Shown here one piece after another: positions 1 to 64,000 of a DNA stretch of 64,000 nucleotides. How positions within the stretch are numbered: position 1 is the first letter of the stretch; the number at the start of each line of letters is the position of its first letter. The notes below the pieces were generated by a model. It saw only the letters and a program-made list of their open reading frames with translations, was not told the DNA's origin and did no database searches. Source of the stretch: Bacillota bacterium (lineage in GTDB: Bacteria > Bacillota > Sulfobacillia > JAIMAT01); assembly GCA_029961055.1 (NCBI GenBank), contig JASBVM010000005.1:129487-193486 (forward strand), read 5' to 3'. The position numbers were made by a program, and so were the translations under genes.

Positions 1-431
1 AGAACCTGACGCTGGGCGCCTACAGCCTGCGACGGGAGCGGGGGCGGGTGGAGGCCAACCGGCAGCGCGTCTTCCAGCTCTTTCCCCGCCTCGCCGAGCG
101 GCGGGGCCAGCTGGCTGGGACGCTCTCCGGCGGGGAGCAGCAGATGCTGGCCATCGGCAGGGCGCTGATGGCCGACCCGCGGATCCTGCTGCTGGACGAA
201 CCTTCCCTGGGGCTGAGCCCGCTTCTGGTCAAGACCATCTTCCGCGCGCTCCAGGAGATCAACGCCCAGGGCGTGGCCACGCTGCTGGTGGAGCAGAATG
301 CCCGCGCCGCCCTCCAGCTGGCGCACCGCGCCTACGTGCTGGAGAACGGGCGCGTGGCGCTGGCTGGGCCGGCCGTGGAGCTGGCCCGCGACGACCGGGT
401 GCGCCGCGCCTACCTGGGTCTGAGAGGCTAG
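1..431 (+). CDS. livF: Branched-chain amino acid-type ABC transporter ATP-binding protein (LivF-like), 5' partial
   Basis: The gene is cut by the left edge; 142 C-terminal residues are visible. It reads in frame from base 3 (ENLTLGAY), and no true start lies in the window. Visible ABC motifs are the signature LSGGEQQML, Walker [14 protein letters not shown] and the switch region LLVEQN, where LivF proteins have Q-N in place of the more common T-H. LivF is one of the two ATPases that power uptake of leucine/isoleucine/valine, or related amides and urea, through a LivHM permease. The partner genes would lie upstream, outside the window. The substrate cannot be told from this fragment. The next gene is on the opposite strand and ends about 110 bases downstream; the gap holds short GC hairpins but no clear T-run. 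Confidence 0.88.
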
Positions 432-540
432 ACACGGGTGGGAGGCAGGAACAAGGTCGCGAGGCCGCGCCGCCGCCTCGGCGTGGGTCCGGGTGGACCC
501 GCAGGATGGCGGCGCGCGGCTGCCGGTCCTTCCGGCCGGC

Positions 541-1917
541 TCACCAGAGGCGGCGGAGGTCCAGGCGGTAGAGCCGGAGCGCGTCGGCGACCAGCGACTG
601 CGTGCCTACGATGAGGAGCGTGGCGGCACCGGCGGCGCGCCCCCGGGCCAGCGCCGCCTCCAGGTCGGGCGCGAGCAGGGCGGTGACCCCGATCTCCCGG
701 GCGACGGCCCGATCCCGCTCCAGGTCGAAGTGCAAGTAGGGGTTGCGGGCGCGGGTCAGGCAGACGGTCTCCGCCTCCGGTGCGAGGAGCGAGAGCGTGC
801 CGGCCAGCTCCTTCCCCTGCGGCATCCCCACGATCAGCCAACGCGGGCGCGGCGCCCGGCGGAGCATGGCCAGCGCTCCCGCTGCGGCCTGCGGGTGGAT
901 GGCTCCGTCGACCGCCACCAGCGGTCGGCGCTCCAGGACCTCCAGCCGGCCATGCAGGCGGAGCCGCCCCAGCGCGCCGCGCACCGCTTCCTCCGGCAGA
1001 GGCCCCCCGAGCCAGCGCTCGGCTGCCCGGACCGCCACCGCGGCGTTCTCCACCAGGAAGTCCGCGCTTCCCCGGAGGGCCAGGCCCCGGTATCGCGCCC
1101 AGGGCGTCTCCAGGTCGAAGAGGAGCCGCCCCTCTCCCTCTCCCGCCCTCTCCCTCACCCGCCAGAGGAAGTCCCGCCCGGCCAGGTCGACCGCCGCCGG
1201 GTGCCCGCCCCGGCCGCTGCGCGCCTCCCGTTCCACGGCCTCCAGCACCACCCGCTCCTGGCGTGCCAGGACGGCGGCCTCGGTCTCCGGCCGGACCACC
1301 GCCGCCTTCTGCCAGGCGATCCGCTCCAGGGTGGGTCCCAGCTCGTACCGGTGCTCCCCCATCACCGGGGTGAGCACCGCCCACCGGTGGGGGACCTGGT
1401 TGACGTCGTCGCTGCGGGCGCCGCGTCCGTGCTCCAGCACCGCCACCGTCGCCCCTTCCTGGCGGAACCAGAGGAGGGCGGCCAGGAGCGCCAGCCCGAC
1501 GGGGCTGGCGTAGAGCGGCGGTTCCAGGCGGAGCGCCTCCACCGCCGGCCGGAGTCGCCGGAGGATCAGGTCGGCCAGCTGCCCGGGCGGGATGGCCCGG
1601 CCGTCCAGGCGGATCCGCTCCGTATAGTCCAGCAGGTCGGGGCCGGTGAAGAGCCCGACCCGCGCTCCCAGGGCGTCCAGGAGCGAGGCCAGGAAGGAGG
1701 CGGTAGACCCCTTCCCCTTGCTTCCTGCCACGTTGACGACCTCCAGGCCGGCCTCCGGGTGGCCCAGCGCCTCCAGAAGCCGCCCGGTCACCTCGGGATG
1801 GCGCGTCACCTCGTCCCGGCCGGCGCCCGGCGGAGCCTCCAGCGCCGCGACGCGCGGCTTCGCCCGCAGCCAGGATTGGAAAAGCCAGTCCAACGCCGCC
1901 TCCAGCTCCGTCCCCAT
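541..1917 (-). CDS. folC: Divergent FolC-like folylpolyglutamate/dihydrofolate synthase (Mur ligase family)
   Basis: A protein of 458 residues in the Mur ligase fold. The N-terminal P-loop reads NVAGSKGKGST (about residues 48-58), followed by GLFTGPDLLDYTERI, which matches the FolC pattern VAGTNGKGS..GLFTSPHL..ERI. The C-terminal half shows the domain-3 pattern VAVDGAIHPQAAAGAL. FolC adds glutamate to dihydropteroate and to folates, using ATP. The middle motif is atypical: E-x-G-x-GGR-x-DATN is replaced by EHGRGARSDDVN, and the DH in LDH..LG.T by EH, so the substrate could differ. The ATG at 1917 is chosen because family homology begins there. The frame stays open upstream to 2112, but that would overlap the divergent yceD promoter and start. 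The gene is not in an obvious operon. Confidence 0.72.
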   Translation of the reverse strand: MGTELEAALDWLFQSWLRAKPRVAALEAPPGAGRDEVTRHPEVTGRLLEALGHPEAGLEVVNVAGSKGKGSTASFLASLLDALGARVGLFTGPDLLDYTERIRLDGRAIPPGQLADLILRRLRPAVEALRLEPPLYASPVGLALLAALLWFRQEGATVAVLEHGRGARSDDVNQVPHRWAVLTPVMGEHRYELGPTLERIAWQKAAVVRPETEAAVLARQERVVLEAVEREARSGRGGHPAAVDLAGRDFLWRVRERAGEGEGRLLFDLETPWARYRGLALRGSADFLVENAAVAVRAAERWLGGPLPEEAVRGALGRLRLHGRLEVLERRPLVAVDGAIHPQAAAGALAMLRRAPRPRWLIVGMPQGKELAGTLSLLAPEAETVCLTRARNPYLHFDLERDRAVAREIGVTALLAPDLEAALARGRAAGAATLLIVGTQSLVADALRLYRLDLRRLW

Positions 1918-2016
1918 CCGGCAGACCCGCCCGCCTCTCCGCCGCCCACCGGGCCGTCTTGCTCGCCGCGTCATTCTAGCCCAGCGCCGGAGGGCGCGAT
2001 CCCCCGGACCGCTTCG

Positions 2017-2045
2017 TTGACGCTCCCCGGGGGCAAGGCTATACT
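2017..2045 (+). promoter_or_regulatory. Sigma-A-type promoter for yceD-rpmF
   Basis: TTGACG (2017-2022) and TATACT (2040-2045) are separated by 17 bases, a near-consensus vegetative promoter. The expected transcription start, near 2052, lies only a couple of bases before the GTG at 2054, so the mRNA may be almost leaderless. The promoter sits in the gap between the divergent folC-like gene and yceD. Confidence 0.7.
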
Positions 2046-2053
2046 CCGCGCGG

Positions 2054-2653
2054 GTGATCGGGCTGAAGATCGACATCTCCGAGCTGCGGAAGCAGGAGCC
2101 GGGCGCCCGCACCCTGGTCCGGGGCGAGGAGCGCTGGGAGCCGGAGGAGGCGGACGACGGGCTACCGGTGCTGGTGGCACCGGTGCGCTACACGGTGGAG
2201 CTGGAGCGCCTGCCCCACCGGATCCTGGCACATGTCGAGGCCGACACGGTGGCTCGGCTGAGCTGCGACCGCTGCCTCGGCGAGTTCGAGCAGCCCCTGC
2301 ATCTGGATTACGCGGAGACCTACCAGACACCCGAGGAGAGCGAGCGCTGGCCCCGGGACGACAAGGAAGCGGACGACCGCCCGACGCGCCTGGCCGACCC
2401 CCGAGGCGGGACCGTCGACCTCGGGGAGGGCCTGCGCGAGAACCTCTTCCTGGGCCTTCCGCTCAAGCGCCTCTGCAAGCCGGACTGCCGCGGGCTCTGC
2501 CCGGTCTGCGGGGCCAACCTGAACGAGGTCGACTGCGGTCACCGGCCTTCCGGCGGCCACGATCCGCGCTGGGCCGCGCTGGAGCGGCTCCGCCTCCCCG
2601 GGACCGGCTCCGGGGGCGACGAGGGGAGGGAGAAAAGCGATGGGCAATCCTAA
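2054..2653 (+). CDS. yceD: YceD/DUF177 family protein, linked to 23S rRNA accumulation
   Basis: 199 residues. The start LKIDISELRKQ and the cysteine pattern CDRCLGEF ... CKPDCRGLCPVCGANLN are the hallmarks of DUF177. The C-terminal four-cysteine cluster suggests metal binding. In bacteria this family is needed for normal levels of 23S rRNA or the large ribosomal subunit, and it is almost always followed by rpmF, as here; the two genes overlap by 14 bases. The GTG at 2054 has no proper Shine-Dalgarno and lies next to the predicted transcription start. The internal CTG at 2063 (LKIDIS) is a less likely alternative. Confidence 0.85.
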   Translation: MIGLKIDISELRKQEPGARTLVRGEERWEPEEADDGLPVLVAPVRYTVELERLPHRILAHVEADTVARLSCDRCLGEFEQPLHLDYAETYQTPEESERWPRDDKEADDRPTRLADPRGGTVDLGEGLRENLFLGLPLKRLCKPDCRGLCPVCGANLNEVDCGHRPSGGHDPRWAALERLRLPGTGSGGDEGREKSDGQS

Positions 2654-2819
2654 GAGAAAGTTTTCCAAATCCCGCCGGGACAAGCGTGCGGCGCACTGGA
2701 AGCTGACCCCGCCCAACCTGGTGCCCTGCCCGCACTGCCACCAGATGAAGCTGCCCCACCATGCCTGCCCGCACTGCGGCTACTACGGCGAGCGCGAGGT
2801 GGTCCGCAGCGCCGAGTAG
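2640..2819 (+). CDS. rpmF: 50S ribosomal protein L32
   Basis: 59 residues, starting MGNPKRKFSKSRRDKRAAHW, which is the conserved L32 N terminus. It is followed by a zinc ribbon, CPHC..(about 11)..CPHCGYY, so this is the zinc-binding (C+) form rather than the zinc-independent paralogue. L32 is a structural protein of the large ribosomal subunit. The ATG at 2640 follows a good Shine-Dalgarno (GGGAGGGAGAAAAGCG) inside the end of yceD, so the two genes are translationally coupled. The next transcription unit (fapR) begins about 75 bases downstream. Confidence 0.95.
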   Translation: MGNPKRKFSKSRRDKRAAHWKLTPPNLVPCPHCHQMKLPHHACPHCGYYGEREVVRSAE

Positions 2820-2893
2820 CCGGCGCCGAATCGCCGTCCGAGGGCGGCCAGGGTCGGGTGCTCCGGCCTTGGCCTCTTTTCGCACCCGCCTGG

Positions 2894-2924
2894 TTAGGAT
2901 CAGGTCTTAAGATCATGCTACAAT
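2894..2924 (+). promoter_or_regulatory. Probable FapR operator and promoter of the fapR-fab operon
   Basis: TTAGGATCAGGTCTTAA (2894-2910) is an imperfect inverted repeat that resembles the known B. subtilis FapR box (from memory TTAGTACCTAGTCTTAA; 13 of 17 positions agree). It ends 8 bases before a good -10 element, TACAAT (2919-2924). The operator would therefore cover the -35/spacer region, as expected for autorepression of fapR that is relieved by malonyl-CoA. No good -35 hexamer is separable from the operator. Confidence 0.65.
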
Positions 2925-2969
2925 CACCGGGATCGTCACCCCGCGAGCCGGAAGGCAGGTCGATCGGGT

Positions 2970-3548
2970 ACGTTCACCCAGCAGCATCGCCGCCAGCGCC
3001 TCCGGGCGCTGCGCGAGTACCTCGAGCGGAACCCCTTCGTCACCGACGAGGAGCTGGCGCGCCACTTCCTGGTCAGCGTCCAGACGGTCCGCCTGGACCG
3101 GATGACGCTGGGCATCCCGGAGCTCCGTCAGCGCGTGCAGGAGATGGCCCGCCGCGCCTACGAGCGGCTGCGGAGCGTCGCCCGGGCCGAGGTGGTGGGC
3201 GAGTTGGTCGACCTGGAGCTGGGCTCGCACGCGCTCTCCTTGCTGGAGACGGAGGAGGCGATGGCCTTCGAGCGCTCCCGGGTGGTCCGCGGCCAGCTCC
3301 TCTTCGCGCAGGCCGAGTCGCTGGCGCTGGCGGTGATCGACGCGCCGGCGGCGCGGACCCGGGTGGCCAACGCCAAGTTCAAGAGCGAGGTGCGGGTCGG
3401 CGAGCGGGTGCTCGCCCGGGCCGAGGTGATCCGCCGCCCCGCGCCGGGCGAGCACGTGGTTCTGGTCGAGAGCCGCGCCGGCAGCCGGCCGGTCTTCCGC
3501 GGCAAGTTCATGATCGTCGAAGAGCAGGGTGGGGGTGGAACGCTTTGA
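2970..3548 (+). CDS. fapR: FapR, malonyl-CoA-responsive repressor of fatty acid synthesis
   Basis: About 192 residues; B. subtilis FapR has 188. The N-terminal helix-turn-helix reads NPFVTDEELARHFLVSVQTV, followed by RLDRMTLGIPELR. The C-terminal hotdog domain has RGQLLFAQAESLALAVID and GERVLARAEV, the malonyl-CoA binding part. FapR represses fatty acid and phospholipid genes when malonyl-CoA is low. Oddly, the open frame back to the stop at 2895-2897 has no ATG, GTG or TTG before 3102, which is well inside the conserved region. Homology to FapR begins near the ACG at 2970, about 10 bases after an SD-like GGAAGGCAGG. Either a rare start codon is used (ACG 2970 or CTG 3009) or the sequence has a small error here. 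Function is clear; the start is uncertain. Confidence 0.82.
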   Translation, partial: TFTQQHRRQRLRALREYLERNPFVTDEELARHFLVSVQTVRLDRMTLGIPELRQRVQEMARRAYERLRSVARAEVVGELVDLELGSHALSLLETEEAMAFERSRVVRGQLLFAQAESLALAVIDAPAARTRVANAKFKSEVRVGERVLARAEVIRRPAPGEHVVLVESRAGSRPVFRGKFMIVEEQGGGGTL

Positions 3549-4597
3549 CAGGTGTGACCATACGGGGGCTGGGCGTTTCGCTCCCGGAAGAGATCCGCAC
3601 CAACGAGGATCTGGCCGGCATGGTGGAGACCAGCAACGAGTGGATCCTCACCCGCACCGGCATCGCCGAGCGGCGCATCGCGTCGGCCGCCGTCGCCACC
3701 TCGGACCTGGCGCTGGCGGCCGCCCGCCAGGCACTGGACGCGGCGGCCGTCTCCCCGCAGGAGCTGGACCTGATCGTCGTCGCCACCGTGACGCCCGACA
3801 TGCCCTTCCCGGCCACGGCCTGCCTGCTCCAGGCCGAACTCGGCGCCACCCGCGCCGCCTGCTTCGACCTGGAGGCCGCCTGCTCCGGCTTTCTCTATGG
3901 GGCGGGCATCGCGGCCCAGTTCGTGCGCACGGGCGTCTACCGCCACGTGCTGGTGGTCGGTGCGGAGACGCTCTCGCGCATCGTCGACTGGAGCGACCGC
4001 TCCACCTGCGTCCTCTTCGGCGACGGGGCCGGTGCGGCCGTGCTGGGCCCCGCCTCGGAGGAGGAAGGCCTGCTCGGCTTCGTCCTCGGGGCGGACGGCG
4101 CCCATGCCGGCCTGATCACCCAGCCGGCCGGCGGCTCGCGGCGGCCGGCCTCGCTGGAGACCGTCCTCCAGGGCGAACACACCATCCGCATGCAGGGGCG
4201 CGAGGTCTACCGGGTGGCGGTGCCCGCCATGGTCCGTGCCTCGGAGGAAGTGCTCGCGCGGGCGGGCGTCGGCATCGGCGACGTGGACCTCTTCGTCCCG
4301 CACCAGGCCAACGCCCGCATCATCGAGGCGGTGGGCGAGCGGCTGGGCATCGACCGCGACCGCGTCTTCTTCAACATCGAGCGGTACGGCAACATCTCCG
4401 CGGCCTCGATCCCTGTTTCCCTCTACGATGCCGAGAAGGCGGGGCGGCTCAAGCCGGGCCACCTGGTCCTGACCGCCGCCTTCGGCGCGGGCCTCACCTG
4501 GGCCGCCGCGCTCTGGCGCTGGACCGGGGCCGGCGGGCAGGAGCGGGCCACCGCCCGCGTCCGCGAGGTCCTCCGGGACGGGCGGTGGCGGCCGTGA
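3545..4597 (+). CDS. fabH: Beta-ketoacyl-ACP synthase III
   Basis: 350 residues. FabH condenses acetyl-CoA or a branched acyl-CoA with malonyl-ACP to start fatty acid synthesis. The catalytic triad is visible: Cys in LEAACSGF (Cys113), His in FVPHQANARII, and Asn in ERYGNISAAS. NEWILTRTGIAERR is the typical N-terminal signature. The TTG at 3545 overlaps the fapR stop by 4 bases (TTGA) after a G-rich Shine-Dalgarno; GTG 3554 is the alternative. The location directly behind fapR, where B. subtilis has plsX, is noteworthy. Confidence 0.95.
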   Translation: MTGVTIRGLGVSLPEEIRTNEDLAGMVETSNEWILTRTGIAERRIASAAVATSDLALAAARQALDAAAVSPQELDLIVVATVTPDMPFPATACLLQAELGATRAACFDLEAACSGFLYGAGIAAQFVRTGVYRHVLVVGAETLSRIVDWSDRSTCVLFGDGAGAAVLGPASEEEGLLGFVLGADGAHAGLITQPAGGSRRPASLETVLQGEHTIRMQGREVYRVAVPAMVRASEEVLARAGVGIGDVDLFVPHQANARIIEAVGERLGIDRDRVFFNIERYGNISAASIPVSLYDAEKAGRLKPGHLVLTAAFGAGLTWAAALWRWTGAGGQERATARVREVLRDGRWRP

Positions 4598-5538
4598 GCC
4601 GGGTCGCCTGGCTCTTCCCCGGCCAGGGGGCGCAGGCGGTGGGGATGGGCTTCGACCTCTGGCAGCGCTGGGCCGTGGCGCGCCAGGCCTTCGCCTTGGC
4701 CGACCGCGTCCTCGGCTGGCCGCTCACCCGGCTCTGCTTCGAGGGTCCGCAAGCCGAACTGGACCGGACGGAGCGCACGCAGCCCGCGCTCCTGGCGGCC
4801 AGCGTGGCCGCCGCCCGGGTGCTCCGGGAGCTGGGGCAGCAGCCTGCCGCGGTGGCCGGCCTCAGCCTCGGCGAGTACTCCGCGCTGGTGGCGGCCGGCG
4901 CCGTCGAGCTGGAAGAAGCGCTCCGCCTGGTGGAGCACCGCGGCCGGTACATGCAGGAGGCGGTGCCCGAGGGTGCCGGGGCGATGGTGGCCGTGATCGG
5001 GCTGGAGCGGGAGCCGGTGGTCCGGGCCTGCCGGCAGGTGAGGGAGGCGGGGGGACTGGTCCAGCCGGTCAACTTCAACTGCCCCGGGCAAGTGGTGATC
5101 GGGGGCGAGCGGGAGGCGGTGGAACGGGCGGTGGCGATCCTGCGCGGGGAGGGCGCGCGGCGCCTCGTCCCCCTGCACGTGAGCGCACCGTTCCACTGCG
5201 ACCTGATGACCCCGGCGGCGCGCCGCCTGGAGCCCGAGCTGCGCGCCCTCCGCCTGCGCACCCCCTCGGTCCCGGTCTACTCCAACGTGGACGCGCGCCC
5301 GCGCCGGTCGCCCGCCGCCATCCGCCGGGCGCTGATCCGGCAGGTGGATCACCCGGTCTACTGGGAGGAGACCCTGCGCGCGATGTGGAGGGATGGGATC
5401 CGCCACTTCGTCGAGGTCGGGCCCGGAACCGCCCTGAGCGGCTTCGTCCGCCGGACCCTGCCCGAGGCGAGGGTGAGCCACGTGGGCGAGGCGGCCGAGG
5501 CGGAGGAGCTGGCTCGTCGGATGGAGGTGGGTCCATGA
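4594..5538 (+). CDS. fabD: Malonyl-CoA:ACP transacylase
   Basis: 314 residues. FabD transfers malonyl from CoA to acyl carrier protein. The N-terminal LFPGQGAQ, the nucleophile elbow GLSLGEYSAL (Ser91), the His in SAPFHCDLM and the C-terminal VEVGPGTALSGF are all present. The GTG at 4594 overlaps the fabH stop (GTGA), so the two are translationally coupled, and fabG overlaps at the other end by ATGA. This is the second enzyme of the fab operon presumed to be controlled by FapR. Confidence 0.95.
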   Translation: MSRVAWLFPGQGAQAVGMGFDLWQRWAVARQAFALADRVLGWPLTRLCFEGPQAELDRTERTQPALLAASVAAARVLRELGQQPAAVAGLSLGEYSALVAAGAVELEEALRLVEHRGRYMQEAVPEGAGAMVAVIGLEREPVVRACRQVREAGGLVQPVNFNCPGQVVIGGEREAVERAVAILRGEGARRLVPLHVSAPFHCDLMTPAARRLEPELRALRLRTPSVPVYSNVDARPRRSPAAIRRALIRQVDHPVYWEETLRAMWRDGIRHFVEVGPGTALSGFVRRTLPEARVSHVGEAAEAEELARRMEVGP

Positions 5539-6281
5539 GCGAGCTGGAGGGGAACGTCGCCCTGGTGACGGGTGCCTCCCGCGGCATCGGCCGGGCCATC
5601 GCCCTGGAACTGGCGCGGGGAGGGGCCAGGGTGGCCATCCACTACCGCAGCCAGGCCGGACGCGCCCAGGAAGTGGCCGCGGAGGTGGAGCGGCTCGGCT
5701 CCGAGGCGCTGGTGCTGGCGGGTGACGTGGCCGATCCGGCGACGGCCGACCGCCTGGTGAAGGCGGTGCTGGAACGCTGGGGCCGTCTGGACATCCTGGT
5801 CAACAACGCCGGCGTCGCGCGCGACGACTTGCTCCTCCGCCTGGACGAGGAGAGGTGGCGGGAGGTGCTGGAGACCGATCTGACCGCCGTCTACCGGCTG
5901 ACCCGGGCGGCCCTCAGGCCGATGCTCCGCCAGCGCTACGGGCGGATCGTCAACATCGCGTCGGTGGCCGGGATTCTTGGCAATGCCGGCCAGGCGAACT
6001 ATGCTGCCGCCAAGGCGGGCGTGATCGGCTTCACCCGCGCCGTGGCGCGCGAGGTGGGCTCCCGCAACATCACCGTCAACGCGGTGGCCCCGGGGTACAT
6101 CGAGACGGAGATGACCGCCCCGCTGGCGGGGCGGTTGGAGGAGATGGTGCGCCAGGTCCCCCTGGGGCGGCCTGGGCGCCCGGAAGAGGTGGCCAGCGCG
6201 GTCCGCTGGCTGGCAGGGGGCGGGGCCTCGTACGTCACCGGCCAGACGCTGGCCGTGGACGGCGGGCTGGTCATGCTCTGA
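5535..6281 (+). CDS. fabG: 3-oxoacyl-ACP reductase
   Basis: 248 residues, a short-chain dehydrogenase that reduces beta-ketoacyl-ACP with NADPH. It shows the Rossmann motif TGASRGIGRA (about residues 13-22), NNAG, the catalytic Ser...Tyr-x-x-x-Lys (IASVAGILGNAGQANYAAAK) and AVAPGYIETEMT. The ATG at 5535 overlaps the fabD stop (ATGA). In many Firmicutes acpP follows here; in this genome only 22 bases separate it from fabF, and no carrier protein gene is present. Confidence 0.95.
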   Translation: MSELEGNVALVTGASRGIGRAIALELARGGARVAIHYRSQAGRAQEVAAEVERLGSEALVLAGDVADPATADRLVKAVLERWGRLDILVNNAGVARDDLLLRLDEERWREVLETDLTAVYRLTRAALRPMLRQRYGRIVNIASVAGILGNAGQANYAAAKAGVIGFTRAVAREVGSRNITVNAVAPGYIETEMTAPLAGRLEEMVRQVPLGRPGRPEEVASAVRWLAGGGASYVTGQTLAVDGGLVML

Positions 6282-6303
6282 GCACGAACGGGGGGCGTGG
6301 TGG

Positions 6304-7587
6304 GTGAGCGGCAGCGGCCGAAACCCGAAGGGGCGGCGCCGCGTCTTCATCACAGGGGTGGGTATCGTCAGCCCTCTCGGCGGGGACCGTGAGAGCACCT
6401 GGACGGCGCTCCTGGCAGGTCGCAGCGGCGTCGGTCCCCTGGACCGCTTCCCCAGCGAGGGGTGGGGGGTCCGGATCGCCGCCCAGGTGCGCGACGAGTC
6501 CGTGGAGGAAGACGATGCGGAGGCCGTCCGTTACGACCGCTTCATCCGCTTCGCGGCGCGGGCGGCGCGGGAGGCTCTGGCGGACGCGGAGGCGCGCGTG
6601 GGCGGTTCGCCGCAGGCGGAGCGGACCGGGCTCTTTCTGGGGACCGGGCTGGGCGGCATCGAGACGCTCGGCCGCGGCGTCGCCTGGCGGCGGGGGGCGG
6701 AGCCGGATTTCACGGAGACGGAGATCCTGCGGACGTTTCCGGCGGTGAGCGCGCTCCGCTTCCTGGCCATGCGGCACGGGTTGCGCGGCCCGACCGCCAG
6801 CTTCTCCAGCGCCTGCTCCTCCAGCGCCCACGGCCTGGGGGAGGCGCTGCGCGCCATCCGCCGGGGCGAGGCGGACCGGGTGCTGGTGGTGGGCACGGAG
6901 GCCTCTATCGTGCCCCTGGCGGTGGCGGGCTTCGCCAACATGCGCGCCCTGGCCGGGCGGAATGAGGAACCCTGGCGGGCCTCGCGGCCCTTCGACCTGG
7001 AGCGGGACGGCTTCGTCATCGGCGAGGGAGCGGCGGCGATGGTCCTGGACGCCGAGGAGCGCCTGCGCGGCGGGCGGCCGTACGCCGAGCTGGCCGGTTA
7101 CGGGATGAGCGAGGATGCCTACCATCCCACGCTGCCCGATCCGGAGGGGCGGGGGGCCGAGGCGGCCATGCGACGGGCGCTCGCCGACGCGGGCGTGGAG
7201 CCCGGGCAGGTCGGCTACATCAACGCCCATGCCACCGGCACCCCGGCCGGCGACGAGGCGGAGGCGCGCGCCATCGGGGCGGTCTTCGGCCGGTACGTCG
7301 GGGACGGCGCGGCTCCCTGGGTCAGCTCGACCAAGGCGCAGACGGGCCACCTCCTGGGGGCGGCGGGCACGCTGGAGGCGGCGTTGACGGCCCTCGCCCT
7401 GGAGCGCGGCATCGTGCCCGGTACGGCCACGCTGGAGCATCCCGACCCCGCGCTGGCGATCCGGCTCTTCCGGGAGCCCCGGGCGATGCGGCTTCAGGTG
7501 GCCATCTCCAACAGCTTCGGCTTCGGGGGGCAGAACGTGACGCTGGTCCTCTCTGCGGTACGGGGAAACGGAGGCCCCCTGGATTGA
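6304..7587 (+). CDS. fabF: Beta-ketoacyl-ACP synthase II
   Basis: 427 residues. This elongating condensing enzyme has its nucleophile in SACSSSAHGLGEA and the two histidines in NAHATGT and STKAQTGHLLGAAG; SNSFGFGGQN is the C-terminal signature. FabF extends acyl-ACP with malonyl-ACP and sets the temperature response of chain length in many bacteria. The GTG at 6304 lies 22 bases after fabG. Residues around the active site (CSSSAHG where CASGAHA is more usual) are slightly divergent but keep the cysteine. The gene overlaps rnc by 4 bases. Confidence 0.93.
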   Translation: MSGSGRNPKGRRRVFITGVGIVSPLGGDRESTWTALLAGRSGVGPLDRFPSEGWGVRIAAQVRDESVEEDDAEAVRYDRFIRFAARAAREALADAEARVGGSPQAERTGLFLGTGLGGIETLGRGVAWRRGAEPDFTETEILRTFPAVSALRFLAMRHGLRGPTASFSSACSSSAHGLGEALRAIRRGEADRVLVVGTEASIVPLAVAGFANMRALAGRNEEPWRASRPFDLERDGFVIGEGAAAMVLDAEERLRGGRPYAELAGYGMSEDAYHPTLPDPEGRGAEAAMRRALADAGVEPGQVGYINAHATGTPAGDEAEARAIGAVFGRYVGDGAAPWVSSTKAQTGHLLGAAGTLEAALTALALERGIVPGTATLEHPDPALAIRLFREPRAMRLQVAISNSFGFGGQNVTLVLSAVRGNGGPLD

Positions 7588-8411
7588 GGTCTGCGCGCAG
7601 GTTGCACTCCGGCTTTCCCGACTGGGAGCGCCTGGAGGCGATCCTGGGCTGGAAGCCGGAACACAGCCCGATCTACGTCCGGGCGCTGATCCACTCCTCG
7701 TATGTCAACGAGCACCGGAACGAGCGCTTCCTGGTGGCGCCGGGGAAGCCGCTGGTCCATCTCGGCTCCAACGAGCGGCTGGAGTTCCTGGGCGACGCGG
7801 TCCTGGAGCTGGTGGTCAGCGAGGAGCTCTTCCGCCGCTATCCCGACTGGCCGGAAGGGGAGCTGACCAAGCTCCGCGCGGCGGTGGTCTCCAGCGAGAG
7901 CCTCGCGCGGACGGCGGCCGAGATCGGTCTGGGGGAGCTGCTCCTGCTGGGCCGGGGAGAGGCGCTCAGCGGCGGGAAGACACGCCCGAGCCTGCTCGAG
8001 GACGCCTTCGAGGCGCTCTGCGGGGCCATCTACGTGGTCGAGGGCGAACGCGGTCTGGAGCGGGCGCGCTCCTTCATCCTCCGCCACCTCGGACCGCAGA
8101 TCGAGCAGGCGGTCCGGGGCGGCGGGCTGCGGGACGCCAAGAACCGCCTGCAGGAGTGGGCGCAGCGCCAGGGCTTCCTGGTCACCTACCGGCTGGTGGC
8201 CACCCGGGGACCGGACCACGCCAAGGAGTTCGAGGTGGAGGTGGAGCTGGGCGGGCGCGTCCTGGGACGGGGCGTGGGCCACTCCAAGAAGGACGCGGAG
8301 CTCTTCGCGGCCCAGCAGGCGCTCCTGGCGGTGGGCGGCGGAGCGGTCCAGCACGCCCTGCAGGTGGCGCGGCCCATGCAGCGGCAGGGGAGTTCCGCCC
8401 CGGGGATGTAG
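7584..8411 (+). CDS. rnc: Ribonuclease III
   Basis: 275 residues. RNase III cuts double-stranded RNA, including pre-rRNA. The signature NERLEFLGDAVLELV and the second acidic cluster LLEDAFEALCGAIY form the catalytic domain (about residues 1-165). A double-stranded RNA-binding domain follows (DAKNRLQEWAQRQG ... HSKKDAELFAAQQAL). The TTG at 7584 overlaps the fabF stop (TTGA) and has GGAGG nine bases upstream. The N-terminal part carries a longer first loop (HRNERFLVAPGKPLVHLGS) than most homologues. The rnc-smc-ftsY order is standard in Firmicutes, but spoVS is inserted before smc here. Confidence 0.96.
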   Translation: MRSARRLHSGFPDWERLEAILGWKPEHSPIYVRALIHSSYVNEHRNERFLVAPGKPLVHLGSNERLEFLGDAVLELVVSEELFRRYPDWPEGELTKLRAAVVSSESLARTAAEIGLGELLLLGRGEALSGGKTRPSLLEDAFEALCGAIYVVEGERGLERARSFILRHLGPQIEQAVRGGGLRDAKNRLQEWAQRQGFLVTYRLVATRGPDHAKEFEVEVELGGRVLGRGVGHSKKDAELFAAQQALLAVGGGAVQHALQVARPMQRQGSSAPGM

Positions 8412-8474
8412 GCTTTTCCTGTCGAACGGCGTCGCTGCCGAAACGGAAATCGATGATCAGGCGGGGGTGGGCTG

Positions 8475-8504
8475 GCAGGGTTTCTCGGAAAGGGCGCCGA
8501 ATCC
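8475..8504 (+). promoter_or_regulatory. Possible sigma-H promoter of spoVS
   Basis: AGGGTTT (8477-8483) and GAAT (8499-8502) are separated by 15 bases, close to the sigma-H pattern RnAGGAwWW-N11/12-RnnGAAT (one mismatch in the -35). B. subtilis spoVS is a sigma-H gene. The distance to the spoVS start is about 100 bases. A TTGACG at 8563-8568 lies nearer but has no matching -10, so the sigma-H reading is preferred, with moderate certainty only. Confidence 0.4.
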
Positions 8505-8602
8505 ACCGCTACCAATCGCATCGTCGTGGCTCAGCCGGTGCTCTGGGTTGGTGCCTCTCTACTTGACGGTAGGGTTCGTGCCTCAGAGGAGGGACTCGCT
8601 CC

Positions 8603-8863
8603 ATGGAGGTTCTCAAGGTTTCGGCGCAGTCCAGCCCGAAGTCGGTGGCCGGAGCGCTGGCCGCGGTCCTGCGCGAGAACGGCTCGGCCGAGGTCCAGGC
8701 GGTGGGGGCCGGAGCGGTCAACCAGGCGGTCAAGGCGATCGCCATCGCGCGCGGATTCGTCGCACCCAACGGCATCGACCTGGTCGCCATTCCCGCCTTT
8801 GCGGAGATCAACATCGACGGGGAGGAGCGGACGGCGATCAAGTTCATCGTCGCGCCCCGGTAG
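8603..8863 (+). CDS. spoVS: Stage V sporulation protein S
   Basis: 86 residues, matching SpoVS almost end to end: MEVLKVSAQSSPKSVAGALA, then AVGAGAVNQAVKAIAIARGF and the C-terminal ERTAIKFIVAPR. SpoVS is a small Alba-like nucleic-acid-binding protein that acts in septation and spore coat stages in B. subtilis; it also occurs in some non-sporulating lineages. A strong AGGAGGG precedes the ATG at 8603. It stands as its own transcription unit: about 190 bases of upstream region with a possible sigma-H promoter, and a strong terminator downstream at 8925-8961. Confidence 0.95.
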   Translation: MEVLKVSAQSSPKSVAGALAAVLRENGSAEVQAVGAGAVNQAVKAIAIARGFVAPNGIDLVAIPAFAEINIDGEERTAIKFIVAPR

Positions 8864-8924
8864 AGAGGGCGGTGGCCGGGCGTCGGGCACCGCCGCGGGG
8901 CAGGAGAAGGAGCGTTGCGGGATG

Positions 8925-8961
8925 AACCTGTTCCGGCCGGGTGGCCGGGACAGGTTTTTTT
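8925..8961 (+). terminator. Rho-independent terminator after spoVS
   Basis: A 14-base-pair stem (8925-8938 with 8943-8956, one G-U pair) with the four-base loop GGGT is followed by a run of seven T (8955-8961). This is the clearest intrinsic terminator in the window and isolates spoVS from smc. Confidence 0.93.
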
Positions 8962-9049
8962 CTCGCCCGGCCGGATCGGCCCCGCCGGGGCCGGCCTGCA
9001 CCGGTGCCGCCGGCCGAACACCGGGCGAGCGGAAGGAAGAGGGCGGAGG

Positions 9050-12000
9050 GTGCGACTCAAGTCGCTGGAGATCGTCGGTTTCAAGAGTTTCGCGCAACCG
9101 GTCCGGCTCGAGTTCGGCCCCGGGGTGACCGCGGTGGTCGGGCCCAACGGGAGCGGCAAGTCCAACCTGGCCGACGCCCTCCGCTGGGTGCTGGGGGAGC
9201 AGAGCTCGCGCGAGCTCCGCCTGGAGCGGATGGAGGATCTGATCTTCCACGGCAGCGCGGGGCGCCGCGCGGTCGGTCTCGCCCGCGTCACCCTGACCCT
9301 GGACAACAGCGACGGCACCCTGCCCCTGCCCCAGTCCGAGGTGAGCATCACCCGCCTCCTCGACCGCTCCGGCCTGAGCGAATACCGGCTCAACCGGGTC
9401 CCCTGCCGGCTGCGCGACATCACCGAGCTCCTCTGGGGGAGCGGCCTGGGTCGGAACAGCTACGCCTTCGTCGGTCAGGGCGAGGTGGACCGGCTGGTCT
9501 TCAGCCGGCCGGGCGAACGTCGCCTGCTGGTGGAGGAGGCGGCCGGCGTCACCCGGATCCGGGCGCGGCGGCAGGAGGCGGAGCGCCACCTGGAGCGCGC
9601 GAGGCAGGCGTCGGAGCGCGTCCGTGACCTGGTCCACGAGCTGGAGCTGCAGCGCGACCCCCTGCGCGAGGCGGCCGCCCGCGCGGAGGCGTGGGCGGCG
9701 CTGGAGGCGGAGCGCCGGTCCCTGGTCCGCGCCCTCTTCCTCGTCCGCGAGCGGCGGGTCGAGGCGGCGACGGCCCGGGCGGGCGAGGAGCTGGCCCTCC
9801 TCCAGGAGGAGTCCGGGCAGGCCGCCTCCGAGGTGGCCCGGGCCGAGCAGGAGCTGGCGGAAGCCGGGCGGGAGGAGGCGGAGGCCCGCGAGCCGCGCAT
9901 GCGGCTCGAGCGGCAGGCTGCCGCCGAGGGGGCGCGCTGGTCGGCGGCTGTCGACGCCTGGCTCCACCGCCTCCGGGAGGCGGAGCGGGCGGCGCAAGAG
10001 GCGCGCGAGGCCCGGGAGGCGGCGCGACCTGGCCGCCAGCCAGGCGCCCGGGAGATCGAGGGGCGCGCCCAAGCGCTGGCGGCGGAGCGGCGGGCCGCCG
10101 AGGAGGAGGCGGCCCGGCGGGAGGAGGCGGCCCGCGAGGCGGCGGCCGCGCTGGAGGTCGCGGAGCGGGAGCTCCGCCAGGCGGAGGAGGACGTGGCCGC
10201 CCGCGAGGCGGAGTGGAGGCGGGGATGGGAGCGCCTCCAGGCGCTGCGCGGGCGGGCCGAGGCGGAGCGCGCCGGCCGGATGGAGCGCCTCGAGGCCGCA
10301 CGGGCGCGGCGGCGGCAGCTGGAGCGCGAGCTGGCAGAGGCCGAGGCGGAGCTGGCGAACCGGCTGGGGGCGGAGAAGGAGGCGGCCGAGCGGCTCGAGG
10401 CGGAGCGACGGCGCTGGCGGGAGGGGCGGGCCGAGCTGGAGCGCCTGCGCAGACGACGGGAGCAGGCCGGAGAGGAGTGGACGCGGGCGCGGGAGGAGTT
10501 CCGGGCGCGGCGGCAGAGACTGGAACTCCTGCGCGGGATGGAGGAGGCGGAGGCCGGCTATCCCTCCGGGGTGCGGGCGGTCCTCCAGGGGCGGACGCGG
10601 GGCGATCCCGTCTTCCGGGCGGTCGTCGGGCCTCTGGGCGAGCTGCTGGAGGTGGAGCCCCGCCTGGCCGTGGCCCTGGAGGTGGCGCTGGGGGGCCAGG
10701 CCTACCACCTGGTGGTGGAGAGCGGGCAGGCGGCCCAGCAGGCGGTGGAGGCGCTGCGCCGGGCCGGTGCGGGACGCGCCACCTTCCTCCCGCTGGACGG
10801 GTTGCGGCCGCGCAGGCCCTCCCCCCAGGAACTGCCCGCCGCGCGGGAGGCGGGGGCCCTCGGCTGGGCCGCCCAGCTCTGCCGCTACGAGCCGCGGCTG
10901 GCACCGGCGGTGGAGTACGCGCTGGGGCGCGTCCTGATCGCCGAGGAGCTGAGCCAGGCCCGCCGCATCGCGCTCCGCTACGGGCTCCGCTTCCCGGTCG
11001 TCACGCTGGCGGGTGACCAGGTCCACGCGGGCGGTGCGATCAGCGGGGGCTCCCGCTCGAACCGGAACCCCGGCCCGCTGGAGCGCCGCGCCGAGACCGC
11101 CAGGCTGGAGGCGGAGCTGGCTGCCGAGGCCGACCGCCTGCGGCGACTGGAGGCGGAGGCGCGGGCCATCCTGGCGGAACAGGAGGAGTCCGAGCGCCGC
11201 CAGGCCGCGCGGGAGGCCTCCCTGCGGGAGGCGGAGATCGAGGCGGCGCGCGCCGAGGAGCGGGCCGAGCAAGCGCGGGCGAGGCTTGCCGAGCTGCGCC
11301 GGGACGCGCAGTCCGCCGCCGGCCCGGCCGGGGAGGAGGCGGCCGCCGGTGCCGGGGAGGCGGGTCCCGAGCCGGCCGCGGGAGCGGCGGAGCGGGAGCT
11401 GGCGGAGGCGGAGGCGCGCCTGGCGGCGGCGGAGGAGGCCCGGCGGCTGGCCGAGGAGCGGCTGCGCGGGGCACGGGGGCGGCAGGAGGCGGCAGCGTCG
11501 ACGCTCCAGGAGGCGCGCCTCGCCTGGGAGCAGGCCCGGAGCCGGGCGACCCAGCTGGCCAGGGAGCTGGCCTGGACCACCGACGAGGCGCTCCGCCTGG
11601 AGCGGCTGGCGCGGGAGCGGATCGAGCGGGCGCGGCAGGCGGAGGCGCGGGCGGAGTCGCTGGCGCAGGAGGCGGCCGCCCTGCTGGCCGGCCTGGCCCG
11701 CCAGGCCTGGCGGGTCGAATGGCTGGAGGCCGGGGCGGCGGCCCTGGCGGAGCGGCAGGCCTCCGCCCGGGCCCGGGCGGAGGCGGCCGAGAGGGCGTTG
11801 GAGCAGGCCCGACGCCGGTCGGAGCAGGCGGCCCAGCGCCTGCAGGCGGCGCGGCTGAGGCTGGCCCGGTTGGAGGCGGAGGCGGAGTCCGTCCGGCGCG
11901 AGGCGGCGGCCGCCGGCCTGGGGGCGGAGTGGGCGGAGGAGGCGGAGCCGCCCGCGGAATCCGAGGCGGCCCTGGAGGCCAGGCGGCAGAAGGTGGAGGA

Positions 12001-12619
12001 GGAGCTCCTCCGGATGGGCCCGGTCCATTCCGGGGCGCCGGCGCAGCTCGCCTCCCTGGAGGCCCGCCTGGGCTATCTGGCCGGCCAGCTGGAGGACCTG
12101 GAACGTTCGCGGGGCAACCTGGAGAAGCTCTTGCACGACCTGGACCAGGAGGGCGAGCGCCGCTTCCGCCAGGCGCTGGAAGAGGTGCGCCGGGCCTTCG
12201 GCGAGATCTTCGTCCGCCTCTTCCAGGGGGGCGAGGCGGGCCTGCGCCTGACGGACGAGGAGGAAGGGGAACCCGGCATCGAGATCGAGGTGCGCCTCCC
12301 GGGGAAGCGGCGGGCGCCGCTCAGCCTCCTCTCCGGGGGCGAGCGGGCGCTGACCGCCGTCGCCTTCCTCCTCGCCCTGGAACAGGTCCGCCCCTCGCCC
12401 TTCGCGGTGCTGGACGAGGTGGACGCGGCGCTGGACGAGACGAGCGTGGCGCGGCTGGCCGGCTTCCTCAAGGAGCAGGGGCGGCGGCTCCAGATCCTGG
12501 TCATCACCCACCAGCGCGCCACCATGGAGGCGGCGGACCGGCTCTGGGGCGTCACCAGCGCCGAGAGGGGCGTATCGCAACTCTTTCACGTGGAGCTGGC
12601 CGAGGCGGCGGGCGACTGA
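9050..12619 (+). CDS. smc: Chromosome segregation protein SMC
   Basis: 1189 residues. The N-terminal ATPase half has Walker A GPNGSGKSNLADALRWVLGE. Two very long Glu/Arg/Ala-rich coiled coils flank a hinge at roughly residues 500-650 (GLGGQAYHLVVESG ... GGAISGGS). The C-terminal half has the signature LLSGGERALTAVAF and Walker B FAVLDEVDAALDE. SMC dimers, with ScpA and ScpB (not in this window), compact and separate chromosomes. The GTG at 9050 (VRLKSLEIVGFKSF) is chosen because family homology starts there and GGAAGGAAGAGGG lies just upstream; the open frame continues further up but is not conserved. The coiled-coil coding sequence is extremely GC-rich and yields long antisense frames. Confidence 0.96.
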   Translation: MRLKSLEIVGFKSFAQPVRLEFGPGVTAVVGPNGSGKSNLADALRWVLGEQSSRELRLERMEDLIFHGSAGRRAVGLARVTLTLDNSDGTLPLPQSEVSITRLLDRSGLSEYRLNRVPCRLRDITELLWGSGLGRNSYAFVGQGEVDRLVFSRPGERRLLVEEAAGVTRIRARRQEAERHLERARQASERVRDLVHELELQRDPLREAAARAEAWAALEAERRSLVRALFLVRERRVEAATARAGEELALLQEESGQAASEVARAEQELAEAGREEAEAREPRMRLERQAAAEGARWSAAVDAWLHRLREAERAAQEAREAREAARPGRQPGAREIEGRAQALAAERRAAEEEAARREEAAREAAAALEVAERELRQAEEDVAAREAEWRRGWERLQALRGRAEAERAGRMERLEAARARRRQLERELAEAEAELANRLGAEKEAAERLEAERRRWREGRAELERLRRRREQAGEEWTRAREEFRARRQRLELLRGMEEAEAGYPSGVRAVLQGRTRGDPVFRAVVGPLGELLEVEPRLAVALEVALGGQAYHLVVESGQAAQQAVEALRRAGAGRATFLPLDGLRPRRPSPQELPAAREAGALGWAAQLCRYEPRLAPAVEYALGRVLIAEELSQARRIALRYGLRFPVVTLAGDQVHAGGAISGGSRSNRNPGPLERRAETARLEAELAAEADRLRRLEAEARAILAEQEESERRQAAREASLREAEIEAARAEERAEQARARLAELRRDAQSAAGPAGEEAAAGAGEAGPEPAAGAAERELAEAEARLAAAEEARRLAEERLRGARGRQEAAASTLQEARLAWEQARSRATQLARELAWTTDEALRLERLARERIERARQAEARAESLAQEAAALLAGLARQAWRVEWLEAGAAALAERQASARARAEAAERALEQARRRSEQAAQRLQAARLRLARLEAEAESVRREAAAAGLGAEWAEEAEPPAESEAALEARRQKVEEELLRMGPVHSGAPAQLASLEARLGYLAGQLEDLERSRGNLEKLLHDLDQEGERRFRQALEEVRRAFGEIFVRLFQGGEAGLRLTDEEEGEPGIEIEVRLPGKRRAPLSLLSGGERALTAVAFLLALEQVRPSPFAVLDEVDAALDETSVARLAGFLKEQGRRLQILVITHQRATMEAADRLWGVTSAERGVSQLFHVELAEAAGD

Positions 12620-12663
12620 CCCCCGCGGGGCTCCCGGGAGCCACGAGGAGAGATGGAGCGGCG

Positions 12664-13617
12664 ATGGCGGAGAAGGAAGGATGGCTGGCGAGACTCCGGG
12701 CGGGCCTGGCGCGCAGCCGCCAGGGCTTTGCCCAGAGGCTCCTCGCGGCCGTCGGGCTCCACCGGACGGTGGACGAAGCGCTCTTCGACGAGCTGGAGGA
12801 AGTGCTGATCACCGGCGACGTGGGCGTGGAGGCGACGGAGCGGCTGGTCGGCGGGCTGCGCGAGGGCTGGCGCAGCCGGCGCTGGAGCTCCCCGCAGGAG
12901 GTGCTGGACGCGCTCCGCCAGGAGATGGTCCAGGCGCTCGCCGGCGGTCCCGCGGGCGAGCTGGACCTGGAGCGGCCGCCGGCCGTCCTCCTCTTCGCGG
13001 GCGTCAACGGGGTCGGCAAGACCACCACCATCGGCAAGCTGGCCCACCAGCTGGCGGCCGGCGGGCACCGGCCGATCCTGGCCGCGGCCGACACCTTCCG
13101 CGCGGCGGCGGCCGAGCAGCTGGCCGTCTGGGCGGAGCGCGCCGGCTGCGACCTGGTGCGCCACGCGGCGGGCGCCGACCCGGCGGCGGTCGCCTTCGAC
13201 GCCGTCCAGGCGGCCCGGGCTCGGTCGGCCGACGTGGTGCTGGTCGACACGGCCGGCCGCCTCCACACCCGGAGCAACCTGATGGAGGAACTGCGCAAGA
13301 TCGACCGGGTGATCGGGAGGGCGGCGCCCGGGGAGCCGCGCGAACGCCTGCTGGTGATCGACGCCACCACCGGCCAGAACGCGCTCCAGCAGGCGCGGCT
13401 CTTCCGCGAGGCCATCGGCCTGACCGGGGTGGTCCTGACCAAGCTGGATGGGACCGCGCGGGGCGGCATCGTCTTCGCGGTCCGCGAGCAGCTCGGCATT
13501 CCCGTGCGCTGGATCGGGGTGGGCGAGGGGATCGACGACCTTCGCCCCTTCGACGCCCAGGCCTTCGTCGACGCCCTCTTCGCCCCGCTGGAGACCGGGG
13601 GCGAGGAGCCGGCATGA
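12664..13617 (+). CDS. ftsY: Signal recognition particle receptor FtsY
   Basis: 317 residues. The N domain of four helices (about 1-95) is followed by the SRP-type GTPase G domain: GVNGVGKTTTIGKLA (G1), DTFRAAAAEQL, DTAGRLHT (G3) and TKLDGTARGG (G4). There is no long acidic A domain, as in other Gram-positive FtsY. It docks ribosome-SRP complexes to the membrane translocon. The ATG at 12664 follows smc by 44 bases, and ylxM overlaps its stop by ATGA. Ffh, its partner, is two genes downstream. Confidence 0.96.
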   Translation: MAEKEGWLARLRAGLARSRQGFAQRLLAAVGLHRTVDEALFDELEEVLITGDVGVEATERLVGGLREGWRSRRWSSPQEVLDALRQEMVQALAGGPAGELDLERPPAVLLFAGVNGVGKTTTIGKLAHQLAAGGHRPILAAADTFRAAAAEQLAVWAERAGCDLVRHAAGADPAAVAFDAVQAARARSADVVLVDTAGRLHTRSNLMEELRKIDRVIGRAAPGEPRERLLVIDATTGQNALQQARLFREAIGLTGVVLTKLDGTARGGIVFAVREQLGIPVRWIGVGEGIDDLRPFDAQAFVDALFAPLETGGEEPA

Positions 13618-14069
13618 ACCCCGACCCCCTGGCCCAGGCGGTCCGGGTGGGGCTTCTGCGCGACCTCTACGGCGCCCTTCTCACCCCGGGGCAGCAGCGC
13701 GTGCTCGAGCTCGCCTTCGACCGGGACCTGAGCCTCACCGAGGCGGCGGAGCTCCTGGGGGTCAGCCGCCAGGCGGTCCACGACCAGATCCGTCGCGCCA
13801 TCTCGCAGATGGAGGGGTACGAACAGGCGCTGGGGCTCCTGGCGCGGGAAGAGCGGCAGGAAGCGCGCCTGCGCGCCGCGCGGGAGGCGTGGAGCGCGCT
13901 CCGCCGCGAGCTGGAGCGGCTCGACCTGCCCGAGCCCGAGCGACGTCGCCTCCTCGCCCTCTGGAGGGCCGGCGCCGAAGCCCTTCGCGACCTGGAGCGA
14001 GGAGAGGGCGCGGAGGCCGCCGGGGAGGAAGCACCTCCCCATTTGACAGGCGAGCCGCCGCTTGGCTAG
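13614..14069 (+). CDS. ylxM: YlxM-type helix-turn-helix protein of the SRP operon
   Basis: 151 residues. The N-terminal part (GLLRDLYGALLTPGQQRVLE) and the sigma-70 region 4-like helix-turn-helix (LSLTEAAELLGVSRQAVHDQ) define the YlxM / UPF0122 family, which is always next to ffh. Streptococcal YlxM modulates SRP assembly and GTPase activity; a role in transcription has not been shown. The C-terminal third is a charged helix rich in Arg and Glu. The start overlaps ftsY by ATGA. A promoter for the next gene lies inside its last codons. Confidence 0.9.
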   Translation: MNPDPLAQAVRVGLLRDLYGALLTPGQQRVLELAFDRDLSLTEAAELLGVSRQAVHDQIRRAISQMEGYEQALGLLAREERQEARLRAAREAWSALRRELERLDLPEPERRRLLALWRAGAEALRDLERGEGAEAAGEEAPPHLTGEPPLG

Positions 14070-14072
14070 ACT
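14043..14072 (+). promoter_or_regulatory. Sigma-A-type promoter for ffh and downstream genes
   Basis: A perfect TTGACA (14043-14048) and TAGACT (14067-14072) with an 18-base spacer overlap the end of ylxM. Transcription would start near 14079, giving an untranslated leader of about 97 bases before the ffh ATG. This would allow ffh-rpsP-trmD-rplS to be transcribed independently of smc-ftsY. Confidence 0.68.
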
Positions 14073-14175
14073 CGCACTGTTCGTGTAAAGGGCTTCTCCT
14101 TCACAGGGGTGGCGGGTGGCCGGCCATCGCCCGCAGCCGGGCCTCCGGGCCGAAGTCACCGAGAGGAGGGAGGGC

Positions 14176-15564
14176 ATGTTCGAACAGCTCTCCGAACGGC
14201 TGAAGGCCACCTTCCAGCGGCTCCGCGGCCGGGGCAGGCTGACCGAGAAGGACGTCGACGAGGCGCTCCGCGAGGTTCGGCTCGCCCTGCTGGAGGCCGA
14301 CGTCCACTTCCGGGTGGTGCGCGACTTCGTCGCGCGCGTCCGCGAGCGTGCGATCGGCGAGGAGGTTCTGGGCTCGCTGACGCCGGGCCAGCAGGTGGTC
14401 AAGATCGTCCACGAAGAGCTGACCCGGATGATGGGCGCGGGCGAGGCCCGCCTCGCCGTGGCCCCGCGGCCGCCCACGGTGGTCATGCTGGTGGGGCTCC
14501 AGGGTTCCGGCAAGACGACGACGGTGGCCAAGCTGGGCCTCTGGCTGCGGCGCCAGGGGAGGCAGCCGCTCCTGGTGGCCGCCGACCTGGCGCGGCCTGC
14601 GGCGGTGGAGCAGCTGCAGACGCTGGGCCGCCAGGCGGAGCTCCCGGTGTACAGCCGGCCCGGGGCGCGGGATCCGGTGGAGGTGGCTCGGGGGGCGGTG
14701 GAAGAGGCCCGGCGGAGCGGCCGCGAGGTGGTGCTGGTGGACACCGCCGGGCGGCTGGAGATCGACGAGCCCCTGATGGCCGAGCTGGAGCGGATGAAGG
14801 ATGCGATCCACCCCACCGAGATCCTGCTGGTGGTGGACGCCATGACCGGCCAGGCTGCCGTCCACGTGGCCGAGACCTTCCATCGCCGCCTGGGCGTGGA
14901 CGGCCTCGTCCTGACCAAGCTGGACGGCGACAGCCGCGGCGGGGCGGCGCTCTCCGTGCGCGAGGTGACCGGGCGACCGATCAAGTTCGTCGGCACCGGT
15001 GAGCGCCTGGACGGGCTGGAGGCCTTCCATCCGGACCGGATGGCCAGCCGGATCCTGGGTATGGGCGACGTCCTCACCCTGATCGAGCGCGCCCAGGAGG
15101 CCTTCGACGCCGAGCAGGCGCGGAGGATGGAGGAGAAGCTGCGGGAGGCCAGCTTCACCCTGGAGGACTTCGTGGAGCAACTCCGGCAGGTCCGCCGCAT
15201 GGGGCCGCTCGATCAGCTTCTCGGCATGCTTCCGGGCATGGGGCCGCTCAAGGGGCTGCGCGGCGCCCAGGTGGACGAGAGGGAGCTGGCGCACGTGGAG
15301 GCCATGGTGCTCTCCATGACGCCGGAGGAGCGACGCAGACCGGAGATCATCGACGGCTCGCGCCGGCGGCGGATCGCCCGCGGGAGCGGCACGCAGGTGC
15401 AGGACGTCAACCGGCTGCTGCGCGACTTCGACCAGGTCCGGCGATGGATGAAGGGGGTCATGGCCGGTGCCGTCCCCGGCAGGGCGGGGCGCCCGGGGCC
15501 GCAGCCCGCCGCGGCGCCGGGGCAGCGGAAGCGCCGCAGGAAGGGGCCGCGGCTCCCCTTCTGA
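14176..15564 (+). CDS. ffh: Signal recognition particle protein Ffh
   Basis: 462 residues. N domain about 1-95; GTPase domain with LQGSGKTTTVAKLG, DLARPAAVEQL, DTAGRLE and TKLDGDSRGG; methionine-rich M domain from about residue 300, with MLPGMGPLKG and the RNA-binding SRRRRIARGSG. It binds signal sequences and 4.5S/6S RNA and hands ribosomes to FtsY. The ATG at 14176 has GAGAGGAGGGAGGGC directly upstream; the frame is open further up but not conserved. The SRP RNA gene is not in this window. rpsP follows after about 96 bases. Confidence 0.97.
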   Translation: MFEQLSERLKATFQRLRGRGRLTEKDVDEALREVRLALLEADVHFRVVRDFVARVRERAIGEEVLGSLTPGQQVVKIVHEELTRMMGAGEARLAVAPRPPTVVMLVGLQGSGKTTTVAKLGLWLRRQGRQPLLVAADLARPAAVEQLQTLGRQAELPVYSRPGARDPVEVARGAVEEARRSGREVVLVDTAGRLEIDEPLMAELERMKDAIHPTEILLVVDAMTGQAAVHVAETFHRRLGVDGLVLTKLDGDSRGGAALSVREVTGRPIKFVGTGERLDGLEAFHPDRMASRILGMGDVLTLIERAQEAFDAEQARRMEEKLREASFTLEDFVEQLRQVRRMGPLDQLLGMLPGMGPLKGLRGAQVDERELAHVEAMVLSMTPEERRRPEIIDGSRRRRIARGSGTQVQDVNRLLRDFDQVRRWMKGVMAGAVPGRAGRPGPQPAAAPGQRKRRRKGPRLPF

Positions 15565-15660
15565 CGCGCCTGGGACCGGAACCGGGGACGGTACGGCCGG
15601 CGACGAAGACGGGGGAAGCGACGGCCAGCAACGAGAAGCGACAGGGAGGGAGACGATCGG

Positions 15661-16011
15661 ATGGCAGTCAAGATCCGGCTCCGGCGCATGGGAGCCAAGC
15701 ATCGCCCGTTCTACCGCGTGGTGGTGGCCGACTCGCGTTCGCCCCGGGACGGCCGCTTCATCGAGACCATCGGTTACTACGATCCCCTCGCCGAGCCGGC
15801 GGTCTCCAAGATCGACGCCGAGAAGGCGGTGCTCTGGCTGCGCCGGGGCGCGCAGCCGACCGAGACGGTGCGGGCGCTCTTCCGGCACCACGGGATCTTC
15901 GGGCGGCTCCAGGGCGGCTCGACGGCTGAGGCCGCCGCGGCGAGCGCCGGAGAGGCCCGCGAGGCGGCCGCCGGGGCCGGAGAGGGCGGAAGCGCCGAGG
16001 CGCGGGACTGA
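15661..16011 (+). CDS. rpsP: 30S ribosomal protein S16
   Basis: 116 residues. [20 protein letters not shown] and [12 protein letters not shown] are the S16 signatures. About 30 C-terminal residues after residue 85 are an Ala/Glu/Gly-rich tail not seen in the common 80-90-residue form. It is an early assembly protein of the small subunit. It heads the classical rpsP-khpA-rimM-trmD-rplS string; the ATG at 15661 follows AGGGAGG. Confidence 0.96.
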
Positions 16012-16017
16012 GCCGGC

Positions 16018-16272
16018 GTGCGGCCTCGGGAGACGCTGCGGCAGCTCCTGGAGCACCTGGTCGAATCGCTGGTCGAGCACCCCGAACGGGTCCAGATCTC
16101 GGAGGAGGCCGACCCGGAGGCGAAGACCGTCCGCTACCGCGTCCGTCTCGACCCCGGGGACGTGGGGCAGCTGATCGGGCGGCAGGGACGGATCATCCAG
16201 GCGGTGCGGACGGTGCTCCGCTCGGCGGCCGCCCGAGCCGGTCTCCGCGCCGAGGTGGACGTGGAGGAGTGA
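16018..16272 (+). CDS. khpA: KhpA, KH-domain RNA-binding protein
   Basis: 84 residues, one KH domain with the GxxG loop in GQLIGRQGRIIQAVR. KhpA forms a heterodimer with KhpB (Jag/EloR) in Gram-positive bacteria and binds many mRNAs and small RNAs, affecting cell division and elongation. The GTG at 16018 lies 6 bases after the rpsP stop and rimM follows 4 bases later, so it is co-translated with the ribosome maturation genes. The position between rpsP and rimM is diagnostic. Confidence 0.92.
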   Translation: MRPRETLRQLLEHLVESLVEHPERVQISEEADPEAKTVRYRVRLDPGDVGQLIGRQGRIIQAVRTVLRSAAARAGLRAEVDVEE

Positions 16273-16276
16273 GGAG

Positions 16277-16813
16277 TTGGCCCGGGTGGAGCGGATCACC
16301 GTCGGCCGCGTCCGCACCGCCCACGGCGTCGGGGGCGAGGTGGCGGTGGAGCCGCTCACCGACTTCCCCGAGCGTTTCCGACGGCGCCGGCGGTACTGGG
16401 TGGAAGGATCGGAGGGCGCTCCGCCCGGCTGGTACGACGTGGAGCGGGTGCGGCGGCGGGGAGGCCTCTTCCTGATCAAGTTCCGCGGGGTGGAGGTGCG
16501 GGAGCAGGCCGCAGCGCTGCGCGGGGCGGAGCTGCAGGTGCCGGCGGCGGAGCTCGAGCCGCTTCCCGAGGGGCGGTTCTACGACCACCAGATCGTCGGC
16601 CTCGAGGTGCGGACGCCGGAGGGGCGGCTCCTGGGGGTGGTGGAGGCGGTGGAGCATCCGCCCGCCAACGACGTCTACCGGGTGCGGAAGGTGGGAGGAG
16701 GCTTCCTCTGGGTGCCGGCGCTCCGGGACGTGGTCCGCCTCCTGCTCCCCTCCCAGGGCACCATGGTGGTCGACCTGCCGCCCGGGACGCCCGGCCTGGA
16801 GGAAGGGCGATGA
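16277..16813 (+). CDS. rimM: Ribosome maturation factor RimM
   Basis: 178 residues. [28 protein letters not shown] is the N-terminal RimM beta-barrel, split here only by species differences; the PRC-barrel half includes [11 protein letters not shown] and WVPALRDVV. RimM helps mature the 3' (head) domain of the 30S subunit through S19. The TTG at 16277 has GAGTGAGGAG just before it, within and after the khpA stop. The stop overlaps trmD by ATGA. Confidence 0.93.
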
Positions 16814-17559
16814 GCGCCGGTCTGCGCGTCGACGTGGTCACCATCTTTCCGGAGATGGTCGAGGCGGTCCTGGCGACCGGCATGCTCCGCAAGGCCCGGG
16901 AGACCGGCCTTGCCGACCTCCGGGCCGTCGACCTCCGCCAGTTCGCGGAGGGCGTCCACCGCGTGACCGATGACGCCGCCTTCGGGGGCGAGGGCGGCCA
17001 GGTGATGAAGGTGGAGCCGATGGTCCGGGCGGCGGAGGCGCTGCGCCGGCCCGGCAGCCGGGTCATCCTTCTCAGCCCGCAGGGCGATCGCTTCGACCAG
17101 AAGCGCGCCTGGGAGTATGTCGGCCTGCCGCACCTGATCCTGCTCTGCGGGCGGTATGAGGGCGTGGACGAGCGGGTCCGGCAGCTGGTGGTGGACGAGG
17201 AGCTCTCGGTGGGCGACTATGTCCTCTCCGGCGGGGAGCTGGCGGCGCTGGTGGTGGTGGACGCGGTGGTCCGGCTGCTGCCGGGGGTGCTCCACCGGCC
17301 GGGCGCCGCCCGGGACGACTCCTTCGCCAGCGGCCTCCTGGAGGGGCCGCAGTACACCCGGCCGCGGGTCTTCCGCGGCCTGGCGGTGCCCGAGGTGCTT
17401 CTCTCGGGCGATCACGCGGCCGTCCGCCGCTGGCGCAGGAAGGAGGCGCTCCGGCGGACGCTCCAGCGGCGCCCCGACCTGCTGGCGCAGGCGGAGCTCG
17501 GACCCGGCGACCGGCAGCTCCTGGCCGAGGTGCTGCGCGAAGAGGGTCGGATGCTATAA
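16810..17559 (+). CDS. trmD: tRNA (guanine-N1-)-methyltransferase TrmD
   Basis: 249 residues. It methylates G37 of tRNAs that read CNN codons, using SAM bound in the trefoil knot. Visible signatures are [33 protein letters not shown] and the knot [16 protein letters not shown]. The ATG at 16810 overlaps the rimM stop (ATGA). rplS starts 34 bases after its stop. Confidence 0.96.
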
Positions 17560-17593
17560 TGTGGCGCGTCATGGGGAGGACGGTGGGGGACGG

Positions 17594-17977
17594 ATGGACT
17601 GGCTTCAGGCTCTGCAGACCGAACAGCTCAAGCAAGGGATTCCCGAATTCTCCCCCGGCGACACGGTCCGGGTGCACACCGTCGTGCGCGAGGGTGGCCG
17701 TGAGCGGGTCCAGGTCTTCGAGGGCACGGTCATCGCCAGGAAGCACGGCGGACTCCAGGAGACGTTCACGGTGCGGCGCATCGCCTCGGGGGTGGGCGTG
17801 GAACGGATCTTCCCCCTACATTCGCCCCGCGTGCAGAAGATCGAGGTGGTCCGCCGGGGATCGGTCCGGCGTGCCAAGCTCTACTACCTGCGCGGGCGGA
17901 CCGGAAAGGCGGCCCGGGTGCGGGAGCGCAGGCAGGAGCGGCCCACTCGCGGCAGCGACGCACGGGAACAGCAATGA
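17594..17977 (+). CDS. rplS: 50S ribosomal protein L19
   Basis: 127 residues. The pattern [31 protein letters not shown] and [15 protein letters not shown] is L19. It lies at the 30S-50S interface. The ATG at 17594 follows GGTGGGGGACGG; the short gap after trmD holds no recognisable leader element. It overlaps lepB by ATGA, so ribosomal protein and signal peptidase synthesis are coupled, as in several Firmicutes. Confidence 0.96.
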
Positions 17978-18501
17978 CGGTCGAACGAGGGCGCCCCGTC
18001 CGGGACGCCCTCGAAGTGATCCTGGTCGCCCTGCTGATCGCGGTCGGCGTCCGGGCTTTCGTGCTGGAAGCCTTCGTCGTCGAAGGCCCGTCCATGGAGC
18101 CGACGCTCTATTCCGAGGAGCGACTCCTGGTCTTCAAGCTCGCCTACCTCTTCGGGCCGCCCAGGCCGGGGGACATCGTGGTCTTCCGCGTCCCCTGGGA
18201 CGGCTCGAAGGATTACGTCAAGCGCGTGATCGCCACCGGCAACGAGACGGTGGAGATCCGGCAGGGGACGGTCTACGTCGACCACAGGCCGGTCGCCGAG
18301 CCGTACACCCATCTCCCCGACCGGAGCAACCTGGCGCCGGTCCGGGTGCCTCCCGGGTACATCTTCGTCCTGGGCGACAACCGGCCCCAGAGCGAGGACA
18401 GCCGCTACTTCGGTCCGGTCTCCGACCAGCTGATCGAGGGCAAGGCCATCTTCCTATGGTGGCCCCCCAGCCGCTTCGCCTGGCTGGGCGGTCCCTTCTG
18501 A
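17974..18501 (+). CDS. lepB: Signal peptidase I
   Basis: 175 residues. One N-terminal membrane segment ([18 protein letters not shown], about 13-30) is followed by the catalytic Ser40 in GPSMEPTL, the general base Lys83 in DYVKRVIA, and the boxes [10 protein letters not shown] and DSRYFGPV. It removes signal peptides from secreted proteins on the outer face of the membrane. It overlaps rplS by ATGA, and its location after the SRP/ribosome genes fits a role in protein export. The 50 bases to the convergent DUF3243 gene hold GC-rich palindromic sequence without a T-run. Confidence 0.95.
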
Positions 18502-18550
18502 TCCGGCCCCCGGCTGCCGCTCCGGCCGGCCGGGTGGCGCGGCCCTCCCC

Positions 18551-18799
18551 TCAGAAGCGCCCGACCAGTTTGACCAGCGAGCTGGCCAGCGCCCGCTGCT
18601 CGGCCTCGTTGCTCACCTGCCACATCTCCTTGAGCAGCCGCTGCTCGGGGCTCCTGGGCTCCACCTCACGCACCAGCCAGTCCCCGATGCGGCTGGCCTG
18701 GTCGACGATGGTGCCCTGGCTCATGCCGATCTCCCGTGCGACTCCGACGCGCTGTGCGAGCTCCTCCTTGAACTGGCCGAAGGTATCGGTGTACGCCAA
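18551..18799 (-). CDS. DUF3243 family small protein (YmfJ-like)
   Basis: 82 residues. The pattern MSQGTIVDQASRIGDWLVREVEP, broken by a few changes, then PEQRLLKEMW and LASSLVKLVGRF, matches the DUF3243 family, of which B. subtilis YmfJ is a member. No function is known for the family; members are short, soluble and mostly helical, and are found in sporulating Firmicutes. The TTG at 18799 has GGGGAGGG upstream. It is transcribed away from rbgA, with about 137 bases between the two starts, and convergent with lepB. Confidence 0.75.
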   Translation of the reverse strand: MAYTDTFGQFKEELAQRVGVAREIGMSQGTIVDQASRIGDWLVREVEPRSPEQRLLKEMWQVSNEAEQRALASSLVKLVGRF

Positions 18800-18936
18800 C
18801 GCTTCGCCCTCCCCACTGCAACTCGTCGATGCGCAAGCTTAGTATGCTCGGCGGCGACGGGGCTAGTCGGGCGGCGGCCCTTCGGACCCGATCGGACGTC
18901 GAAGAAGCGTCCAGCGTGGAAGGAAGGGGTCGTCCC

Positions 18937-19800
18937 ATGCCAGGCGGAAATACGGAAGGTCGAAGGGGCCGGCCCGGTCTCCTGCGCGGCCACATGGCCC
19001 GGGCGCTGCGGCTCGTGCGGCAGAGGCTGCGCCTGGTCGACGTCGTCGTCGAGGTTCTGGACGCGCGTCTCCCCCGGGCCAGCCGCTACCCGGCCCTCGC
19101 AGGGATGGTGGCGGGCCGTCCCCGGCTCCTGGTGCTGGCCAAGGCGGATCTGGCCGATCCCCTCCTGACGGGTCGGTGGCTCGCCGCGCTGCGGGCCGCG
19201 GGCGAACGGGCGGTGGCGCTCGACCTGCGCCAGGACCGCGACGCGGCCCGGCTGCGGCGCGAGCTGGCTCCGCTGGCGGCAGCGCGGCAGGGACTCCGCG
19301 CGCGGCGCCTGCCCCGGGTGATGGTGGTCGGCCTGCCCAACACCGGCAAGTCGACGCTGCTCAATCGCCTGGTGGGAAGGAGCGCCAGCCGGACCGGGGC
19401 GGTTCCCGGCGTCACCCGGGGGGAGCAATGGGTCCGGGCCGGGGGCTTCGAGATCCTCGACCTGCCGGGCGTGCTTCCGCCCACGCTGGGCAACCGGCAG
19501 GTGCTCGGCCTCCTCGCCGTCTGCCAGCTGGTGGGCCCGGAGACGGTGCCCGAGGAGGAGGCCGCGAACCTCCTGGCCGGTTGGCTGGCGGCCCGGGCTC
19601 CCGCGGTGCTGGAGACCGCCTATGGCTGGCAGCCGGGGCAGGCTCCGCTGGAGGCGGTCGCCCGGCGGCGCGGCGCGCTCCTGGCCGGCGGGCTGCTGGA
19701 CCTGGAGCGGGCCGCGGGCGTCCTCCTGGCCGACTTCCGCCACGGCCGCCTGGGCCGGTTGACGTTGGAGGCGCCGGAAGATGCCGGACCTGGTTCGTGA
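18937..19800 (+). CDS. rbgA: Ribosome biogenesis GTPase RbgA (YlqF)
   Basis: 287 residues; B. subtilis RbgA has 282. It is a circularly permuted GTPase: the G4-like LAKADL (usually NKxD; here the Asn is Ala) precedes G1 [12 protein letters not shown], then GVTRGEQ (G2) and DLPGVL (G3). The N-terminal [20 protein letters not shown] and [10 protein letters not shown] are typical. It completes the 50S subunit by promoting entry of late proteins such as L16. The ATG at 18937 has GGAAGGAAGGGG upstream; homology does not extend to the earlier in-frame ATG at 18829. It overlaps rnhB by 20 bases, the usual Firmicutes pair. Confidence 0.93.
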
Positions 19801-20413
19801 GGCACGCTGGTGGACACTGGGCCTCCGGCGGGTGGCAGGTGTGGACGAGGTGGGGCGGGGTCCGCTGGCGGGGCCGGTGACGGCGGCGGCGGTCGTCCTG
19901 CCTCCGTGGGTCGATCCCGGGTGCCTGCAGGGCGTCGATGACTCCAAGCGCCTCTCGGCGCCGGCACGCCGCCGCCTCCTGCCCCGGATCCTGGAGGTGG
20001 CGGTGGCCTGGGCGGTGGGGGAGGCGTCGGTGGAGGAGATCGACCGGCTGCACATCCGCCGGGCCACCTTCCTGGCCATGGAGCGGGCGGTGCGCGCCCT
20101 GCCGGTGCGGGCCGAGGCGGTGCTGGTGGACGGCCCGAACCCTCCCCCGCTGGGCTTGCCCGAGATGCGGGTGGAGGCGGTGGTGGGGGGCGACCACCTC
20201 TCGCTCAGCATCGCCGCCGCCTCGGTGGTGGCCAAGGTCATGCGGGACATGCAGATGGAGGAGTGGGACCGGCTCTGTCCCGGTTACGGGTGGGCCCGGA
20301 ACAAGGGCTACGGCACGGCGTCGCACCGTCGTGCCATCGCCCGCCTCGGACCGAGCCCGCTTCACCGGCGGAGCTTCCTGGGCGAGGGGGAGGCCGGCCG
20401 GGCGGCCTCGTAG
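19781..20413 (+). CDS. rnhB: Ribonuclease HII
   Basis: 210 residues. [14 protein letters not shown] carries the first catalytic Asp-Glu pair, LVDGPNPPP the next Asp, and [13 protein letters not shown] the last; DDSKRLS and [11 protein letters not shown] are further family marks. It removes RNA from RNA-DNA hybrids, including single misincorporated ribonucleotides. The ATG at 19781 lies inside the end of rbgA. galU follows after 40 bases. Confidence 0.96.
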
Positions 20414-20453
20414 AAGCGGATGCCCAGGCGGCGCCGAGAGGGGGGATCCGGAA

Positions 20454-21347
20454 GTGCCAACCGTGCGCAAGGCGGTCATTCCGGCGGCGGGATTGGGGAC
20501 GCGCTTCCTGCCGGCCACCAAGGCCCAGCCGAAGGAGATGCTGCCCATCGTCGACGCTCCGGCCATCCAGTACGTGGTGGAGGAGATCGTCGAGGCGGGG
20601 ATCGAGGACGTCCTCATCGTCACCAGCGCCAACAAGGGTTCGATCGAGGACTACTTCGACCGCTCGCTCGACCTGGAGGCGGCGCTGGCGAACAAGGAAG
20701 GGAAGGCCGCGGAGCTGGAGATGGTCCGGCGCATCGGCGAGATGGCCAGCGTACATTACGTCCGCCAGAAGCAACCTCTGGGACTGGGGCACGCGGTCCT
20801 CTGCGCCCGCATGCACGTCGGCGACGAGCCCTTCGCCGTCCTCCTGCCCGACGACCTGATCCGCGGCGAGCCCTCGGCCCTCCGCCAGCTCCTGGAGGTG
20901 GCCGAACCGGGCACCTCGGTGGTGGCGGTCCAGCCGGTGCCGGAAGAGGAGGTCTCCCGCTACGGGGTGATCGACGGTCGGCCGCTGGGCCGGCGGAGCT
21001 ACAGCGTCCAGGCGATGGTGGAGAAACCGAAGCCGGGCGAGGCGCCTTCCAACCTGGCCATCATCGGCCGGTACGTCCTCGACGCCGCCGTCTTCGGGGT
21101 GCTGGAGAAGCTGCCGCCGGGCCACGGCGGGGAGATCCAGCTGACCGACGCGCTCCGGGTCCTGGCCGGAGAGGGGCGGGTCAGGGCGCGGGAGGTGGAG
21201 GGGGAGAGGTTCGACGTGGGAGACCGGCTCGGCTGGCTGACGGCCAACCTGCGCTACGCCCTGGACCGGCCGGATCTGGCGCCGGCGCTCCTGGACTTCC
21301 TGGAGGCGACGGTGGAGCGGGCGCGCCCGGCGGGAGGCAGGGCGTGA
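20454..21347 (+). CDS. galU: UTP-glucose-1-phosphate uridylyltransferase
   Basis: 297 residues. KAVIPAAGLGTRFLPATKAQ is the nucleotide-binding signature with the following PKEMLPI; later motifs are HYVRQKQPLGLGHAV, LLPDDLI, VEKPKPGEAPSN and GEIQLTDALR. It makes UDP-glucose from UTP and glucose-1-phosphate. It overlaps the next gene by 4 bases (GTGA), and that gene uses UDP-glucose, so the pair likely forms a small trehalose pathway. The GTG at 20454 follows GAGAGGGGGGATCC; GTG 20463 is possible. Confidence 0.94.
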   Translation: MPTVRKAVIPAAGLGTRFLPATKAQPKEMLPIVDAPAIQYVVEEIVEAGIEDVLIVTSANKGSIEDYFDRSLDLEAALANKEGKAAELEMVRRIGEMASVHYVRQKQPLGLGHAVLCARMHVGDEPFAVLLPDDLIRGEPSALRQLLEVAEPGTSVVAVQPVPEEEVSRYGVIDGRPLGRRSYSVQAMVEKPKPGEAPSNLAIIGRYVLDAAVFGVLEKLPPGHGGEIQLTDALRVLAGEGRVRAREVEGERFDVGDRLGWLTANLRYALDRPDLAPALLDFLEATVERARPAGGRA

Positions 21348-23644
21348 GCGAGGCGGCGCGGGACCCGCGGAAGGCGCGCGCGGCGACCGCGCTGGCGGGC
21401 CGGCAGCTGGTGGTGGTGGCCAACCGCGAGCCTTACGTCCACCGCCGCCGGGAGCACGGGGTGGTGGTGGAGCGGCCGCCCGGCGGCCTGGTGGCCGCCC
21501 TGGATCCGGTGCTGCGGGCGGCGGGCGGCACCTGGGTGGGCTGGGGCAGCGGCTCGGCGGACCGCGAGGCGGTCGACGCGGGCGACCGCCTCGCGGTCCC
21601 GCCGGAGGCCCCGGCGTACACGCTTCGCCGCGTCTGGCTCTCCGAGCGCGACGTGGCCGGCTTCTACAATGGCTACTCCAACCAGGCGCTCTGGCCGCTC
21701 TGCCACCTGCTGCCCTCGCTCGCCCGCTTCGAACGCCGCTTCTGGCGCGCCTACCGGCGCGTCAACGAGCGTTTCGCGCGGGCGGCGGCGGAGGAGTGCC
21801 GTCCGGGGGCGCTGGTCTGGATCCAGGACTACCACTTCGCCCTTCTGCCCGCGCTGCTCCGCCAGGAGCTGGCGCGCCGGCAGATCCGGGACGTGCGCCT
21901 GGGCCACTTCTGGCACATCCCCTGGCCGCCCTGGGACGTCTTCCGCATCGCTCCGCAGCGGACCGAGATCCTCGAGGGGCTCCTGGCCAACGACCTTCTG
22001 GCCTTCCACCTGCCGCGCTTCGCCGAGAACTTCCTGGACTGCGTGGAGCGCGAGCTGGGCGCCCACGTGGAGCGGGACCAGGGGACGGTGGAGTGGAACG
22101 GGCACCGGACGCGGGTCGCCGCCTTCCCCATCAGCGTCGACTTCGGGGCGCTGGAGGAGGAGGCGGCCTCCGCCGCGGCCGTGCGCGCCTTCCGGAGGCT
22201 CGCCCGCAAGGCCGGCCTGCTCGACCAGCGGCTGGTGCTGGGCGTCGACCGGCTCGACTACACGAAGGGGATCCCGGAGCGGATCGCCGCCGTCGACCGC
22301 TTCCTCGAACTCCGCCCGGAGTGGCGCGGCCGCTTCCGCATGGTCCAGAAGGTGAGCCGCAGCCGCAGCAGCATCCCCGCTTACCGGGAGCTGGAGACGA
22401 AGGTCAAGGAGGCGGTGGCCCGGGTGAACGCCCGCTGGGCGGAGGGGGGATGGGAGCCCATCGTCTACCTGGAGGGACCGCTTCCTCCGCACACCCTGGC
22501 GGGACTCTACCGGGCGGCGGACGTCGCCCTCGTCTCCTCCCTCCAGGACGGGATGAACCTGGTTTCCAAGGAGTACATCGCGTGCCAGGTGGACGAGCGC
22601 GGCGTCCTCCTGCTCAGCGAGCTGGCAGGGGCGGCCGAGGAGATCGAGGGGGCCATCCGGATCAACCCCTACGACGTGGAGGCGATGGCGGAGGCGATCC
22701 ACCGCGCCCTCTCCATGCCGGAGGAGGAGCGCCGCCGGCGGATGCGGGCCATGCGCGCCTTCGTCCGCGGGCACGACATCTACCGCTGGGAGGAGGAGTT
22801 CCTGACCGCCCTGGAGGAGACGGCGGCCTCCGGGGGAGGGGAGTGGCAGGACGCCTTCCTGGCGCGCCTGCGGGAGGGGCGGCGGCTGGCGCTCTTCCTC
22901 GACTACGACGGGACGCTGGCGCCGCTGGCGGAGCGGCCGGAGGAGGCCGTCCTCCTCCCCGCCGCCGAGGAGGCGCTGCGGCGGCTGGTCCGGGCGCCGG
23001 GCGGCCTGGTGGCGGTGGTCAGCGGGCGGTCGCTGCAGGACCTGCGCCGGCGGCTGCCCATCCCCGGCTTGGCGCTGGTCGGCAACCACGGTTTCGAGAT
23101 GGAGTGGGAGGGACGGCGGCGGATCCACCCGCTGGCCGAGGAGGCGCAGGCCAAGGTGGAACGGGCCGTCGAGCTGGCGCGGATCGGGCTCCGGGAGGTC
23201 TCCGGGGCGCGCGTGGAGGCCAAGGGGCTGACCGCGAGCGTCCACCTCCGCCGGGTGGCGCCCGAGGCGGTGGAAGGCGTGCGCGCCGCGGTGGAGGCGG
23301 CCGTCCGCGAGGCCGCGCCCGAGGGGGGCCTGGTGATCACGCCCGGCAAGGAGGTCCTGGAGATCCGTCCGGATGTCGCCTGGGACAAGGGCCGCGCGGT
23401 CCTCGCCCTGCTGGAGGAGGTGGCGGGGCCGGGGTGGCCGGCATGGGCTGTCCTCTACGCCGGAGACGACGTCACCGACGAGTCGGCCTTCCGCCTGCTG
23501 CCGCCGCCGGCCTTCACGGTGCGGGTGGGCCGGGAGGAGGCGCCCGAGGGCGGGATGACCGCCGCCCGCTTCCACGCCGAGGGGCCCGAGGCCGTCGCCG
23601 GCTTCCTGGGCCGCGTCGCCGATCAGCTGGAAGGAAATGGCTAA
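21344..23644 (+). CDS. otsAB: Bifunctional trehalose-6-phosphate synthase / phosphatase (OtsA-OtsB fusion)
   Basis: 766 residues. The first about 490 form a GT20 glycosyltransferase: [66 protein letters not shown]. The rest is a HAD phosphatase: [37 protein letters not shown] and [12 protein letters not shown]. It would join UDP-glucose to glucose-6-phosphate and then remove the phosphate to give trehalose, an osmolyte and thermoprotectant. Bacterial otsA and otsB are usually separate genes; fused forms are known in some archaea, Bacteroidetes and eukaryotes. A related GT20 product such as glucosylglycerol cannot be excluded. The GTG at 21344 overlaps galU. Confidence 0.88.
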
Positions 23645-23692
23645 CCGAATGCCGAACCCTCCCCCGGATCCCGGGTGGAGGGGGTGAGGGCC

Positions 23693-25231
23693 ATGCTGGC
23701 GGTGGTCCATTCGGCGACGCTCCTGGCCGTGCAGGGTCGGCGGGTGGACGTGCAGGTGGATGTGGGGCGCGGCCTGCCCGGTTTCGCCGTGGTGGGCGGC
23801 GCCAGCGGGACGGTGCGGGAGGGTCGCGACCGGGTCCGGAGCGCGATCCGCAACGCGGGCTACACCTTCCCCTCCAGCCGGGTCACCGTCAACCTGGCCC
23901 CCGCGGGCCTGCCCAAGGCGGGGACCCACCTGGACCTGGCCATCGCCCTGGGCATCCTGCTGGGCAGCGGCCAACTCCGCCTGCCCGCCGCCTCCCTGCA
24001 GACGACGCTGGTCCTGGGGGAGCTGGCGCTGGACGGGCGGCTCCTCCCCGTCCACGGTGCGCTGCCCATGGCCTGGGCGGCGGTGCAGGAAGGGTTCCGC
24101 CGCGCGGTGGTCCCGCTGGGGAACGAGACCGAGCTCAGCCTCCTGCCCGGCCTGGAGGTGGTGGCGCTGGACCGCCTCCGCGGGCTGCCGCAGGCGCTGG
24201 CCGGGGCGCCGGGCCGGCCGCGGTCGGGGGCGGGCGAGGCGGCCCCGGCCTCCGCGCCGCCGGCGGCCGGGCGCCCGCCGGTCCTCCTCGAGCAGATCGA
24301 AGGACAGTCGGCGGCCAAGCGGGCGCTGGAGCTGGTGGCGGCGGGCGGGCACCATCTGCTTCTCACGGGCCCGCCCGGCGTGGGCAAGACGCTTCTCGGC
24401 CAGGCTCTGGCCGGTATCCTCCCGCCGCTGGACGAGGAGGAGCGCTTCGAGCGGGCGGCCGTCGCCAGCGCTGCCGGCCTCGGCCTGGCGCTCGACCGTC
24501 CCTTCCGCGCGCCCCATCACTCGGCCACGATGGCCGCCATCCTCGGCGGCGGCGCCTCGCTCCGCCCGGGCGAGGCGACCCTGGCCCATACCGGGATCCT
24601 CTTCCTGGACGAGGTGGGCGAATTCGCCCCGCCGGTGCTGGAGGCGCTGCGCGAGCCGCTGGAGTCGGGCGAGATCCGGCTCTCCCGCGCCTGGGGCAGC
24701 GTCCGCCTGCCGGCCCGCTTCACGCTGGTGGCCACGCGCAACCTCTGCCCCTGCGGCCGGCGGGGCGCCCCGGGACAGGTCTGCCACTGCCGGCCCGCCC
24801 AGGTGGAGCGCTATGAGGCGCGCCTCTCCGCTCCCCTCCTCGACCGGATCGACCTGCACGTGGAGGTGGAGGCCGAGCCCGGCGGCCGGAGCGACCCGAT
24901 CCGGACGGCACAGGTCGTGGAACGGATCCGCCGCGCCCGCCGGATGCAGCGGGCCCGGGGCGGGCCCCTCAACGGCCGGCTGGAGGGCCCGCTGCTCCGC
25001 GAGCGGGCGCCGCTCAAGCCTGCGGCTGCGCGGATGCTGGCGCGCGTCCAGGCGGCGGGGCTGCTCAGCCTCCGCTCCCGGGACCGGCTCCACCGGGTGG
25101 CGCGCACCCTGGCGGACCTGGAGGGGCGCGAGCAGATCGAGCCGGAGGACGTGGCCCTGGCCGCCCAGCTGGCGCGCCCGGTCCGGCTGGGGGGCGCCGG
25201 GGCGGGGGAGGGGGGGCTCAGGCCGGCGTGA
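23693..25231 (+). CDS. comM: ComM / YifB-family AAA+ protein (Mg-chelatase-like)
   Basis: 512 residues. An N-terminal Lon-protease-like fold (MLAVVHSATLLAVQGRRVDV ... RGLPGFAVVGG) is followed by the AAA+ core: TGPPGVGKTLLGQAL (Walker A), ILFLDEVGEF (Walker B), PFRAPHHSATMAAILGGG and the C-terminal Mg_chelatase_C region (LSLRSRDRLHRVARTLADLEG). ComM is a hexameric helicase that drives branch migration during natural transformation. A cysteine cluster (CPCGRRGAPGQVCHC) is typical. The ATG at 23693 fits the family start better than GTG 23675. Its 3' end overlaps the convergent methyltransferase gene by 14 bases. Confidence 0.94.
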   Translation: MLAVVHSATLLAVQGRRVDVQVDVGRGLPGFAVVGGASGTVREGRDRVRSAIRNAGYTFPSSRVTVNLAPAGLPKAGTHLDLAIALGILLGSGQLRLPAASLQTTLVLGELALDGRLLPVHGALPMAWAAVQEGFRRAVVPLGNETELSLLPGLEVVALDRLRGLPQALAGAPGRPRSGAGEAAPASAPPAAGRPPVLLEQIEGQSAAKRALELVAAGGHHLLLTGPPGVGKTLLGQALAGILPPLDEEERFERAAVASAAGLGLALDRPFRAPHHSATMAAILGGGASLRPGEATLAHTGILFLDEVGEFAPPVLEALREPLESGEIRLSRAWGSVRLPARFTLVATRNLCPCGRRGAPGQVCHCRPAQVERYEARLSAPLLDRIDLHVEVEAEPGGRSDPIRTAQVVERIRRARRMQRARGGPLNGRLEGPLLRERAPLKPAAARMLARVQAAGLLSLRSRDRLHRVARTLADLEGREQIEPEDVALAAQLARPVRLGGAGAGEGGLRPA

Positions 25232-25805
25232 AGAGGCGGTGGTACCAGGCCTCACCGGCGTCGCCGCCGGCGATCAGCGCCAGCCTCGCCTCGCCGGCCG
25301 CCTCCTCGAGGTCGGCGGAGGTCAGGCGCTCCTCGACCGGGGGGCCGAAGCGGAGGCCGCGGCCGGGATCGAACTCCACCACCAGGAGACGCCCCTGCGG
25401 CCGGAGCAGGCTCCGCGCCAGCGCGAGGAAGTGGACGCGCCGCTCGACGTGATGGAGGACGTTGGCGATCAGGATCCGGTCGAGGCTGCCCGGCGGGATG
25501 GGGAGCTCCCCCGGCTCCACCCGGGCGAGGTCCGCCTGCAGAGGCCGGACCCAGGTCTCCATCGCCGCCTCGGCCACCAGGCGCCGGGCTCGCTCCACCA
25601 TCTCGACGCTCCGGTCGACCGCCCAGACCCGCCCGTCGGGGCGGACCCGCTCGGCCATCTGCAGGGCGACCAGGCCCGGTCCGGAACCGAGGTCGGCCGC
25701 CTCCATCCCGGGCCGCAGGTCCAGGATGCCGATCCAGCGCAGGGAGTCGGCGGCACGCGCGCGCTGGTGGCCGAGAACCTCCTCGGGATCGCGATGTCGC
25801 TGCAC
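25218..25805 (-). CDS. Class I SAM-dependent methyltransferase
   Basis: 195 residues. Motif I is DLGSGPGLVALQMA (about residues 37-50), followed by VWAVDRSVEMVERAR, then SLDRILIANVLHHV and LLRPQGRLLVVEFD, the standard order of a UbiE-like Rossmann methyltransferase. The substrate is unknown. The GTG at 25805 has an ideal Shine-Dalgarno, GGAAGGAGG, nine bases upstream. It is transcribed away from the HAD gene and collides with comM. Nothing nearby suggests a defined pathway. Confidence 0.82.
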   Translation of the reverse strand: MQRHRDPEEVLGHQRARAADSLRWIGILDLRPGMEAADLGSGPGLVALQMAERVRPDGRVWAVDRSVEMVERARRLVAEAAMETWVRPLQADLARVEPGELPIPPGSLDRILIANVLHHVERRVHFLALARSLLRPQGRLLVVEFDPGRGLRFGPPVEERLTSADLEEAAGEARLALIAGGDAGEAWYHRLFTPA

Positions 25806-25877
25806 AGGGCGGGCCTCCTTCCTAGCCGTGGGTACGTCCCGACGGACGACTCTCCTGCGCCCGGGTAGACTGGAGGG

Positions 25878-26366
25878 GTGGGGGTGAGCCACCTGCCGTT
25901 GCGCATCGAGATCCCCGGGCGGAGTCCGATCGAGATCGAACACGTCGTCTTCGACTTCAACGGCACGCTGGCCGTCCACGGGGAGCTGGTGCCCGGCGTC
26001 CGCCCGCGCCTGGCGGCCCTGGGCGAACGGTGCCAGGTGCACGTGGTTACGGCCGATACCTATGGCTCGGTGTCCGGGCAGCTCCGCGGCCTTCCCGTCC
26101 ACGTGACGGTGCTGGGCGGCGGCGAGGGGTCGGCCGCCAAGCGCCGGCTCCTGGCCAGCTTGGGAGCCGATCACTGCGCCGCCGTCGGCAACGGCCGGAA
26201 CGACCAGGCGATGCTGGAGGTGGCCGAGCTGGCGGTGGCGGTGCTGGGCGGCGAGGGACTCTACCCGCCCCTGCTGCAGGTGGTCGACCTGGTGGTACCC
26301 AGTCCGGTGGACGCCATCGACCTCTTCCTGGAACCCAGGCGATTCGCGGCCGGTCTCCGCCCCTGA
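25878..26366 (+). CDS. HAD-superfamily hydrolase (soluble P-type ATPase-like)
   Basis: 162 residues. The HAD motif I VFDFNGTLAVHGEL (N in place of the second-position D residue in DxDGT, giving DFNGT), motif II VVTADTYG, and motif III/IV LLASLGADHCAAVGNGRNDQAML are visible. The pattern resembles COG4087, small proteins related to the phosphorylation domain of P-type ATPases. They are predicted phosphatases, with no assigned substrate. The GTG at 25878 follows TGGAGGG very closely; GTG 25884 is an alternative with better spacing. It is a single-gene unit between divergent and convergent neighbours. Confidence 0.75.
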   Translation: MGVSHLPLRIEIPGRSPIEIEHVVFDFNGTLAVHGELVPGVRPRLAALGERCQVHVVTADTYGSVSGQLRGLPVHVTVLGGGEGSAAKRRLLASLGADHCAAVGNGRNDQAMLEVAELAVAVLGGEGLYPPLLQVVDLVVPSPVDAIDLFLEPRRFAAGLRP

Positions 26367-26386
26367 TTCTTCCCCGGGGTGGGGAC

Positions 26387-26400
26387 GCCCGCTAGCGGGC
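26387..26400. repeat. Perfect 14-base palindrome at the end of the MBL gene
   Basis: GCCCGCTAGCGGGC is self-complementary and overlaps the stop codon (26392-26394) of the minus-strand MBL gene, between two convergent genes. A further GCGGGCGGGC follows. It could act as a short hairpin in either transcript; no T-run is present. Confidence 0.45.
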
Positions 26401-27423
26401 GACATAGCGGGCGGGCGAGCCCGGGAGAAGGCGGACGCGCCCGTGCCGCTGGAGCCAGCGCAGGTGCGCCAGCGTCTCCCCCAGGGCGAAGAGCTGCTGC
26501 TCCTCGGCCAGGTCGGGGGAGAAGAGCTGGGGGAGCAGCTCGTAGGCGGTGGCGGGTCGCCCCTCCACCAGCCGGCGGCAGAGCTCCAGGCGCCGGCGGT
26601 GGTGCGCCTGGAGCTCCCGCAGGCGACCGGCCAGGTCCTCCAGCGAGCTGCGGTGGGCAGGCAGCACCCGCCGCACGCGAAGACGTTCCAGCCTCTCCAG
26701 GGAGCCGAGGTACTCCTCCAGAGGCTCCACGCTTCCGGAAGGCCAGAGGCTGATGTTGGGCGTGATCCCTCCGAGGACGTGGTCGCCGCTCAGGAGGAAG
26801 CCCGGCTCGGGCAGGTGGACCACCAGATGGCCGGCCGTGTGGCCGGGTGTCCAGAGCGCCACCGCCGGATGCGGCCCGAAGCGGAAGGCCGCCCCGTCAT
26901 GGAGCGGCTCGAGGTGCGAGATCGGATGGGACGGCTTGGCCAGAAAGGCGTTGGCGGCCATCAGCCCGTCCACCGCCTCCTCCGGGATCCCGTTCTCCAC
27001 GAGGTGGCGCCGCAGCCGCCGGCTGGCGCCGGCCAGCCGGGAGGAGGAGGTCGTGCTGGCCTGCCGGATCAGGGGGAGCTCCCGGGCATGGGCCAGGACG
27101 CGGCCGCCCCACCGCTCCACCAGCCAGCCGGCCAGCCCCAGGTGGTCGGGATGGAAGTGGGTGACCACCACCCGCTCCAGCACGCCGGCGGTCCAGCCCA
27201 GAGCCCTCGCCGCCTCCTCCCAGAGGCGGCGGGCGGGCGGCCAGTCGAATCCCGGGTCGAGGACGCTCCAGCGCCCGTCGCCGGCCTGGGCGAGGTAGCT
27301 GTTGGTCCAGCCCAGCGGGCCGGGCATGGGCGGGCGGAGGACCAGGAGGCCCGCCTCCAGGCGTTCGAGCCCCGGATCGGGTCGGGAAGCGGGCCCTTCC
27401 GCGCGCTGCCGCCCCGGGCTCAC
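26392..27423 (-). CDS. MBL-fold metallohydrolase
   Basis: About 343 residues. The metal-binding motif THFHPDHLGLAGW (HxHxDH), GHTAGH and LSGDHVLGG define a metallo-beta-lactamase hydrolase of the glyoxalase II / RNase Z-like group. A C-terminal helical extension (HRRRLELCRRL ... LAHLRWLQRHGRV) looks like the LACTB2-type domain, a winged-helix-like tail. The substrate could be a thioester or lactone; it is not known. The GTG at 27423 overlaps the stop of the upstream nitrilase-like gene by 4 bases; an earlier GTG at 27438 is possible. Third gene of a minus-strand operon with manC. Confidence 0.83.
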   Translation of the reverse strand: MSPGRQRAEGPASRPDPGLERLEAGLLVLRPPMPGPLGWTNSYLAQAGDGRWSVLDPGFDWPPARRLWEEAARALGWTAGVLERVVVTHFHPDHLGLAGWLVERWGGRVLAHARELPLIRQASTTSSSRLAGASRRLRRHLVENGIPEEAVDGLMAANAFLAKPSHPISHLEPLHDGAAFRFGPHPAVALWTPGHTAGHLVVHLPEPGFLLSGDHVLGGITPNISLWPSGSVEPLEEYLGSLERLERLRVRRVLPAHRSSLEDLAGRLRELQAHHRRRLELCRRLVEGRPATAYELLPQLFSPDLAEEQQLFALGETLAHLRWLQRHGRVRLLPGSPARYVAR

Positions 27424-28328
27424 AGCTGGATCGTCCACGGGTACTCGTCCACCACCGGCTCCAGGTCCAGCACCGACATCGGGATGCTGAAGCGGCCGCC
27501 GTCGCGGTCGGTGAGCTCCGCCATGCGCACGAAGTTGGGCGCGACCTCGTCCGGATAGACCACCGTGTTCCTCCGGAAGAGGCGCATGCGCGCGAAGGCG
27601 TCAGGAAGCGGACCGGGCGTCCCCTGGGCGGCGCGCACCTCCTCCACCCGGCGCGCCACCGGGGGGCGGCCGGGCCTCTCTTCCTGGTAGGCGTTGACGA
27701 AGACGGTCTCCTGCCAGAGCGGGCCCCGGAAGGCCGCCAGCACCTCGCGCACCGCCCGCTCGGCGCCGCGGCCGAAGTTGCCGGGGATCACCGCCACCTG
27801 CGCCCGCAGCACCTCCGGATCGGCCACGCTGAGGAGCGGCAGGTAGACGTCGCTGCAGATCAGGAAGAGGGCCGTCAACGGCTCCTCCCCGCCGGGCGGC
27901 CGCAGGCGGACGCGGTGGAGCCGGCGGTACGGCCGGACGCCGATCTCCGCGAAGCGGGGGTCGTAGTGCCGCTGCTCGAAGGACTGGACGGTCACCTTGG
28001 CCTGCGGGGTGTGCAGCTCGCCGTGCCGCGTCACCACCACCAGCGTGTTGTAGGCGGCGCCCGGCTCGGCGCCCGGCAGGCGGCCTCCCACCTCCTCCGG
28101 GACCAGATTGAGGGTGGTGATCAGGTTGAGGCCGAGGCGGCGCGCGGCCTCGCTCAGGGCGGCCAGCGCCGCCCTCGAGGCGTCGCGGGTGTAGGCCAGG
28201 TACTCGGGGAGGACGACGCAGGCGCCTGCCGGCGCGTCAAGGCGCTCCAGGCGCTCCAGCGCCTGGCCGAGCACCTCGGGCTCCGGCCCCATCCTGTAGG
28301 CCAGCGGCAGCCAGACCGGCCCGCTCAC
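27420..28328 (-). CDS. Carbon-nitrogen hydrolase (nitrilase-superfamily-like) protein
   Basis: 302 residues. The three catalytic positions of the nitrilase fold can be placed: Glu in VVLPEYLAY, Lys in TPQAKVTVQ and Cys in FLICSDVYLP, followed by AQVAVIPGNFG. Members hydrolyse amides or nitriles, or transfer acyl groups. Sequence around each residue is unusual, and the C-terminal part (GRFSIPMSVLDLEPVVDEYPW) is not one I recognise, so this is a divergent member. It lies between manC and an MBL hydrolase, overlapping both by 4 bases (GTGA), so the three are probably made together. The substrate is unknown. Confidence 0.62.
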   Translation of the reverse strand: MSGPVWLPLAYRMGPEPEVLGQALERLERLDAPAGACVVLPEYLAYTRDASRAALAALSEAARRLGLNLITTLNLVPEEVGGRLPGAEPGAAYNTLVVVTRHGELHTPQAKVTVQSFEQRHYDPRFAEIGVRPYRRLHRVRLRPPGGEEPLTALFLICSDVYLPLLSVADPEVLRAQVAVIPGNFGRGAERAVREVLAAFRGPLWQETVFVNAYQEERPGRPPVARRVEEVRAAQGTPGPLPDAFARMRLFRRNTVVYPDEVAPNFVRMAELTDRDGGRFSIPMSVLDLEPVVDEYPWTIQL

Positions 28329-29521
28329 GGCCGGCCGGCCCCCGCTCCCGGTGCCGCCCGGCCCGCCGCGGGCGCCGTGGGTGCCGCCCCCCAGGGCGCT
28401 CCCGCCTCGGGCGCCGGGTTCTCCGCCGGCGGGCGCTCGCCCACATCGTCCACCAGCCGCCCGTAGCCCTGGCGCCGGAGGGCGGCCAGAAGCTCCTTCC
28501 AGTCCGCCGCCCGCGCCTTGGGTGCCACCACGGTGACGCGCGGGGTATGGACGGTGAGCAGGTCCTGCGTGCCGAAGGCGATCAGCATGTGCCCCGCTTC
28601 CTCGTTGTGGAGGGTGCAGCCCGTCGCCGCCAGCGCCAGCCCCTCCCCCCAGACGCGGTTCCCGCGCTCGTCCGCCTCGGTCAGCCGGTCCAGCGCCGCC
28701 CAGCTGCCCACGTCGTCCCAGGTGAAACGGCCCGGGACCACGGCTACGTCGCCGCCCAGGCGCGCCTCGTCCTGCATGACGCCGAAGTCGATGCTGATGG
28801 CCGGGAGCCCGGCGAAGAGGGCGGCCCTCTCCTCGGGCGGCGCCTCCCAGGCTCGCTCCAGACCTTCGCGCAGCGTGGGCAGCCGCCGCCCGATCGCCTC
28901 CAGGATGCTGCGCGCCTGCCAGACGAAGATGCCGCTGTTCCAGAGGTAGCTCCCTTCCTCCAGGAAGCGGAGCGCCGTCTCCGTGTCCGGCTTCTCCACG
29001 AAGCGGTCCACCCGATAGGCGCCCTCCACCGCCCCCAGCGGCCCGCCCAGGTGGATGTAGCCGTAGCCGGTCTCGGGCCGGGAGGGCCGGATGCCCAGCG
29101 TCACCAGCGCCCCCCGGCGCGCCGCCTGGACGGCCCGGTCGACGGCCAGCGCGAAGGGATCCAGGTCGGAGAGGTAATGGTCGGCGGGCATCATCACCAG
29201 GACGGCCTCCGGGTCGGCGGCCAGCAGATGGAGCGCCGCCCAGCCGATCCCCGCCGCCGTGTCGCGGCGGACCGGCTCCAGGATCAGGCGCCTCGCCACC
29301 AGCGCCGGAGGAAGCTGGTCCCTCAGCAACGCCTCGTACTCGGCGGCGCTGGAGACCCAGATCCGCTCCTCCGGCACCAGGGCGCGCGCCCGCTGGAGCG
29401 CCTCCTGGAGGAGCGTCCGCTGCCCGAAGAGGCGGATGAACTGCTTGGGCACCGTGGGCGTCGAACGCGGCCAGAAGCGCTCCCCCCGGCCACCCGCCAG
29501 GATGACCACATGCTCGGCCAT
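28325..29521 (-). CDS. manC: Mannose-1-phosphate guanylyltransferase
   Basis: 398 residues. EHVVILAGGRGERFWPRST, then PKQFIRLFG, is the nucleotidyltransferase signature; LILEPVRRDTAAGIG, MPADHYLSD, FVEKPD, SGIFVW and FTWDDVGSW are typical of GDP-mannose pyrophosphorylase. It makes GDP-mannose for glycans. There is no C-terminal phosphomannose isomerase domain; instead the last about 40 residues are an Ala/Pro/Gly-rich tail. The ATG at 29521 follows GTGGAGGTGGAACG. It is first in a minus-strand operon and divergent from the SpoIIP fusion gene. Confidence 0.92.
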   Translation of the reverse strand: MAEHVVILAGGRGERFWPRSTPTVPKQFIRLFGQRTLLQEALQRARALVPEERIWVSSAAEYEALLRDQLPPALVARRLILEPVRRDTAAGIGWAALHLLAADPEAVLVMMPADHYLSDLDPFALAVDRAVQAARRGALVTLGIRPSRPETGYGYIHLGGPLGAVEGAYRVDRFVEKPDTETALRFLEEGSYLWNSGIFVWQARSILEAIGRRLPTLREGLERAWEAPPEERAALFAGLPAISIDFGVMQDEARLGGDVAVVPGRFTWDDVGSWAALDRLTEADERGNRVWGEGLALAATGCTLHNEEAGHMLIAFGTQDLLTVHTPRVTVVAPKARAADWKELLAALRRQGYGRLVDDVGERPPAENPAPEAGAPWGAAPTAPAAGRAAPGAGAGRP

Positions 29522-29714
29522 CGTTCCACCTCCACGATCAGGCGGCTTCGGCGTGGGACGGCTCTGCTCCTCTCTCGACGCCGGATCGGGCGCCGGGAGA
29601 CCGGCGCCGGCGACCGGGGCCGGCGACCGCCTTCGAGGGCGGCGGCCCCCGGATGCCGGCCGGCTCCGGGCGGGCAGGCTAGAGCGCGAGCTCTCACGGG
29701 GAGGTGGGCCCAAG

Positions 29715-31790
29715 CTGCCGGACGTCTGGCCCGTCGGCTCGATCCTGGCCGTGGGCGCCCTGGCCGCCCTCTCCCTGGGGGCGGGCCAGCACGTCCTCGA
29801 GGCCCTCGGGCTGGCTCCACGCCAGGCCTGGCTTCTCCTCTCCCTGCTGGCGGTCAGCGGCTGGATCCCTTCCGTCGCCTGGGGGTCGGTCCGGTTCAAC
29901 CCGGCCGCCACCCTGATCCCCCTGGGGATCAGCCTCTACCTCCTGCTGGGGGCCGACCGGCGCGAGGAGAAGGCGCATGCGGCCGTCGCCTCGGTCCTCA
30001 CCCTCTCCGTGGTCTTCGCCGGCGACCAGCTCCTGCCCGCCGACCCCGGTGCGGGGCAGGGCGCCCTCTCCACCTTCGCCGACCCGACCTGGGCTCCGGG
30101 CCTGGCGGGCGGGCTGCTGGGCGCGCTCCTGGGCGGCTCCGTACGGGGCGCCTACGTCGCCGCCACGCTGGCGGTGCTGGGGAACGACCTGGTCTCGGTC
30201 TTCCTGGCCTCGCTGGTGGCGGTGCCCGGCGCCCTCGCCGCCCTGGGCGGGGCGGGGGTCCTGGACAGCACGGTGATCGCCGGCTTCGTCGCGGTCCTCC
30301 TGACCGAGGGCTTCCGCTGGCTCCGCGCCCGCCTGCTGCCGCCGGCCCGGGGGCGACGCCGACGGCTGGCCCGGCGGCCCGCGCGGGCGTGGAGGCGGTA
30401 TACGCGCCGCCCGCTGCCCGCAGCGGGCGGTCCGGGGCGGGGCGGGCTCAGCCTGGGCGTGGCGCTCGTCCTGCTGGTGGGCGGCTGGTGGGCCGGGCCT
30501 TACGGGCCGGACGCGCTGGCCCGGGGAGGGCCCTGGGGGGACGAGCGGCTCTCCGGGCCGCCCGTGGCCCTGCGGGCTCCGTCGGCCCTGCTCTGGCGGA
30601 CCGGGCGCCTGCTCGGCGCAGGCGACGCCTGGTCCTCGCCGCGGGGACGCTGGTACCGGGTGGTGCGGGTGGAGGGGGGGACGGCCTGGGCCGAGCCCGT
30701 GGAGGCACCCCGCCGTCCGGGAAGCCCCCTTTCCCGGGCCGGACCGGCGGGAGGGCAGGCACCCGGCGGCCGGGAGGCGGGGAGACGGCGCGTCGCGGTG
30801 GGGGCGCCGCCCCGCCAGCTGCGCGTGGGCCTCTACGTCACCCACAACGACGAGGCGTACACCGCCGGCCGAGGCGAAGCGGGGCCCCGGACCGTGGAGG
30901 AGGCGGCCAGCCACCTGGCTCGCAGGCTGGCGGCGGAGGGACTGGCCGCCCGCTTCGACCCGAGCCTCCACCTTCCCCACGATCGGGGCGCCTACCGGCG
31001 TTCGCGGCGGAGCGCCCTCGCCCTCCTGGCCCGGGGAGGAAGCTCCATCCTCCTGGACGTCCACCGCGAACTGGCGCCCCAGGGAGCGGTCGACGTCCCC
31101 GGGCTGGGACGGGCGGCTCCGGTGGTGCTGGTGGTCGGGCGGGGCGACCCGCACTACGCGGCCAACCTGGCCTTCGCCCGCCAGCTGCGGGAGCTGGCGG
31201 CCGGCCGTTATCCGGGGCTGGTGAGCGGCATCCTCCTGACCGCCGGGGATTACAACCAGGACCTCTCACCCTTTGCGCTCCTCCTGGAGCTGGGTGCCTC
31301 CGACAGCCGCCCCGCGGAGGTGGACCGTTCGATCCGGGGCCTGGCCGCGCTCCTGGCCGACTGGAGCCGCGCGCGGCAGCCTCCGGAGGGCGGCCGCCGA
31401 GCCCCCGCGGCGGGGCCGGCCCCGGCCTATCGACCCGCTCCGGCGGCGAGGCGGGCGGCCACGGAGGCGGGCACCCAGTTCATCCCGTCGGGCACGTCCA
31501 GGTGGGTGGCGTCGTCCCCGGGAACGCCGGTCACGCCGAACTGCCAGACGATGGAGTCGCTCGCGGGGTCGATGACGACGACGCGGTGGTCGGCGTCGTC
31601 GTTGACGGCGACCAACCCGTTGGGCAGGCGGATGGCCAGGGAGGGCAGGCGGAGCCTGCCCGCTCCCGAGACCGGGGCGTACCGCCAGAGCACCTTCCCG
31701 CTGGTCGTCACGCGCAGCACCTGGCCGGGGTCGGTGTACCCCGCCACCAGGATGCTGCCGTCGGGCAGCAGCTGCGCGTCGGAGGGGTAG
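29715..31790 (+). CDS. spoIIP: Membrane protein with DUF1614-like N terminus fused to stage II sporulation protein P (SpoIIP)
   Basis: About 691 residues. Residues about 8-210 have six likely membrane helices (for example AWLLLSLLAVSGWIPSVAWG, then VLDSTVIAGFVAVLLTEGF) and resemble DUF1614. A basic linker and one more helix (GVALVLLVGGWWAG, about 250) lead to a SpoIIP domain at about 370-555: GLYVTHNDEAYT, SSILLDVHREL, RYPGLVSGILL, DYNQDLSPFALLLELG. SpoIIP is an amidase/endopeptidase that thins septal peptidoglycan during engulfment. The best Shine-Dalgarno (GGGGAGGTGGG) points to CTG 29715; GTG 29553 and GTG 29751 are alternatives. The frame continues 364 bases into the antisense of the next gene; these last about 120 residues are probably not conserved. 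Confidence 0.72.
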   Translation: MPDVWPVGSILAVGALAALSLGAGQHVLEALGLAPRQAWLLLSLLAVSGWIPSVAWGSVRFNPAATLIPLGISLYLLLGADRREEKAHAAVASVLTLSVVFAGDQLLPADPGAGQGALSTFADPTWAPGLAGGLLGALLGGSVRGAYVAATLAVLGNDLVSVFLASLVAVPGALAALGGAGVLDSTVIAGFVAVLLTEGFRWLRARLLPPARGRRRRLARRPARAWRRYTRRPLPAAGGPGRGGLSLGVALVLLVGGWWAGPYGPDALARGGPWGDERLSGPPVALRAPSALLWRTGRLLGAGDAWSSPRGRWYRVVRVEGGTAWAEPVEAPRRPGSPLSRAGPAGGQAPGGREAGRRRVAVGAPPRQLRVGLYVTHNDEAYTAGRGEAGPRTVEEAASHLARRLAAEGLAARFDPSLHLPHDRGAYRRSRRSALALLARGGSSILLDVHRELAPQGAVDVPGLGRAAPVVLVVGRGDPHYAANLAFARQLRELAAGRYPGLVSGILLTAGDYNQDLSPFALLLELGASDSRPAEVDRSIRGLAALLADWSRARQPPEGGRRAPAAGPAPAYRPAPAARRAATEAGTQFIPSGTSRWVASSPGTPVTPNCQTMESLAGSMTTTRWSASSLTATNPLGRRMAREGRRSLPAPETGAYRQSTFPLVVTRSTWPGSVYPATRMLPSGSSCASEG

Positions 31791-32659
31791 GTCAGTCCGG
31801 GCAGCTTCAGATCCCAGAGCACCTGCCCCCGGGGGGAGAGCCGGAGGACGTGGGAGCCGCCGATCTCGGTCACCAGCATGCCGCCGTCGGGAAGCGGGGT
31901 GTCCCCGTTGGGGCTGGCGAGGTAGCGGGGCGGCCGGTGGAGGCAGGCGCCGGTGGTCCCGATCTGCCGCACCACGCGGCCGTCCGGGGCGATGAAGAGG
32001 ATCCGGCAGTTGCGGATGTCGGCGACCGTCGTGGTTCCCTGGGGTACCCCGGCCAGCCGTGCCTCCTTCGGGCTGAGGCGGTAAGCGTCGTCGGGGCCGT
32101 TCAGGTAGCCCCGGGCGGCACCCGGCACCCCGGGGTGGCCGTAGTGCCAGAGGACACGCCCGCTCACCGGGTCGATCTCCGCGATGACGTGGTGGTCTTC
32201 CTCGTTGGTGATGATGCTGCCGTACCCGGGCGTGAAGAAGGCGTCGTCGGGGCCGTCGGCGGGCCGGTTGCCGGCCCAGAGCGGGGCGAAGCGGTAGGAC
32301 CAGAGGATCCGCTTCCGCTCGTCCACCAGCAGCAGGCGGTGGTTGTAGCGGTCGGCGATCAGGAGCGCCCCGCCGGCCAGGGGGCCCGACCCGCCGGGGG
32401 AGACCTCGCCCGCCGCGGCGCCTCGTCCGCCGTTGGCGGCGGCGCCGGAAGCGGCGGCCGTACCGCCGCCCCCCTTCGCGGCCTGGACCGGGTGGCCGGC
32501 CGCTGCGTGCCGGGAGGAAGCGGGCGCCGCCTGCCCGGAGCAGGCGGCCAGGGCGCCCAGGAGGAGGGCGAGCAACCCGTACCAACGGAAGCGCGCGCGG
32601 AAGCGCCCGCGCGCCGATCGCGCCACCGGTGCCGGTGGGACCCGGGGATCCGTCCGCAT
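31427..32659 (-). CDS. Predicted lipoprotein with beta-propeller (PQQ/NHL-like) repeats
   Basis: 410 residues. A lipoprotein signal (RWYGLLALLLGALAAC, lipobox LAAC, Cys at about 34) and a low-complexity Ala/Gly linker are followed by repeated blades such as ALLIADRYNHRLLLVD, HHVIAEIDPVSGRVLWHYG, GSHVLRLSPRGQVLWDL and GQVLRVTTSGKVLWRY. Such repeats form a beta-propeller; the family often binds PQQ or other ligands, or acts as a scaffold outside the cell. No catalytic residues can be named. The ATG at 32659 follows GGGAGGGGACGCAC; earlier in-frame ATGs lack this. Its 3' end lies over the tail of the SpoIIP fusion. Confidence 0.78.
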   Translation of the reverse strand: MRTDPRVPPAPVARSARGRFRARFRWYGLLALLLGALAACSGQAAPASSRHAAAGHPVQAAKGGGGTAAASGAAANGGRGAAAGEVSPGGSGPLAGGALLIADRYNHRLLLVDERKRILWSYRFAPLWAGNRPADGPDDAFFTPGYGSIITNEEDHHVIAEIDPVSGRVLWHYGHPGVPGAARGYLNGPDDAYRLSPKEARLAGVPQGTTTVADIRNCRILFIAPDGRVVRQIGTTGACLHRPPRYLASPNGDTPLPDGGMLVTEIGGSHVLRLSPRGQVLWDLKLPGLTYPSDAQLLPDGSILVAGYTDPGQVLRVTTSGKVLWRYAPVSGAGRLRLPSLAIRLPNGLVAVNDDADHRVVVIDPASDSIVWQFGVTGVPGDDATHLDVPDGMNWVPASVAARLAAGAGR

Positions 32660-32695
32660 GTGCGTCCCCTCCCGCAGCATCCACAAGCGAGAAGT

Positions 32696-32701
32696 ATTGT
32701 A
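32696..32701 (-). promoter_or_regulatory. Possible -10 element for the lipoprotein gene
   Basis: On the minus strand the bases read TACAAT (within GTATACAATACTT), about 37 bases before the lipoprotein ATG. No convincing -35 hexamer is found at the right distance, so this is a weak call. The same AT-rich patch also serves as the gap before the plus-strand P5C dehydrogenase gene. Confidence 0.35.
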
Positions 32702-32829
32702 TACGTCTTCCCCGTGCTCACCCGGCATGGGGACACCCGGGGACGAGGGGAGAAGCTAAGATGGTCACGATGGACATCCCGGGGGAGCGGGGCCCCGTCC
32801 GGGTCCAGGTCAAGGGGGGATCGAGGAAG

Positions 32830-34377
32830 ATGATGCCGCCTTTTGTCAACGAGCCGGTCACCGACTTCCGCGCGCCGGAGAGGCGGGAGGCCATGGAGCG
32901 CGCGCTGGCACAGGTCCGCTCGGAGTTCGGCCGGCGGTACGACCTGATCATCGGCGGGCGGCCCGTCCGCACCCAGGCGGAGATCCGGTCGACCAACCCG
33001 GCTCGGCCCGACCAGGTCGTCGGTCTCGTGGCGCGCGCGGGGCGCGCGGAGGCGGACCAGGCGCTGGCGGCGGCGGAGGAAGCCTTCCGCACGTGGCAGC
33101 ACTGGGACGCCAGCGCCCGGGCGCGCGTGCTCTGGAAGGCCGCAGCCATCATGCGTCGCCGGAAGCTGGAGCTGGACGCCTGGGAGGTTTACGAGGCGGG
33201 GAAAAGCTGGGTCGAGGCCGACGCGGACGTGGCCGAGGCCATCGACTTCCTCGAGTATTACGGCCGCGAGATGGTCCGCCTCGCCCAGCCGCAGGAGCTG
33301 ACCCGGATCCCGGGCGAGGACAACGAGAACTACTACATACCGCTGGGCGTCGGCCTGATCGTCCCGCCCTGGAACTTCCCGCTGGCCATCCTGACCGGCA
33401 TGACCAGCTCGGCCGTGGTCGCGGGCAACACCGTCATCCTCAAGCCGGCTTCGGCCACGCCCGTGATCGCCGCCAAGTTCATGGAAGTGATGATGGAGGC
33501 GGGGATCCCCGACGGTGTGATCAACTTCCTGCCCGGTCCCGGCGGCGAGGTGGGCGACTACCTGGTCCAGCACCCGCGCATCCGCTTCGTCAGCTTCACC
33601 GGCTCGATGGAGGTGGGCCTCCACATCAACGAGGAGGCGGCCAAGGTCCGTCCCGGCCAGCGCTGGATCAAGCGGGTGGTGGCGGAGATGGGCGGCAAGG
33701 ACGCCATCATCGTCGACGAGACGGCCGACCTCGACGACGCGGTCAACGGGATCATCACCTCCGCCTTCGGCTTCCAGGGACAGAAGTGCTCCGCCGCCTC
33801 GCGGGTGATCGCTCTGGAGCCCGTCTACGACACGCTGCTGGAGAAGCTGGTGGCGGCGGCCAAGGCGATCCGGGTGGGCCGGCCCGACGACCCCGAGACC
33901 TTCATGGGTCCCGTGGTGGACGAGGGCCAGTACAAGAAGATCCTCCAGTACATCGACATCGGACGTTCGGAGGGGCGGCTCGTGGCCGGAGGCCGCGCCA
34001 TCCCGGGCGAGGGCTGGTTCATCGAACCCACCGTCTTCGCCGACGTGCCGCCCGACGCCCGCATCGCGCAGGAAGAGATCTTCGGCCCGGTGCTGGCGGT
34101 CATCCGCGCCCGCGACTTCGACCACGCGCTGGAGATCGCCAACGGCACGGTCTACGGCCTGACCGGCAGCGTCTACAGCCGGAACCGCGAGCGGCTGGAG
34201 AGGGCGCGGCGCGAGTTCCACGTCGGCAACCTCTACTTCAACAGGAAGTCGACCGGCGCGCTGGTGGGCGTCCATCCCTTCGGCGGCTTCAACATGTCCG
34301 GCACCGACTCCAAGACCGGCAGCCACGACTATCTGCTCCTCTTCATGCAGGCCAAGTCCGTGTCGGAGAAGCTCTGA
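32830..34377 (+). CDS. rocA: 1-pyrroline-5-carboxylate dehydrogenase (RocA-type)
   Basis: 515 residues from 32830. It oxidises P5C (glutamate semialdehyde) to glutamate with NAD, the last step of proline and arginine breakdown. [36 protein letters not shown], the catalytic Glu in [11 protein letters not shown] and Cys in [11 protein letters not shown], and [10 protein letters not shown] are all present. Family homology starts near the ATG at 32830, after AAGGGGGG; an earlier ATG at 32761 also has a good Shine-Dalgarno and would add 23 residues. No proline dehydrogenase or arginase gene is next to it. A GC hairpin lies between it and the convergent thioesterase. Confidence 0.94.
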
Positions 34378-34417
34378 GCGCGGAGCCCCCAGGGGAGGCC
34401 GGCCGCGCGGGGCGCGC

Positions 34418-34444
34418 GAGGAAGGGGCTGCGGGCCCCTTCCTC
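34418..34444. terminator. Hairpin between convergent rocA and thioesterase genes
   Basis: An 11-base-pair perfect stem, GAGGAAGGGGC (34418-34428) with GCCCCTTCCTC (34434-34444), and loop TGCGG. It sits between two convergent genes and may serve both. There is no T-run on the plus side, so efficiency as an intrinsic terminator is uncertain. Confidence 0.5.
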
Positions 34445-34877
34445 ACGCCTGGTGGGGGGAGTCGCCCTCCAGGCGCCAGAAGGTGGCGCGGGCGCTGGCC
34501 AGGAGCCTGCCCGACCTCTCCTCGCGGATCTCCGCCTCCATCTCCACCAGGCGGTGCCGTCCGCCCACCCGGTGGGCGCGGACCACCACCGGCTCTCCCA
34601 CCTGGACCGGTTGGCGGTACTCGATGCTCATGCGCGCGGTGACCGCCCGCTCCCCGTCGTGGTAGGCCACGTACGCCATCACCTCGTCCATCAGCGTCGA
34701 GACCAGCCCGCCGTGGACGATGCCCGGCCAGCCGGCATGCCACGGCTGGGGCGTGAAGTGCGCCTCTTCCCAGCCGCCGGCCACGCGCCTCACCTCGAGG
34801 TGGAGACCATGGGGATTCTCGCTCCCGCAGGCGAAGCACCCTTTCTCCGAGCTCAGCGATGCTTCGGGCTCCTGCAT
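34443..34877 (-). CDS. PaaI-family hotdog thioesterase
   Basis: 144 residues. [17 protein letters not shown] at the N terminus and [20 protein letters not shown], with HGG and the acidic Asp, match hotdog thioesterases of the PaaI / 4HBT group, with later [17 protein letters not shown]. They hydrolyse acyl-CoA thioesters; the substrate here is not known. The ATG at 34877 follows AGGGAGGAGG. It diverges from the aconitase gene, with 228 bases between the starts, and converges on rocA. Confidence 0.88.
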
Positions 34878-35020
34878 CTCCGCAGCGACCTCCTCCCTTG
34901 CGTCAGGCGAATTCCGTCTCCCCAGGAAGCTGACGGGATCACCGCTACGCCGCCGGCGCTGGCGGTTCCTGCGCATCCCGGCCTCCCGGTGCCCGCCAGC
35001 CGGGGGCGGAAGGCGCCGAG

Positions 35021-35026
35021 TATAAT
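35021..35026 (+). promoter_or_regulatory. -10 element of the aconitase promoter
   Basis: A perfect TATAAT sits 80 bases before the TTG start of the aconitase gene. No matching -35 is evident. The in-frame ATG at 35025 lies within this box and so would be upstream of the transcription start; it is therefore not taken as the start codon. Confidence 0.5.
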
Positions 35027-35105
35027 GAAAGGCGGTCCCGTCGCGAGCGTTCGCGGCGGCGCGCGGCCGGGGGGCTCGGCGCCGCCGCAGAGGGAGGCGC
35101 ACCCC

Positions 35106-37403
35106 TTGCCGACGATCGAATCCACACCGGAATTCGTGGCTCACGTCTATGAAGAGATGGAGGCCCGCCTGGCCGTGGTCCGGAGGCGGCTGGGTCGGCC
35201 GCTCAGCCTGGCGGAGAAGCTGCTCCTGGGGCATCTGGACGACCCCGAGCACCAGGAACTCCGGCCCGGCGAGAGCTACCTGGCCCTCCGCCCCGACCGC
35301 GTGGCCATGCAGGACGCGACCGCGCAGATGGCGCTGCTGCAGTTCGCCCATGCCGGCCGGGACGAGGCGGCCGTCCCCACCACGGTCCACTGCGACCACC
35401 TGATCCAGGCGTTCGCGGGCGCAGGGCCCGACCTGCGGCAGGCGCTCATCTCCAACCGGGAGGTGTACGACTTCCTCAAGTCCGCCGCGGAGAAGTACGG
35501 GCTGGGCTTCTGGGAGCCGGGAGCGGGCATCATCCATCAGGTGATCCTGGAACACTACGCCTTCCCCGGCGGCATGATGATCGGCACCGACTCGCACACG
35601 CCCAACGCCGGCGGCCTGGGCATGCTGGCCATCGGCGTGGGCGGGGCCGACGCCGTCGACGTGATGGCCGGCCTCCCCTGGGAGGTGCTCTACCCGAAGC
35701 GGATCGGCGTCCGCCTGACCGGGCGGCTGGAGGGCTGGGCGGCCCCCAAGGACGTGATCCTGAAGCTCCTGGGCATCCTGACCGTCAAGGGCGGCACCAA
35801 CCGGATCGTGGAGTACTTCGGACCCGGCGCCCGCTCCATCAGCGCCACCGGGAAGGCGACCATCACCAACATGGGCGCCGAGCTGGGCGCCACCACCTCG
35901 GTCTTCCCCTTCGACGAGCGGATGGCGGTCTACCTGCGCGCCACCGGACGGGAGGCGCTGGCCGAGCTGGCGGAGCGCCACCGGGAGCTGCTCGCCGCCG
36001 ACCCCGAGGTGGAGGAGAGACCGGAGGCGTTCTTCGACCAGGTGATCGAGATCGATCTCTCCCGGCTGGAGCCGCACGTGGTCGGGCCGCACACGCCCGA
36101 CCTGGCCCGGACCGTCTCCGAGCTGGGCGAGGCGGCCCGGCGCGAGGGATACCCCCTGGAGCTGTCGGCGGCGCTGATCGGCAGCTGCACCAACTCCTCC
36201 TACGAGGATCTGAGCCGCGCCGCCGAGGTGGCGCGGCAGGCGGCCGCGCACGGGTTGAAGGCGCGGGTCCCCTTCCTGGTGACACCGGGCTCGGAGCAGA
36301 TCCGGGCCACCATCGAGCGGGACGGCCAGCTGAACGCCTTCGAGGCGATCGGTGCCACCGTGCTGGCCAACGCCTGCGGCCCCTGCATCGGCCAGTGGCG
36401 GCGGCAGCCGCCGGCCGAGGGCTCGACGCCCGGGGTGGCGGGGGCTCGCAATTCCATCATCACCTCGTTCAACCGGAACTTCCCGGGGCGGAACGACGGG
36501 AGCCGGGACACCCTGGCCTTCATCGCCTCGCCCGAGATGGTGGTGGCCTTCGCCCTCTCCGGACGGCTGGACTTCAACCCGTTCACCGACGAGCTGGAGG
36601 CGCCGGACGGCAGCCGGTTCCGGCTCGAGCCGCCGGCTCCGGCGCCGGAGGTGCCCGCGCAGGGCTACGCCGGCGGTGAGAGCGGCTTCGTGGCGCCGCC
36701 GGCGGAGCGGAAGGCGGTCGAGCTGCGCGTGGACCCGAACAGCGAGCGGCTGCAACTGCTGGAGCCCTTCGCGCCCTGGGACGGGCACGACTTCGTCGAC
36801 CTGCCGCTCCTGCTCAAGGTGAAGGGGAAGTGCACCACCGACCACATCTCGCCGGCCGGCCCCTGGCTCCGCTACCGCGGCCATCTGGACCGGATCAGCG
36901 ACAACATGTTCCTGGGTGCGGTCAACGCCTTCACGGGCGAGACCGGCAGGACGCTCAACCTCCTTACCGGGGAGCGGGGGCTGCCCGTCGCCCAGGTGGC
37001 CCGCGACTACAAGGCGCGCGGCATCCGCTGGGTGGTGGTGGGCGACGTCAACTACGGCGAGGGCTCCAGCCGCGAGCACGCGGCCATGTCGCCCCGCTAC
37101 CTGGGGGCCGCGGCGGTGATCGCGCGGAGCTTCGCCCGCATCCATGAGACCAACCTGAAGAAGCAGGGCATCCTGCCCCTCACCTTCGCGGACCCGGCGG
37201 ACTACGAGAAGGTGCAGGAGGCGGACAGGATCAGCATCCTCGGCCTGGCCGGGCTCGCCCCGGGCAAGGAGTTGACCGTCCGCCTGCGCCATGCCGACGG
37301 TAGCGAGGAGAGCTTCCCGGTCCGGCACTCGCTGAGCCAGGAGCAGATCGAGTGGTTCCGCGCCGGCTCGGCGCTCAACCTGATCGCCCACCGGGCCGCC
37401 TGA
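35106..37403 (+). CDS. acn: Aconitate hydratase (mitochondrial-type)
   Basis: 765 residues. It interconverts citrate and isocitrate in the TCA cycle. The 4Fe-4S cysteines are Cys361 in [10 protein letters not shown] and Cys424/Cys427 in [41 protein letters not shown] and, in the swivel domain, [12 protein letters not shown] complete the active site. The length and motif spacing fit the mitochondrial-type enzyme (AcnM/mAcn) rather than the longer AcnA (about 890-910) usual in Bacillus. The TTG at 35106 follows AGAGGGAGG with 8-base spacing. A long hairpin terminator follows. Confidence 0.94.
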
Positions 37404-37450
37404 GCCACCGGTCGCGCGCCGGCCGGGCGGTCGCTGGAAAGAGAGCGGAA

Positions 37451-37494
37451 AGGGAACACAAGGAGCCGCCCCGGAGCGGCTCCTTGCGTTCCCT
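37451..37494. terminator. Bidirectional terminator between aconitase and ferredoxin reductase genes
   Basis: Two 19-base arms (37451-37469 and 37476-37494) pair with a single A-C mismatch around a six-base loop (CCCGGA). It lies between convergent genes 48 bases after the aconitase stop. T-richness on either side is modest, but the stem is the longest in the window. Confidence 0.75.
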
Positions 37495-37545
37495 GCCCTT
37501 TGCACGGCCGGCGGTCGGCGGAGCGCGCGCCAGCGGCGGCCGGAA

Positions 37546-38595
37546 TCAGCGCGCCTTGGCCATCTTCTCGCTGGAGTGGCCCGGGAAGGCGGCGGCGCCG
37601 GGCTCCAGGTAGGCCTTGGCGTTGTTGACGGCGGTGGCCGCCTCGCCAAAGCCGGTGGCGATCAGGCGGAGCTTGCCCGGGTAGGTGCAGATGTCGCCTG
37701 CCGCGTAGATGCCGGGCAGGTTGGTCTCTCCGCGGGTATTCACCTTGATCTGGTTGCCCTCCAGGTCGAGGCCCCAGTCGCGGATGGGGCCCAGGTTGGC
37801 GGCGAAACCGGTGCCGATGACGACGGAGTCCAGATCGAGGTGGCTTTCCTCCTGCGTCCGGTTGTCGAAGAGGACGGCGCCGGTGACGTGGCCCTCGCCC
37901 TCGACGCGCCGGAGCTCGTGGAAGAGGCGGATCTCCACGGGGCTCTCGCGCAGACGCTCCACGCTCTCTTCCTGGGCGCGGAACTCGCCCCGCCGGTGAA
38001 TCAGGGTGACGTGGGAGGCCACCGGCGCGAGCATGAGGGCGAAGTCGACCGCGCTGTCGCCGCCACCCACCACCAGCACCCGCTGGCCGCGGTAGGCTTC
38101 CTTGTTGCGGACGGTGTACTCGACGCCCCGTCCCTCCAGCTCCCGCACGCCCGGCTGGTCCATGCGCTTGGGGGAGAAGGAGCCGATTCCGGCGCAGATG
38201 AGGACCGCCCGGGCCCGGTACTGATCCTGGTCGGTGCGGACGGTCCAGACCGGTCGTCCCGGACGGGACGTCTCGCTGGCCGCCAGCCCCGTCACCCGCT
38301 CGGCCAGGCGGACGACCGCCTCGGGATGGCCCGAGCGGGCCTGCTCGACCAGGTTCTCCACCAGCTCCGCCGCCTGCACCCTCGGGAAGCCGGCGACGTC
38401 GTAGATCTCCTTCTCAGGGTAGAGGGCGGTCAGCTGGCCGCCGAGGAAGGGCTGGCTCTCCACCAGGAGCGTCCGCATCTGGCGCATGCCGGCGTAAAAG
38501 AGGGCGAAGAGCCCGGTAGGTCCTCCGCCGATGATGACGAGATCGAAAAGCTGGCTGGTGGACGACTCCTCCAGGTGGTTCCCTGGCTCACTCAT
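37546..38595 (-). CDS. Ferredoxin/flavodoxin-NADP reductase, thioredoxin reductase-like (YumC type)
   Basis: 349 residues. FAD-binding LVIIGGGPTGLFALFYAGMR at the N terminus, NADP-binding VLVVGGGDSAVDFAL in the middle, and IYAAGDICTYPGKLRLIATGFGEA at the C terminus. FLGGQLTALYPEKEIYDVAGFP is typical of type 2 FNR (B. subtilis YumC). The redox-active CxxC of thioredoxin reductase is absent, which supports the FNR reading. It supplies reduced ferredoxin or flavodoxin for biosynthesis. The ATG at 38595 has GGGAGGAAG upstream. It is a single-gene unit. Confidence 0.9.
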   Translation of the reverse strand: MSEPGNHLEESSTSQLFDLVIIGGGPTGLFALFYAGMRQMRTLLVESQPFLGGQLTALYPEKEIYDVAGFPRVQAAELVENLVEQARSGHPEAVVRLAERVTGLAASETSRPGRPVWTVRTDQDQYRARAVLICAGIGSFSPKRMDQPGVRELEGRGVEYTVRNKEAYRGQRVLVVGGGDSAVDFALMLAPVASHVTLIHRRGEFRAQEESVERLRESPVEIRLFHELRRVEGEGHVTGAVLFDNRTQEESHLDLDSVVIGTGFAANLGPIRDWGLDLEGNQIKVNTRGETNLPGIYAAGDICTYPGKLRLIATGFGEAATAVNNAKAYLEPGAAAFPGHSSEKMAKAR

Positions 38596-38811
38596 GTGGC
38601 TGCTTCCTCCCGAGCGGCGCGAACCGCGCGAGACCCACACTTGGACGCCCGCTCCTGCCGCCGGAGGCGGCTCGCGCCGTAGTGGTCCTGCCCCCAGCAT
38701 ACCCGCCCGGCACGCCTCTTCGCACGCTTCGCAAGGTAAAAATGAGGCGTTCCGCCAATGAAAGTCCAACGCTCCGCGGCATCCAACGAAGCGCAAAGGT
38801 TGACGGAAGGC

Positions 38812-39036
38812 TTACTTGGAAGCCGAATCGTCCTTCCGACCGGATTCGGGTCGGGGCCCGTCGCCCGGGGCGCCCGCGCCGGGCGCCCGGTCCTCCTCTC
38901 CCTCCAGCCCCTGGCGGAAGGCCCGGCCGCTCTGCCCGATGGAGCGAGCCAGCTGCGGAAGCCGTTGGGCCCCGAAGAGAAGCAGCAGGATGAGAAAGAT
39001 GACCACCAGCTCGGTCGGACCGATGCTCCCCAGCAA
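38812..39036 (-). CDS. tatA: Twin-arginine translocase subunit TatA
   Basis: 74 residues. A short N-terminal stretch (LLGSIGPTELVVIF) with one membrane helix (LVVIFLILLLLFGAQRLP, the FG hinge typical of TatA) leads to an amphipathic helix (LARSIGQSGRAFRQGLEGE) and a charged tail. TatA forms the pore of the Tat system, which exports folded proteins. TTG 39036 is chosen because GGGGGAGGGAAGCGC precedes it and the length then fits the family; ATG 39060 lacks a Shine-Dalgarno. No tatC is present in this window. Confidence 0.87.
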   Translation of the reverse strand: MLGSIGPTELVVIFLILLLLFGAQRLPQLARSIGQSGRAFRQGLEGEEDRAPGAGAPGDGPRPESGRKDDSASK

Positions 39037-39131
39037 GCGCTTCCCTCCCCCCGTGAGCATAGCGGAGCGGACAGGCCGCGAACAGTCCCGGCAGCCGGGG
39101 TACCGCCGCGGGCGCAGGAACCTCGCCGGCA

Positions 39132-39140
39132 TGGTAGAAT
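39132..39140 (+). promoter_or_regulatory. Extended -10 promoter for dprA
   Basis: TGG followed by TAGAAT (39135-39140) gives a TGn-extended -10 element; the start point would be near 39147, 32 bases before the dprA ATG. No good -35 is seen, which is allowed for extended -10 promoters. Confidence 0.5.
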
Positions 39141-39178
39141 ATGGAAGACGCGAAGGGGGACGGACGAGGTGATGCGCG

Positions 39179-40321
39179 ATGGAGGAGATGGAGGCCGTGG
39201 CGGCGCTGACCGCGCTCCCCGGGATCGGGCCGGTTCGGCTCCAGCGGCTCCTGGAGCATACCGGTTCGGCCCGGGGGGCGTGGGAGCTGGGGGCCGCCGG
39301 AATCGCGGGCGTCCTGAAGCTGGGGCCCGAGGCGGGTTCGGCCGTGGCCGCCGCCTGGAGGCCGGACCTGGGCCGGCGGACGCTGGAGCAGGCGGCCGGG
39401 CACGGCTTCCGCCCCCTTCTCCTGGGCGCGCCCGGTTATCCCAAGGCGCTGATGCAGGTGGAGATGCCGCCTCTCCTCCTCTGGGTGGCGGGCCGGCTGC
39501 CCGAGGCGGGGGAGCCGTGCCTGGCGGTGGTGGGGACGCGGCAGGCGAGCGAATCGGGCCGCCGGCTCGCCCGCCGTCTGACCGAACGCCTGGCCGCGGC
39601 GGGCGTGGGTGTGGTGAGCGGGCTGGCGGTGGGCATCGACGCCGCCGCCCACGAGGGCGCCATGGCCGGGGGCGGCGCGACGTGGGGCGTTCTGGCCACG
39701 GGCCCCGGCGGTCGCTACCAGCACGGGGGACCCGCGCTTCTGCGGCGGGTGCGGGAGGCCGGCGGGCTCCTGACCGAGTTCCCTCCCGGACACGAGCCCC
39801 GGAAGCACGATTTCCGCTGGAGAAACCGGCTGATCGCCGCCCTGGGCTGGGCCACCCTGGTGGTGGAGGCACCGCTGCGAAGCGGCGCCCTGCTGACCGC
39901 TCAGGCGGCACAGCAGATGGAACGGACCGTCCTCGCCCTGCCGGGGGATCCCGGCAGGCCCCAGACCATGGGCAGCAACCTGCTCCTGCGCGACGGCGGG
40001 GCGGTGATGGTCCTGGATGCGGAGGACATCCTGACCGCCCTCTCCCTGGGCGGAGGGCTCCGCCGGAGGCCGGGCGAGGCGGAGCAGGCGGGGGCGCTGG
40101 CGCGTGCCCTCTCCAACCTGCCGCGGGCGGAGAGGCGCCTGCTGCAGGCTGTGGCCGACGGGCCGCGCGGCCTGAGCGGCCTGTGCGAGGCGGCGCGGAT
40201 GAGCCTCAGCACCGGCAGCGCGCTTCTGCTGTCGCTGGAGCTGGCGGGCTGGGTGGAGCGGGACGGCTCCGGGCGATACCACCTGGCGGAGCGGACCAGG
40301 CAGGCGATGGGCCTCTCCTGA
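39179..40321 (+). CDS. dprA: DNA processing protein DprA (Smf)
   Basis: 380 residues. An N-terminal helical part with a helix-hairpin-helix (LTALPGIGPVRLQRLLE) is followed by the Rossmann-like core: AVVGTRQASESGRRLARRL, VVSGLAVGIDAAAHEGA, FRWRNRLIAALGW, VVEAPLRSGALLTA and VLALPGDPGRPQTMGSN. DprA loads RecA on incoming single-stranded DNA in transformation. A C-terminal winged helix (about 310-380) is present. The usual DxIYPxxN stretch is altered (GPGGRYQHGGPALL). The ATG at 39179 follows GAGGTG. comM elsewhere in the window adds to a DNA-uptake theme. Confidence 0.92.
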   Translation: MEEMEAVAALTALPGIGPVRLQRLLEHTGSARGAWELGAAGIAGVLKLGPEAGSAVAAAWRPDLGRRTLEQAAGHGFRPLLLGAPGYPKALMQVEMPPLLLWVAGRLPEAGEPCLAVVGTRQASESGRRLARRLTERLAAAGVGVVSGLAVGIDAAAHEGAMAGGGATWGVLATGPGGRYQHGGPALLRRVREAGGLLTEFPPGHEPRKHDFRWRNRLIAALGWATLVVEAPLRSGALLTAQAAQQMERTVLALPGDPGRPQTMGSNLLLRDGGAVMVLDAEDILTALSLGGGLRRRPGEAEQAGALARALSNLPRAERRLLQAVADGPRGLSGLCEAARMSLSTGSALLLSLELAGWVERDGSGRYHLAERTRQAMGLS

Positions 40322-40361
40322 GCGCGGAGCAGGTGGGAGGAGGGCGGCTGGCCGGGCTTCC

Positions 40362-40389
40362 TTGCAACAGGCGGAGGGGAGCGTATAAA
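40362..40389 (+). promoter_or_regulatory. Sigma-A-type promoter for topA
   Basis: TTGCAA (40362-40367) and TATAAA (40384-40389), spacer 16, sit about 70 bases before the topA start. Transcription would begin near 40396, leaving a leader of about 64 bases that can form two hairpins. Confidence 0.6.
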
Positions 40390-40403
40390 TGTAGCGTACC
40401 TGC

Positions 40404-40443
40404 GGGGCAGACTCTTCTGTCCCGGGGCCGGGGCGAAGGCCCC
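40404..40443 (+). other. Tandem hairpins in the topA leader
   Basis: Hairpin one pairs 40405-40411 with 40416-40423 (one bulged T) around a four-base loop. Hairpin two pairs GGGGCC (40424-40429) with GGCCCC (40438-40443) and is followed by TTCTT. They abut one another between the promoter and the start codon, so a transcription-attenuation or translation-control role is conceivable, but this is inference. Confidence 0.4.
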
Positions 40444-40459
40444 TTCTTCGACGGGGAGC

Positions 40460-42589
40460 GTGAACGGTTTGACGCGATCGCTGGTGATCGTGGAGTCGCC
40501 CGCCAAGGCCCGCACCATCGGCAAGTTTCTGGGCCGCTCCTACCACGTGGAGGCGACCATGGGGCACGTGCGGGACCTGCCCAAGAGCCAGCTCGGGGTG
40601 GACGTGGAGGCCGGCTTCCAGCCCCGCTACATCACCATCCGCGGCAAGGGCGAGGTGGTCAAGCGCCTGCGGGAGCAGGCGGCCAAGGCCGACCGGGTCC
40701 TCCTGGCCACCGACCCCGACCGCGAGGGCGAGGCCATCTCCTGGCACCTGGCGCAGCTTCTGGGACTCGAGCCGCAGGCGCGCTGCAGGGTGGCCTTCCA
40801 CGAGATCACCCGCGACACCGTCCGCGCCTCGGTCCGCGAACCGCGGGCCATCGACGACCGGCTGGTCGACGCCCAGCAGGCCCGGCGCGTGCTCGACCGC
40901 CTGGTCGGCTACCAGCTGAGCCCGCTGCTCTGGCGGAAGGTGCGGCGGGGATTGAGCGCGGGCCGCGTCCAGTCGGTGGCCGTCCGCATCCTCTGCGACC
41001 GCGAGGAAGAGATCGAGGCTTTCACCCCGGAGGAGTACTGGACGCTGACGGCGCGCTGGCGGACGCCCCGCGGGGAGGAGTTCGAGGCCGAGTACCGCGG
41101 CCGCGGCGAGACCAAGGTCAACCTGGCCGACGAGGAGCAGGTCCGGCAGCTGATGGCGGAGCTGGCAGGCCAGCCGGGACGGGTCCTCGCGGTCACCCGC
41201 CGCCAGCGGCGGCGGCAGCCGGCTCCGCCCTTCATCACCAGTACGCTCCAGCAGGAGGCCTCCCGGAAGCTCGGCTTCAGCCCCAGCCGGACGATGCGGG
41301 TGGCCCAGCAGCTTTACGAGGGCATCGCCGTCGGCGGCGAGGGCGAGGTCGGCCTGATCACCTACATGCGCACCGACTCGACCCGCACGGCGCAGGAGGC
41401 GCGTGACGCCGCGCGCCAGCTGATCGTCGAGCGGTGGGGCGAGGAGTTCTCCACCCCGCGCCAGCGCGCCGCGGCCGCCGGAGCCCAGGACGCCCACGAG
41501 GCGATCCGGCCCACCAGCGTCGCCCGGACGCCCGAGCGCCTGAAGGAGGACCTGAACCGCGACCAGTTCCGCCTCTACCAGCTGATCTGGGAACGCTTCC
41601 TGGCGAGCCAGATGGCGCCCGCGGTCTTCGACACCGTCACCGCCGAGATCGAGGCGGGAGACCACCGCTTCCGGGCGGTCGGCTCGACGCTGGTCTTCCC
41701 CGGCTTCACCATCCTCTACCAGGAGGGCCGCGACGAGGAGAGCGGCAGGGAGAAGGAGCGGGAGGGAGCGGAGGGCGACCGCCCCCTCCCGCCGTTGGAG
41801 GAGGGGATGGGGCTCGACCTGCTGGAGCTGGTGCCGGCCCAGCACTGGACGCAGCCGCCGTTCCGCTACACCGATGCCACCCTCATCCGGACGCTGGAGG
41901 AGCGCGGGATCGGCCGGCCCAGCACGTACGCCCCCATCGTCGAGACGATCATCCAGCGGGGCTATGTCAGCCGGGAGCGGCGGACGCTGGTGCCCACCGA
42001 GCTGGGCCGGACGGTGACGCGGCTTCTGAAGGAACGCTTCCCGGACATCGTCGACGTGGAGTTCACGGCCCGCATGGAGAGCGAGCTGGACCGGGTGGAG
42101 GCGGGCGAGACCGGCTGGCGGCAGGTGGTGGCCGACTTCTATGGGCCCTTCGCCGAGGCGCTCCGGCGGGCGGAGACCGAAGTGGCCCGGGTCGAGCTCC
42201 CCAGCGAGCCCACCGACGAGGTCTGCGACGTGTGCGGCCGGCCGATGGTCATCAAGCACGGCCGTTACGGCCCCTTCCTGGCCTGCACGGGCTACCCGGA
42301 GTGCAAGCGGACGCGACCGCTTCTGGAGAAGGTGGGTGTCGCCTGCCCCGAGTGCGGCGGCGAGCTGGTCGTCCGCCGCAGCCGGAAGGGACGCCGCTTC
42401 TACGGCTGCGCCAACTACCCGCGCTGCACCTTCGTCAGCTGGGACCGGCCCGTGGAGGGGCGCTGTCCCAACTGCGGCGGCTGGCTGGTCGAGCACCGCG
42501 GCCGGAACGGGACCGTGGTCCAATGCGGGCGGAAGTGCGGCTACGTCCAGCCCGCCGAGGTGGCGCTCCCCCAGGGGAGCCGCACCTAG
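40460..42589 (+). CDS. topA: DNA topoisomerase I
   Basis: 709 residues. The Toprim domain ([19 protein letters not shown] ... [16 protein letters not shown]) is followed by the type IA core with the catalytic Tyr in [12 protein letters not shown], then [14 protein letters not shown] and [13 protein letters not shown]. Three C-terminal zinc ribbons (CDVCGRP..C..C, CPECGGE..C..C, CPNCGGW..C..C) start near residue 590. It relaxes negative supercoils. GTG 40460 or TTG 40469 could be the start; spacing from GGGGAG favours the latter. dprA-topA-xerC-hslVU is the classical Firmicutes order, here without trmFO (gid) between topA and xerC. Confidence 0.96.
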
Positions 42590-42693
42590 CGAGGACGCAG
42601 GTGGCGGTCGCCACCCGTCCCCGGGCGGGAGGATCAAACGAGCCGGACGGGGTCCGATGCGGAGAGTGGGTCGTCCGAAGGGAGGCCGGCCGC

Positions 42694-43638
42694 GTGACGG
42701 GGCCCGGACGAGCAGCGACCAACCTGGGCGAGGTGCTCGAGGCCTACCGGGGGTACCTCCGGGCGGAGAAGGGGTATTCGGCGCTGACCGTGCAGGCGTA
42801 CACCACCGACGTACTCCAGTGCCTGGCAGCGCTCGGGCTGGACACCGACGAGCCCGCCCAACGCCTGAGCCAGGTGGAGAGCGGGCAGCTCCGCGCCTTC
42901 CTGGGTGCGCTGGCGCTCCAGGAAGGCTACGCCCACCGCTCCGTGGCGCGAAAGCTGGCCGCCCTGCGCAGCTTTTTCCACTTCGGGCGGCGCTCAGGCT
43001 GGGTGGCTGTCGATCCGACCGAGTTGCTGGAGGCCCCCAAGCTGGAGAAGCCCCTTCCGCGCCTGATGAACGTGGAGCAGATCTTCCGCCTCCTCGCCCT
43101 GCCCGACCAGAGCCCGGCCGGCCTCCGTGACCAGGCCCTGCTGGAGACGCTCTACGCCACGGGGGCGCGGGTCTCCGAGCTCGTCCACCTCGACGTCACC
43201 CACCTCAACCTCTCCCGGAGAGAGCTCTTCCTGTTCGGGAAGGGCGCCAAGGAGCGCCGCGTCCCCCTCGGCGGCCAGGCGGTGCGGGCGCTCTCCGTCT
43301 ATCTGGCCGAGGGACGACCGCGACTGGCCGCCCACGCCCGCCGCCCCGCCGCCGACGCCGCGCAGGCGCTCTGGCTCAACCAGCGCGGAGGAAGGCTGAC
43401 CGCCCGCGGAATCCGCCACATCCTCGACCGGTACGTGGAGCGCCTGGCCGACGTGGAGCACGTCAGCCCCCATACGCTCCGCCACGCCTTCGCCACCCAC
43501 CTCCTGGACGGGGGCGCCGACATCCGGGTGGTCCAGGAGCTTCTGGGCCACGCCCGCATCTCGACGACGCAGGTCTACACCCACGTCTCGCGCCTCCACC
43601 TCCGCGAGGTGTACAATCGAGCGCACCCGAGGGCGTGA
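42694..43638 (+). CDS. xerC: Tyrosine recombinase XerC
   Basis: 314 residues. An N-terminal core-binding domain ([20 protein letters not shown], about 14-33) and the catalytic domain with Arg in [23 protein letters not shown] (His-x-x-Arg), [14 protein letters not shown] (His and the nucleophile Tyr). XerC/D resolves chromosome dimers at dif during division. The position between topA and hslV, as in B. subtilis (codV), supports this rather than a phage integrase. The GTG at 42694 follows GAAGGGAGG. Confidence 0.93.
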
Positions 43639-43672
43639 GGCGGGAAGCCCGGCCTTCGAAGGGGGCTCGCCG

Positions 43673-44203
43673 ATGATCCATGCCACCACCGTGGTGGCCG
43701 TCCGCAGGGACGGGCGGCTCGCCATGGGTTCGGACGGCCAGGTGACCCAGGAGTCGGTCATCCTCAAGCACGGTGCGCAGAAGGTCCGCCGCCTCGCCGG
43801 CGGGCGGGTCCTGGCGGGCTTCGCCGGCTCCGTGGCCGACGCGCTCACCCTGTTCGAGAAGTTCGAGGGCCACCTCCAGCAGACGGGCGGTCGCCTCGCC
43901 CGGGCGGCGGTGGAGCTGGCCAAGGAGTGGCGGACCGACCGGGTGCTCCGTCGCCTGGAGGCGCTGATGCTGGTGGGCGACCTGGAGGGTCTCCTGGTCA
44001 TCTCCGGCGGCGGCGAGGTGATCGAACCCGACGAGCCGATCATGGCCATCGGCTCGGGTGGGCCCTACGCGCTGGCAGCCGGCCGGGCGCTCCTCCGGAA
44101 CACCTCCCTGGACGCCGAGCAGATCGTCCGCCAGGCGCTCGGCATCGCCTCGGAGATCTGCATCTACACCAACGACCGGATCACGGTGGAGGAGCTCGGC
44201 TGA
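43673..44203 (+). CDS. hslV: ATP-dependent protease proteolytic subunit HslV
   Basis: 176 residues. [20 protein letters not shown] and GQVTQE form the N terminus; the active Thr is expected to be exposed after removal of the first few residues (MIHA), as in other Firmicutes. Later motifs are [31 protein letters not shown] and AL..A..ICIYTND. HslV is a dodecamer related to proteasome beta subunits and works with the HslU unfoldase encoded 2 bases downstream. The ATG at 43673 is preceded by GAAGGGGG. Confidence 0.95.
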
Positions 44204-44205
44204 CC

Positions 44206-45618
<1,413 letters not shown>

Positions 45619-45657
45619 GCAGCCGGCCCCTACTTCGGGAGACGGCCGCCACCTGGC

Positions 45658-45681
45658 CCCCGCCGGCCCGCGCCGGCGGGG
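45658..45681 (+). terminator. GC hairpin after hslU
   Basis: A 10-base-pair perfect stem (45658-45667 with 45672-45681) with loop CCGC, about 40 bases after the hslU stop, followed by TTCG rather than a T-run. It may separate hslU from the flagellar leader. The rest of the gap up to 45801 shows no gene and no clear -35; TTACATAAGG (45801-45810) could supply a -10 (TACATA, 45802-45807) with a start point right before the riboswitch. Confidence 0.4.
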
Positions 45682-45814
45682 TTCGTCGCTCCCCTGCGCG
45701 CAATCGCCGAGGGGAGAAATTCTTTCCGGAGCAGGGAGGAGTTTGTCGAGGCGAGTCGAACTTGGCTTCCTGGTGGCTGGAAAGAGAGCCGCCGAGAGGT
45801 TTACATAAGGCGTT

Positions 45815-45903
45815 TCTCCGCTCAGAGCAAACCCGGCGAAAGCCGGGGACGCAAAGCCGCGGGCCCTCGTCGAGGAACGGCAGGGCAGCCAGGTTGCCGG
45901 AGA
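45815..45903 (+). promoter_or_regulatory. Class I cyclic-di-GMP riboswitch (GEMM-I) controlling the flagellar operon
   Basis: The segment contains AGAGCAAACC, a P2 stem CCGG closed by a GAAA tetraloop, then GGGACGCAAAGCC, which is invariant in class I c-di-GMP aptamers, and a P3 arm ending GGCAGCCAGGTTGCC. The outer stem P1 pairs TCTCCG (45815-45820) with CGGAGA (45898-45903). These match the Vibrio Vc2 aptamer (from memory) in order and spacing. An intrinsic terminator follows 23 bases later and flgB starts 167 bases downstream. The element senses the second messenger c-di-GMP, which usually switches cells from swimming to attachment. Confidence 0.93.
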
Positions 45904-45926
45904 GGCCGGATCAAGGGATCCTTCCT

Positions 45927-45960
45927 CCGCTTCCTGGCTTCTCGCCGGGAGGCGGTTTTC
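45927..45960 (+). terminator. Riboswitch expression-platform terminator before flgB
   Basis: A 12-base-pair stem (45927-45938 with 45944-45955, two G-U pairs), loop TTCTC, then TTTTC. Its 5' arm contains CCTGGCT (45933-45939), which is complementary to AGCCAGG (45887-45893) inside the aptamer, so the aptamer and the terminator could be in competition through an antiterminator. That fits an OFF switch when c-di-GMP is bound. The 110 bases between here and flgB hold no gene. Confidence 0.85.
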
Positions 45961-46070
45961 ATTTGGGAGATGGAAACCGCCGGACGAGGGAGGGGGCCGG
46001 AACCGAAGCGGCCGGATCCTGCAGCGGCAAGGAGGCGGGGGAACCCGCGCAAGGAGGAAGTGAGCGGCCC

Positions 46071-46406
46071 ATGGCGCCCGTATCGCCACTTCTGGATCAG
46101 ATGCAGGCGGGCCTCAACCTGGCCTCGCTCCGCCAGAGGCTGCTGGCCCAGAACGCGGCCAACGTGGAGACCCCGGGGTATCGGCCCCTGGACGCGGTGG
46201 CGGTGCAGGACCCCGCGGCGCCGGGCGGCTTCCAGGCCATGGTCGTGGCCTCCACCCCGGTGATGCGTCCCGACGGGAGCGGCGTCGATCCGGACCAAGA
46301 GGTGGTGGCCCTGACCCAGAACGCCCTCTGGTATGAGGCGATGGCCAGCCAGGCGGCAGCCGAGCTGGCGCGCCTCCGCACCGCTGTCACCGAGGGGAGG
46401 CAGTGA
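46071..46406 (+). CDS. flgB: Flagellar basal-body rod protein FlgB
   Basis: 111 residues. NAANVETPGYR near residue 30 is the conserved rod/hook N-terminal motif (ANVxTPGY), and the C-terminal helix QNALWYEAMASQAAAELARL is the matching partner. FlgB is the proximal rod. It is first in the long flagellar operon, behind the riboswitch. The ATG at 46071 follows AAGGAGGAAG with rather long spacing (13). It is a little shorter than the usual 125-135 residues. Confidence 0.9.
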   Translation: MAPVSPLLDQMQAGLNLASLRQRLLAQNAANVETPGYRPLDAVAVQDPAAPGGFQAMVVASTPVMRPDGSGVDPDQEVVALTQNALWYEAMASQAAAELARLRTAVTEGRQ

Positions 46407-46409
46407 GCG

Positions 46410-46817
46410 GTGAACCTCTGGCAGGCGATGGACATCAGCGCCTCTGGCCTGACCGCCGAGCGCTTCCGCATCGACCTCGTCGCCTCCAACCTGGCCAACG
46501 TCGAGAGCACCGCGCCGCGGCCCGGGGTTCCGCCCTTCCAGCGGCAGATGGCCTATTTCCAGGAGGCCTGGGGAAGCGACGGCCCGCAGGGCGTCGTCGT
46601 GGCCGGGGTCTACCGCGACCCGCGGCCGGGTCCTGTCGACTACCAGCCTGGCAACCCCGCTGCCGACGCCCGGGGCTACGTCCAGCTGCCCAACGTGGAC
46701 CCGACCCGCGAGACCATCGACCTGATCGCCGCCTCCCGTGCCTACGAGATGAACGTGACCGCCTTCACGGTCAGCCGTGACCTCTTCCGGCAGGCGCTGG
46801 CCGTGGGTCGGGCCTGA
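46410..46817 (+). CDS. flgC: Flagellar basal-body rod protein FlgC
   Basis: 135 residues. MDISASGLTAERFRIDLVASNLANVEST is the N-terminal rod pattern, broken only by one substitution, and YVQLPNVDPTRETIDLIAASRAYEMNVTAF the C-terminal one. FlgC is part of the proximal rod with FlgB and FlgF. The GTG at 46410 lies 3 bases after flgB, with GAGGGAGGCAGTGAGCG overlapping its end. Confidence 0.93.
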   Translation: MNLWQAMDISASGLTAERFRIDLVASNLANVESTAPRPGVPPFQRQMAYFQEAWGSDGPQGVVVAGVYRDPRPGPVDYQPGNPAADARGYVQLPNVDPTRETIDLIAASRAYEMNVTAFTVSRDLFRQALAVGRA

Positions 46818-46848
46818 CCGGCCCGGGCGGTAGGAAGGAGGATGTCCG

Positions 46849-47169
46849 ATGCCCACCGGGATCTCGCCCGTACAGAGCACCCCCGCCGCCCCCCTGGGCC
46901 CGGCAGGGCCGAGCGGGCCGGGTGTCCAGCCGCAAGGCGGCGCCGCCACTTCCAGCTTCGCGCAACAGCTGGCCGGGGCGCTGGACGGGGTCAACCAGCT
47001 GCAGCTGGAGGCGCAGCAGGCGGCCGCTTCGCTCCTCACCGGGGGCGCCGCTGACGTAGCCCAGGTGGTCCTCGCGAGCGAGAAGGCGACGCTGGCGCTG
47101 CAGCTGGTGGCCACCGTGCGGAACGAGGCCCTGGCAGCTTACCAGAGCGTCATGCAGACGCCGCTCTAG
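46849..47169 (+). CDS. fliE: Flagellar hook-basal body protein FliE
   Basis: 106 residues. The conserved half starts at SFAQQLAGALDGVNQLQLEAQ and continues with LLTGGAADVAQVVLASEKA and LQLVATVRNEALAAYQSVM, the FliE pattern. FliE joins the MS ring to the rod. The first 30 residues are rich in Pro/Gly/Ala. The ATG at 46849 follows TAGGAAGGAGG. Confidence 0.93.
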   Translation: MPTGISPVQSTPAAPLGPAGPSGPGVQPQGGAATSSFAQQLAGALDGVNQLQLEAQQAAASLLTGGAADVAQVVLASEKATLALQLVATVRNEALAAYQSVMQTPL

Positions 47170-47218
47170 GGCCTGACCAGGGCTGCCGGCTTCCGACGCC
47201 GGGCACGGGTGGAGCCAG

Positions 47219-48856
47219 ATGGGGGCGGGTCCGATCGGCATGAGTCTCTCCGTCAAGGGGCTGGGGAGCCAGCTGCGATCCTTCTGGGACCGGCTGGAGG
47301 CGCGCCAGCGCCGGTGGCTGGTCGCCGGCGCGCTGGCGGCGCTGGCGCTCGTCGCGGGCGCGGCCCTGCTGGGCCACCGGGGGCCCGCCATGGCGCCGCT
47401 CTTCTCGCACCTGCAGGCCCAGGACGCCGCCGCGATCGCGCAGCAGCTCCAGAGCCAGGGCGTGCCCTACCAGATCGCGGACCAGGGCCAGACCATCCTG
47501 GTGCCGCAGGACCAGGTGTATAAGCTCCGCCTGGACCTGGCCGCCAAAGGGCTTCCTTCCTCGGGCGTGGTCGGCCTTGAGAGCATGAACAGCCTGCCCC
47601 TGGGCGCCAGCTCCTTCCAGCAGCAGGTGGCCTATCTGCGCGCCCTGGAAGGGGAGCTGACGCGGACCATCCTCCAGATCGACGGGGTGGCCGGCGCGCG
47701 GGTGCACATCAACCTGCCCCAGCAGAGCGTCTTCGTCTCCCAGCAGCAGCCCGCCAGCGCTGCCGTCATGGTGGAGATGAAGCCCGGCCAGATGCTCGAT
47801 CCCACCCAGGTGGCCGGGATCCGCCACCTGGTCGCCGCCAGCGTCCCCAACCTGAAGCCGGAGGACGTGGTGGTGGTCGACCAGTTCGGCCGGGCGCTGG
47901 ATGGAAGCCCGGGCGACCAGGCTTCCTCCGAGCCGGCGCGCCTGGCCCAGGAGCGGAATTTCGAGCAACAGCTGCAGCAGTCGGTGGCCAGCCTTCTCGC
48001 GCAGATCTTCGGCCAGACCCCGGTGGCGGTCCGCGTCCGCGCCGACCTGAACATGGACCAGCAGACCATCCAGAGCGACCGGTACAGCCAGCCCCAGGGC
48101 GCCACCGGTACCGGCGGGACGACCGGCACCGGCGGCACGGGTGGCAACGCCGGCATCGTCAAGAGCGTCCACCAGCTCCAGGAACAGTTCACCGGTACCG
48201 GCGCGCCGCCCGCGGGCCTGGCGGGCACCGCCTCCAACCTGCCCCCGGGGAGCAGCGTGCCCACCTACCCCGTCGGCGGGAACGGCGGGAACAGCAGTTA
48301 CCAGAAGACCGACACCACCACCGACTACCTGGTCGACCACATCCAGCAGCAGATCAAGGTGGCCCCGGGCGCGGTGCAGCGGCTCTCGGTCGCCGTGGTG
48401 GTGGGAACCAACCTGACGCCGGGGCAGCAGCAGGCGCTGCAGCAGGTGGTCCAGGCGGCGGTGGGCGCCCAGCCGGGGCGCGACACGGTCTCCGTCCTCG
48501 GCATGCCCTTCCGCTCGGCGAATGCGGGTGCGGCGCGCCCGGTACCGGCGCGGCCCTCGCTCTTCCAGCCGCCGTACGTCTACGCGCTGGCAGGCGCCCT
48601 GGTGTTGCTGCTGGCGGCCGCCGTGGCCCTGCTCCGCGCCGCCCGCGCCAGGAAGCAGGCGGAGGAGCGCCTCCAGGAGATCCAGGCGCTCCTCGCCCGC
48701 CAGCCCGAGCCTGCGGCGGCGCCCGCGCCCGTCGCCCCGCCGCCGGAGAGCGGGGAGAGGGACGGCAAGGCGGCGCTGGAGAGGGCGCGGAGGCTGGCGA
48801 TGGCCGACCCGGAGACGGCGGCCAACGTGATCCGATCCTGGCTTTCGGAGAACTAG
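47219..48856 (+). CDS. fliF: Flagellar MS-ring protein FliF
   Basis: 545 residues. Two membrane helices bracket the periplasmic part: WLVAGALAALALVAGAALLG (about 35-54) and PPYVYALAGALVLLLAAAVALL (about 450-470). Between them are the secretin/YscJ-like motifs PLFSHLQAQDAAAIAQQL and ARVHINLPQQSVFVSQQ. A Thr/Gly-rich low-complexity stretch (about 295-310) lies in the variable loop. The cytoplasmic tail ends METAANVIRSWLSEN-like (ADPETAANVIRSWL), the FliG-binding end. FliF forms the ring that houses the export gate. The ATG at 47219 follows GGTGGAGCC; ATG 47240 is possible. Confidence 0.94.
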   Translation: MGAGPIGMSLSVKGLGSQLRSFWDRLEARQRRWLVAGALAALALVAGAALLGHRGPAMAPLFSHLQAQDAAAIAQQLQSQGVPYQIADQGQTILVPQDQVYKLRLDLAAKGLPSSGVVGLESMNSLPLGASSFQQQVAYLRALEGELTRTILQIDGVAGARVHINLPQQSVFVSQQQPASAAVMVEMKPGQMLDPTQVAGIRHLVAASVPNLKPEDVVVVDQFGRALDGSPGDQASSEPARLAQERNFEQQLQQSVASLLAQIFGQTPVAVRVRADLNMDQQTIQSDRYSQPQGATGTGGTTGTGGTGGNAGIVKSVHQLQEQFTGTGAPPAGLAGTASNLPPGSSVPTYPVGGNGGNSSYQKTDTTTDYLVDHIQQQIKVAPGAVQRLSVAVVVGTNLTPGQQQALQQVVQAAVGAQPGRDTVSVLGMPFRSANAGAARPVPARPSLFQPPYVYALAGALVLLLAAAVALLRAARARKQAEERLQEIQALLARQPEPAAAPAPVAPPPESGERDGKAALERARRLAMADPETAANVIRSWLSEN

Positions 48857-48879
48857 CCGGGCGGAGGGAGGTGACGAGG

Positions 48880-49881
48880 GTGGCGTTGCGATCGCGGCAG
48901 AAGGCGGCCATTCTCCTGCAGGCGCTGGGGCCCAAGGCCTCCCAGGGGCTCTTCCGCCACCTGAGCGACGAGGAGATCGAACAGTTGACGCTGGAGCTGG
49001 CCAACCTGGGGACGGTCCAACCCGAGACCGAGCAGAGCGTGCTCGAGGACTTCGTCACCCTGGGGGAGGCGCAGGGGTTCGTCCGCGTAGGCGGCATCTC
49101 GGCCGCGCGCCAGCTGCTGGAGCAGGTGGTCGGGCCCCAGAAGACCGCCGAGATCCTGCAGCGCCTGACGACGACGCTCCAGGTCCGCCCCTTCGACTTC
49201 ATCCGGCGCGCCGATGCCGCGCAGCTCCTCAACTTCCTGGAGGGCGAGCATCCCCAGACGGTGGCGCTGGTGATGGCGTACATGTCGCCGGAACAGGCCG
49301 CCCAGGTGCTGAGCGCGCTTCCTCCCGAGATGCAGGTCGACGTGGTCCGTCGCATCGCCACCATGGGCCGCACGTCGCCCGACGTGGTCAAGGAGGTGGA
49401 GCGCGTCCTCGAGAGGAAGCTGGCCTCCCTCACCACCCAGGGTTCCACGGAGATCGCGGGCGTCCAGGCGGTGGTCCAGATGCTCAACCGCGTCGACCGC
49501 AGCACCGAGCGGAGCATTGTCGAGAACCTGGGCACCACCGACCCCGAGCTGATGGAGGAGATCCGCCAGCGCATGTTCGTCTTCGAGGACCTCGTCTTCC
49601 TGGACGATCGCTCGCTCCAGCGGGCGCTGCGGGAGGTGGACCTGAACACCGACCTGCCGCTGGCCCTGCGCGGCGCCAGCGACGAGGTGAAGGCGAAGAT
49701 CCTCCGCAACCTCTCCCAGCGGGCCGGCCAGCTGCTCCAGGAGAACATGGACTACCTCGGCCCGGTCCGCCTGCGCGAGGTGGAGGAGGCCCAGCAGCGG
49801 ATCGTCTCCGCCATCCGCCGTCTGGAGGACGCGGGCGAGATCGTGATCAGCCGCGGAGGGAAGGACGAGATCCTTGTCTAG
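48880..49881 (+). CDS. fliG: Flagellar motor switch protein FliG
   Basis: 333 residues. QKAAILLQALGPKASQGLF at the start binds FliF; EHPQTVALVMAYMSPEQAA is the middle domain with the EHPQ motif; the C-terminal domain has MFVFEDLVFLDDRSLQRALREV with the charged torque residues. FliG couples stator force to rotation. GTG 48880 is chosen because a perfect GGAGGTGA (48867-48874) stands 5 bases before it; GTG 48871 lies within that Shine-Dalgarno. The last 8 bases overlap fliH. Confidence 0.95.
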   Translation: MALRSRQKAAILLQALGPKASQGLFRHLSDEEIEQLTLELANLGTVQPETEQSVLEDFVTLGEAQGFVRVGGISAARQLLEQVVGPQKTAEILQRLTTTLQVRPFDFIRRADAAQLLNFLEGEHPQTVALVMAYMSPEQAAQVLSALPPEMQVDVVRRIATMGRTSPDVVKEVERVLERKLASLTTQGSTEIAGVQAVVQMLNRVDRSTERSIVENLGTTDPELMEEIRQRMFVFEDLVFLDDRSLQRALREVDLNTDLPLALRGASDEVKAKILRNLSQRAGQLLQENMDYLGPVRLREVEEAQQRIVSAIRRLEDAGEIVISRGGKDEILV

Positions 49882-50605
49882 GCTGCTGAAGGGCGGAGGA
49901 GCGGCGGAAGGGAGGGCGACCACCGCCCTCTGGGAGGATCTGCCCCCCGAGCGCCGGACGCCGCCGGATCCGGAGCCACCTTCCGCGGTCGCCCGGGAGG
50001 AAGAGGCGGAGCGCGCGGCCGAACTGGCCGAGGAGCGCCGGCGCGCCGCGGCGGAGGGGTACGCCGACGGTTTCCGCCGCGGCCTCGACGAGGGACGGGC
50101 AGCCGGCCTGGAGGAGGGCCGCCGGCAGGGTTACGAGGAGGGCTACCAGGCGGCGATGGGCGACGCCGCCGAACGGGCGGCCGAGCTGGCGGCGGCGGCC
50201 GAGGACGTGCTCGCCCGCGCCGAGGCGGAAGCGGAGGCGAAGCTGGAGGCGATCCCGGCCGCGGTGGCCGCGCTGGCGGTGGAGGTGGGCAGCCGCCTCC
50301 TGCGCCGGCAGCTCCGGGCCGAGCCGGAGGCGCTGGTGGAGCGGGTGCGCGGGATCCTGGCCGAGGCGGGTCCCCGCTCCCGCGCGCGCATCCTGGCCAG
50401 CCGGAGCGACCGCGCCATCCTGGAGGCCAGCCTCGAGGCGCTGGGCAGTGCCTTCCCGGGGGTGGAGCTGAGCGTCACCGAGGACGGGCAGCTGGACCCC
50501 GGCGACCTCCGGGTGGAGACCGAGGCGGGCGACTTCGACGCCACGCTTCTCCGGGAGATCGCCGCCCTGCGGCGGCGGATCGAGGAGGCGCTCCGCCATG
50601 GCTGA
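49874..50605 (+). CDS. fliH: Flagellar assembly protein FliH
   Basis: 243 residues. A charged helix with repeated GxxxG steps (GYADGFRRGLDEGRAAGLEEG, then RRQGYEEGYQAAMGDA, about 60-95) is typical of FliH, followed by the V-ATPase E-like C-terminal domain (VAALAVEVGSRLLRRQLRAEP). FliH binds and restrains the FliI ATPase at the export gate. The TTG at 49874 lies within the end of fliG and the stop overlaps fliI by 8 bases. Confidence 0.88.
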   Translation: MSRLLKGGGAAEGRATTALWEDLPPERRTPPDPEPPSAVAREEEAERAAELAEERRRAAAEGYADGFRRGLDEGRAAGLEEGRRQGYEEGYQAAMGDAAERAAELAAAAEDVLARAEAEAEAKLEAIPAAVAALAVEVGSRLLRRQLRAEPEALVERVRGILAEAGPRSRARILASRSDRAILEASLEALGSAFPGVELSVTEDGQLDPGDLRVETEAGDFDATLLREIAALRRRIEEALRHG

Positions 50606-51950
50606 GGCCCGGCTGGCCAAGTTCCCGCAGGCGCCGGAGCTCCACTGGGCGGCGGCCAGCCGGGCGGTCCGGCGGAGCCGGCTCCTGGCACGCCAGGGGC
50701 GGGTCCGCCAGGTGGTGGGCCTCCTGGTGGAGGCGGAAGGTCCCCTCAGCGAGGTGGGCGAGCTCTGCCGGGTGGAGGAAGGCGGGGGGGAGGCGCTGGC
50801 GGAGGTGGTCGGCTTCCGCGAGGGACGCACGCTCCTCATGCCCCTGGGGGCGCTGCAGGGGATTCGGCCTGGCGCCCGGGTGGAGGCGCTGGGGCGGCGG
50901 CTGGAGATCGGCCTGGGCGAGGAGATGCTGGGGCGGGTGCTGGACGCGCTGGGCCAACCCATGGACGGGGGAGGCGGATGGCGGGTGGAGGAGCGCCGGC
51001 CCGTCCTGGCCGAGCCGCCGCGACCCTTCGAGCGGAGGCCCATCGATGAGCCGCTCTCGGTGGGCGTCCGCGTGATCGACGGGCTCCTCACCATCGGGCG
51101 CGGGCAGCGCGTCGGCCTCTTCGCCGGCTCGGGGGTGGGCAAGAGCACGCTCCTCGGCATGATGGCGCGCGGCACCGACGCCGACGTCAACGTCATCGCC
51201 CTGGTGGGCGAGCGGGGCCGCGAGGTGGGGGACTTCCTGGGGCGCGACCTGGGCGCCGACGGGCTGGCGCGCTCCGTGGTCGTGGTGGCCACGTCGGACC
51301 AGCCGCCCGTGGTCCGCATGAAGGCCGCCCATACGGCCACGGCCATCGCCGAGTTCTACCGGGACCGGGGGATGAACGTCCTCCTCCTGATGGACTCGGT
51401 CACCCGCTTCGCCATGGCCGCCCGGGAGGCGGGCCTGGCCACGGGCGAGCCGCCGGCCTCCAAGGGGTATCCCCCCTCGGTCTTCGCCGCGCTTCCCCTT
51501 CTGCTGGAGCGGGCGGGCAAGACGGCGAGCGGCAGCATCACCGGCTTCTACACGGTGCTGGTCGAGGGCGACGACATGAACGAGCCCATTGCCGACGCGG
51601 TCCGCGGCATCCTCGACGGCCACATCGTCCTCAGCCGGCGCCTGGCCTCGCGGGGTCACTACCCGGCCGTCGACCTGCTGGAGAGCGTCAGCCGCCTGAT
51701 GCCCCAGGTCACCTCGCCGGGGCATCAGGCCCTGGCCCAGACTTACCGCCGCCTCCTCTCCGTCTACCGCGAGGCGGAGGACCTGATCCAGGTCGGCGCC
51801 TACCGGCCCGGTTCGAGCCGTGAGATCGACGACGCGCTGGCGCGCATCGACGCCATGAACGCCTTCGCCGTGCAGGGGCAGGAGAGCCGGGTGGAGATGG
51901 AGAGCACGCTCCGCCAGCTGGAGGAGCTCTTCCAGGGGGTGCCGGGATGA
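50598..51950 (+). CDS. fliI: Flagellum-specific ATPase FliI
   Basis: 450 residues. Walker A GLFAGSGVGKSTLLGMMAR, ALVGERGREVGDFL, the Walker B part VLLLMDSVTRFAMAAREAGL and HYPAVDLLESVSRLM are the signatures of the F1-ATPase-related export ATPase. It delivers substrates to the flagellar type III gate with FliH and FliJ. The ATG at 50598 overlaps fliH by 8 bases; the stop overlaps fliJ by ATGA. The N-terminal beta-barrel domain starts near residue 30. Confidence 0.96.
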   Translation: MAEARLAKFPQAPELHWAAASRAVRRSRLLARQGRVRQVVGLLVEAEGPLSEVGELCRVEEGGGEALAEVVGFREGRTLLMPLGALQGIRPGARVEALGRRLEIGLGEEMLGRVLDALGQPMDGGGGWRVEERRPVLAEPPRPFERRPIDEPLSVGVRVIDGLLTIGRGQRVGLFAGSGVGKSTLLGMMARGTDADVNVIALVGERGREVGDFLGRDLGADGLARSVVVVATSDQPPVVRMKAAHTATAIAEFYRDRGMNVLLLMDSVTRFAMAAREAGLATGEPPASKGYPPSVFAALPLLLERAGKTASGSITGFYTVLVEGDDMNEPIADAVRGILDGHIVLSRRLASRGHYPAVDLLESVSRLMPQVTSPGHQALAQTYRRLLSVYREAEDLIQVGAYRPGSSREIDDALARIDAMNAFAVQGQESRVEMESTLRQLEELFQGVPG

Positions 51951-52408
51951 GCCGGTTTCGCTTCCGCCTGGAGCGGCTGCTCGATCTGCGGCGCCAGGAG
52001 CGCCGCGCCGCCGAGATGGCGCTCGGCCTGGCGCTGGCTGCGGAGAGGGAGGCGGAGGACCGGTGCCGCTTCCTGGAGTCGGCGCGCGCCGCCGCGCGGC
52101 GACGCTGGCTCCGGGAGCGGGGCGGCGCCCCGTCGGGCCTCTGGCGGCAGCGCGCCGCCTGGCTCGACGAGCTGGAACGCCTGCTGGCGGAGGCCCACAT
52201 CCAGCAGGAGCAGGCTTCGGCCCGGGTGGAGCAGGCGCGCGTCCAGCTGGCCTCGGCGCGGACCGCGGAGCGGAGCCTGGAGCGGCTCCGCCGGCGGCGC
52301 TTCCTTGCCTGGCGCATCGAGGCAGACCGGCAGGAGCAGCGCGAGCTGGACGAGCTGGCTCGGCTCCGCTGGCTCCGCCAGCGACAGGAAGGGGGCGAGC
52401 CCGCATGA
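51947..52408 (+). CDS. fliJ: Flagellar export chaperone FliJ
   Basis: 153 residues, almost all predicted coiled coil. The start FRFRLERLLDLRRQERRAAE and the heptad-rich body (LERLLAEAHIQQEQASARVEQ) fit FliJ. FliJ sits in the centre of the FliI hexamer and couples ATPase and proton-driven export. Weak conservation is normal for the family; the position between fliI and fliK supports the call. It overlaps both neighbours by 4 bases. Confidence 0.85.
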   Translation: MSRFRFRLERLLDLRRQERRAAEMALGLALAAEREAEDRCRFLESARAAARRRWLRERGGAPSGLWRQRAAWLDELERLLAEAHIQQEQASARVEQARVQLASARTAERSLERLRRRRFLAWRIEADRQEQRELDELARLRWLRQRQEGGEPA

Positions 52409-54000
52409 TCGCACCCCTGGACGGGGCTTCCATCCCACCGGCTGGCAACGGCACAGACCCTGCCCCTGCGGCGGGGAGTTCGACGCCGGTGACCGGGCCG
52501 GGGCCGGGAACGGGCACGGGCACGGGGGCAGGGGCTGCCTCCTTCGCCGCCCTCCTGGGGACGGCGCTGGACCGCCGCGACGCGGCAGTGGGGCGGCCCC
52601 GCAGCGCTCCAGATGGCGACCCGGCCCAGCTCCTGGTGACCGCCCTGGCAGGCGCCCTGGCCGGGCTCCCGGGGCCGGGCCAGGTGGATCCCCCGGAGAG
52701 CCCGGCGCGGCCGGCGGCGGGAGCCGGCGCTCCCGCTGTTCCGTCGGCTGCCGACCTGCGGGCAGCCGATCCGCAGACCACCGCGGAGGCACCCGCGGTG
52801 CCTGCCGGCGAGGCGGAGTCCCCGGTCGCCGGGGCGCCGGAGCCGGCCGCCGGCGAGGCGGCCCGTGTGGAGTCCGCCCCCCTCGCCATCACCTCCCCGC
52901 AGGGCGGGATCCCCACCCCTGCGCCGCAACCCCCTGCCTCTGCGACCGGCGGAGTGGGCTTGGGGCCTGCTGCGCCTTCAGCGCCGGAACTTGCGGTGGG
53001 CGGGCAGGCCGCGGCGGTACCGATCGTCCAGCCGCAGGGCCCTGAGAAGAAGGGCGCCGGCGCCGGTGCCGGTGGGGCAGCCCGTGCCCTCCCGGAGCAG
53101 GGGGGCCAGCCGACGGCGCCCGACACGGCCACCGGTGCAGCCGAGCCGCCTGCAGACATCCCGGCGGGGGCACCTGCCGCAGCGGGGCCGGGCACTGCGC
53201 CGGGGCCGGCCGCGGCGGGCCAGGGGAGCGACTCGGCAGCCTGGGGGCGTACGCGGATGGCCGTCGGGGAGACGTCTCCGGCCGCTGCCGCCTCCGTGGC
53301 GGACGACGGCCCGGCGCCGGCCGCCCGGAAGCCGCGGTCCGGGGCGGAGACCGGCACCGCGGGTGCGGCAGCCAGCGCCGATGGCGCCAACGCGGCCACC
53401 GGCGTCGGCTGGCAGGCAGCCCCTGCGCCCTCGGTGATGGCGAACGCTTCTCCCGGGCCGGCGCAGACGGTGCCGCTCCAGACCCACCCGCACGTCGCCG
53501 GGCCGGACGGGGGGGCGGCCGGCGCTGGCATGCAGCTCCCGCCGGAGGCGGCGCAGCTGCACGTGGGCGCGCGAGAGGCGCAGGTCCACGTCAGCGGGCA
53601 GCGCGTGGGCGATCTCTCCGCGTGGCTCCGGCTGGACAGCGGCGGCCAGGTGGAGATCCGCCTGGAGACCTCGCGCCTGGCGGCCCATGACCTGCTGATG
53701 CAGGCGCTGCCCTCGCTTCAGGAAGGGCTGGGCCGGCAGGGGGTGCCTCTTGGCGGGGTGACCGTGAGCGGTTTCGGCCCGGCCGGTCACGCGCCTGACC
53801 TGGCATGGGGCGCAGGCCTTGCCGGCGGAGGAGGACCGGGCGGCGGCGCCGCCGGCGGGCCGGCCGGCCACGGGCCCGGGGCCCGCCAGCCGGACCCGGG
53901 CCTGGGCTGGCCCGGGAACGCAGCGGGTGAGTCGGGTCTGGCCCCGCCGGAGCTGCGGCGCGCCCGCTGGCGCGGGACCGGAGTCGATCTGCTGCTCTGA
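52405..54000 (+). CDS. fliK: Flagellar hook-length control protein FliK
   Basis: 531 residues. The first about 370 are a low-complexity Ala/Pro/Gly-rich ruler-like region without predicted fold. The C-terminal Flg_hook domain is near residues 400-460: LRLDSGGQVEIRLETSRLAAH followed by LLMQALPSLQEGLGRQGVPL. FliK measures hook length and switches the export gate through FlhB. The composition of the N-terminal part is not informative, so identification rests on the C-terminal domain and the place between fliJ and flgD. The ATG at 52405 overlaps fliJ (ATGA). ylxF (motE), found here in B. subtilis, is absent. Confidence 0.82.
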   Translation: MIAPLDGASIPPAGNGTDPAPAAGSSTPVTGPGPGTGTGTGAGAASFAALLGTALDRRDAAVGRPRSAPDGDPAQLLVTALAGALAGLPGPGQVDPPESPARPAAGAGAPAVPSAADLRAADPQTTAEAPAVPAGEAESPVAGAPEPAAGEAARVESAPLAITSPQGGIPTPAPQPPASATGGVGLGPAAPSAPELAVGGQAAAVPIVQPQGPEKKGAGAGAGGAARALPEQGGQPTAPDTATGAAEPPADIPAGAPAAAGPGTAPGPAAAGQGSDSAAWGRTRMAVGETSPAAAASVADDGPAPAARKPRSGAETGTAGAAASADGANAATGVGWQAAPAPSVMANASPGPAQTVPLQTHPHVAGPDGGAAGAGMQLPPEAAQLHVGAREAQVHVSGQRVGDLSAWLRLDSGGQVEIRLETSRLAAHDLLMQALPSLQEGLGRQGVPLGGVTVSGFGPAGHAPDLAWGAGLAGGGGPGGGAAGGPAGHGPGARQPDPGLGWPGNAAGESGLAPPELRRARWRGTGVDLLL

Positions 54001-54055
54001 GGCCGGCGGCGACGCGGCTGAGGCGAGGGCGATCTCAGGAAGGAGGCGAATCGGG

Positions 54056-54385
54056 ATGGACGTGAGCGGAGTGGGCACCACGGGTGCCGCCACGGCGACG
54101 GGCACGGCACCGGGCACCGCTGGAACGAGCTCCGCACCGGGTTCGGCAACCGCCGATCCGCTGGCCGCGGTCCAGCTGCAGCAGAGCTTTCTGCAGCTGC
54201 TCGTGGCCCAGCTCCAGTACCAGAACCCGCTCCAGCCCATGGACGGGACGCAGTGGGTGACCCAGCTGGCGCAGTTCAGCATGCTGAGCGAGCTGGAGCA
54301 GATCCGGCAGAAGCTCGACCAGATCGCAGCCGCCCAGCAGCAGGGCGGCTCGGGCACGGCGGCACAGGGGGGTAGCCAGCCATGA
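54056..54385 (+). CDS. flgD: Flagellar hook assembly protein FlgD (short form)
   Basis: 109 residues. FLQLLVAQLQYQNPLQPMDG, then TQWVTQLAQFSMLSELEQI, is the conserved N-terminal FlgD (hook-capping) pattern. The Ig/tudor-like C-terminal domains of enterobacterial FlgD (about 230 residues) are missing, as in several Gram-positive forms. FlgD caps the growing hook. The ATG at 54056 follows AGGAAGGAGG and the stop overlaps flgE by ATGA. Confidence 0.92.
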   Translation: MDVSGVGTTGAATATGTAPGTAGTSSAPGSATADPLAAVQLQQSFLQLLVAQLQYQNPLQPMDGTQWVTQLAQFSMLSELEQIRQKLDQIAAAQQQGGSGTAAQGGSQP

Positions 54386-55242
54386 TGCGTTCCATGTACT
54401 CGGCGGTCTCGGGGCTCCGGGCCAACCAGACGGCCATGGACGTGATCGGCAACAACATCGCCAACGTCAACACGCCGGCCTTCAAGGCCTCGCGGAGCAT
54501 CTTCGCGGACATGTTCTACCAGATGCTGGCCGGCGCCGCCGCGCCGCAGGGCGGCGTGGGCGGCATCAACTCGCAGCAGGTGGGGCTGGGCGTCCGCCTG
54601 GCGAGCATCGACAAGCTGATGACGCAGGGCGCGCTCCAGTCGACCGGGGTGCCCACGGACCTGGCCATCCAGGGAGACGGATTCTTCGTACTGGGCGACG
54701 TACCCGGCAATCCCCCGACGGGCACTCCCACCAACATCACGTACACGCGGCTGGGCGACTTCAAGCTGGACTCGAACGGGTACCTCGTCGACGCCCTGAC
54801 CGGCAAGTATGTGCTGGCTCTCAATGCGCAGAACGGGAACCAGATCGGAGGTCCAATCCACATTCCTCTGGGCACGCAGACCGGCCAATTCGTCGACTTC
54901 AGCATCGCAAGCGACGGAACGATCAATGGCATCACCCCCGCGGGGGTGCCGCAATTCATCGCCCAGATAGCCCTCGCAACGTTCTCCAATCCGAGCGGCT
55001 TGGACGAGCTCGGCGGTGGACAGTACCAGGGCTCTCTCAACTCCGGGGCTCCGACCTACGGGCCCGGCGGCACCGGGACGCTAGCCGGCACCGTGAGCAG
55101 CAACTCGCTCGAGATGTCCAACGTCGACCTGGCGCAGGAGTTCACCAGCATGATCACCACCCAGCGCGGCTTCGAGGCCAACGCCAAGGTGATCACCACG
55201 GCCGACCAGATGCTCCAGGTGCTCACCAACCTGAAGCAGTGA
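54382..55242 (+). CDS. flgE: Flagellar hook protein FlgE (FlgE/FlgG family)
   Basis: 286 residues. MRSMYSAVSGLRANQTAMDV followed by GNNIANVNTPAFKASR is the N-terminal hook/rod motif, DLAIQGDGFFVLGD the central one, and SNSLEMSNVDLAQEFTSMIT with TQRGFEANAKVITTADQML the C-terminal one. It forms the hook or, less likely, a distal rod segment. The middle, about bases 54790-55010, uses more A/T-ending codons than its neighbours. The ATG at 54382 overlaps flgD. The 107 bases to flbD are strongly palindromic GC sequence. Confidence 0.9.
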   Translation: MMRSMYSAVSGLRANQTAMDVIGNNIANVNTPAFKASRSIFADMFYQMLAGAAAPQGGVGGINSQQVGLGVRLASIDKLMTQGALQSTGVPTDLAIQGDGFFVLGDVPGNPPTGTPTNITYTRLGDFKLDSNGYLVDALTGKYVLALNAQNGNQIGGPIHIPLGTQTGQFVDFSIASDGTINGITPAGVPQFIAQIALATFSNPSGLDELGGGQYQGSLNSGAPTYGPGGTGTLAGTVSSNSLEMSNVDLAQEFTSMITTQRGFEANAKVITTADQMLQVLTNLKQ

Positions 55243-55349
55243 TGGGCGCCGGGGCGCCGGGCCCGGGCCCGGACCCGGTCCGGATCCGGCCGCGCCGGCC
55301 GCGGAGGGGTCGGGGCCGGACCGACCCGACGAGAGGAAGGGGATGAGCC

Positions 55350-55559
55350 TTGATCTGGCTCACCCGCTTGAACGGTGACCGGCTGGTGATCAACGCCGAT
55401 ATGATCGAGACCATCGAGTCGACGCCCGACACGGTGATCACGCTCTCCAACGGCCACCGCTGGATCGTGGCGGAGACTCCGGACGAGGTGATCCGGCGCG
55501 TGGTGAGTTATCGGAGGAAGATGGCCTCCGGGCCGCGCCGGCGGGGGGTGTCCTCATGA
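55350..55559 (+). CDS. flbD: Flagellar protein FlbD (SwrD)
   Basis: 69 residues. MIWLTRLNGDRLVINADMIE and TIESTPDTVITLSNG followed by R.IVAETPDEVIRRV define the FlbD family (B. subtilis SwrD), a small protein that raises motor power or torque for swarming. The TTG at 55350 follows GAGAGGAAGGGGATGAGCC. The stop overlaps fliL by 4 bases. The location between flgE and fliL is conserved in Firmicutes. Confidence 0.92.
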   Translation: MIWLTRLNGDRLVINADMIETIESTPDTVITLSNGHRWIVAETPDEVIRRVVSYRRKMASGPRRRGVSS

Positions 55560-55987
55560 GCGGGGACGGGCGGCTCCCGGCCTCCAGGGGCTGGGCGCTG
55601 GGGCTCCTCGTGCTCCTTCTGGTCCTGAGTTCGGGCGCCTGCGCCCTTCCGGGCCAGGGGTCGAAGCCCGCAGCCCAGTCGGCCCCGCCGGTGGCGGTGG
55701 ACGTGGGGACGCTCACCACCAACCTGGCCGACGTCGACCCGCCCCGCCTGATCCAGGTGGACGTGGTGCTGGAGGTGGCCAGCCAGGCGCAGGCCGACCA
55801 GGTGAAGAGCGCCCAGCCCAGCGTACGCGACGCCATCCTCCGCGTCCTCCGCGGCAGCACGGCCAAGGAGTTGGCCGGCTCGCAGGGGATGGACGCGGTC
55901 CGGGCCCGGATCGAGAGCGAGGTGGCCAGGGCCGTCCCCAACGTGGTGGTGCGTGGCGTCTACTTCACCAATTTCGTCGTGCAGTGA
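55556..55987 (+). CDS. fliL: Flagellar basal body-associated protein FliL
   Basis: 143 residues. One N-terminal membrane helix (WALGLLVLLLVLSSGACAL, about 12-30) leads to a periplasmic domain with VDVGTLTTNLADVDPPRLIQ, VDVVLEVA, AILRVLRGSTAKEL and VVVRGVYFTNFVVQ. FliL surrounds stators near the motor and modulates torque. The Cys after the helix does not fit a lipobox well. The ATG at 55556 overlaps flbD. Confidence 0.88.
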   Translation: MSGDGRLPASRGWALGLLVLLLVLSSGACALPGQGSKPAAQSAPPVAVDVGTLTTNLADVDPPRLIQVDVVLEVASQAQADQVKSAQPSVRDAILRVLRGSTAKELAGSQGMDAVRARIESEVARAVPNVVVRGVYFTNFVVQ

Positions 55988-56018
55988 GCTGGAGTGAGCC
56001 GGAGTCAGGCTTGGTGAG

Positions 56019-56042
56019 CGCCGGGCGGCGGTCCGCCCGGCG
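56019..56042 (+). other. Perfect hairpin between fliL and fliM
   Basis: CGCCGGGCGG (56019-56028) pairs with CCGCCCGGCG (56033-56042) around the four-base loop CGGT in the 78-base gap between fliL and fliM. There is no T-run, so it is not an obvious terminator; it could set mRNA stability or act as an RNase III site within the operon. Confidence 0.55.
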
Positions 56043-56065
56043 GGTGCAGACGGGAGGAACGGTCG

Positions 56066-57016
56066 GTGATCGGGACGAGCGGTCGAGGGGGTGGGGCGGG
56101 CGGCACCCTCCGGGTACGGGCCTACGACTTTCGTAGGCCGGACAAGCTCTCCAAGGACCAGCTCCGGACGCTGGCCATGATCAACGAGAACTTCGCCCGC
56201 GCGGTCACCACCTATCTCTCCACCCGGCTGCGGGGGAGCGCCCAGGCGGTGGCCGTCCTGGCGGAGATGGTCAGCTTCGAGCAGTTCCTGGGCGAGATCG
56301 TGGAGCCCGCCATCATCGGCGTCGTCGGGGCGGAGGAGTGGCGGGGCGAGGCGGTGATGAGCCTCGACCCGCAGGTCGCCTTCGGCCTCATCGACCGCCT
56401 GCTGGGCGGGGCCGGCGAGGAGAGCTATCGCGTCCGCACCATCACCGAGATCGAACAGGCGCTGCTCCTGCGGCTCTTCCGCGATCTGGTCCAGAGCTGG
56501 CAGGAAGCCTGGGAGTCGGTGACGCCGATCCACGCGTCGCTGGCCGCGCTGGAGTCGAACCCGCTCCTTGCCCAGGTGGCGCCGCCGGGCGACATGGCCG
56601 TCCGCCTCCTGGTCGGCCTTCGCCTCGGGCGGCTGGAGGGCTTCCTCCGCATCGGCCTCCCGTACACCAGCGTCGCGCCGCTCATGCCGGCGCTCTCCGC
56701 CGAGCGCTGGCTGACGCGAGAGGGCGAGAGCCTGGTTCACCGGCAGGAAGAGATGCGGAGCGTGCTCCGCCGCGTCCCGGTCGAGATGACCGCCCTGCTG
56801 GGCCACGCCCACCTGAAGCTGCGCGACTTCATCCAGCTGGAGGTGGGGGACGTGATCCTGCTCGACCAGCGGGTGGGTGCGCCGCTTCAGGTGACGGTGG
56901 CAGGACGGCCCAAGTTCGTGGCGCGTCCCGGCCAGGTGGGACACCACCTGGCGGTGGAGATCGTGGCGCGCCTTCCGGAAGAGGACGGTGAGAGCGCATG
57001 GACGACTCGCTCTTGA
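56066..57016 (+). CDS. fliM: Flagellar motor switch protein FliM
   Basis: 316 residues. YDFRRPDKLSKDQLRTLAMI begins the conserved part, followed by the CheC-like middle domain (EIVEPAIIGVVGAEEWRGEA ... LIDRLLGGAG) and the C-terminal SpoA/FliN-like domain (LGHAHLKLRDFIQLEVGDVI). FliM is the C-ring component that normally receives CheY-P through an N-terminal peptide LSQxEIDALL; here that peptide is missing and replaced by a Gly-rich start (MIGTSGRGGGAGG). The GTG at 56066 follows GACGGGAGGAACGGTCG; no start further upstream restores the peptide. It overlaps fliY by 19 bases. Confidence 0.93.
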   Translation: MIGTSGRGGGAGGTLRVRAYDFRRPDKLSKDQLRTLAMINENFARAVTTYLSTRLRGSAQAVAVLAEMVSFEQFLGEIVEPAIIGVVGAEEWRGEAVMSLDPQVAFGLIDRLLGGAGEESYRVRTITEIEQALLLRLFRDLVQSWQEAWESVTPIHASLAALESNPLLAQVAPPGDMAVRLLVGLRLGRLEGFLRIGLPYTSVAPLMPALSAERWLTREGESLVHRQEEMRSVLRRVPVEMTALLGHAHLKLRDFIQLEVGDVILLDQRVGAPLQVTVAGRPKFVARPGQVGHHLAVEIVARLPEEDGESAWTTRS

Positions 57017-58008
57017 GCCAGGAAGAGATCGACGCCCTCAGGCGGAGCCTGGAGCAGGAGGAGAGGACGCCCGGCCTGCCCGGCGAGGCGGCGGAGGCGC
57101 TGGCCGACCTCTTCGCCCGTTCGCTGGAGGAAGCGCTGCACGACGCGGCGCCCGGGCTCCTGGACGCGGGTGCGGAGGTGGACGGGGAGGCGGCGCCGCC
57201 CAGCCAGGCCGCCTCGGCGGCCCGGGGCCGGCGGGTGAACGTGTCGGTCGGCGGCCAGGCCGGCTGGGAGGCGATCCTCTGGCTGGGGAACGGCGTGGAG
57301 CCGGCCGAGCCGCTCTTCGACGCCTGGTCGCGGAGGCTGGCGGAGGCGCTGGCGGGCGTTCTCAGCCGGAGCGTCGAGCTCCGCCCGGGCGAGGGGTGGG
57401 CGCCGGGGGGACCGCTTCCTGCCGAGCCGGTCGGTTTCGTCTTCCGCTGGCTGGGAGGCGGGCAGGGCAGGGAGGCGGGCCTGGTGGCCCCGCTGGGCAG
57501 CTTCCGGAACATCGTGGAGACGGCCACGCGGCCCGCCTCCGCCGGCGGCTCCGGCCCCGAGGAGGCTGCAGCGGCGGCCCGGCCGGTGGAGGCGCCGGCG
57601 GCACAGGTACCCGCGGTCCGGGAGCCCGCGGCCCGGGAGCCCGCGGCCGAGCCGGCGCCCCCGGCCCCGCGGAAGCAAGCCGGGACCGCGGGCGCCTCGA
57701 CGTCGCATGTCTGGCAGCAGCTGGGCGCGCCCCGGACCGCCCAGGAGGCGGCGGGACTGGAGCTCCTCTACGACGTGCCCCTCGAGATCAGCGTGGAGCT
57801 GGGGCGGGCCACCAAGTCGGTGCGCGAGGTCCTGGCGCTGGGGGCGGGTTCGGTCGTGGAGCTGGACCGGGCCGCCGGCGAGCCGGTCGACATCCTGGTC
57901 AACGGCAAGCTGGTGGCGCACGGCGAGGTGGTCGTGGTCGACGACAACTTCGGCATCCGGGTGACGGACATCCTCAGCCCGGCCGACCGGCTGCGCCAGC
58001 TCGGTTAG
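56998..58008 (+). CDS. fliY: Flagellar motor switch protein FliY (FliN fused to CheC-like domain)
   Basis: 336 residues. The first residues read LLSQEEIDALRRSL, the CheY-binding-type peptide. A weakly conserved CheC/CheX-like middle (about 30-180; ILWLGNGVEPAEPLFDAW) and an Ala/Pro-rich linker precede the C-terminal FliN/SpoA domain (LLYDVPLEISVELGRATKSV followed by REVLALGAGSVVELDRAAGE, ILVNGKLVAHGEVVVVDDNFG). In B. subtilis FliY is a C-ring protein and CheY-P phosphatase; the phosphatase motif (E..N) is not clear here, so activity is doubtful. No cheY follows. The ATG at 56998 lies inside the end of fliM. Confidence 0.88.
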   Translation: MDDSLLSQEEIDALRRSLEQEERTPGLPGEAAEALADLFARSLEEALHDAAPGLLDAGAEVDGEAAPPSQAASAARGRRVNVSVGGQAGWEAILWLGNGVEPAEPLFDAWSRRLAEALAGVLSRSVELRPGEGWAPGGPLPAEPVGFVFRWLGGGQGREAGLVAPLGSFRNIVETATRPASAGGSGPEEAAAAARPVEAPAAQVPAVREPAAREPAAEPAPPAPRKQAGTAGASTSHVWQQLGAPRTAQEAAGLELLYDVPLEISVELGRATKSVREVLALGAGSVVELDRAAGEPVDILVNGKLVAHGEVVVVDDNFGIRVTDILSPADRLRQLG

Positions 58009-58020
58009 GAGGGGCGACGG

Positions 58021-58371
58021 GTGTGGGCTGAGGTGCTGCGGGTCCTGCTGGGGCTGGTGACCTTTCTGGCCGTCCTCGGCCTCGCCTACTTCGTGGCCAC
58101 GGGCGTCGGCCGCTATGCGACGGGCGCGGGCGGGCCGATGCGCGTGGTCGGCCAGCTGGCGCTGGGGCCGCGGCGCGGCGTGACGCTGGTCCGCCTGGGG
58201 GACGAGCTCCTCCTCCTGGGCGTGACCGACCACCAGGTGACGCTCCTGGAGCGGGTGAGCGATCCCAGGCTGCTGGAGCGGCTCGACCCGCCGGGGAAGG
58301 GTGGCCCCGAGGGGGCGCGTTTCAGGGACTTCCTGGCGGAGCGGTTGGGGAGGAGGCGGGTGGAGCCATGA
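58021..58371 (+). CDS. fliO: Flagellar biosynthesis protein FliO/FliZ
   Basis: 116 residues. One membrane helix near the N terminus (VLLGLVTFLAVLGLAYFVAT, about 8-27), then a basic cytoplasmic domain with MRVVGQLALGPRRGVTLVRL, GDELLLLGVTDHQVTLLERV, the FliO pattern. FliO assists assembly of the FliP ring of the export gate. It lies 12 bases after fliY (where B. subtilis has cheY then fliZ) and overlaps fliP by ATGA. GTG start at 58021 after GGAGGGGCGACG. Confidence 0.9.
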   Translation: MWAEVLRVLLGLVTFLAVLGLAYFVATGVGRYATGAGGPMRVVGQLALGPRRGVTLVRLGDELLLLGVTDHQVTLLERVSDPRLLERLDPPGKGGPEGARFRDFLAERLGRRRVEP

Positions 58372-59045
58372 TCCCGTCGCTCCAGGTGACGCTCGGCGGT
58401 GCCGAGAACCCGCAGCAGGTGGCCACCACGCTCCAGATCCTCGGATGGCTCACGCTCCTGGCGCTGGCGCCGGCGGCCCTGGTGATGACCACCTCGTTCA
58501 CCCGGATCGTGGTCGTCCTCTCCTTCGTCCGGAACGCGCTGGCCACCGGGCAGACGCCGCCCAACCAGGTCCTGGTGGGGTTGGCGCTCTTCCTGACCCT
58601 CTTCACCATGGCGCCGGTCTACGACCAGGTCTACCGGCAGGCCTGGGTGCCCTACCAGGCCGGACAGATCAGCCAGCAGGCCGCGCTCCAGCGGGCGGAG
58701 GCCCCGCTGCGCGCCTTCATGCTGAGGGAGACGCGGCAGTCCGACCTCGAGCTCTTCGTCTCCATGGACAGTACCGGCCCCAAGCCGAAGACGCCGCAGG
58801 AGGCGCCGCTGCGCGACCTGATCCCGGCCTTCGTCATCTCCGAGCTGAAGAGCGCCTTCGAGATGGGCTTCGTGCTCTACCTGCCCTTTCTGGTGATCGA
58901 CCTGGTGGTCGCCTCCACCCTGATGTCCATGGGGATGTTCATGCTGCCGCCGATGCTGATCTCGCTTCCTTTCAAAATTTTGCTCTTTGTGCTGGTGGAC
59001 GGCTGGCACCTCTTGGCCCAGTCGTTGATCGCCAGCTACCACTGA
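58368..59045 (+). CDS. fliP: Flagellar biosynthetic protein FliP
   Basis: 225 residues. LAPAALVMTTSFTRIVVVLS, RNALATGQTPPNQVLVGLAL and MGMFMLPPMLISLPFKILLF are the FliP signatures. Four membrane helices are evident. FliP with FliQ and FliR makes the export gate core. The ATG at 58368 overlaps fliO. There is no extended cleavable signal sequence, as in B. subtilis FliP. Confidence 0.96.
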   Translation: MIPSLQVTLGGAENPQQVATTLQILGWLTLLALAPAALVMTTSFTRIVVVLSFVRNALATGQTPPNQVLVGLALFLTLFTMAPVYDQVYRQAWVPYQAGQISQQAALQRAEAPLRAFMLRETRQSDLELFVSMDSTGPKPKTPQEAPLRDLIPAFVISELKSAFEMGFVLYLPFLVIDLVVASTLMSMGMFMLPPMLISLPFKILLFVLVDGWHLLAQSLIASYH

Positions 59046-59060
59046 GCGCCGCGCGGGGGT

Positions 59061-59336
59061 GTGGCGATGACGGAGAGCGGGGCGTTGGAGGTCTTCCGCC
59101 AAGCGATCTGGTTGACCCTCTTGGTCTCGGCGCCGCTCCTGGGACTCAGCCTGGCGGTGGGCTTTGCCGTCAGCCTCTTTCAGGCGACCACCCAGATCAA
59201 CGAGCAGACGCTCACCTTCGTCCCCAAGATGGTGGTCGTCCTGCTGGCGCTGGTCCTGCTGGGTCCCTGGATGCTCCGGCAGCTGGTCGACTTCGCCGGT
59301 GGCATCCTGGGCCACTTGGGCTCGTTCGTGGGCTGA
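59061..59336 (+). CDS. fliQ: Flagellar biosynthetic protein FliQ
   Basis: 91 residues with two membrane helices (WLTLLVSAPLLGLSLAVGFA and MVVVLLALVLLGPWMLRQLV). SLFQATTQINEQTLTFVPK is the invariant loop. FliQ packs around the FliP/FliR export gate. GTG 59061 or ATG 59067 could start it. 10 bases separate its stop from fliR. Confidence 0.96.
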   Translation: MAMTESGALEVFRQAIWLTLLVSAPLLGLSLAVGFAVSLFQATTQINEQTLTFVPKMVVVLLALVLLGPWMLRQLVDFAGGILGHLGSFVG

Positions 59337-59346
59337 GGCGTCCGGC

Positions 59347-60147
59347 GTGGAAGGGGTGGCTTCCGAGTGGCCGTTCTCGCTCTGGTTCGATCCCGGACGG
59401 CTGGCGCTCTTCGGGCTGGTGCTCGCCCGGGTGACGGGGATGCTGCTGGCGGCGCCGGTCTTCGGCCACGCCGCGGTGGGCTGGCGGGTCCGGCTGGGCC
59501 TGGCCATGGCGCTGGCGCTGCTGGTCAGCTTTCCCCTCGGCTCGGCCCGTGTGACGCTGTGGAGTTCGGGACTGGCCTACGCCGGGGCGCTGCTGGGCGA
59601 CCTGGCCGTGGGCCTGACCATCGGGCTCCTGGCCATGACCATCCTCAGCGCCGTCCAGGTGGTGGGCGAGCTGCTCGGCGTCCAAATGGAGTTCTCGCTG
59701 GCGCAGCTGCTGGACCCCGCCTTCGCGCAACCGGTGCCGCTGGTCAGCACGCTCCTCTGGCTGCTCCTGCTCTGGCTCTGGCTTCTGGCCGACGGGCACC
59801 ATGTCCTGATCGCGGCGCTGGTCCAGAGCTTCCGCCACATCCCGCCCGGCGGTCTCCACTGGACGCCGGCGTGGAGCGAGCTCTTCCTGCAGGCGGTCAG
59901 CTGGAGCTTCTACACCGCGCTGGAGCTGGCGGCCCCGCTCCTGGCGGCGCTCCTGCTGGTCAACGCCGCCTTCGGCCTGGTGGCCCGGGCGGTGCCGCAG
60001 GTGAACGTCCTCCTCTCCCAGCTCCCGGCGCTGGCGCTGGTGGGCCTCTTCCTGCTGGCGGCGCTCGTGCCCGCCTTTCCGCTGGTGCTCCAGACGCTGG
60101 CGCCCAAGGTGGAGGAGGTGCTGGCCGCCTGGCTTCGCCTGCCCTGA
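59347..60147 (+). CDS. fliR: Flagellar biosynthetic protein FliR
   Basis: 266 residues, hydrophobic with six or more membrane helices. LVLARVTGMLLAAPVFGH, VQVVGELLGVQMEFSLAQLL and NAAFGLVARAVPQVNVLLSQ fit FliR. It completes the FliPQR gate. GTG 59347 is taken; GTG 59356 after GGAAGG is an alternative. Its stop overlaps the CTG start of flhB by 4 bases (CTGA). Confidence 0.93.
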   Translation: MEGVASEWPFSLWFDPGRLALFGLVLARVTGMLLAAPVFGHAAVGWRVRLGLAMALALLVSFPLGSARVTLWSSGLAYAGALLGDLAVGLTIGLLAMTILSAVQVVGELLGVQMEFSLAQLLDPAFAQPVPLVSTLLWLLLLWLWLLADGHHVLIAALVQSFRHIPPGGLHWTPAWSELFLQAVSWSFYTALELAAPLLAALLLVNAAFGLVARAVPQVNVLLSQLPALALVGLFLLAALVPAFPLVLQTLAPKVEEVLAAWLRLP

Positions 60148-61268
60148 GGCGGTTCGACCTCCAGCTCTTCGCCGAGGAAGAGGCAGGCGACCGGACCGAG
60201 CCGCCCACGCCCCGAAAGCGCGAGCGCGCCCGCCGTGAGGGGCAGTTCCCGCGCAGCGCCGAGCTGACGGGGGCGCTCCTCCTCCTGGGCGGCACGGCCT
60301 TGCTGGTCACGGCCGGGCGGGCCGCGCAGGACCGGCTGACCAGCTTCCTCGCCGGGACCTGGGAGGGCTGGCTGGCGCGCGGTCCGCGGGTGGGCGAGCT
60401 GGGGCTGCCGGAGGCGCAGGGGCTTCTGCTCCGGGGACTGCAGGCGGGAGCGATGGCGGTGGCTCCCTTCCTGGTGGCGACGGTCGCCGTCAGCGTGGCC
60501 TCCGGCCTCGCCCAGAGCCGCTTCGCGCTGACGGGTTCGGGGCTCGTGCCCAAGCTCTCGCGGATCAACCCGCTGGCCGGCCTCCAGCGCCTCTTCTCGC
60601 TCCAGGCGCTGGTGGAGCTGCTCAAGGCGCTGCTCAAGCTGGGGCTGATCGCGGGCCTCACCTACGGCGCGGTCCGGACGGCGGTCGAGGCGGCTCCGGG
60701 TCTCCTGGGCGCGCCGCTGGCAGGGGTCCTCCAGTGGCTCTATCAGGGCGTCGCCCGGCTCTTCCTGGAGGTCGGGCTGGCCTGGCTGGTGGTGGCGGCG
60801 GGCGACTACGCCTACCAGTTCTGGTCCACCGAGAAGCGGCTGCGCATGACGCCGTACGAGCTCCAGCGCGAGCTGCGCGAGACGGAGGGCAACCCCGAGG
60901 TGAAGCGCCGCATCCGCCGCCTGCAGGCGCAGATGGCGGCGGCGCGGATGATCGAGGCGGTCCGGCGGGCGCGGGTGGTGGTGGCCAACCCCACCCACTT
61001 CGCGGTGGCGCTGGCCTACGAGCCGGAGCGGATGGAGGCGCCCCAGGTGGTCGCCCGCGGCGCCGACGAGCTGGCGCTCCGGATCCGCGCCGAGGCCTGG
61101 CGCCGGCAGGTACCCATCGTGGAGGACCCGCCGCTGGCGCGGGCGCTCTACGCCTCCACCCGCGTGGGGCAGACGATCCCCGTCCACCTCTACAAGGCGG
61201 TGGCAGAAGTGATGGCCTGGGTCTGGCAGCTGGAGCGGGGAGGGACCGCGACATGGCGTCGGCGTTGA
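60144..61268 (+). CDS. flhB: Flagellar biosynthetic protein FlhB, apparent CTG start
   Basis: 374 residues. After the start, RRFDLQLFAEEEAGDRTEPP and TPRKRERARREGQFPRS match the FlhB N terminus (in B. subtilis RLDLQFFAGEKTEKATPKK-like). Four membrane helices follow, then the cytoplasmic domain with the autocleavage site NPTH (Asn282-Pro283) in VVVANPTHFAVAL. FlhB is the substrate-specificity switch of the export gate and a partner of FliK. There is no ATG, GTG or TTG before the first membrane helix; the CTG at 60144 overlaps the fliR stop exactly as an ATGA pair would, so a CTG start is inferred. flhA overlaps its end by 16 bases. Confidence 0.92.
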   Translation: MRRFDLQLFAEEEAGDRTEPPTPRKRERARREGQFPRSAELTGALLLLGGTALLVTAGRAAQDRLTSFLAGTWEGWLARGPRVGELGLPEAQGLLLRGLQAGAMAVAPFLVATVAVSVASGLAQSRFALTGSGLVPKLSRINPLAGLQRLFSLQALVELLKALLKLGLIAGLTYGAVRTAVEAAPGLLGAPLAGVLQWLYQGVARLFLEVGLAWLVVAAGDYAYQFWSTEKRLRMTPYELQRELRETEGNPEVKRRIRRLQAQMAAARMIEAVRRARVVVANPTHFAVALAYEPERMEAPQVVARGADELALRIRAEAWRRQVPIVEDPPLARALYASTRVGQTIPVHLYKAVAEVMAWVWQLERGGTATWRRR

Positions 61269-63301
61269 AACGGCTGCTGGCACAGAGCGATCTGGTGACC
61301 GCCGCCGGCGTGGTGGCGGTGGTGGCCATGCTGGTCATCCCGGTACCGCCCGGGCTTCTCAGCGTTCTCCTGGCCGCCAACCTGGCCATCTCGCTGCTGG
61401 TGCTGCTGGTCGGCATGTACGACACGGAGCCGCTGGAATTCGCGGCCTTCCCCTCGCTCCTGCTGCTGACCACGCTCTTCCGCCTGGCGCTCAACGTCAG
61501 CTCGACGCGCCTGATCCTCCTCTACGGCGACGCCGGCGCGGTCATCCAGGCCTTCGGCCAGTTCGTCGCCGGGGGCAACCCGCTGGTCGGCTTCATCGTC
61601 TTCCTCATCCTGGTGATCATCCAGTTCCTGGTCATCACCCGCGGAGCCGAGCGGGTGGCGGAGGTGGCCGCCCGCTTCACGCTGGATGCCATGCCGGGCA
61701 AGCAGATGGCCATCGACGCCGACCTCAACTCCGGGCTCATCGACCAGAAGGAAGCGCGCCGCCGCCGCGAGCAGATCCAGCGGGAGGCGGACTTCTACGG
61801 GGCGATGGACGGCGCGAGCAAGTTCGTCCGCGGCGACGCCATCGCCAGCCTGATCATCCTGGCGATCAACATCGTCGGCGGACTCGCCTTGGGCATCCTG
61901 GTCAGGCACCTGCCCTGGCCGGACGCGCTCCGCCAGTACACCATCCTGACCATCGGGGACGGCCTGGTCACCCAGTTGCCGGCGCTGCTCATCTCCACTG
62001 CCACCGGTATCGTGGTCACCCGCGCCGCCAGCGACTCCGACCTCGGCCACGACGTGGTCGGCCAGCTGCTCTCCCAGCCGCGCGCGCTCTGGGTGGCGGC
62101 AGCGACGCTGGCCGTCCTCGGGCTGGTGCCCGGCCTGCCGGCGCTCCCCTTCCTGACGCTGGCGGCGGTGGTGGGCGCGATCGCCTACCTCCACACGCGC
62201 CAGGCGCGGGCGGAGCGCGAAGAGGTGGCGCCGCCCGCCGAGCCGGCGCTGGGGGTGACCCCGGACGAGGCCGCCCGCCTGCTGCCCGTCGACCCGCTGG
62301 AGGTGGAGCTGGGCTACGGCCTGCTCTCCCTCGGCGCCGAGGAAGGTGGCCAGCTGATGGAGCGGATCGCCATGCTCCGGCGGCAGATCGCCCTGGAGCT
62401 CGGCCTGGTCCTCCCGCTGGTGCGGGTCCGGGACAACCTCAGCCTGGAGCCCAACCGCTACCGGATCCTGCTCAAGGGCGAGGTGATCGGGGAGGCGGAG
62501 CTGCGCGTCGATCGCCTGCTCGCCATCCCCCGGGGCGACGGGGCGGAGGCGATCGAGGGGGAGCCGACCCGCGATCCCGCCTTCAACCTGCCCGCCCTCT
62601 GGATCCGGCCCGAGCGGCGCGCCCTGGCGGAGGCCTCCGGCTACACGGTGGTGGAGGCGGGCGCCGTGCTCGCCACCCACCTGACCGAGCTGGTCCGCGA
62701 GCACGCCTGGGAGCTGCTGACCCGCCAGGAGACGCGCCGCCTTCTGGACACGCTCCACCAGACGGCGCCGGCGCTGGTGGAGGAGACGATCCCCTCGCTC
62801 CTCACCCTGGGCGAGCTCCAGCGCGTCCTCCAGAACCTCCTGCGGGAGGGCGTCTCGATCCGGGACCTGGGCACCATCCTGGAGGCGGTGGCCGACCAGG
62901 CCGGCAGCTCCAAGGCGGTGGACGAGCTGACCGAGGCGGCCCGGCAGGCGCTGGGCCGCTCCATCACCCAGCGCCTGCTCGGACCCGACGGGCGGCTTCG
63001 CGCGATCGCGCTCGACCCCGCCACCGAGCGGCAGCTGGCCGAGTCGATCCGCGGCCAGGGCAACGGCCGCGCCCTGATCCTCGACCCCGAGCGGCTCAAC
63101 CGGCTGGCACGGGCGCTGGAGACGGAGATCGGCCGGGCCGTCCAGCAGGGCGTCCAGCCGGTCCTGCTCTGCGCCGCCGGCCTCCGCTTCCACCTGCGGC
63201 GCCTGCTGGAGCGAAGCCTCCCACGCCTGCCGGTCGTCTCCTACAGCGAGCTGAGTGACGGCGTGCCGGTCGACGTGCTGGGGACGGTGAAGATCGGATG
63301 A
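61253..63301 (+). CDS. flhA: Flagellar biosynthesis protein FlhA
   Basis: 682 residues. Eight membrane helices in the first about 310 residues, with LTTLFRLALNVSSTRLIL, VITRGAERVAEVAARFTLDA, MPGKQMAIDADLNSGLID and RRRREQIQREADFYGAMDGA as family signatures. The C-terminal cytoplasmic domain includes LEVELGYGLLSL, MLRRQIALELGLVLPLVRVRD and LQRVLQNLLREGVSIRDLG. FlhA forms the nonameric ring that receives export substrates and chaperones. The ATG at 61253 has GGGGAGGGACC upstream, within flhB. Its stop overlaps flhF by ATGA. Confidence 0.96.
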   Translation: MASALKRLLAQSDLVTAAGVVAVVAMLVIPVPPGLLSVLLAANLAISLLVLLVGMYDTEPLEFAAFPSLLLLTTLFRLALNVSSTRLILLYGDAGAVIQAFGQFVAGGNPLVGFIVFLILVIIQFLVITRGAERVAEVAARFTLDAMPGKQMAIDADLNSGLIDQKEARRRREQIQREADFYGAMDGASKFVRGDAIASLIILAINIVGGLALGILVRHLPWPDALRQYTILTIGDGLVTQLPALLISTATGIVVTRAASDSDLGHDVVGQLLSQPRALWVAAATLAVLGLVPGLPALPFLTLAAVVGAIAYLHTRQARAEREEVAPPAEPALGVTPDEAARLLPVDPLEVELGYGLLSLGAEEGGQLMERIAMLRRQIALELGLVLPLVRVRDNLSLEPNRYRILLKGEVIGEAELRVDRLLAIPRGDGAEAIEGEPTRDPAFNLPALWIRPERRALAEASGYTVVEAGAVLATHLTELVREHAWELLTRQETRRLLDTLHQTAPALVEETIPSLLTLGELQRVLQNLLREGVSIRDLGTILEAVADQAGSSKAVDELTEAARQALGRSITQRLLGPDGRLRAIALDPATERQLAESIRGQGNGRALILDPERLNRLARALETEIGRAVQQGVQPVLLCAAGLRFHLRRLLERSLPRLPVVSYSELSDGVPVDVLGTVKIG

Positions 63302-64000
63302 GCGCCCCCGTTCGCATCCGCCGCTTCCGGGCCGCCGACGTGCCCACCCTCCTGGCGCAGGTCCGGCGCGAGGCCGGTGACGACGCTCTCCTCCTCGACC
63401 TCCGCCGGGAGCCGGCTCGCTGGTGGGAGCGGCTCCGCGGCCGCCGGGGCGCCATGGTGGCCACGGTGGCGCTGCCCCCGCCCCCGGGGGAGGAACCCAC
63501 GGCGGAAGGCGCCCCGGCCCGGGACCAGGGGGACTGGGAGGCGCTCCGCCACCGGCTGGAGGGGAGCGGACTCCTGCCCGAACTGGCCGCGCGCCTCTCC
63601 GATCCGGAGGGGGCGGAGGGCGCCGAGCCGCCTCCGGCCGTGGTCCGGCGGCGACTCCTGGAGCTGCTGGGCCCCGCCGATCCCATCCGGGCGGGCGGCC
63701 TGCGGCGACTCGTCCTGGTCGGCCCCACCGGTGCGGGCAAGACCACCACCATCGCCAAGCTGGCCGGCCAGATGGCGCTCTACGACGGGCTGGAGGTGGG
63801 GATCGTCACCCTGGACGGCTTCCGGGCCGGCGCCTTCGAACAGCTGGACGCCTACGCCCGGGCCGCCGGCCTCACCTGCCTGCCGGCGGAGGACGAGGGG
63901 GAGCTCCAGGCCGCGCTGGACCGCCTGGCCGGGGCCGACTTGGTCCTGATCGACACCACGGGCCGGAGCCCCTCCGACCGCCGCTCGCTCCGCCGGCTGG
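63298..64000 (+). CDS. flhF: Flagellar biosynthesis GTPase FlhF, 3' partial
   Basis: The first 234 residues are visible; the frame is still open at the window edge. An N-terminal part (VRIRRFRAADVPTLLAQVR, with DDALLLDLRRE in place of the common GxDAVIL) precedes the SRP-type GTPase: LVGPTGAGKTTTIAKLAG (G1), TLDGFRAGAFEQLDAYAR and IDTTGRSPSD (G3). FlhF marks the site of flagellar assembly, often the pole, and works with FlhG/YlxH, expected just outside. The ATG at 63298 overlaps the flhA stop (ATGA). It is a third SRP-GTPase beside Ffh and FtsY in this window. Confidence 0.92.
   Translation, partial: MSAPVRIRRFRAADVPTLLAQVRREAGDDALLLDLRREPARWWERLRGRRGAMVATVALPPPPGEEPTAEGAPARDQGDWEALRHRLEGSGLLPELAARLSDPEGAEGAEPPPAVVRRRLLELLGPADPIRAGGLRRLVLVGPTGAGKTTTIAKLAGQMALYDGLEVGIVTLDGFRAGAFEQLDAYARAAGLTCLPAEDEGELQAALDRLAGADLVLIDTTGRSPSDRRSLRRL

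Follow-up and report, generated by a model that had tools for sequence, protein, structure and literature searches.

Does the tight coupling of three neighbouring genes, whose products do not suggest a common pathway at first sight, mark a functional unit, or only a local arrangement of otherwise separate enzymes? The window (the whole stretch of 64,000 nucleotides analysed here) carries on its minus strand manC, a gene for a 302-residue protein and a gene for a metallo-beta-lactamase (MBL)-fold hydrolase, as three open frames at the positions where an earlier note on this DNA had placed them (Table 1). That note had also taken the tight coupling to suggest a functional unit, perhaps in making or modifying a mannose-containing cell-surface compound or a small amide/lactone. 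We consider it probable, with some room for other readings, that the trio is a genus-limited operon in which a general manC is followed by two separate hydrolases, added to it within this lineage: a divergent amidase of the nitrilase superfamily and a two-metal MBL hydrolase.

Table 1. Features of the three-gene locus (columns: feature, window position, strand, description, basis or remark).
manC	28325..29521	-	398 aa, mannose-1-phosphate guanylyltransferase without the isomerase half	NTP_transferase and TIGR01479 matches
Putative divergent nitrilase-superfamily protein	27420..28328	-	302 aa, GTG start	E42, K111, C158
MBL-fold hydrolase, TTHA1429 type	26392..27438	-	348 aa from the conserved start	
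GTGA overlap, manC stop and start of the 302-aa gene	28325..28328	-		
Likely 19-base overlap, 302-aa gene and MBL gene	27420..27438	-		position common to all three species

The trio is flanked by a divergent gene with a SpoIIP domain (29751-31790, +) and by a convergent small gene that has no Pfam match (25878-26366, +), so the unit consists of manC, the 302-aa gene and the MBL gene. Gene order and boundaries are identical in the three species of the genus that were compared, namely that of the window and its congeners G001 and G002, and the closed three-gene unit proposed before is thereby borne out. The block around the trio is likewise syntenic within the genus, however, which makes conservation of the trio there weak evidence for a shared pathway. 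A promoter scan and a terminator scan of the locus each gave 0 hits (0.0 and 0.6 expected, respectively); judging from what is known of such gene families, the three genes would be co-transcribed as an operon.

The two junctions fared differently. At the manC/302-aa junction the overlap of stop and start is kept in three of three species, reading GTGA in the window, TTGA in G001 and GTGA in G002. A second GTGA junction had been read at 27420-27423; its letters are present in the window but are not conserved, and neither congener has a start codon at the matching position. The start able to reach the conserved MBL domain lies at the site matching 27438, which is GTG in the window, GTG in G001 and ATG in G002. 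In G001 this GTG is the sole start codon ahead of the domain, while in G002 the next candidate, a TTG, lies only within it. Because the congeners have no other start codon ahead of the MBL domain, the overlap in all three species is likely to measure 19 bases (the MBL protein would have 343 aa if read from 27423). Conservation of the start at 27438 is by itself modest evidence, since the site falls inside the codons of a conserved Pro-Trp of the 302-aa protein; the absence of an alternative start carries more weight.

Overlaps of exactly 4 bases are found in 11 of the 51 adjacent same-strand gene pairs in the window, as called with a simple gene caller; this count includes both trio junctions as first described, and would fall to 10 if the MBL gene starts at 27438. 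The calls come from a codon-usage script trained on five window genes, three of them the trio genes, which called no gene in locus L108 and few in L104. Being common in the window, such overlaps say little about function. Together with the genus-wide synteny of the flanking block, they lend some weight to the idea, which overlaps with our main reading and which we hold to be possible but somewhat unlikely, that a compact genome has simply packed these genes together and that they share no meaningful co-regulation. Against this stand the closed ends of the unit and the survival of its order over a synonymous divergence (dS) of about 0.4-0.6 for the trio genes between the species of the genus. 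Purifying selection acts on each of the three genes among the three species, with dN/dS of 0.23-0.24 for manC, 0.26-0.36 for the 302-aa gene, which fits a working protein, and 0.35-0.47 for the MBL gene.

The product of the first gene has a nucleotidyltransferase domain with what we take to be the motif words of ManC, as in a single-function ManC. It matches Pfam NTP_transferase with 124 bits, and its best NCBIfam model is TIGR01479 (252.6 bits, cut-off 372.95). The latter match stops at position 349 of the 467 in the profile; the C-terminal isomerase half of the bifunctional GMP-PMI is absent here, and the protein misses the cut-off for this reason. These matches agree with the earlier naming of the gene as manC. 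In contrast to known ManC proteins, the window protein ends in a low-complexity tail, rich in Pro, Ala and Gly (28328-28427, -), that differs among the three species when compared by eye. At a threshold of E 1e-20 each genome of the genus has one manC match, and this sole copy found is therefore probably the general GDP-mannose source for the whole cell. As to neighbouring steps, type I mannose-6-phosphate isomerase (PF20511) was found in none of the three genus genomes, and PF02878 has two matches in each of them, a model that leaves PMM, PGM and GlmM not told apart.

The MBL protein has Lactamase_B and B_lactamase-like_C domains (Pfam). The HxHxDH motif and the later His, Asp and His, which we take to be the metal-ligand set of the MBL fold, are complete in the window protein and in both congeners. 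Its nearest solved chain is 2zo4, a 'Metallo-beta-lactamase family protein' (E 4.8e-45, residues 22-342) and presumably TTHA1429, and together these results bear out the MBL hydrolase that had been proposed from the letters. The window protein shares its domains and metal motifs with the TTHA1429 type, and differs from it in genetic setting, its gene sitting behind manC and the 302-aa gene. A passage of PMC6267482 describes the function of TTHA1429 as unknown. The score against NF053820 (Strvi_7410 family MBL hydrolase), 145.9 bits, is below the cut-off of 525 bits.

How the genes are placed in other genomes of the class bears directly on the question of a shared pathway. Matches at E 1e-20 are found for manC in 87 of 154 class genomes and for the MBL gene in 72 (that in G055 is 41% identical). 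Both are present in 54 genomes, where 40.7 would be expected (Fisher p 2e-5, uncorrected for kinship). This excess speaks for a link, with the caveat that related genomes are not independent and that not every MBL match is an orthologue. However, the two are side by side only in the three genus genomes. Of the other 51, 44 have them on different contigs, which in draft genomes does not prove a large distance, and in 7 they are separated by 170 kb to 1.74 Mb. Outside the genus, no nitrilase or MBL gene stands alongside manC in 27 distinct loci, and no nitrilase or manC gene stands alongside the MBL gene in another 27. These are what is left of 31 manC and 32 MBL loci after setting aside 4 and 5 duplicates, drawn from 84 and 69 further matching genomes and most of them carry some 1.5 kb of flanking sequence, which is shorter where a contig ends. 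The neighbourhood survey once suggested for this locus thus gives a divided answer: the trio is adjacent in two of two congeners, but beyond the genus in none of the genomes examined. Full-text literature searches found no paper on an operon of nitrilase, GDP-mannose pyrophosphorylase and metallo-beta-lactamase, nor on a nitrilase-superfamily protein with a mannose-1-phosphate guanylyltransferase gene cluster.

The 302-aa protein is narrower still in its distribution. Among 61 relatives and among the 154 class genomes it is found in three each time, the same three, namely its own genome and two congeners. A phylum sample searched at E 0.01 gave matches in 3 of 398 genomes, of which one, its own genome, is credible; the two others are short (E 0.006 and 0.009, one with an internal stop) and were taken for chance. 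The relatives, class and phylum samples overlap. No relative was found in plasmids or phages (tblastn, 0.01), PHROGs gave no match, and none of 58 pattern-matching stretches in viral contigs was confirmed. Two 8-residue patterns, which reach close relatives only, retrieved 15 stretches from a set of genome contigs that may lack records near the window, and the one confirmed came from a record of the same genus. Counts were 0 of 391 in the class of G368 and 0 of 12 in the class of G188, neither of which holds a positive control. As judged from these sequence searches, whose profile part covered the window's phylum, relatives of the protein appear, so far, to be confined to one genus. The window's own genome has two further nitrilase-family matches besides this protein.

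Taken together, these results leave the step from tight coupling to a pathway unsupported: the adjacency is confined to the genus, 4-base overlaps are common, manC is the sole copy found, 51 other class genomes have their manC and MBL homologues apart, and no relative of the 302-aa protein was detected outside the genus. We think it likelier that the three genes share expression but no pathway.

A single pathway for the synthesis or trimming of a mannose-containing compound, such as a surface glycan, a glycolipid or a solute, is in our estimate unlikely. In such a pathway ManC would supply GDP-mannose, the nitrilase-like protein would remove or transfer an amide and the MBL protein would open an ester or lactone. 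The closed unit in three of three species, the overlap retained at the manC/302-aa junction, the purifying selection on all three genes and the co-occurrence of manC and MBL above chance, kinship uncorrected, are also to be expected of it. However, the unit contains no glycosyltransferase, the trio is not adjacent outside the genus where examined, and a manC that is the sole copy found is probably not dedicated to one product. Moreover, the two dedicated uses of GDP-mannose that were tested were not found. Mannosylphosphoglycerate synthase (PF09488) has no match in the window's own genome (0/1; 1 of 14 control genomes is positive), and GDP-mannose dehydratase (TIGR01472) has weak matches in all three genus genomes, none of them above the cut-off. 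A more specific version, in which the 302-aa protein, as a new branch of the nitrilase fold, and the MBL protein act in turn on a GDP-mannose-derived metabolite in this genus, with manC co-translated so that supply matches use, seems to us quite improbable. The kinds of enzyme are ordinary, and it is their arrangement that is, as seen so far, local to one genus. None of the trio proteins matched any anti-phage family of PADLOC at E 0.1.

We return to the favoured reading, a general manC with two separate hydrolases behind it, and first to the nature of the 302-aa protein. Pfam CN_hydrolase (PF00795) scores it at 15 bits (E 0.016), below the cut-off of 23.2, which is a score threshold and not a biological feature, and no NCBIfam model matches it. 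A profile-profile comparison with 20 class nitrilases gave a score of 49.9 and a probability of 89.8% over residues 13-188; none of 100 column shuffles exceeded 19.4, and the reversed control scored 18.1. Run on a set of three loci, an HMM of 20 class nitrilases matches the three genus proteins with E values between 5e-5 and 3e-4. The nitrilases derive from 30 loci, from which 22 open frames were kept by length and motif; removal of two on the wrong strand left 20 for the profile, and of one N-terminal fusion 19 for the alignment. When these 19, to which the 302-aa protein is 13-27% identical, were aligned with the three genus proteins (n = 22), E42 and C158 were invariant and K111 was present in at least 90%. 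All three residues are kept in all three genus proteins, in the order Glu-Lys-Cys, and align with the columns that we take to be the catalytic triad of the family.

Structure prediction, the check that had been suggested for the fold, points the same way, with models that are weak. The first model, built from the three genus proteins only, has a pLDDT of 44.1. Its search of the PDB gave 550 matches at E <=10, none at 0.001 (best E 1.5e-3), and the best 50 of these 550 are all entries of the nitrilase superfamily, most by title; we count Lnt, N-terminal amidase and a pyrimidine-degrading enzyme as members. Adding the 19 nitrilases to the alignment raised the mean pLDDT to 57.7, with ten-residue means of 72-92 over residues 11-110 and 53-75 over 111-200, and values below 50 over residues 202-302. 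This second model matches the PDB down to E 1.3e-6; among the matches listed, TM-scores are low, at about 0.36-0.48, and Z reaches 13.2 (208 residues, rmsd 3.7). Its likeness to nitrilases is partly built in, because its alignment was seeded with them. A PDB sequence search with the single protein gave no match, and the three proteasome subunits retrieved with the alignment (E 0.84-0.85) were taken as chance.

The predicted fold and the aligned residues support a nitrilase fold with a Glu-Lys-Cys triad and, despite the missed Pfam cut-off, argue for a divergent member of the nitrilase superfamily, in keeping with the divergent Glu-Lys-Cys hydrolase that the earlier note had recognised. The protein would share motif order and fold with superfamily members such as formamidase AmiF, the NitN amidase and Nit2, and differs from them in its long C-terminal stretch, which is strongly conserved in the genus (the whole protein being 78-83% identical between species) and is modelled at pLDDT below 50. 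That it is a nitrilase-fold scaffold or regulator without catalysis is very unlikely, since the low Pfam score and the poorly modelled C-terminal third, which would suit such a role, are set against a triad kept and aligned in all three genus proteins.

In the favoured reading, then, the sole manC found would provide the general GDP-mannose supply, and the two hydrolase genes would have become attached downstream of it in this lineage. By analogy with its family, the 302-aa protein would be a C-N hydrolase, most likely an amidase, in which C158 would attack the carbonyl carbon with E42 as general base, K111 would steady the intermediate, and ammonia or an amine would leave. The MBL protein, again by family, would use two metals to hydrolyse an ester, thioester or lactone. 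The finding alone does not change the knowledge of either fold or of GDP-mannose metabolism; it provides a conserved yet sequence-divergent member of the nitrilase superfamily that escapes the models of Pfam and NCBIfam at their cut-offs, and a small operon as the context in which to seek its substrate.

Several other features of the window were recorded. In the divergent flanking gene, the SpoIIP domain covers residues 357-536 of 679, and the long N-terminal part looks membrane-bound by eye. An aldehyde dehydrogenase gene (32761-34377, +) has a dS of 0.11 between G000 and G001, against 0.33-0.40 for the other two pairs and 0.35-0.64 for six neighbouring genes, and a recent exchange between species is possible. 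At 20454-23644 (+) a galU-like nucleotidyltransferase gene shares a GTGA overlap with a gene for a fused trehalose-6-phosphate synthase/phosphatase (Glyco_transf_20 and Trehalose_PPase domains). Finally, a c-di-GMP-I riboswitch (45816-45901, +; 64.4 bits, gathering 35) lies 200 bases ahead of a gene run that looks flagellar by eye.

Follow-up and report, generated by a model that had tools for sequence, protein, structure and literature searches.

A single-chain fusion of a DUF1614-like membrane domain with a second SpoIIP-type amidase domain in Bacillota, and its proposed role in sporulation

In a 64,000-nucleotide stretch of DNA from a Bacillota bacterium of the Sulfobacillia (contig JASBVM010000005.1, positions 129,487 to 193,486; hereafter the window), we identified a single open frame on the forward strand, at 29715-31790, that spans a DUF1614-like polytopic membrane part through to a SpoIIP domain. 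We propose, with a probability of about 0.55, that this fused gene encodes a single-chain membrane amidase in which DUF1614 would scaffold or activate a second amidase of SpoIIP type in sporulation. The evidence lies in the anatomy and kinship of the protein, the adjacency of the two genes in relatives, co-occurrence with spoIVA and the predicted folds.

The preliminary description of this DNA had joined the two parts in one continuous frame. This holds: the frame is open throughout, codon-position GC follows one phase across its three parts (0.80/0.53/0.96, 0.85/0.75/0.89 and 0.83/0.54/0.89), and at least 15 of the 154 genomes surveyed in the class carry the full-length form. The frame is already open upstream of 29715, and the CTG at this position is probably the start codon of the fused gene. 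No in-frame ATG, GTG or TTG lies near it, and a likely ribosome-binding site read from the sequence, GGAGGTGG, occupies 29700-29707 (+), 7 bases before the CTG. In one congener (L006) the same CTG is preceded by GGGGAGGTG; in another (L007) the CTG occurs without GGGGAGGTG. From this probable start to the first in-frame stop, the gene comprises 691 codons plus the stop. The end formerly placed at 31430 had to be abandoned, as there is no stop codon there and the frame continues to a stop whose last base is 31790. In two congeners, too, the SpoIIP domain is not followed directly by a stop.

The C-terminal tail of the frame (31431-31790, +), its last ~120 codons, is antisense to a convergent gene at 31427-32728, and its conservation is explained by the other strand. 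Indeed, we dropped the idea that the tail is under selection as a functional segment: its pN/pS of 0.31-0.49 in the forward frame is no evidence for it, because codon-position GC there fits the gene on the opposite strand. The convergent gene encodes an NHL/PQQ-repeat protein, and its antisense overlap with the fused frame covers ~360 bases (31427-31790). On the other side of the fused gene lies a mannose-1-phosphate guanylyltransferase-like gene (28325-29518, -), whose best match, GMP_PMI, is below cut-off and which covers the transferase part only of that model.

The anatomy of the protein was read from a structure model with a mean pLDDT of 85.8 and a pTM of 0.83. The DUF1614-like polytopic membrane domain (29733-30335, +; residues 7-207) is followed by an Arg-rich, presumably cytoplasmic linker (30336-30431, +; residues 208-239) with 12 K+R and no D+E, and by an anchor helix (30432-30494, +; residues 240-260), so that the basic linker and further helix of the preliminary description were both recovered. 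Next comes a small juxtamembrane beta domain (30537-30710, +; residues ~275-332), modelled with a pLDDT of about 95-97 at 281-330 and with five strands at about 284-329. Its pattern, GDxW/YI...WYRVxxVxGxxAxA, also occurs in separate SpoIIP relatives, and no Pfam family was found above cut-off for it in the four stretches searched. The SpoIIP catalytic domain, of Amidase_3 fold in the model, occupies 30813-31379 (+; residues 367-555). It carries His377 (30843-30845, +), which aligns with the YHTH His of the genome's other SpoIIP, and, in the alignment of the fused proteins with this other SpoIIP, Glu380 of a THxxE motif (30852-30854, +), His450 of a DVHR motif (31062-31064, +) and Glu525 of an LLELG motif after NQDL (31287-31289, +). 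These four residues are invariant across 11 fused proteins and line up with those of the other SpoIIP.

By eye, the 29 separate SpoIIP relatives listed have a hydrophobic N-terminal stretch and then a GDxx-YxV pattern. Judged by this comparison of layouts, the fusion event did not create the anchor and beta domain by chance, because the separate relatives show the same arrangement. In several of them the hydrophobic stretch resembles, again by eye, a cleavable signal, and for this reason the fusion may add a firm membrane tether to the SpoIIP part.

The C-terminal part has a Pfam match to SpoIIP (PF07454) over residues 369-548 at 117.4 bits (cut-off 24.4; E 1.1e-33). The DUF1614 match (PF07758, residues 59-196) reaches 19.5 bits (E 0.001) and falls below the cut-off of 23.9. 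However, all six fused relatives tested pass this cut-off (L008, L009, L010, L021, L028 and L039; 30.5-47.3 bits), and they align with the window protein over its full length at 31-37% identity. By way of these intermediates, and because they pass, the N-terminal part is on alignment grounds a diverged DUF1614 relative. The six DUF1614-like helices first proposed are thus borne out as regards homology but not in number, since the model has seven, with a short strand pair at 54-61; for the family, a passage of PMC5898192 describes six membrane helices, by prediction, and a beta loop that separates the second helix from the third. Four DUF1614 residues, Y83, D160, G177 and G180, are invariant over 39 rows.

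The predicted fold of the catalytic domain is that of Amidase_3 enzymes, with 3ne8 (Z 13.5, rmsd 4.2, 170 aligned residues) and 7b3n (Z 13.2, rmsd 3.4, 155 aligned) as matches of the model; the top 23 rows of the search are amidases, amidase endolysins or amidase-bearing entries. Zinc binding by the SpoIIP domain would follow from this predicted fold. The DUF1614 model found no clear match in the PDB (best Foldseek E 0.3; best VIA Z 6.3), and a search of solved structures by DUF1614 sequence returned no relative, the best matches being unrelated. The top VIA match is a sweet-receptor membrane domain, followed by ECF S-components and FtsX/LolC-type proteins at Z ~4-6; we rejected these matches as signs of kinship, Z values of ~4-6.3 being within the range that helical bundles give. 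The proposed scaffold or activator role is accordingly not read from structure.

The genome encodes a second SpoIIP (L003), which adjoins lepA and holds the place of the engulfment SpoIIP. With the NCBIfam model TIGR02867 (stage II sporulation protein P; cut-off 123.15), the lepA-side protein passes at 133.7, whereas the fused one fails at 97.4, and the PHDxxAYxRSR signature of the fused SpoIIP is absent from the other. SpoIID and SpoIIM are encoded as well. Judged from profile scores and gene position, the SpoIIP part of the fusion is a paralogue and not the engulfment SpoIIP, and the engulfment set of the genome is complete even when the fusion is left aside, since separate SpoIIP, SpoIID and SpoIIM are all present. 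The two share a catalytic family, aligned active-site residues and a predicted Amidase_3-type fold, but the fused paralogue is joined to DUF1614 and not to SpoIIM, and lies outside the lepA locus. Further SpoIIPs in three genomes (G016:C20:26968-27846, G011:C21:156077-156898 and G037:C6:152786-153685) match the fused model as far as the beta-domain region and have no adjoining DUF1614 among the matches listed; they may form a third, solo group.

To describe the spread of the two forms, we surveyed all 154 genomes of the class with a model built on the fused proteins, at an E threshold of 1e-30; the counts are lower bounds. The model matched at least 77 genomes. Full-length fusions occur under 9 family codes, and the recurrence of this form indicates more than chance; its carriers include closed genomes, such as that of G043 with a chromosome of 2,844,696 bases. 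DUF1614 and spoIIP are also adjoining genes in relatives: adjacent separate genes were found in at least 47 genomes, both forms in at least 4 and either in at least 58. Five more DUF1614 rows have no adjoining SpoIIP among the matches listed, the cases being contig ends, a SpoIIP on another contig, or no SpoIIP among those matches.

A contig scan of named genomes across Bacillota, in which the best 80 of 261 relatives were kept and which favours loci with both parts, gave 72 split neighbours, 6 fused forms and 2 SpoIIP-only loci at contig ends. The 72 split pairs overlap or lie at most 37 bases apart (longest-frame starts), and are present in Syntrophomonas wolfei, Thermosyntropha lipolytica, Alkaliphilus transvaalensis, Mahella and Tepidanaerobacter. 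A separate spoIIP gene in relatives, which had been held to speak against the fusion, is thus true of most of them, and shows the origin of the fusion while leaving the fusion itself unrefuted. Taken together, the fusion and the neighbouring genes in most related spore-formers suggest that DUF1614 and SpoIIP work as one machine in spore formation. One type II pair (L043; types are defined below) sits on a contig labelled Desulfovibrio among Bacillota sequences and is probably misbinned.

A tree of 109 loci (4 of the 113 given were left out, one part being missing) separates two types. Type I comprises 63 rows, all split, nearly all of which have at least one of YIEGIA, the small YIEGIA partner, DUF3189, DUF512, Der and IDI2 (fni) as neighbours; two show none within the stretch covered. 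In several genomes the type I pair lies ~4-8 kb from spoIVA. Type II comprises 46 rows, namely 18 fused (13 distinct, five genomes being counted twice) and 28 split. None of the type I neighbours was seen beside type II rows, many of the fused stretches having a 1.5 kb flank only. Among the 28 split pairs of type II, 13 (L046, L047, L049, L058, L064, L067, L069, L075, L086, L095, L100, L101 and L109) lie near ytvI, a gene for a sporulation membrane protein. The fused loci have no conserved neighbours: dprA-topA was seen in one, tsaD in one and a patatin gene in two lineages. In the window genome the rpsA-YIEGIA-der-spoIVA locus is intact and lacks a DUF1614-SpoIIP pair, and the module is therefore present there as the fused gene only. 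On our best reading, the fused form derives from a type II copy relocated out of the spoIVA-der-YIEGIA locus. The same genome also holds a stand-alone DUF1614 gene (L001:1363-2019, G000:C12; 161 bits) with no adjoining SpoIIP, flanked by an S-adenosylmethionine hydrolase gene and an EAL-domain gene.

Independent fusions were considered and are the less likely reading: a single origin of all 13 fused proteins is not rejected (AU p 0.875), and the tree constrained to it has a higher likelihood than the free tree, by 13.9 log units. The first, free tree had separated the window genus, which has a long branch and odd composition, from the other fused proteins. In a larger, quick tree built with no mixture model, the fused rows adjoin and two changes are needed, L011 being placed with split type II. 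One fusion origin is likely from these trees, which place the window genus only tentatively.

The link to sporulation was examined in 398 genomes drawn from the phylum, using a DUF1614 model that needs no adjoining SpoIIP and also catches solo DUF1614. It matched 271 genomes and SpoIVA 334, with both in 264, DUF1614 only in 7, SpoIVA only in 70 and neither in 57. In other words, DUF1614 is found in 264 of 334 SpoIVA-positive and 7 of 64 SpoIVA-negative genomes (Fisher P 1.4e-25, a value that ignores kinship and overstates the independence of related genomes). Four of the 7 DUF1614-only genomes are 61-80% complete and the others 90-95%. As 70 of the 334 SpoIVA-positive genomes lack the DUF1614 model, DUF1614 is not essential to sporulation everywhere. 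In a first set of 61 genomes, 12 carry a fused protein, and each of these has SpoIVA. The type strain of Thermaerobacter marianensis is described as a spore-former in part of PMC3035304. For the fused form, the link to sporulation comes from its relatives, since the fused loci themselves have no conserved neighbours. When the regions preceding the DUF1614 start were searched in a set of 97 non-redundant loci, each of the sigE, sigF, sigG and sigK motifs had 0 or 1 match, which does not exceed the counts in shuffles. An apparent enrichment seen with a looser promoter pattern (8 of 107 against 2.1 expected from shuffles) faded once near-copies were removed, patterns and region narrowed and order-1 Markov shuffles used.

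In Bacilli, the family to consider is YphA (PF24124). While the window protein does not match it up to E 1, some split DUF1614 partners do, part of them above cut-off. Five genomes with strong YphA matches have SpoIVA and lack the DUF1614 model. In their YphA loci (L140-L144), YIEGIA lies beside the gene in 4 of 5, Der in 5 of 5 and IDI2 on the opposite side in 4 of 5, with no SpoIIP gene in between. YphA therein occupies the same slot, between fni and YIEGIA-der, as DUF1614-SpoIIP does elsewhere, but without a SpoIIP neighbour. A profile-profile comparison of YphA with DUF1614 was weak (probability 2.3, E 0.02, with five YphA rows only) and gave no confirmation of homology. Kept on Pfam scores and gene position, YphA is likely the DUF1614 half of the pair.

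Mechanistically, we can propose the following. The DUF1614 bundle would lie in the membrane with the Arg-rich linker in the cytoplasm, and the anchor helix would take the chain outward, placing the beta domain at the outer membrane face. There the SpoIIP domain, as a putative zinc amidase of Amidase_3 fold, would cleave stem peptides off peptidoglycan outside the cell membrane at some stage of sporulation. PDB 7tj4, a fold match of the catalytic domain at Z 11.9, is the LytH amidase of Staphylococcus aureus with its polytopic membrane activator ActH. LytH is likewise a membrane-bound enzyme that shares this fold and works with a polytopic partner; the system differs in being vegetative and made of two chains, and ActH is a membrane protein with no known kinship to DUF1614. 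The engulfment SpoIIP of the SpoIID-SpoIIM-SpoIIP complex is also partnered with a polytopic membrane protein, SpoIIM, which is thought to scaffold SpoIID and SpoIIP (PMC9600426, in part). By analogy with these two systems, DUF1614 would serve its SpoIIP as a dedicated scaffold or activator, with the fusion as a 1:1 single-chain version.

Other explanations have to be weighed against this proposal. DUF1614 could have an activity of its own, in transport or in lipid or precursor handling, and simply be co-located with the amidase, without serving it as scaffold or activator. We regard this as unlikely, although DUF1614 is known without SpoIIP (in the stand-alone copy of the window genome and in archaeal members, seen in control genomes and reported in a passage of PMC5898192), four of its residues are invariant, and it faintly resembles ECF S-components over part of its length (4m58, Z 5.8, 119 residues; ThiT is among the Foldseek top matches). 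Z values of such size are common for helical bundles, however, and the pair stays adjoining or fused across many families. A part in vegetative wall growth or division, and not in sporulation, would agree with the position of the fused loci outside the sporulation locus and their variable surroundings. It appears distinctly improbable in view of SpoIVA in 12 of 12 fused genomes, of DUF1614 in just 7 of 64 SpoIVA-negative genomes and of YtvI near the split type II pairs.

We give still less credence to the idea that the fused protein is this lineage's own engulfment SpoIIP and has taken over canonical engulfment. While the intact catalytic residues would permit it, the lepA-side SpoIIP is the one that passes TIGR02867, and SpoIID and SpoIIM accompany it. 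The link to peptidoglycan thinning during engulfment that the preliminary description had drawn is accordingly not established as written, whereas its homologies, its fusion and its hint to DUF1614 stand. An artefact, by frameshift or misassembly joining two genes, is hardly conceivable: high GC yields long chance frames and the C-terminus runs antisense into another gene, but recurrence in at least 15 genomes of 9 family codes, closed ones included, refutes an assembly artefact for the family.

In 2015, bacterial DUF1614 (COG4089) genes were noted near SpoIIP and yphB (YIEGIA), and membrane remodelling was proposed (passage in PMC5898192). The same two families and the YIEGIA neighbour are found here, but as one chain, in a relocated type II copy, with a shared beta domain and spoIVA co-occurrence. 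We found no report of a DUF1614-SpoIIP fusion in the literature on DUF1614, COG4089 and SpoIIP fusions or paralogues, and the excerpts of PMC9600426, PMC12700454, PMC3533761, PMC517825 and PMC11448272 do not mention one. Relative to these sources and to the passage in PMC5898192, the fusion, the two types, the SpoIIP-side beta domain and the spoIVA co-occurrence appear to be new.

That two proteins are joined by gene fusion argues strongly for their joint action. With it, the remark of 2015 on a gene neighbourhood becomes a definite pairing, open to testing, for DUF1614, a family without a described function in the literature searched; the functional hint first seen in this fusion is thereby supported. 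Moreover, co-occurrence with spoIVA ties DUF1614 to sporulation, and YphA of Bacilli is possibly the surviving half of the pair. Tentatively, and with more doubt than conviction, we suggest that DUF1614 and a second SpoIIP-type amidase may form an unrecognised machine that remodels the wall during spore formation, as a counterpart of SpoIIM-SpoIIP, and that most sporulating Bacillota other than Bacilli possess. In Bacilli only the membrane half would survive, as YphA, the amidase having been lost, and some deep lineages would have duplicated the module and fused it into a single chain. If this is true, endospore formers would own another amidase of SpoIIP type, paired with a membrane protein of its own.

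Follow-up and report, generated by a model that had tools for sequence, protein, structure and literature searches.

A GEMM-I riboswitch with an A at its specificity base as the likely OFF switch of a flagellar operon in a GC-rich Firmicute

Which second messenger does the leader in front of flgB obey in this bacterium, and does that messenger start or stop the making of flagella? The leader lies in a stretch of 64,000 nucleotides, which we call the window and analysed as a whole. The original prediction was that it carries a class I c-di-GMP riboswitch and a terminator, and that it controls the flagellar genes as a riboswitch of this kind does in Clostridioides difficile. We believe that the GEMM-I riboswitch acts as an OFF switch on transcription of the entire operon, from flgB to fliA, and we give this reading a probability of about 0.7. 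The leader is an ordinary member of its family in the usual place, and its oddity at the base that governs ligand specificity is a small one. That base still has to be dealt with, and much of what follows concerns it.

The aptamer itself leaves little to argue about. The Rfam model RF01051 (c-di-GMP-I) matches positions 45816-45901 of the forward strand, which also carries the terminator, the antiterminator and the genes from flgB to flhF. The match reaches 64.4 bits (E 2.6e-10 per 64 kb) against a cut-off of 35 bits, it is aligned over the full model (1-87), and no other family gives an above-cut-off Rfam match in the 64-kb window. Our own class model, R1, scores the same aptamer at 78.0 bits. 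The model alignment and the centroid fold contain the P1-P2-P3 fold with its GAAA tetraloop. In the centroid fold of 45808-45910 the 5' strand of P1 (UUCUCC, 45814-45819) has GGAGAG (45899-45904) as its partner, and both strands are unchanged in the congeners G001 and G002. By its fold this is a genuine GEMM-I aptamer, and the class that had been predicted for it is confirmed at full length. The c-di-GMP-I-GGC family (RF03167) belongs to the same clan and was rejected. It scores 58.5 bits, under its cut-off of 59, and its consensus reads GCGAA where the window reads GCAAA. The difference falls on the equivalent of A47 in Vc2, which is A in the window (45853) and G in the GGC variant, so the window aptamer is not that variant.

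Two more c-di-GMP-I aptamers occur in the window's genome (G000). One, on contig C35 (L001 1500-1591, reverse strand, 71.5 bits), precedes a small gene with a sigma-70 region 4. The other, on C54 (L003 1501-1590, forward strand, 47.9 bits), is followed by a transglutaminase-like gene whose start resembles a signal peptide and which has a convergent sortase gene as its neighbour.

The first gene of the operon is flgB (46071-46406), whose match to TIGR01396 (E 2.4e-13) is under the curated cut-off; flgC, fliE, fliF, fliG and the rest come next. Pfam and NCBIfam models place flgC, fliE, fliF, fliG, fliH, fliI, fliJ, fliK, flgD and a hook/rod gene within 46410-63301, and after the hook/rod gene, within the same limits, fliL, fliM, fliN/Y, fliO, fliP, fliR, flhB and flhA. 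The gene order from flgB to flhF is therefore as originally described, but the operon is not complete in the window: flhF (63298-64000, locus L128) is cut from about 63298 by the window's edge. Past that edge come a gene for a MinD-type ATPase, which its position marks as flhG, then a PilZ/YcgR gene, fliA, with which the operon ends, and finally rpsB. Upstream of the leader are hslV and hslU. The PilZ/YcgR gene, of PilZNR-PilZ (YcgR-like) type, lies between flhG and fliA, just beyond the window (L128:8592-9419; contig C5, about 194591-195418), and its protein has the c-di-GMP motifs RSVVR (RxxxR) and DVSAGG (DxSxxG). Relatives of YcgR brake motility in their c-di-GMP-bound form (PMC12564702).

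A promoter scan found no sigma-70-like promoter just upstream, and this weighs against the main reading. Upstream of the aptamer, at 45740-45770, there is a Spo0A-box-like pair of motifs, TTTGTCGA and GTCGAA, mostly kept in both congeners, and this may tie sporulation to flagellar control.

The direction of the switch depends on what stands between the aptamer and flgB. An intrinsic terminator occupies 45927-45959. Its hairpin (45927-45955) has 12 pairs and a 5-nt loop and is followed by TTTTCATTTG, with TTTT at 45956-45959. It folds at -24.1 kcal/mol (z = -5.2), which none of 200 shuffles equalled, and the same hairpin is present in G001 and G002, so that the flgB leaders of the congeners share the terminator as well as the P1 strands. 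The 12-bp stem and the TTTT had been predicted correctly; the spacing from the aptamer had been put at 23 bases and is 25 in our analysis. The T-run is short, and this counts against the OFF-switch reading. A further and very stable hairpin, GGCGGUUUUCAUUUGGGAGAUGGAAACCGCC at 45951-45981 (-19.8 kcal/mol, z -6), overlaps the 3' arm of the terminator and the T-run; the same form was not seen in the congeners.

An antiterminator is predicted at 45896-45944. Its 5' strand is the 3' strand of P1 (45896-45910), and its 3' strand (45926-45938) includes the full 5' arm of the terminator (45927-45938). On the P1 side of this fold GCCGG, GAGGC and GGA are paired, their partners being UCC, GCUUC and CUGGC. 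P1 and the terminator are compatible with each other, and both compete with the antiterminator, which takes up the 3' strand of P1 as well as the entire terminator arm. In the window alone the structure (-22.0 kcal/mol, z -1.88) stands out only weakly from its shuffles, 13 of 200 of which are as good, and a cruder duplex test of the P1 3' strand against the terminator arm is not significant. The class offers a larger set of leaders. A simple rule calls terminators in 29 of 42 class leaders versus 27 of 126 shuffles, and all 29 begin downstream of the aptamer, so the two structures, aptamer with ligand and terminator, can form side by side. In every one of these 29 leaders the stretch that runs from the 3' strand of P1 through the 5' arm of the terminator has a better fold than its shuffles (mean z -2.0, Wilcoxon p 2e-9), and P1-to-arm pairs are found in every one as well. 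A low z alone could reflect other structure; the shared P1-to-arm pairing is the specific part. Plain duplexes between the two strands give a weak signal class-wide (Wilcoxon p 0.003), and the longest contiguous complementarity per class leader is mostly no better than in shuffles.

We infer ligand binding and polarity in cells from this architecture. At low c-di-GMP the 3' strand of P1 would pair with the terminator's 5' arm, the antiterminator would form and the polymerase would continue into flgB. Binding of c-di-GMP would hold P1, the terminator hairpin would form about 25 bases downstream and transcription would end near 45960. High c-di-GMP would then most likely turn off flagellum production. 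The opposite polarity is found in Geobacter, whose pilM riboswitch is an ON switch with a terminator that includes the aptamer-stabilising strand. It is of the GEMM-Ib type, which senses 3',3'-cGAMP, and it shares with the window the fold and an A at the specificity base. The window differs in that its terminator is separate and in that no Hypr GGDEF was found in its genome. We reject an ON-switch geometry of the pilM kind for the window, where terminator and aptamer do not overlap. The closer likeness is to Cd1 (Cdi1_3), which stands before flgB in C. difficile. The two have in common the aptamer class, the position before flgB, an operon that contains fliA, a separate downstream terminator and an antiterminator, predicted in the window, in which the 3' strand of P1 pairs with the terminator 5' arm. 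They differ in the base at the G20/G11 position, which is A in the window, and in the GC-rich sequence; flgB begins 170 bases past the aptamer in the window, whereas in C. difficile the promoter lies 496 bp before flgB. The C. difficile flgB riboswitch of this design has been demonstrated to be an OFF switch (PMC9262584; PMC3649979). The idea of the same control in both thus has support from the architecture, with the antiterminator set against P1 and terminator in the OFF manner, and the assignment of the ligand carries a caveat, which is A20.

The original prediction overlooked this base. In the motif AGAGCAAACC an A replaces the consensus G at the specificity position: 45826, aligned with the conserved G at position 11 of RF01051, is A. 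For positions in the window we use the numbering of Vc2 and its ligand triad G20-A47-C92. We aligned 86 aptamers, 84 from upstream of flagellar genes and the other two from elsewhere in the window's genome. Position 20 is G in 83 of them and A in three, namely the window and the genomes G020 and G117. It is G in the flgB leaders of both congeners and in the other two aptamers of the window's own genome, so the base varies between operons within one cell. The A47 equivalent, which stacks in the ligand site, is invariant (86/86; 45853 in the window), and the C92 equivalent (45897), which makes the Watson-Crick contact to a ligand G, is C in 84 of 86. With these two kept, the triad of the window reads A-A-C, as in the GEMM-Ib cGAMP aptamers, and not the canonical G-A-C of c-di-GMP aptamers. 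An A at position 20 is the mark of cGAMP-type aptamers.

The A at 45826 points to an altered ligand preference, and it counts against our main reading. The most serious rival builds on it. The riboswitch may sense 3',3'-cGAMP, or make little difference between cGAMP and c-di-GMP, and the flagella would obey a different messenger from those of their relatives. The recurrence of A20 in G020 and G117 speaks for this, as does the G20 of the two sister aptamers, and a GEMM-I aptamer with the G20A change serves as a sensor for c-AMP-GMP (PMC11352751). However, the experiments on Cd1 suggest a milder effect. Its G11 is the equivalent of G20 in Vc2, the G11A change did not greatly affect c-di-GMP binding, and the position is described as contributing to selectivity without being a strict filter (PMC9262584). 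The G-to-A at 45826 probably just reduces affinity or loosens selectivity.

The enzymes of the host also argue against cGAMP. Hypr GGDEF domains, which make cGAMP, have a Ser in place of the canonical Asp (PMC6456294). Three GGDEF domains in the genome of the window keep the canonical Asp and read GH..GD. A fourth match, behind an EAL domain, is weak and degenerate, and there are four EAL domains in all. No Hypr Ser occurs among the readable GGDEF domains of G000, G020 and G117; one domain of G020 (L166) and a few of G117 are not readable by motif. A search of G000 for SMODS (DncV-type) cyclases gave no match, so production of 3',3'-cGAMP by the host finds no support among Hypr GGDEF and SMODS/DncV-type enzymes. 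Riboswitches for cGAMP are known from several gram-negative bacteria (PMC9262584). Given the readable GGDEF domains without Hypr Ser, the lack of a SMODS match and the PilZ/YcgR gene inside the operon, we infer that c-di-GMP is the likelier ligand. We consider it unlikely that cGAMP is the chief ligand or shares that role. A more specific version holds that in one species a single G-to-A shifted the preference of the flgB riboswitch toward cGAMP, or toward both messengers, while the congeners and the two other riboswitches of the same genome keep G, and this too we think rather unlikely.

A second rival is decay. G20A, together with the other places where the aptamer departs from the consensus, could mark the beginning of a loss of function, leaving the terminator as a fixed attenuator. 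With an R1 score of 78.0 the window ranks below both congeners (81.0 and 84.2), and its RF01051 score falls under most of the class matches listed. Nevertheless that score is still far over the cut-off, and P1, P2, A47, C92, the terminator and the antiterminator are all kept, so we regard decay as quite improbable. An error of base calling or assembly in this draft genome (54 contigs), behind which the true aptamer is an ordinary c-di-GMP-I, is more doubtful still: the species is represented by one genome and its congeners have G, but no local sequence damage is seen and A20 recurs in two other genomes.

The OFF switch that we favour belongs to a widespread arrangement. Our sample of the class comprised 61 genomes, among them that of the window, and the counts depend on the genomes drawn. 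RF01051 is present in 58 of them and fliE in 53, for 52 of which the region upstream of fliE was taken. The aptamer lies in that region in 42 of the 52, within about 1.7 kb of fliE in 40 cases and at about 3.4 kb in two; of the ten negatives, three are limited by contig ends. Across the phylum 122 of 149 genomes have RF01051, and in its other classes the aptamer stands upstream of fliE in 38 of 89 sampled genomes, within about 2 kb, one of these (L180) being weak. The suggestion that this control has been taken for younger or narrower than it is can therefore be called only partly justified, but with 42 of 52 genomes in the class and 38 of 89 in other classes there is little left to be surprised at. 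A riboswitch on the flagellar operon is the standard control in this class. Four genomes have tandem c-di-GMP-I aptamers before the flagellar operon (L072, L085, L184 and L158). In G012 a reduced aptamer is found upstream of fliE (L080 1673-1739), with a short P3 and a P2 that lacks the GAAA tetraloop (CAATCCCTGGATGGGAGC).

It is important to realize that such a riboswitch before the flagellar operon is nothing peculiar to C. difficile: in a large class of Firmicutes with deep branches it is the normal state of affairs. With a PilZ/YcgR gene in the operon, the riboswitch would govern the brake protein of its own messenger, and c-di-GMP would both halt new flagella and brake existing ones. The A20 variant beside its G20 congeners is a clean natural pair in which the messenger preference set by one base can be measured in a real operon. 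If retuning toward cGAMP proved true, the second-messenger specificity of a flagellar operon would have changed in nature, and very recently.
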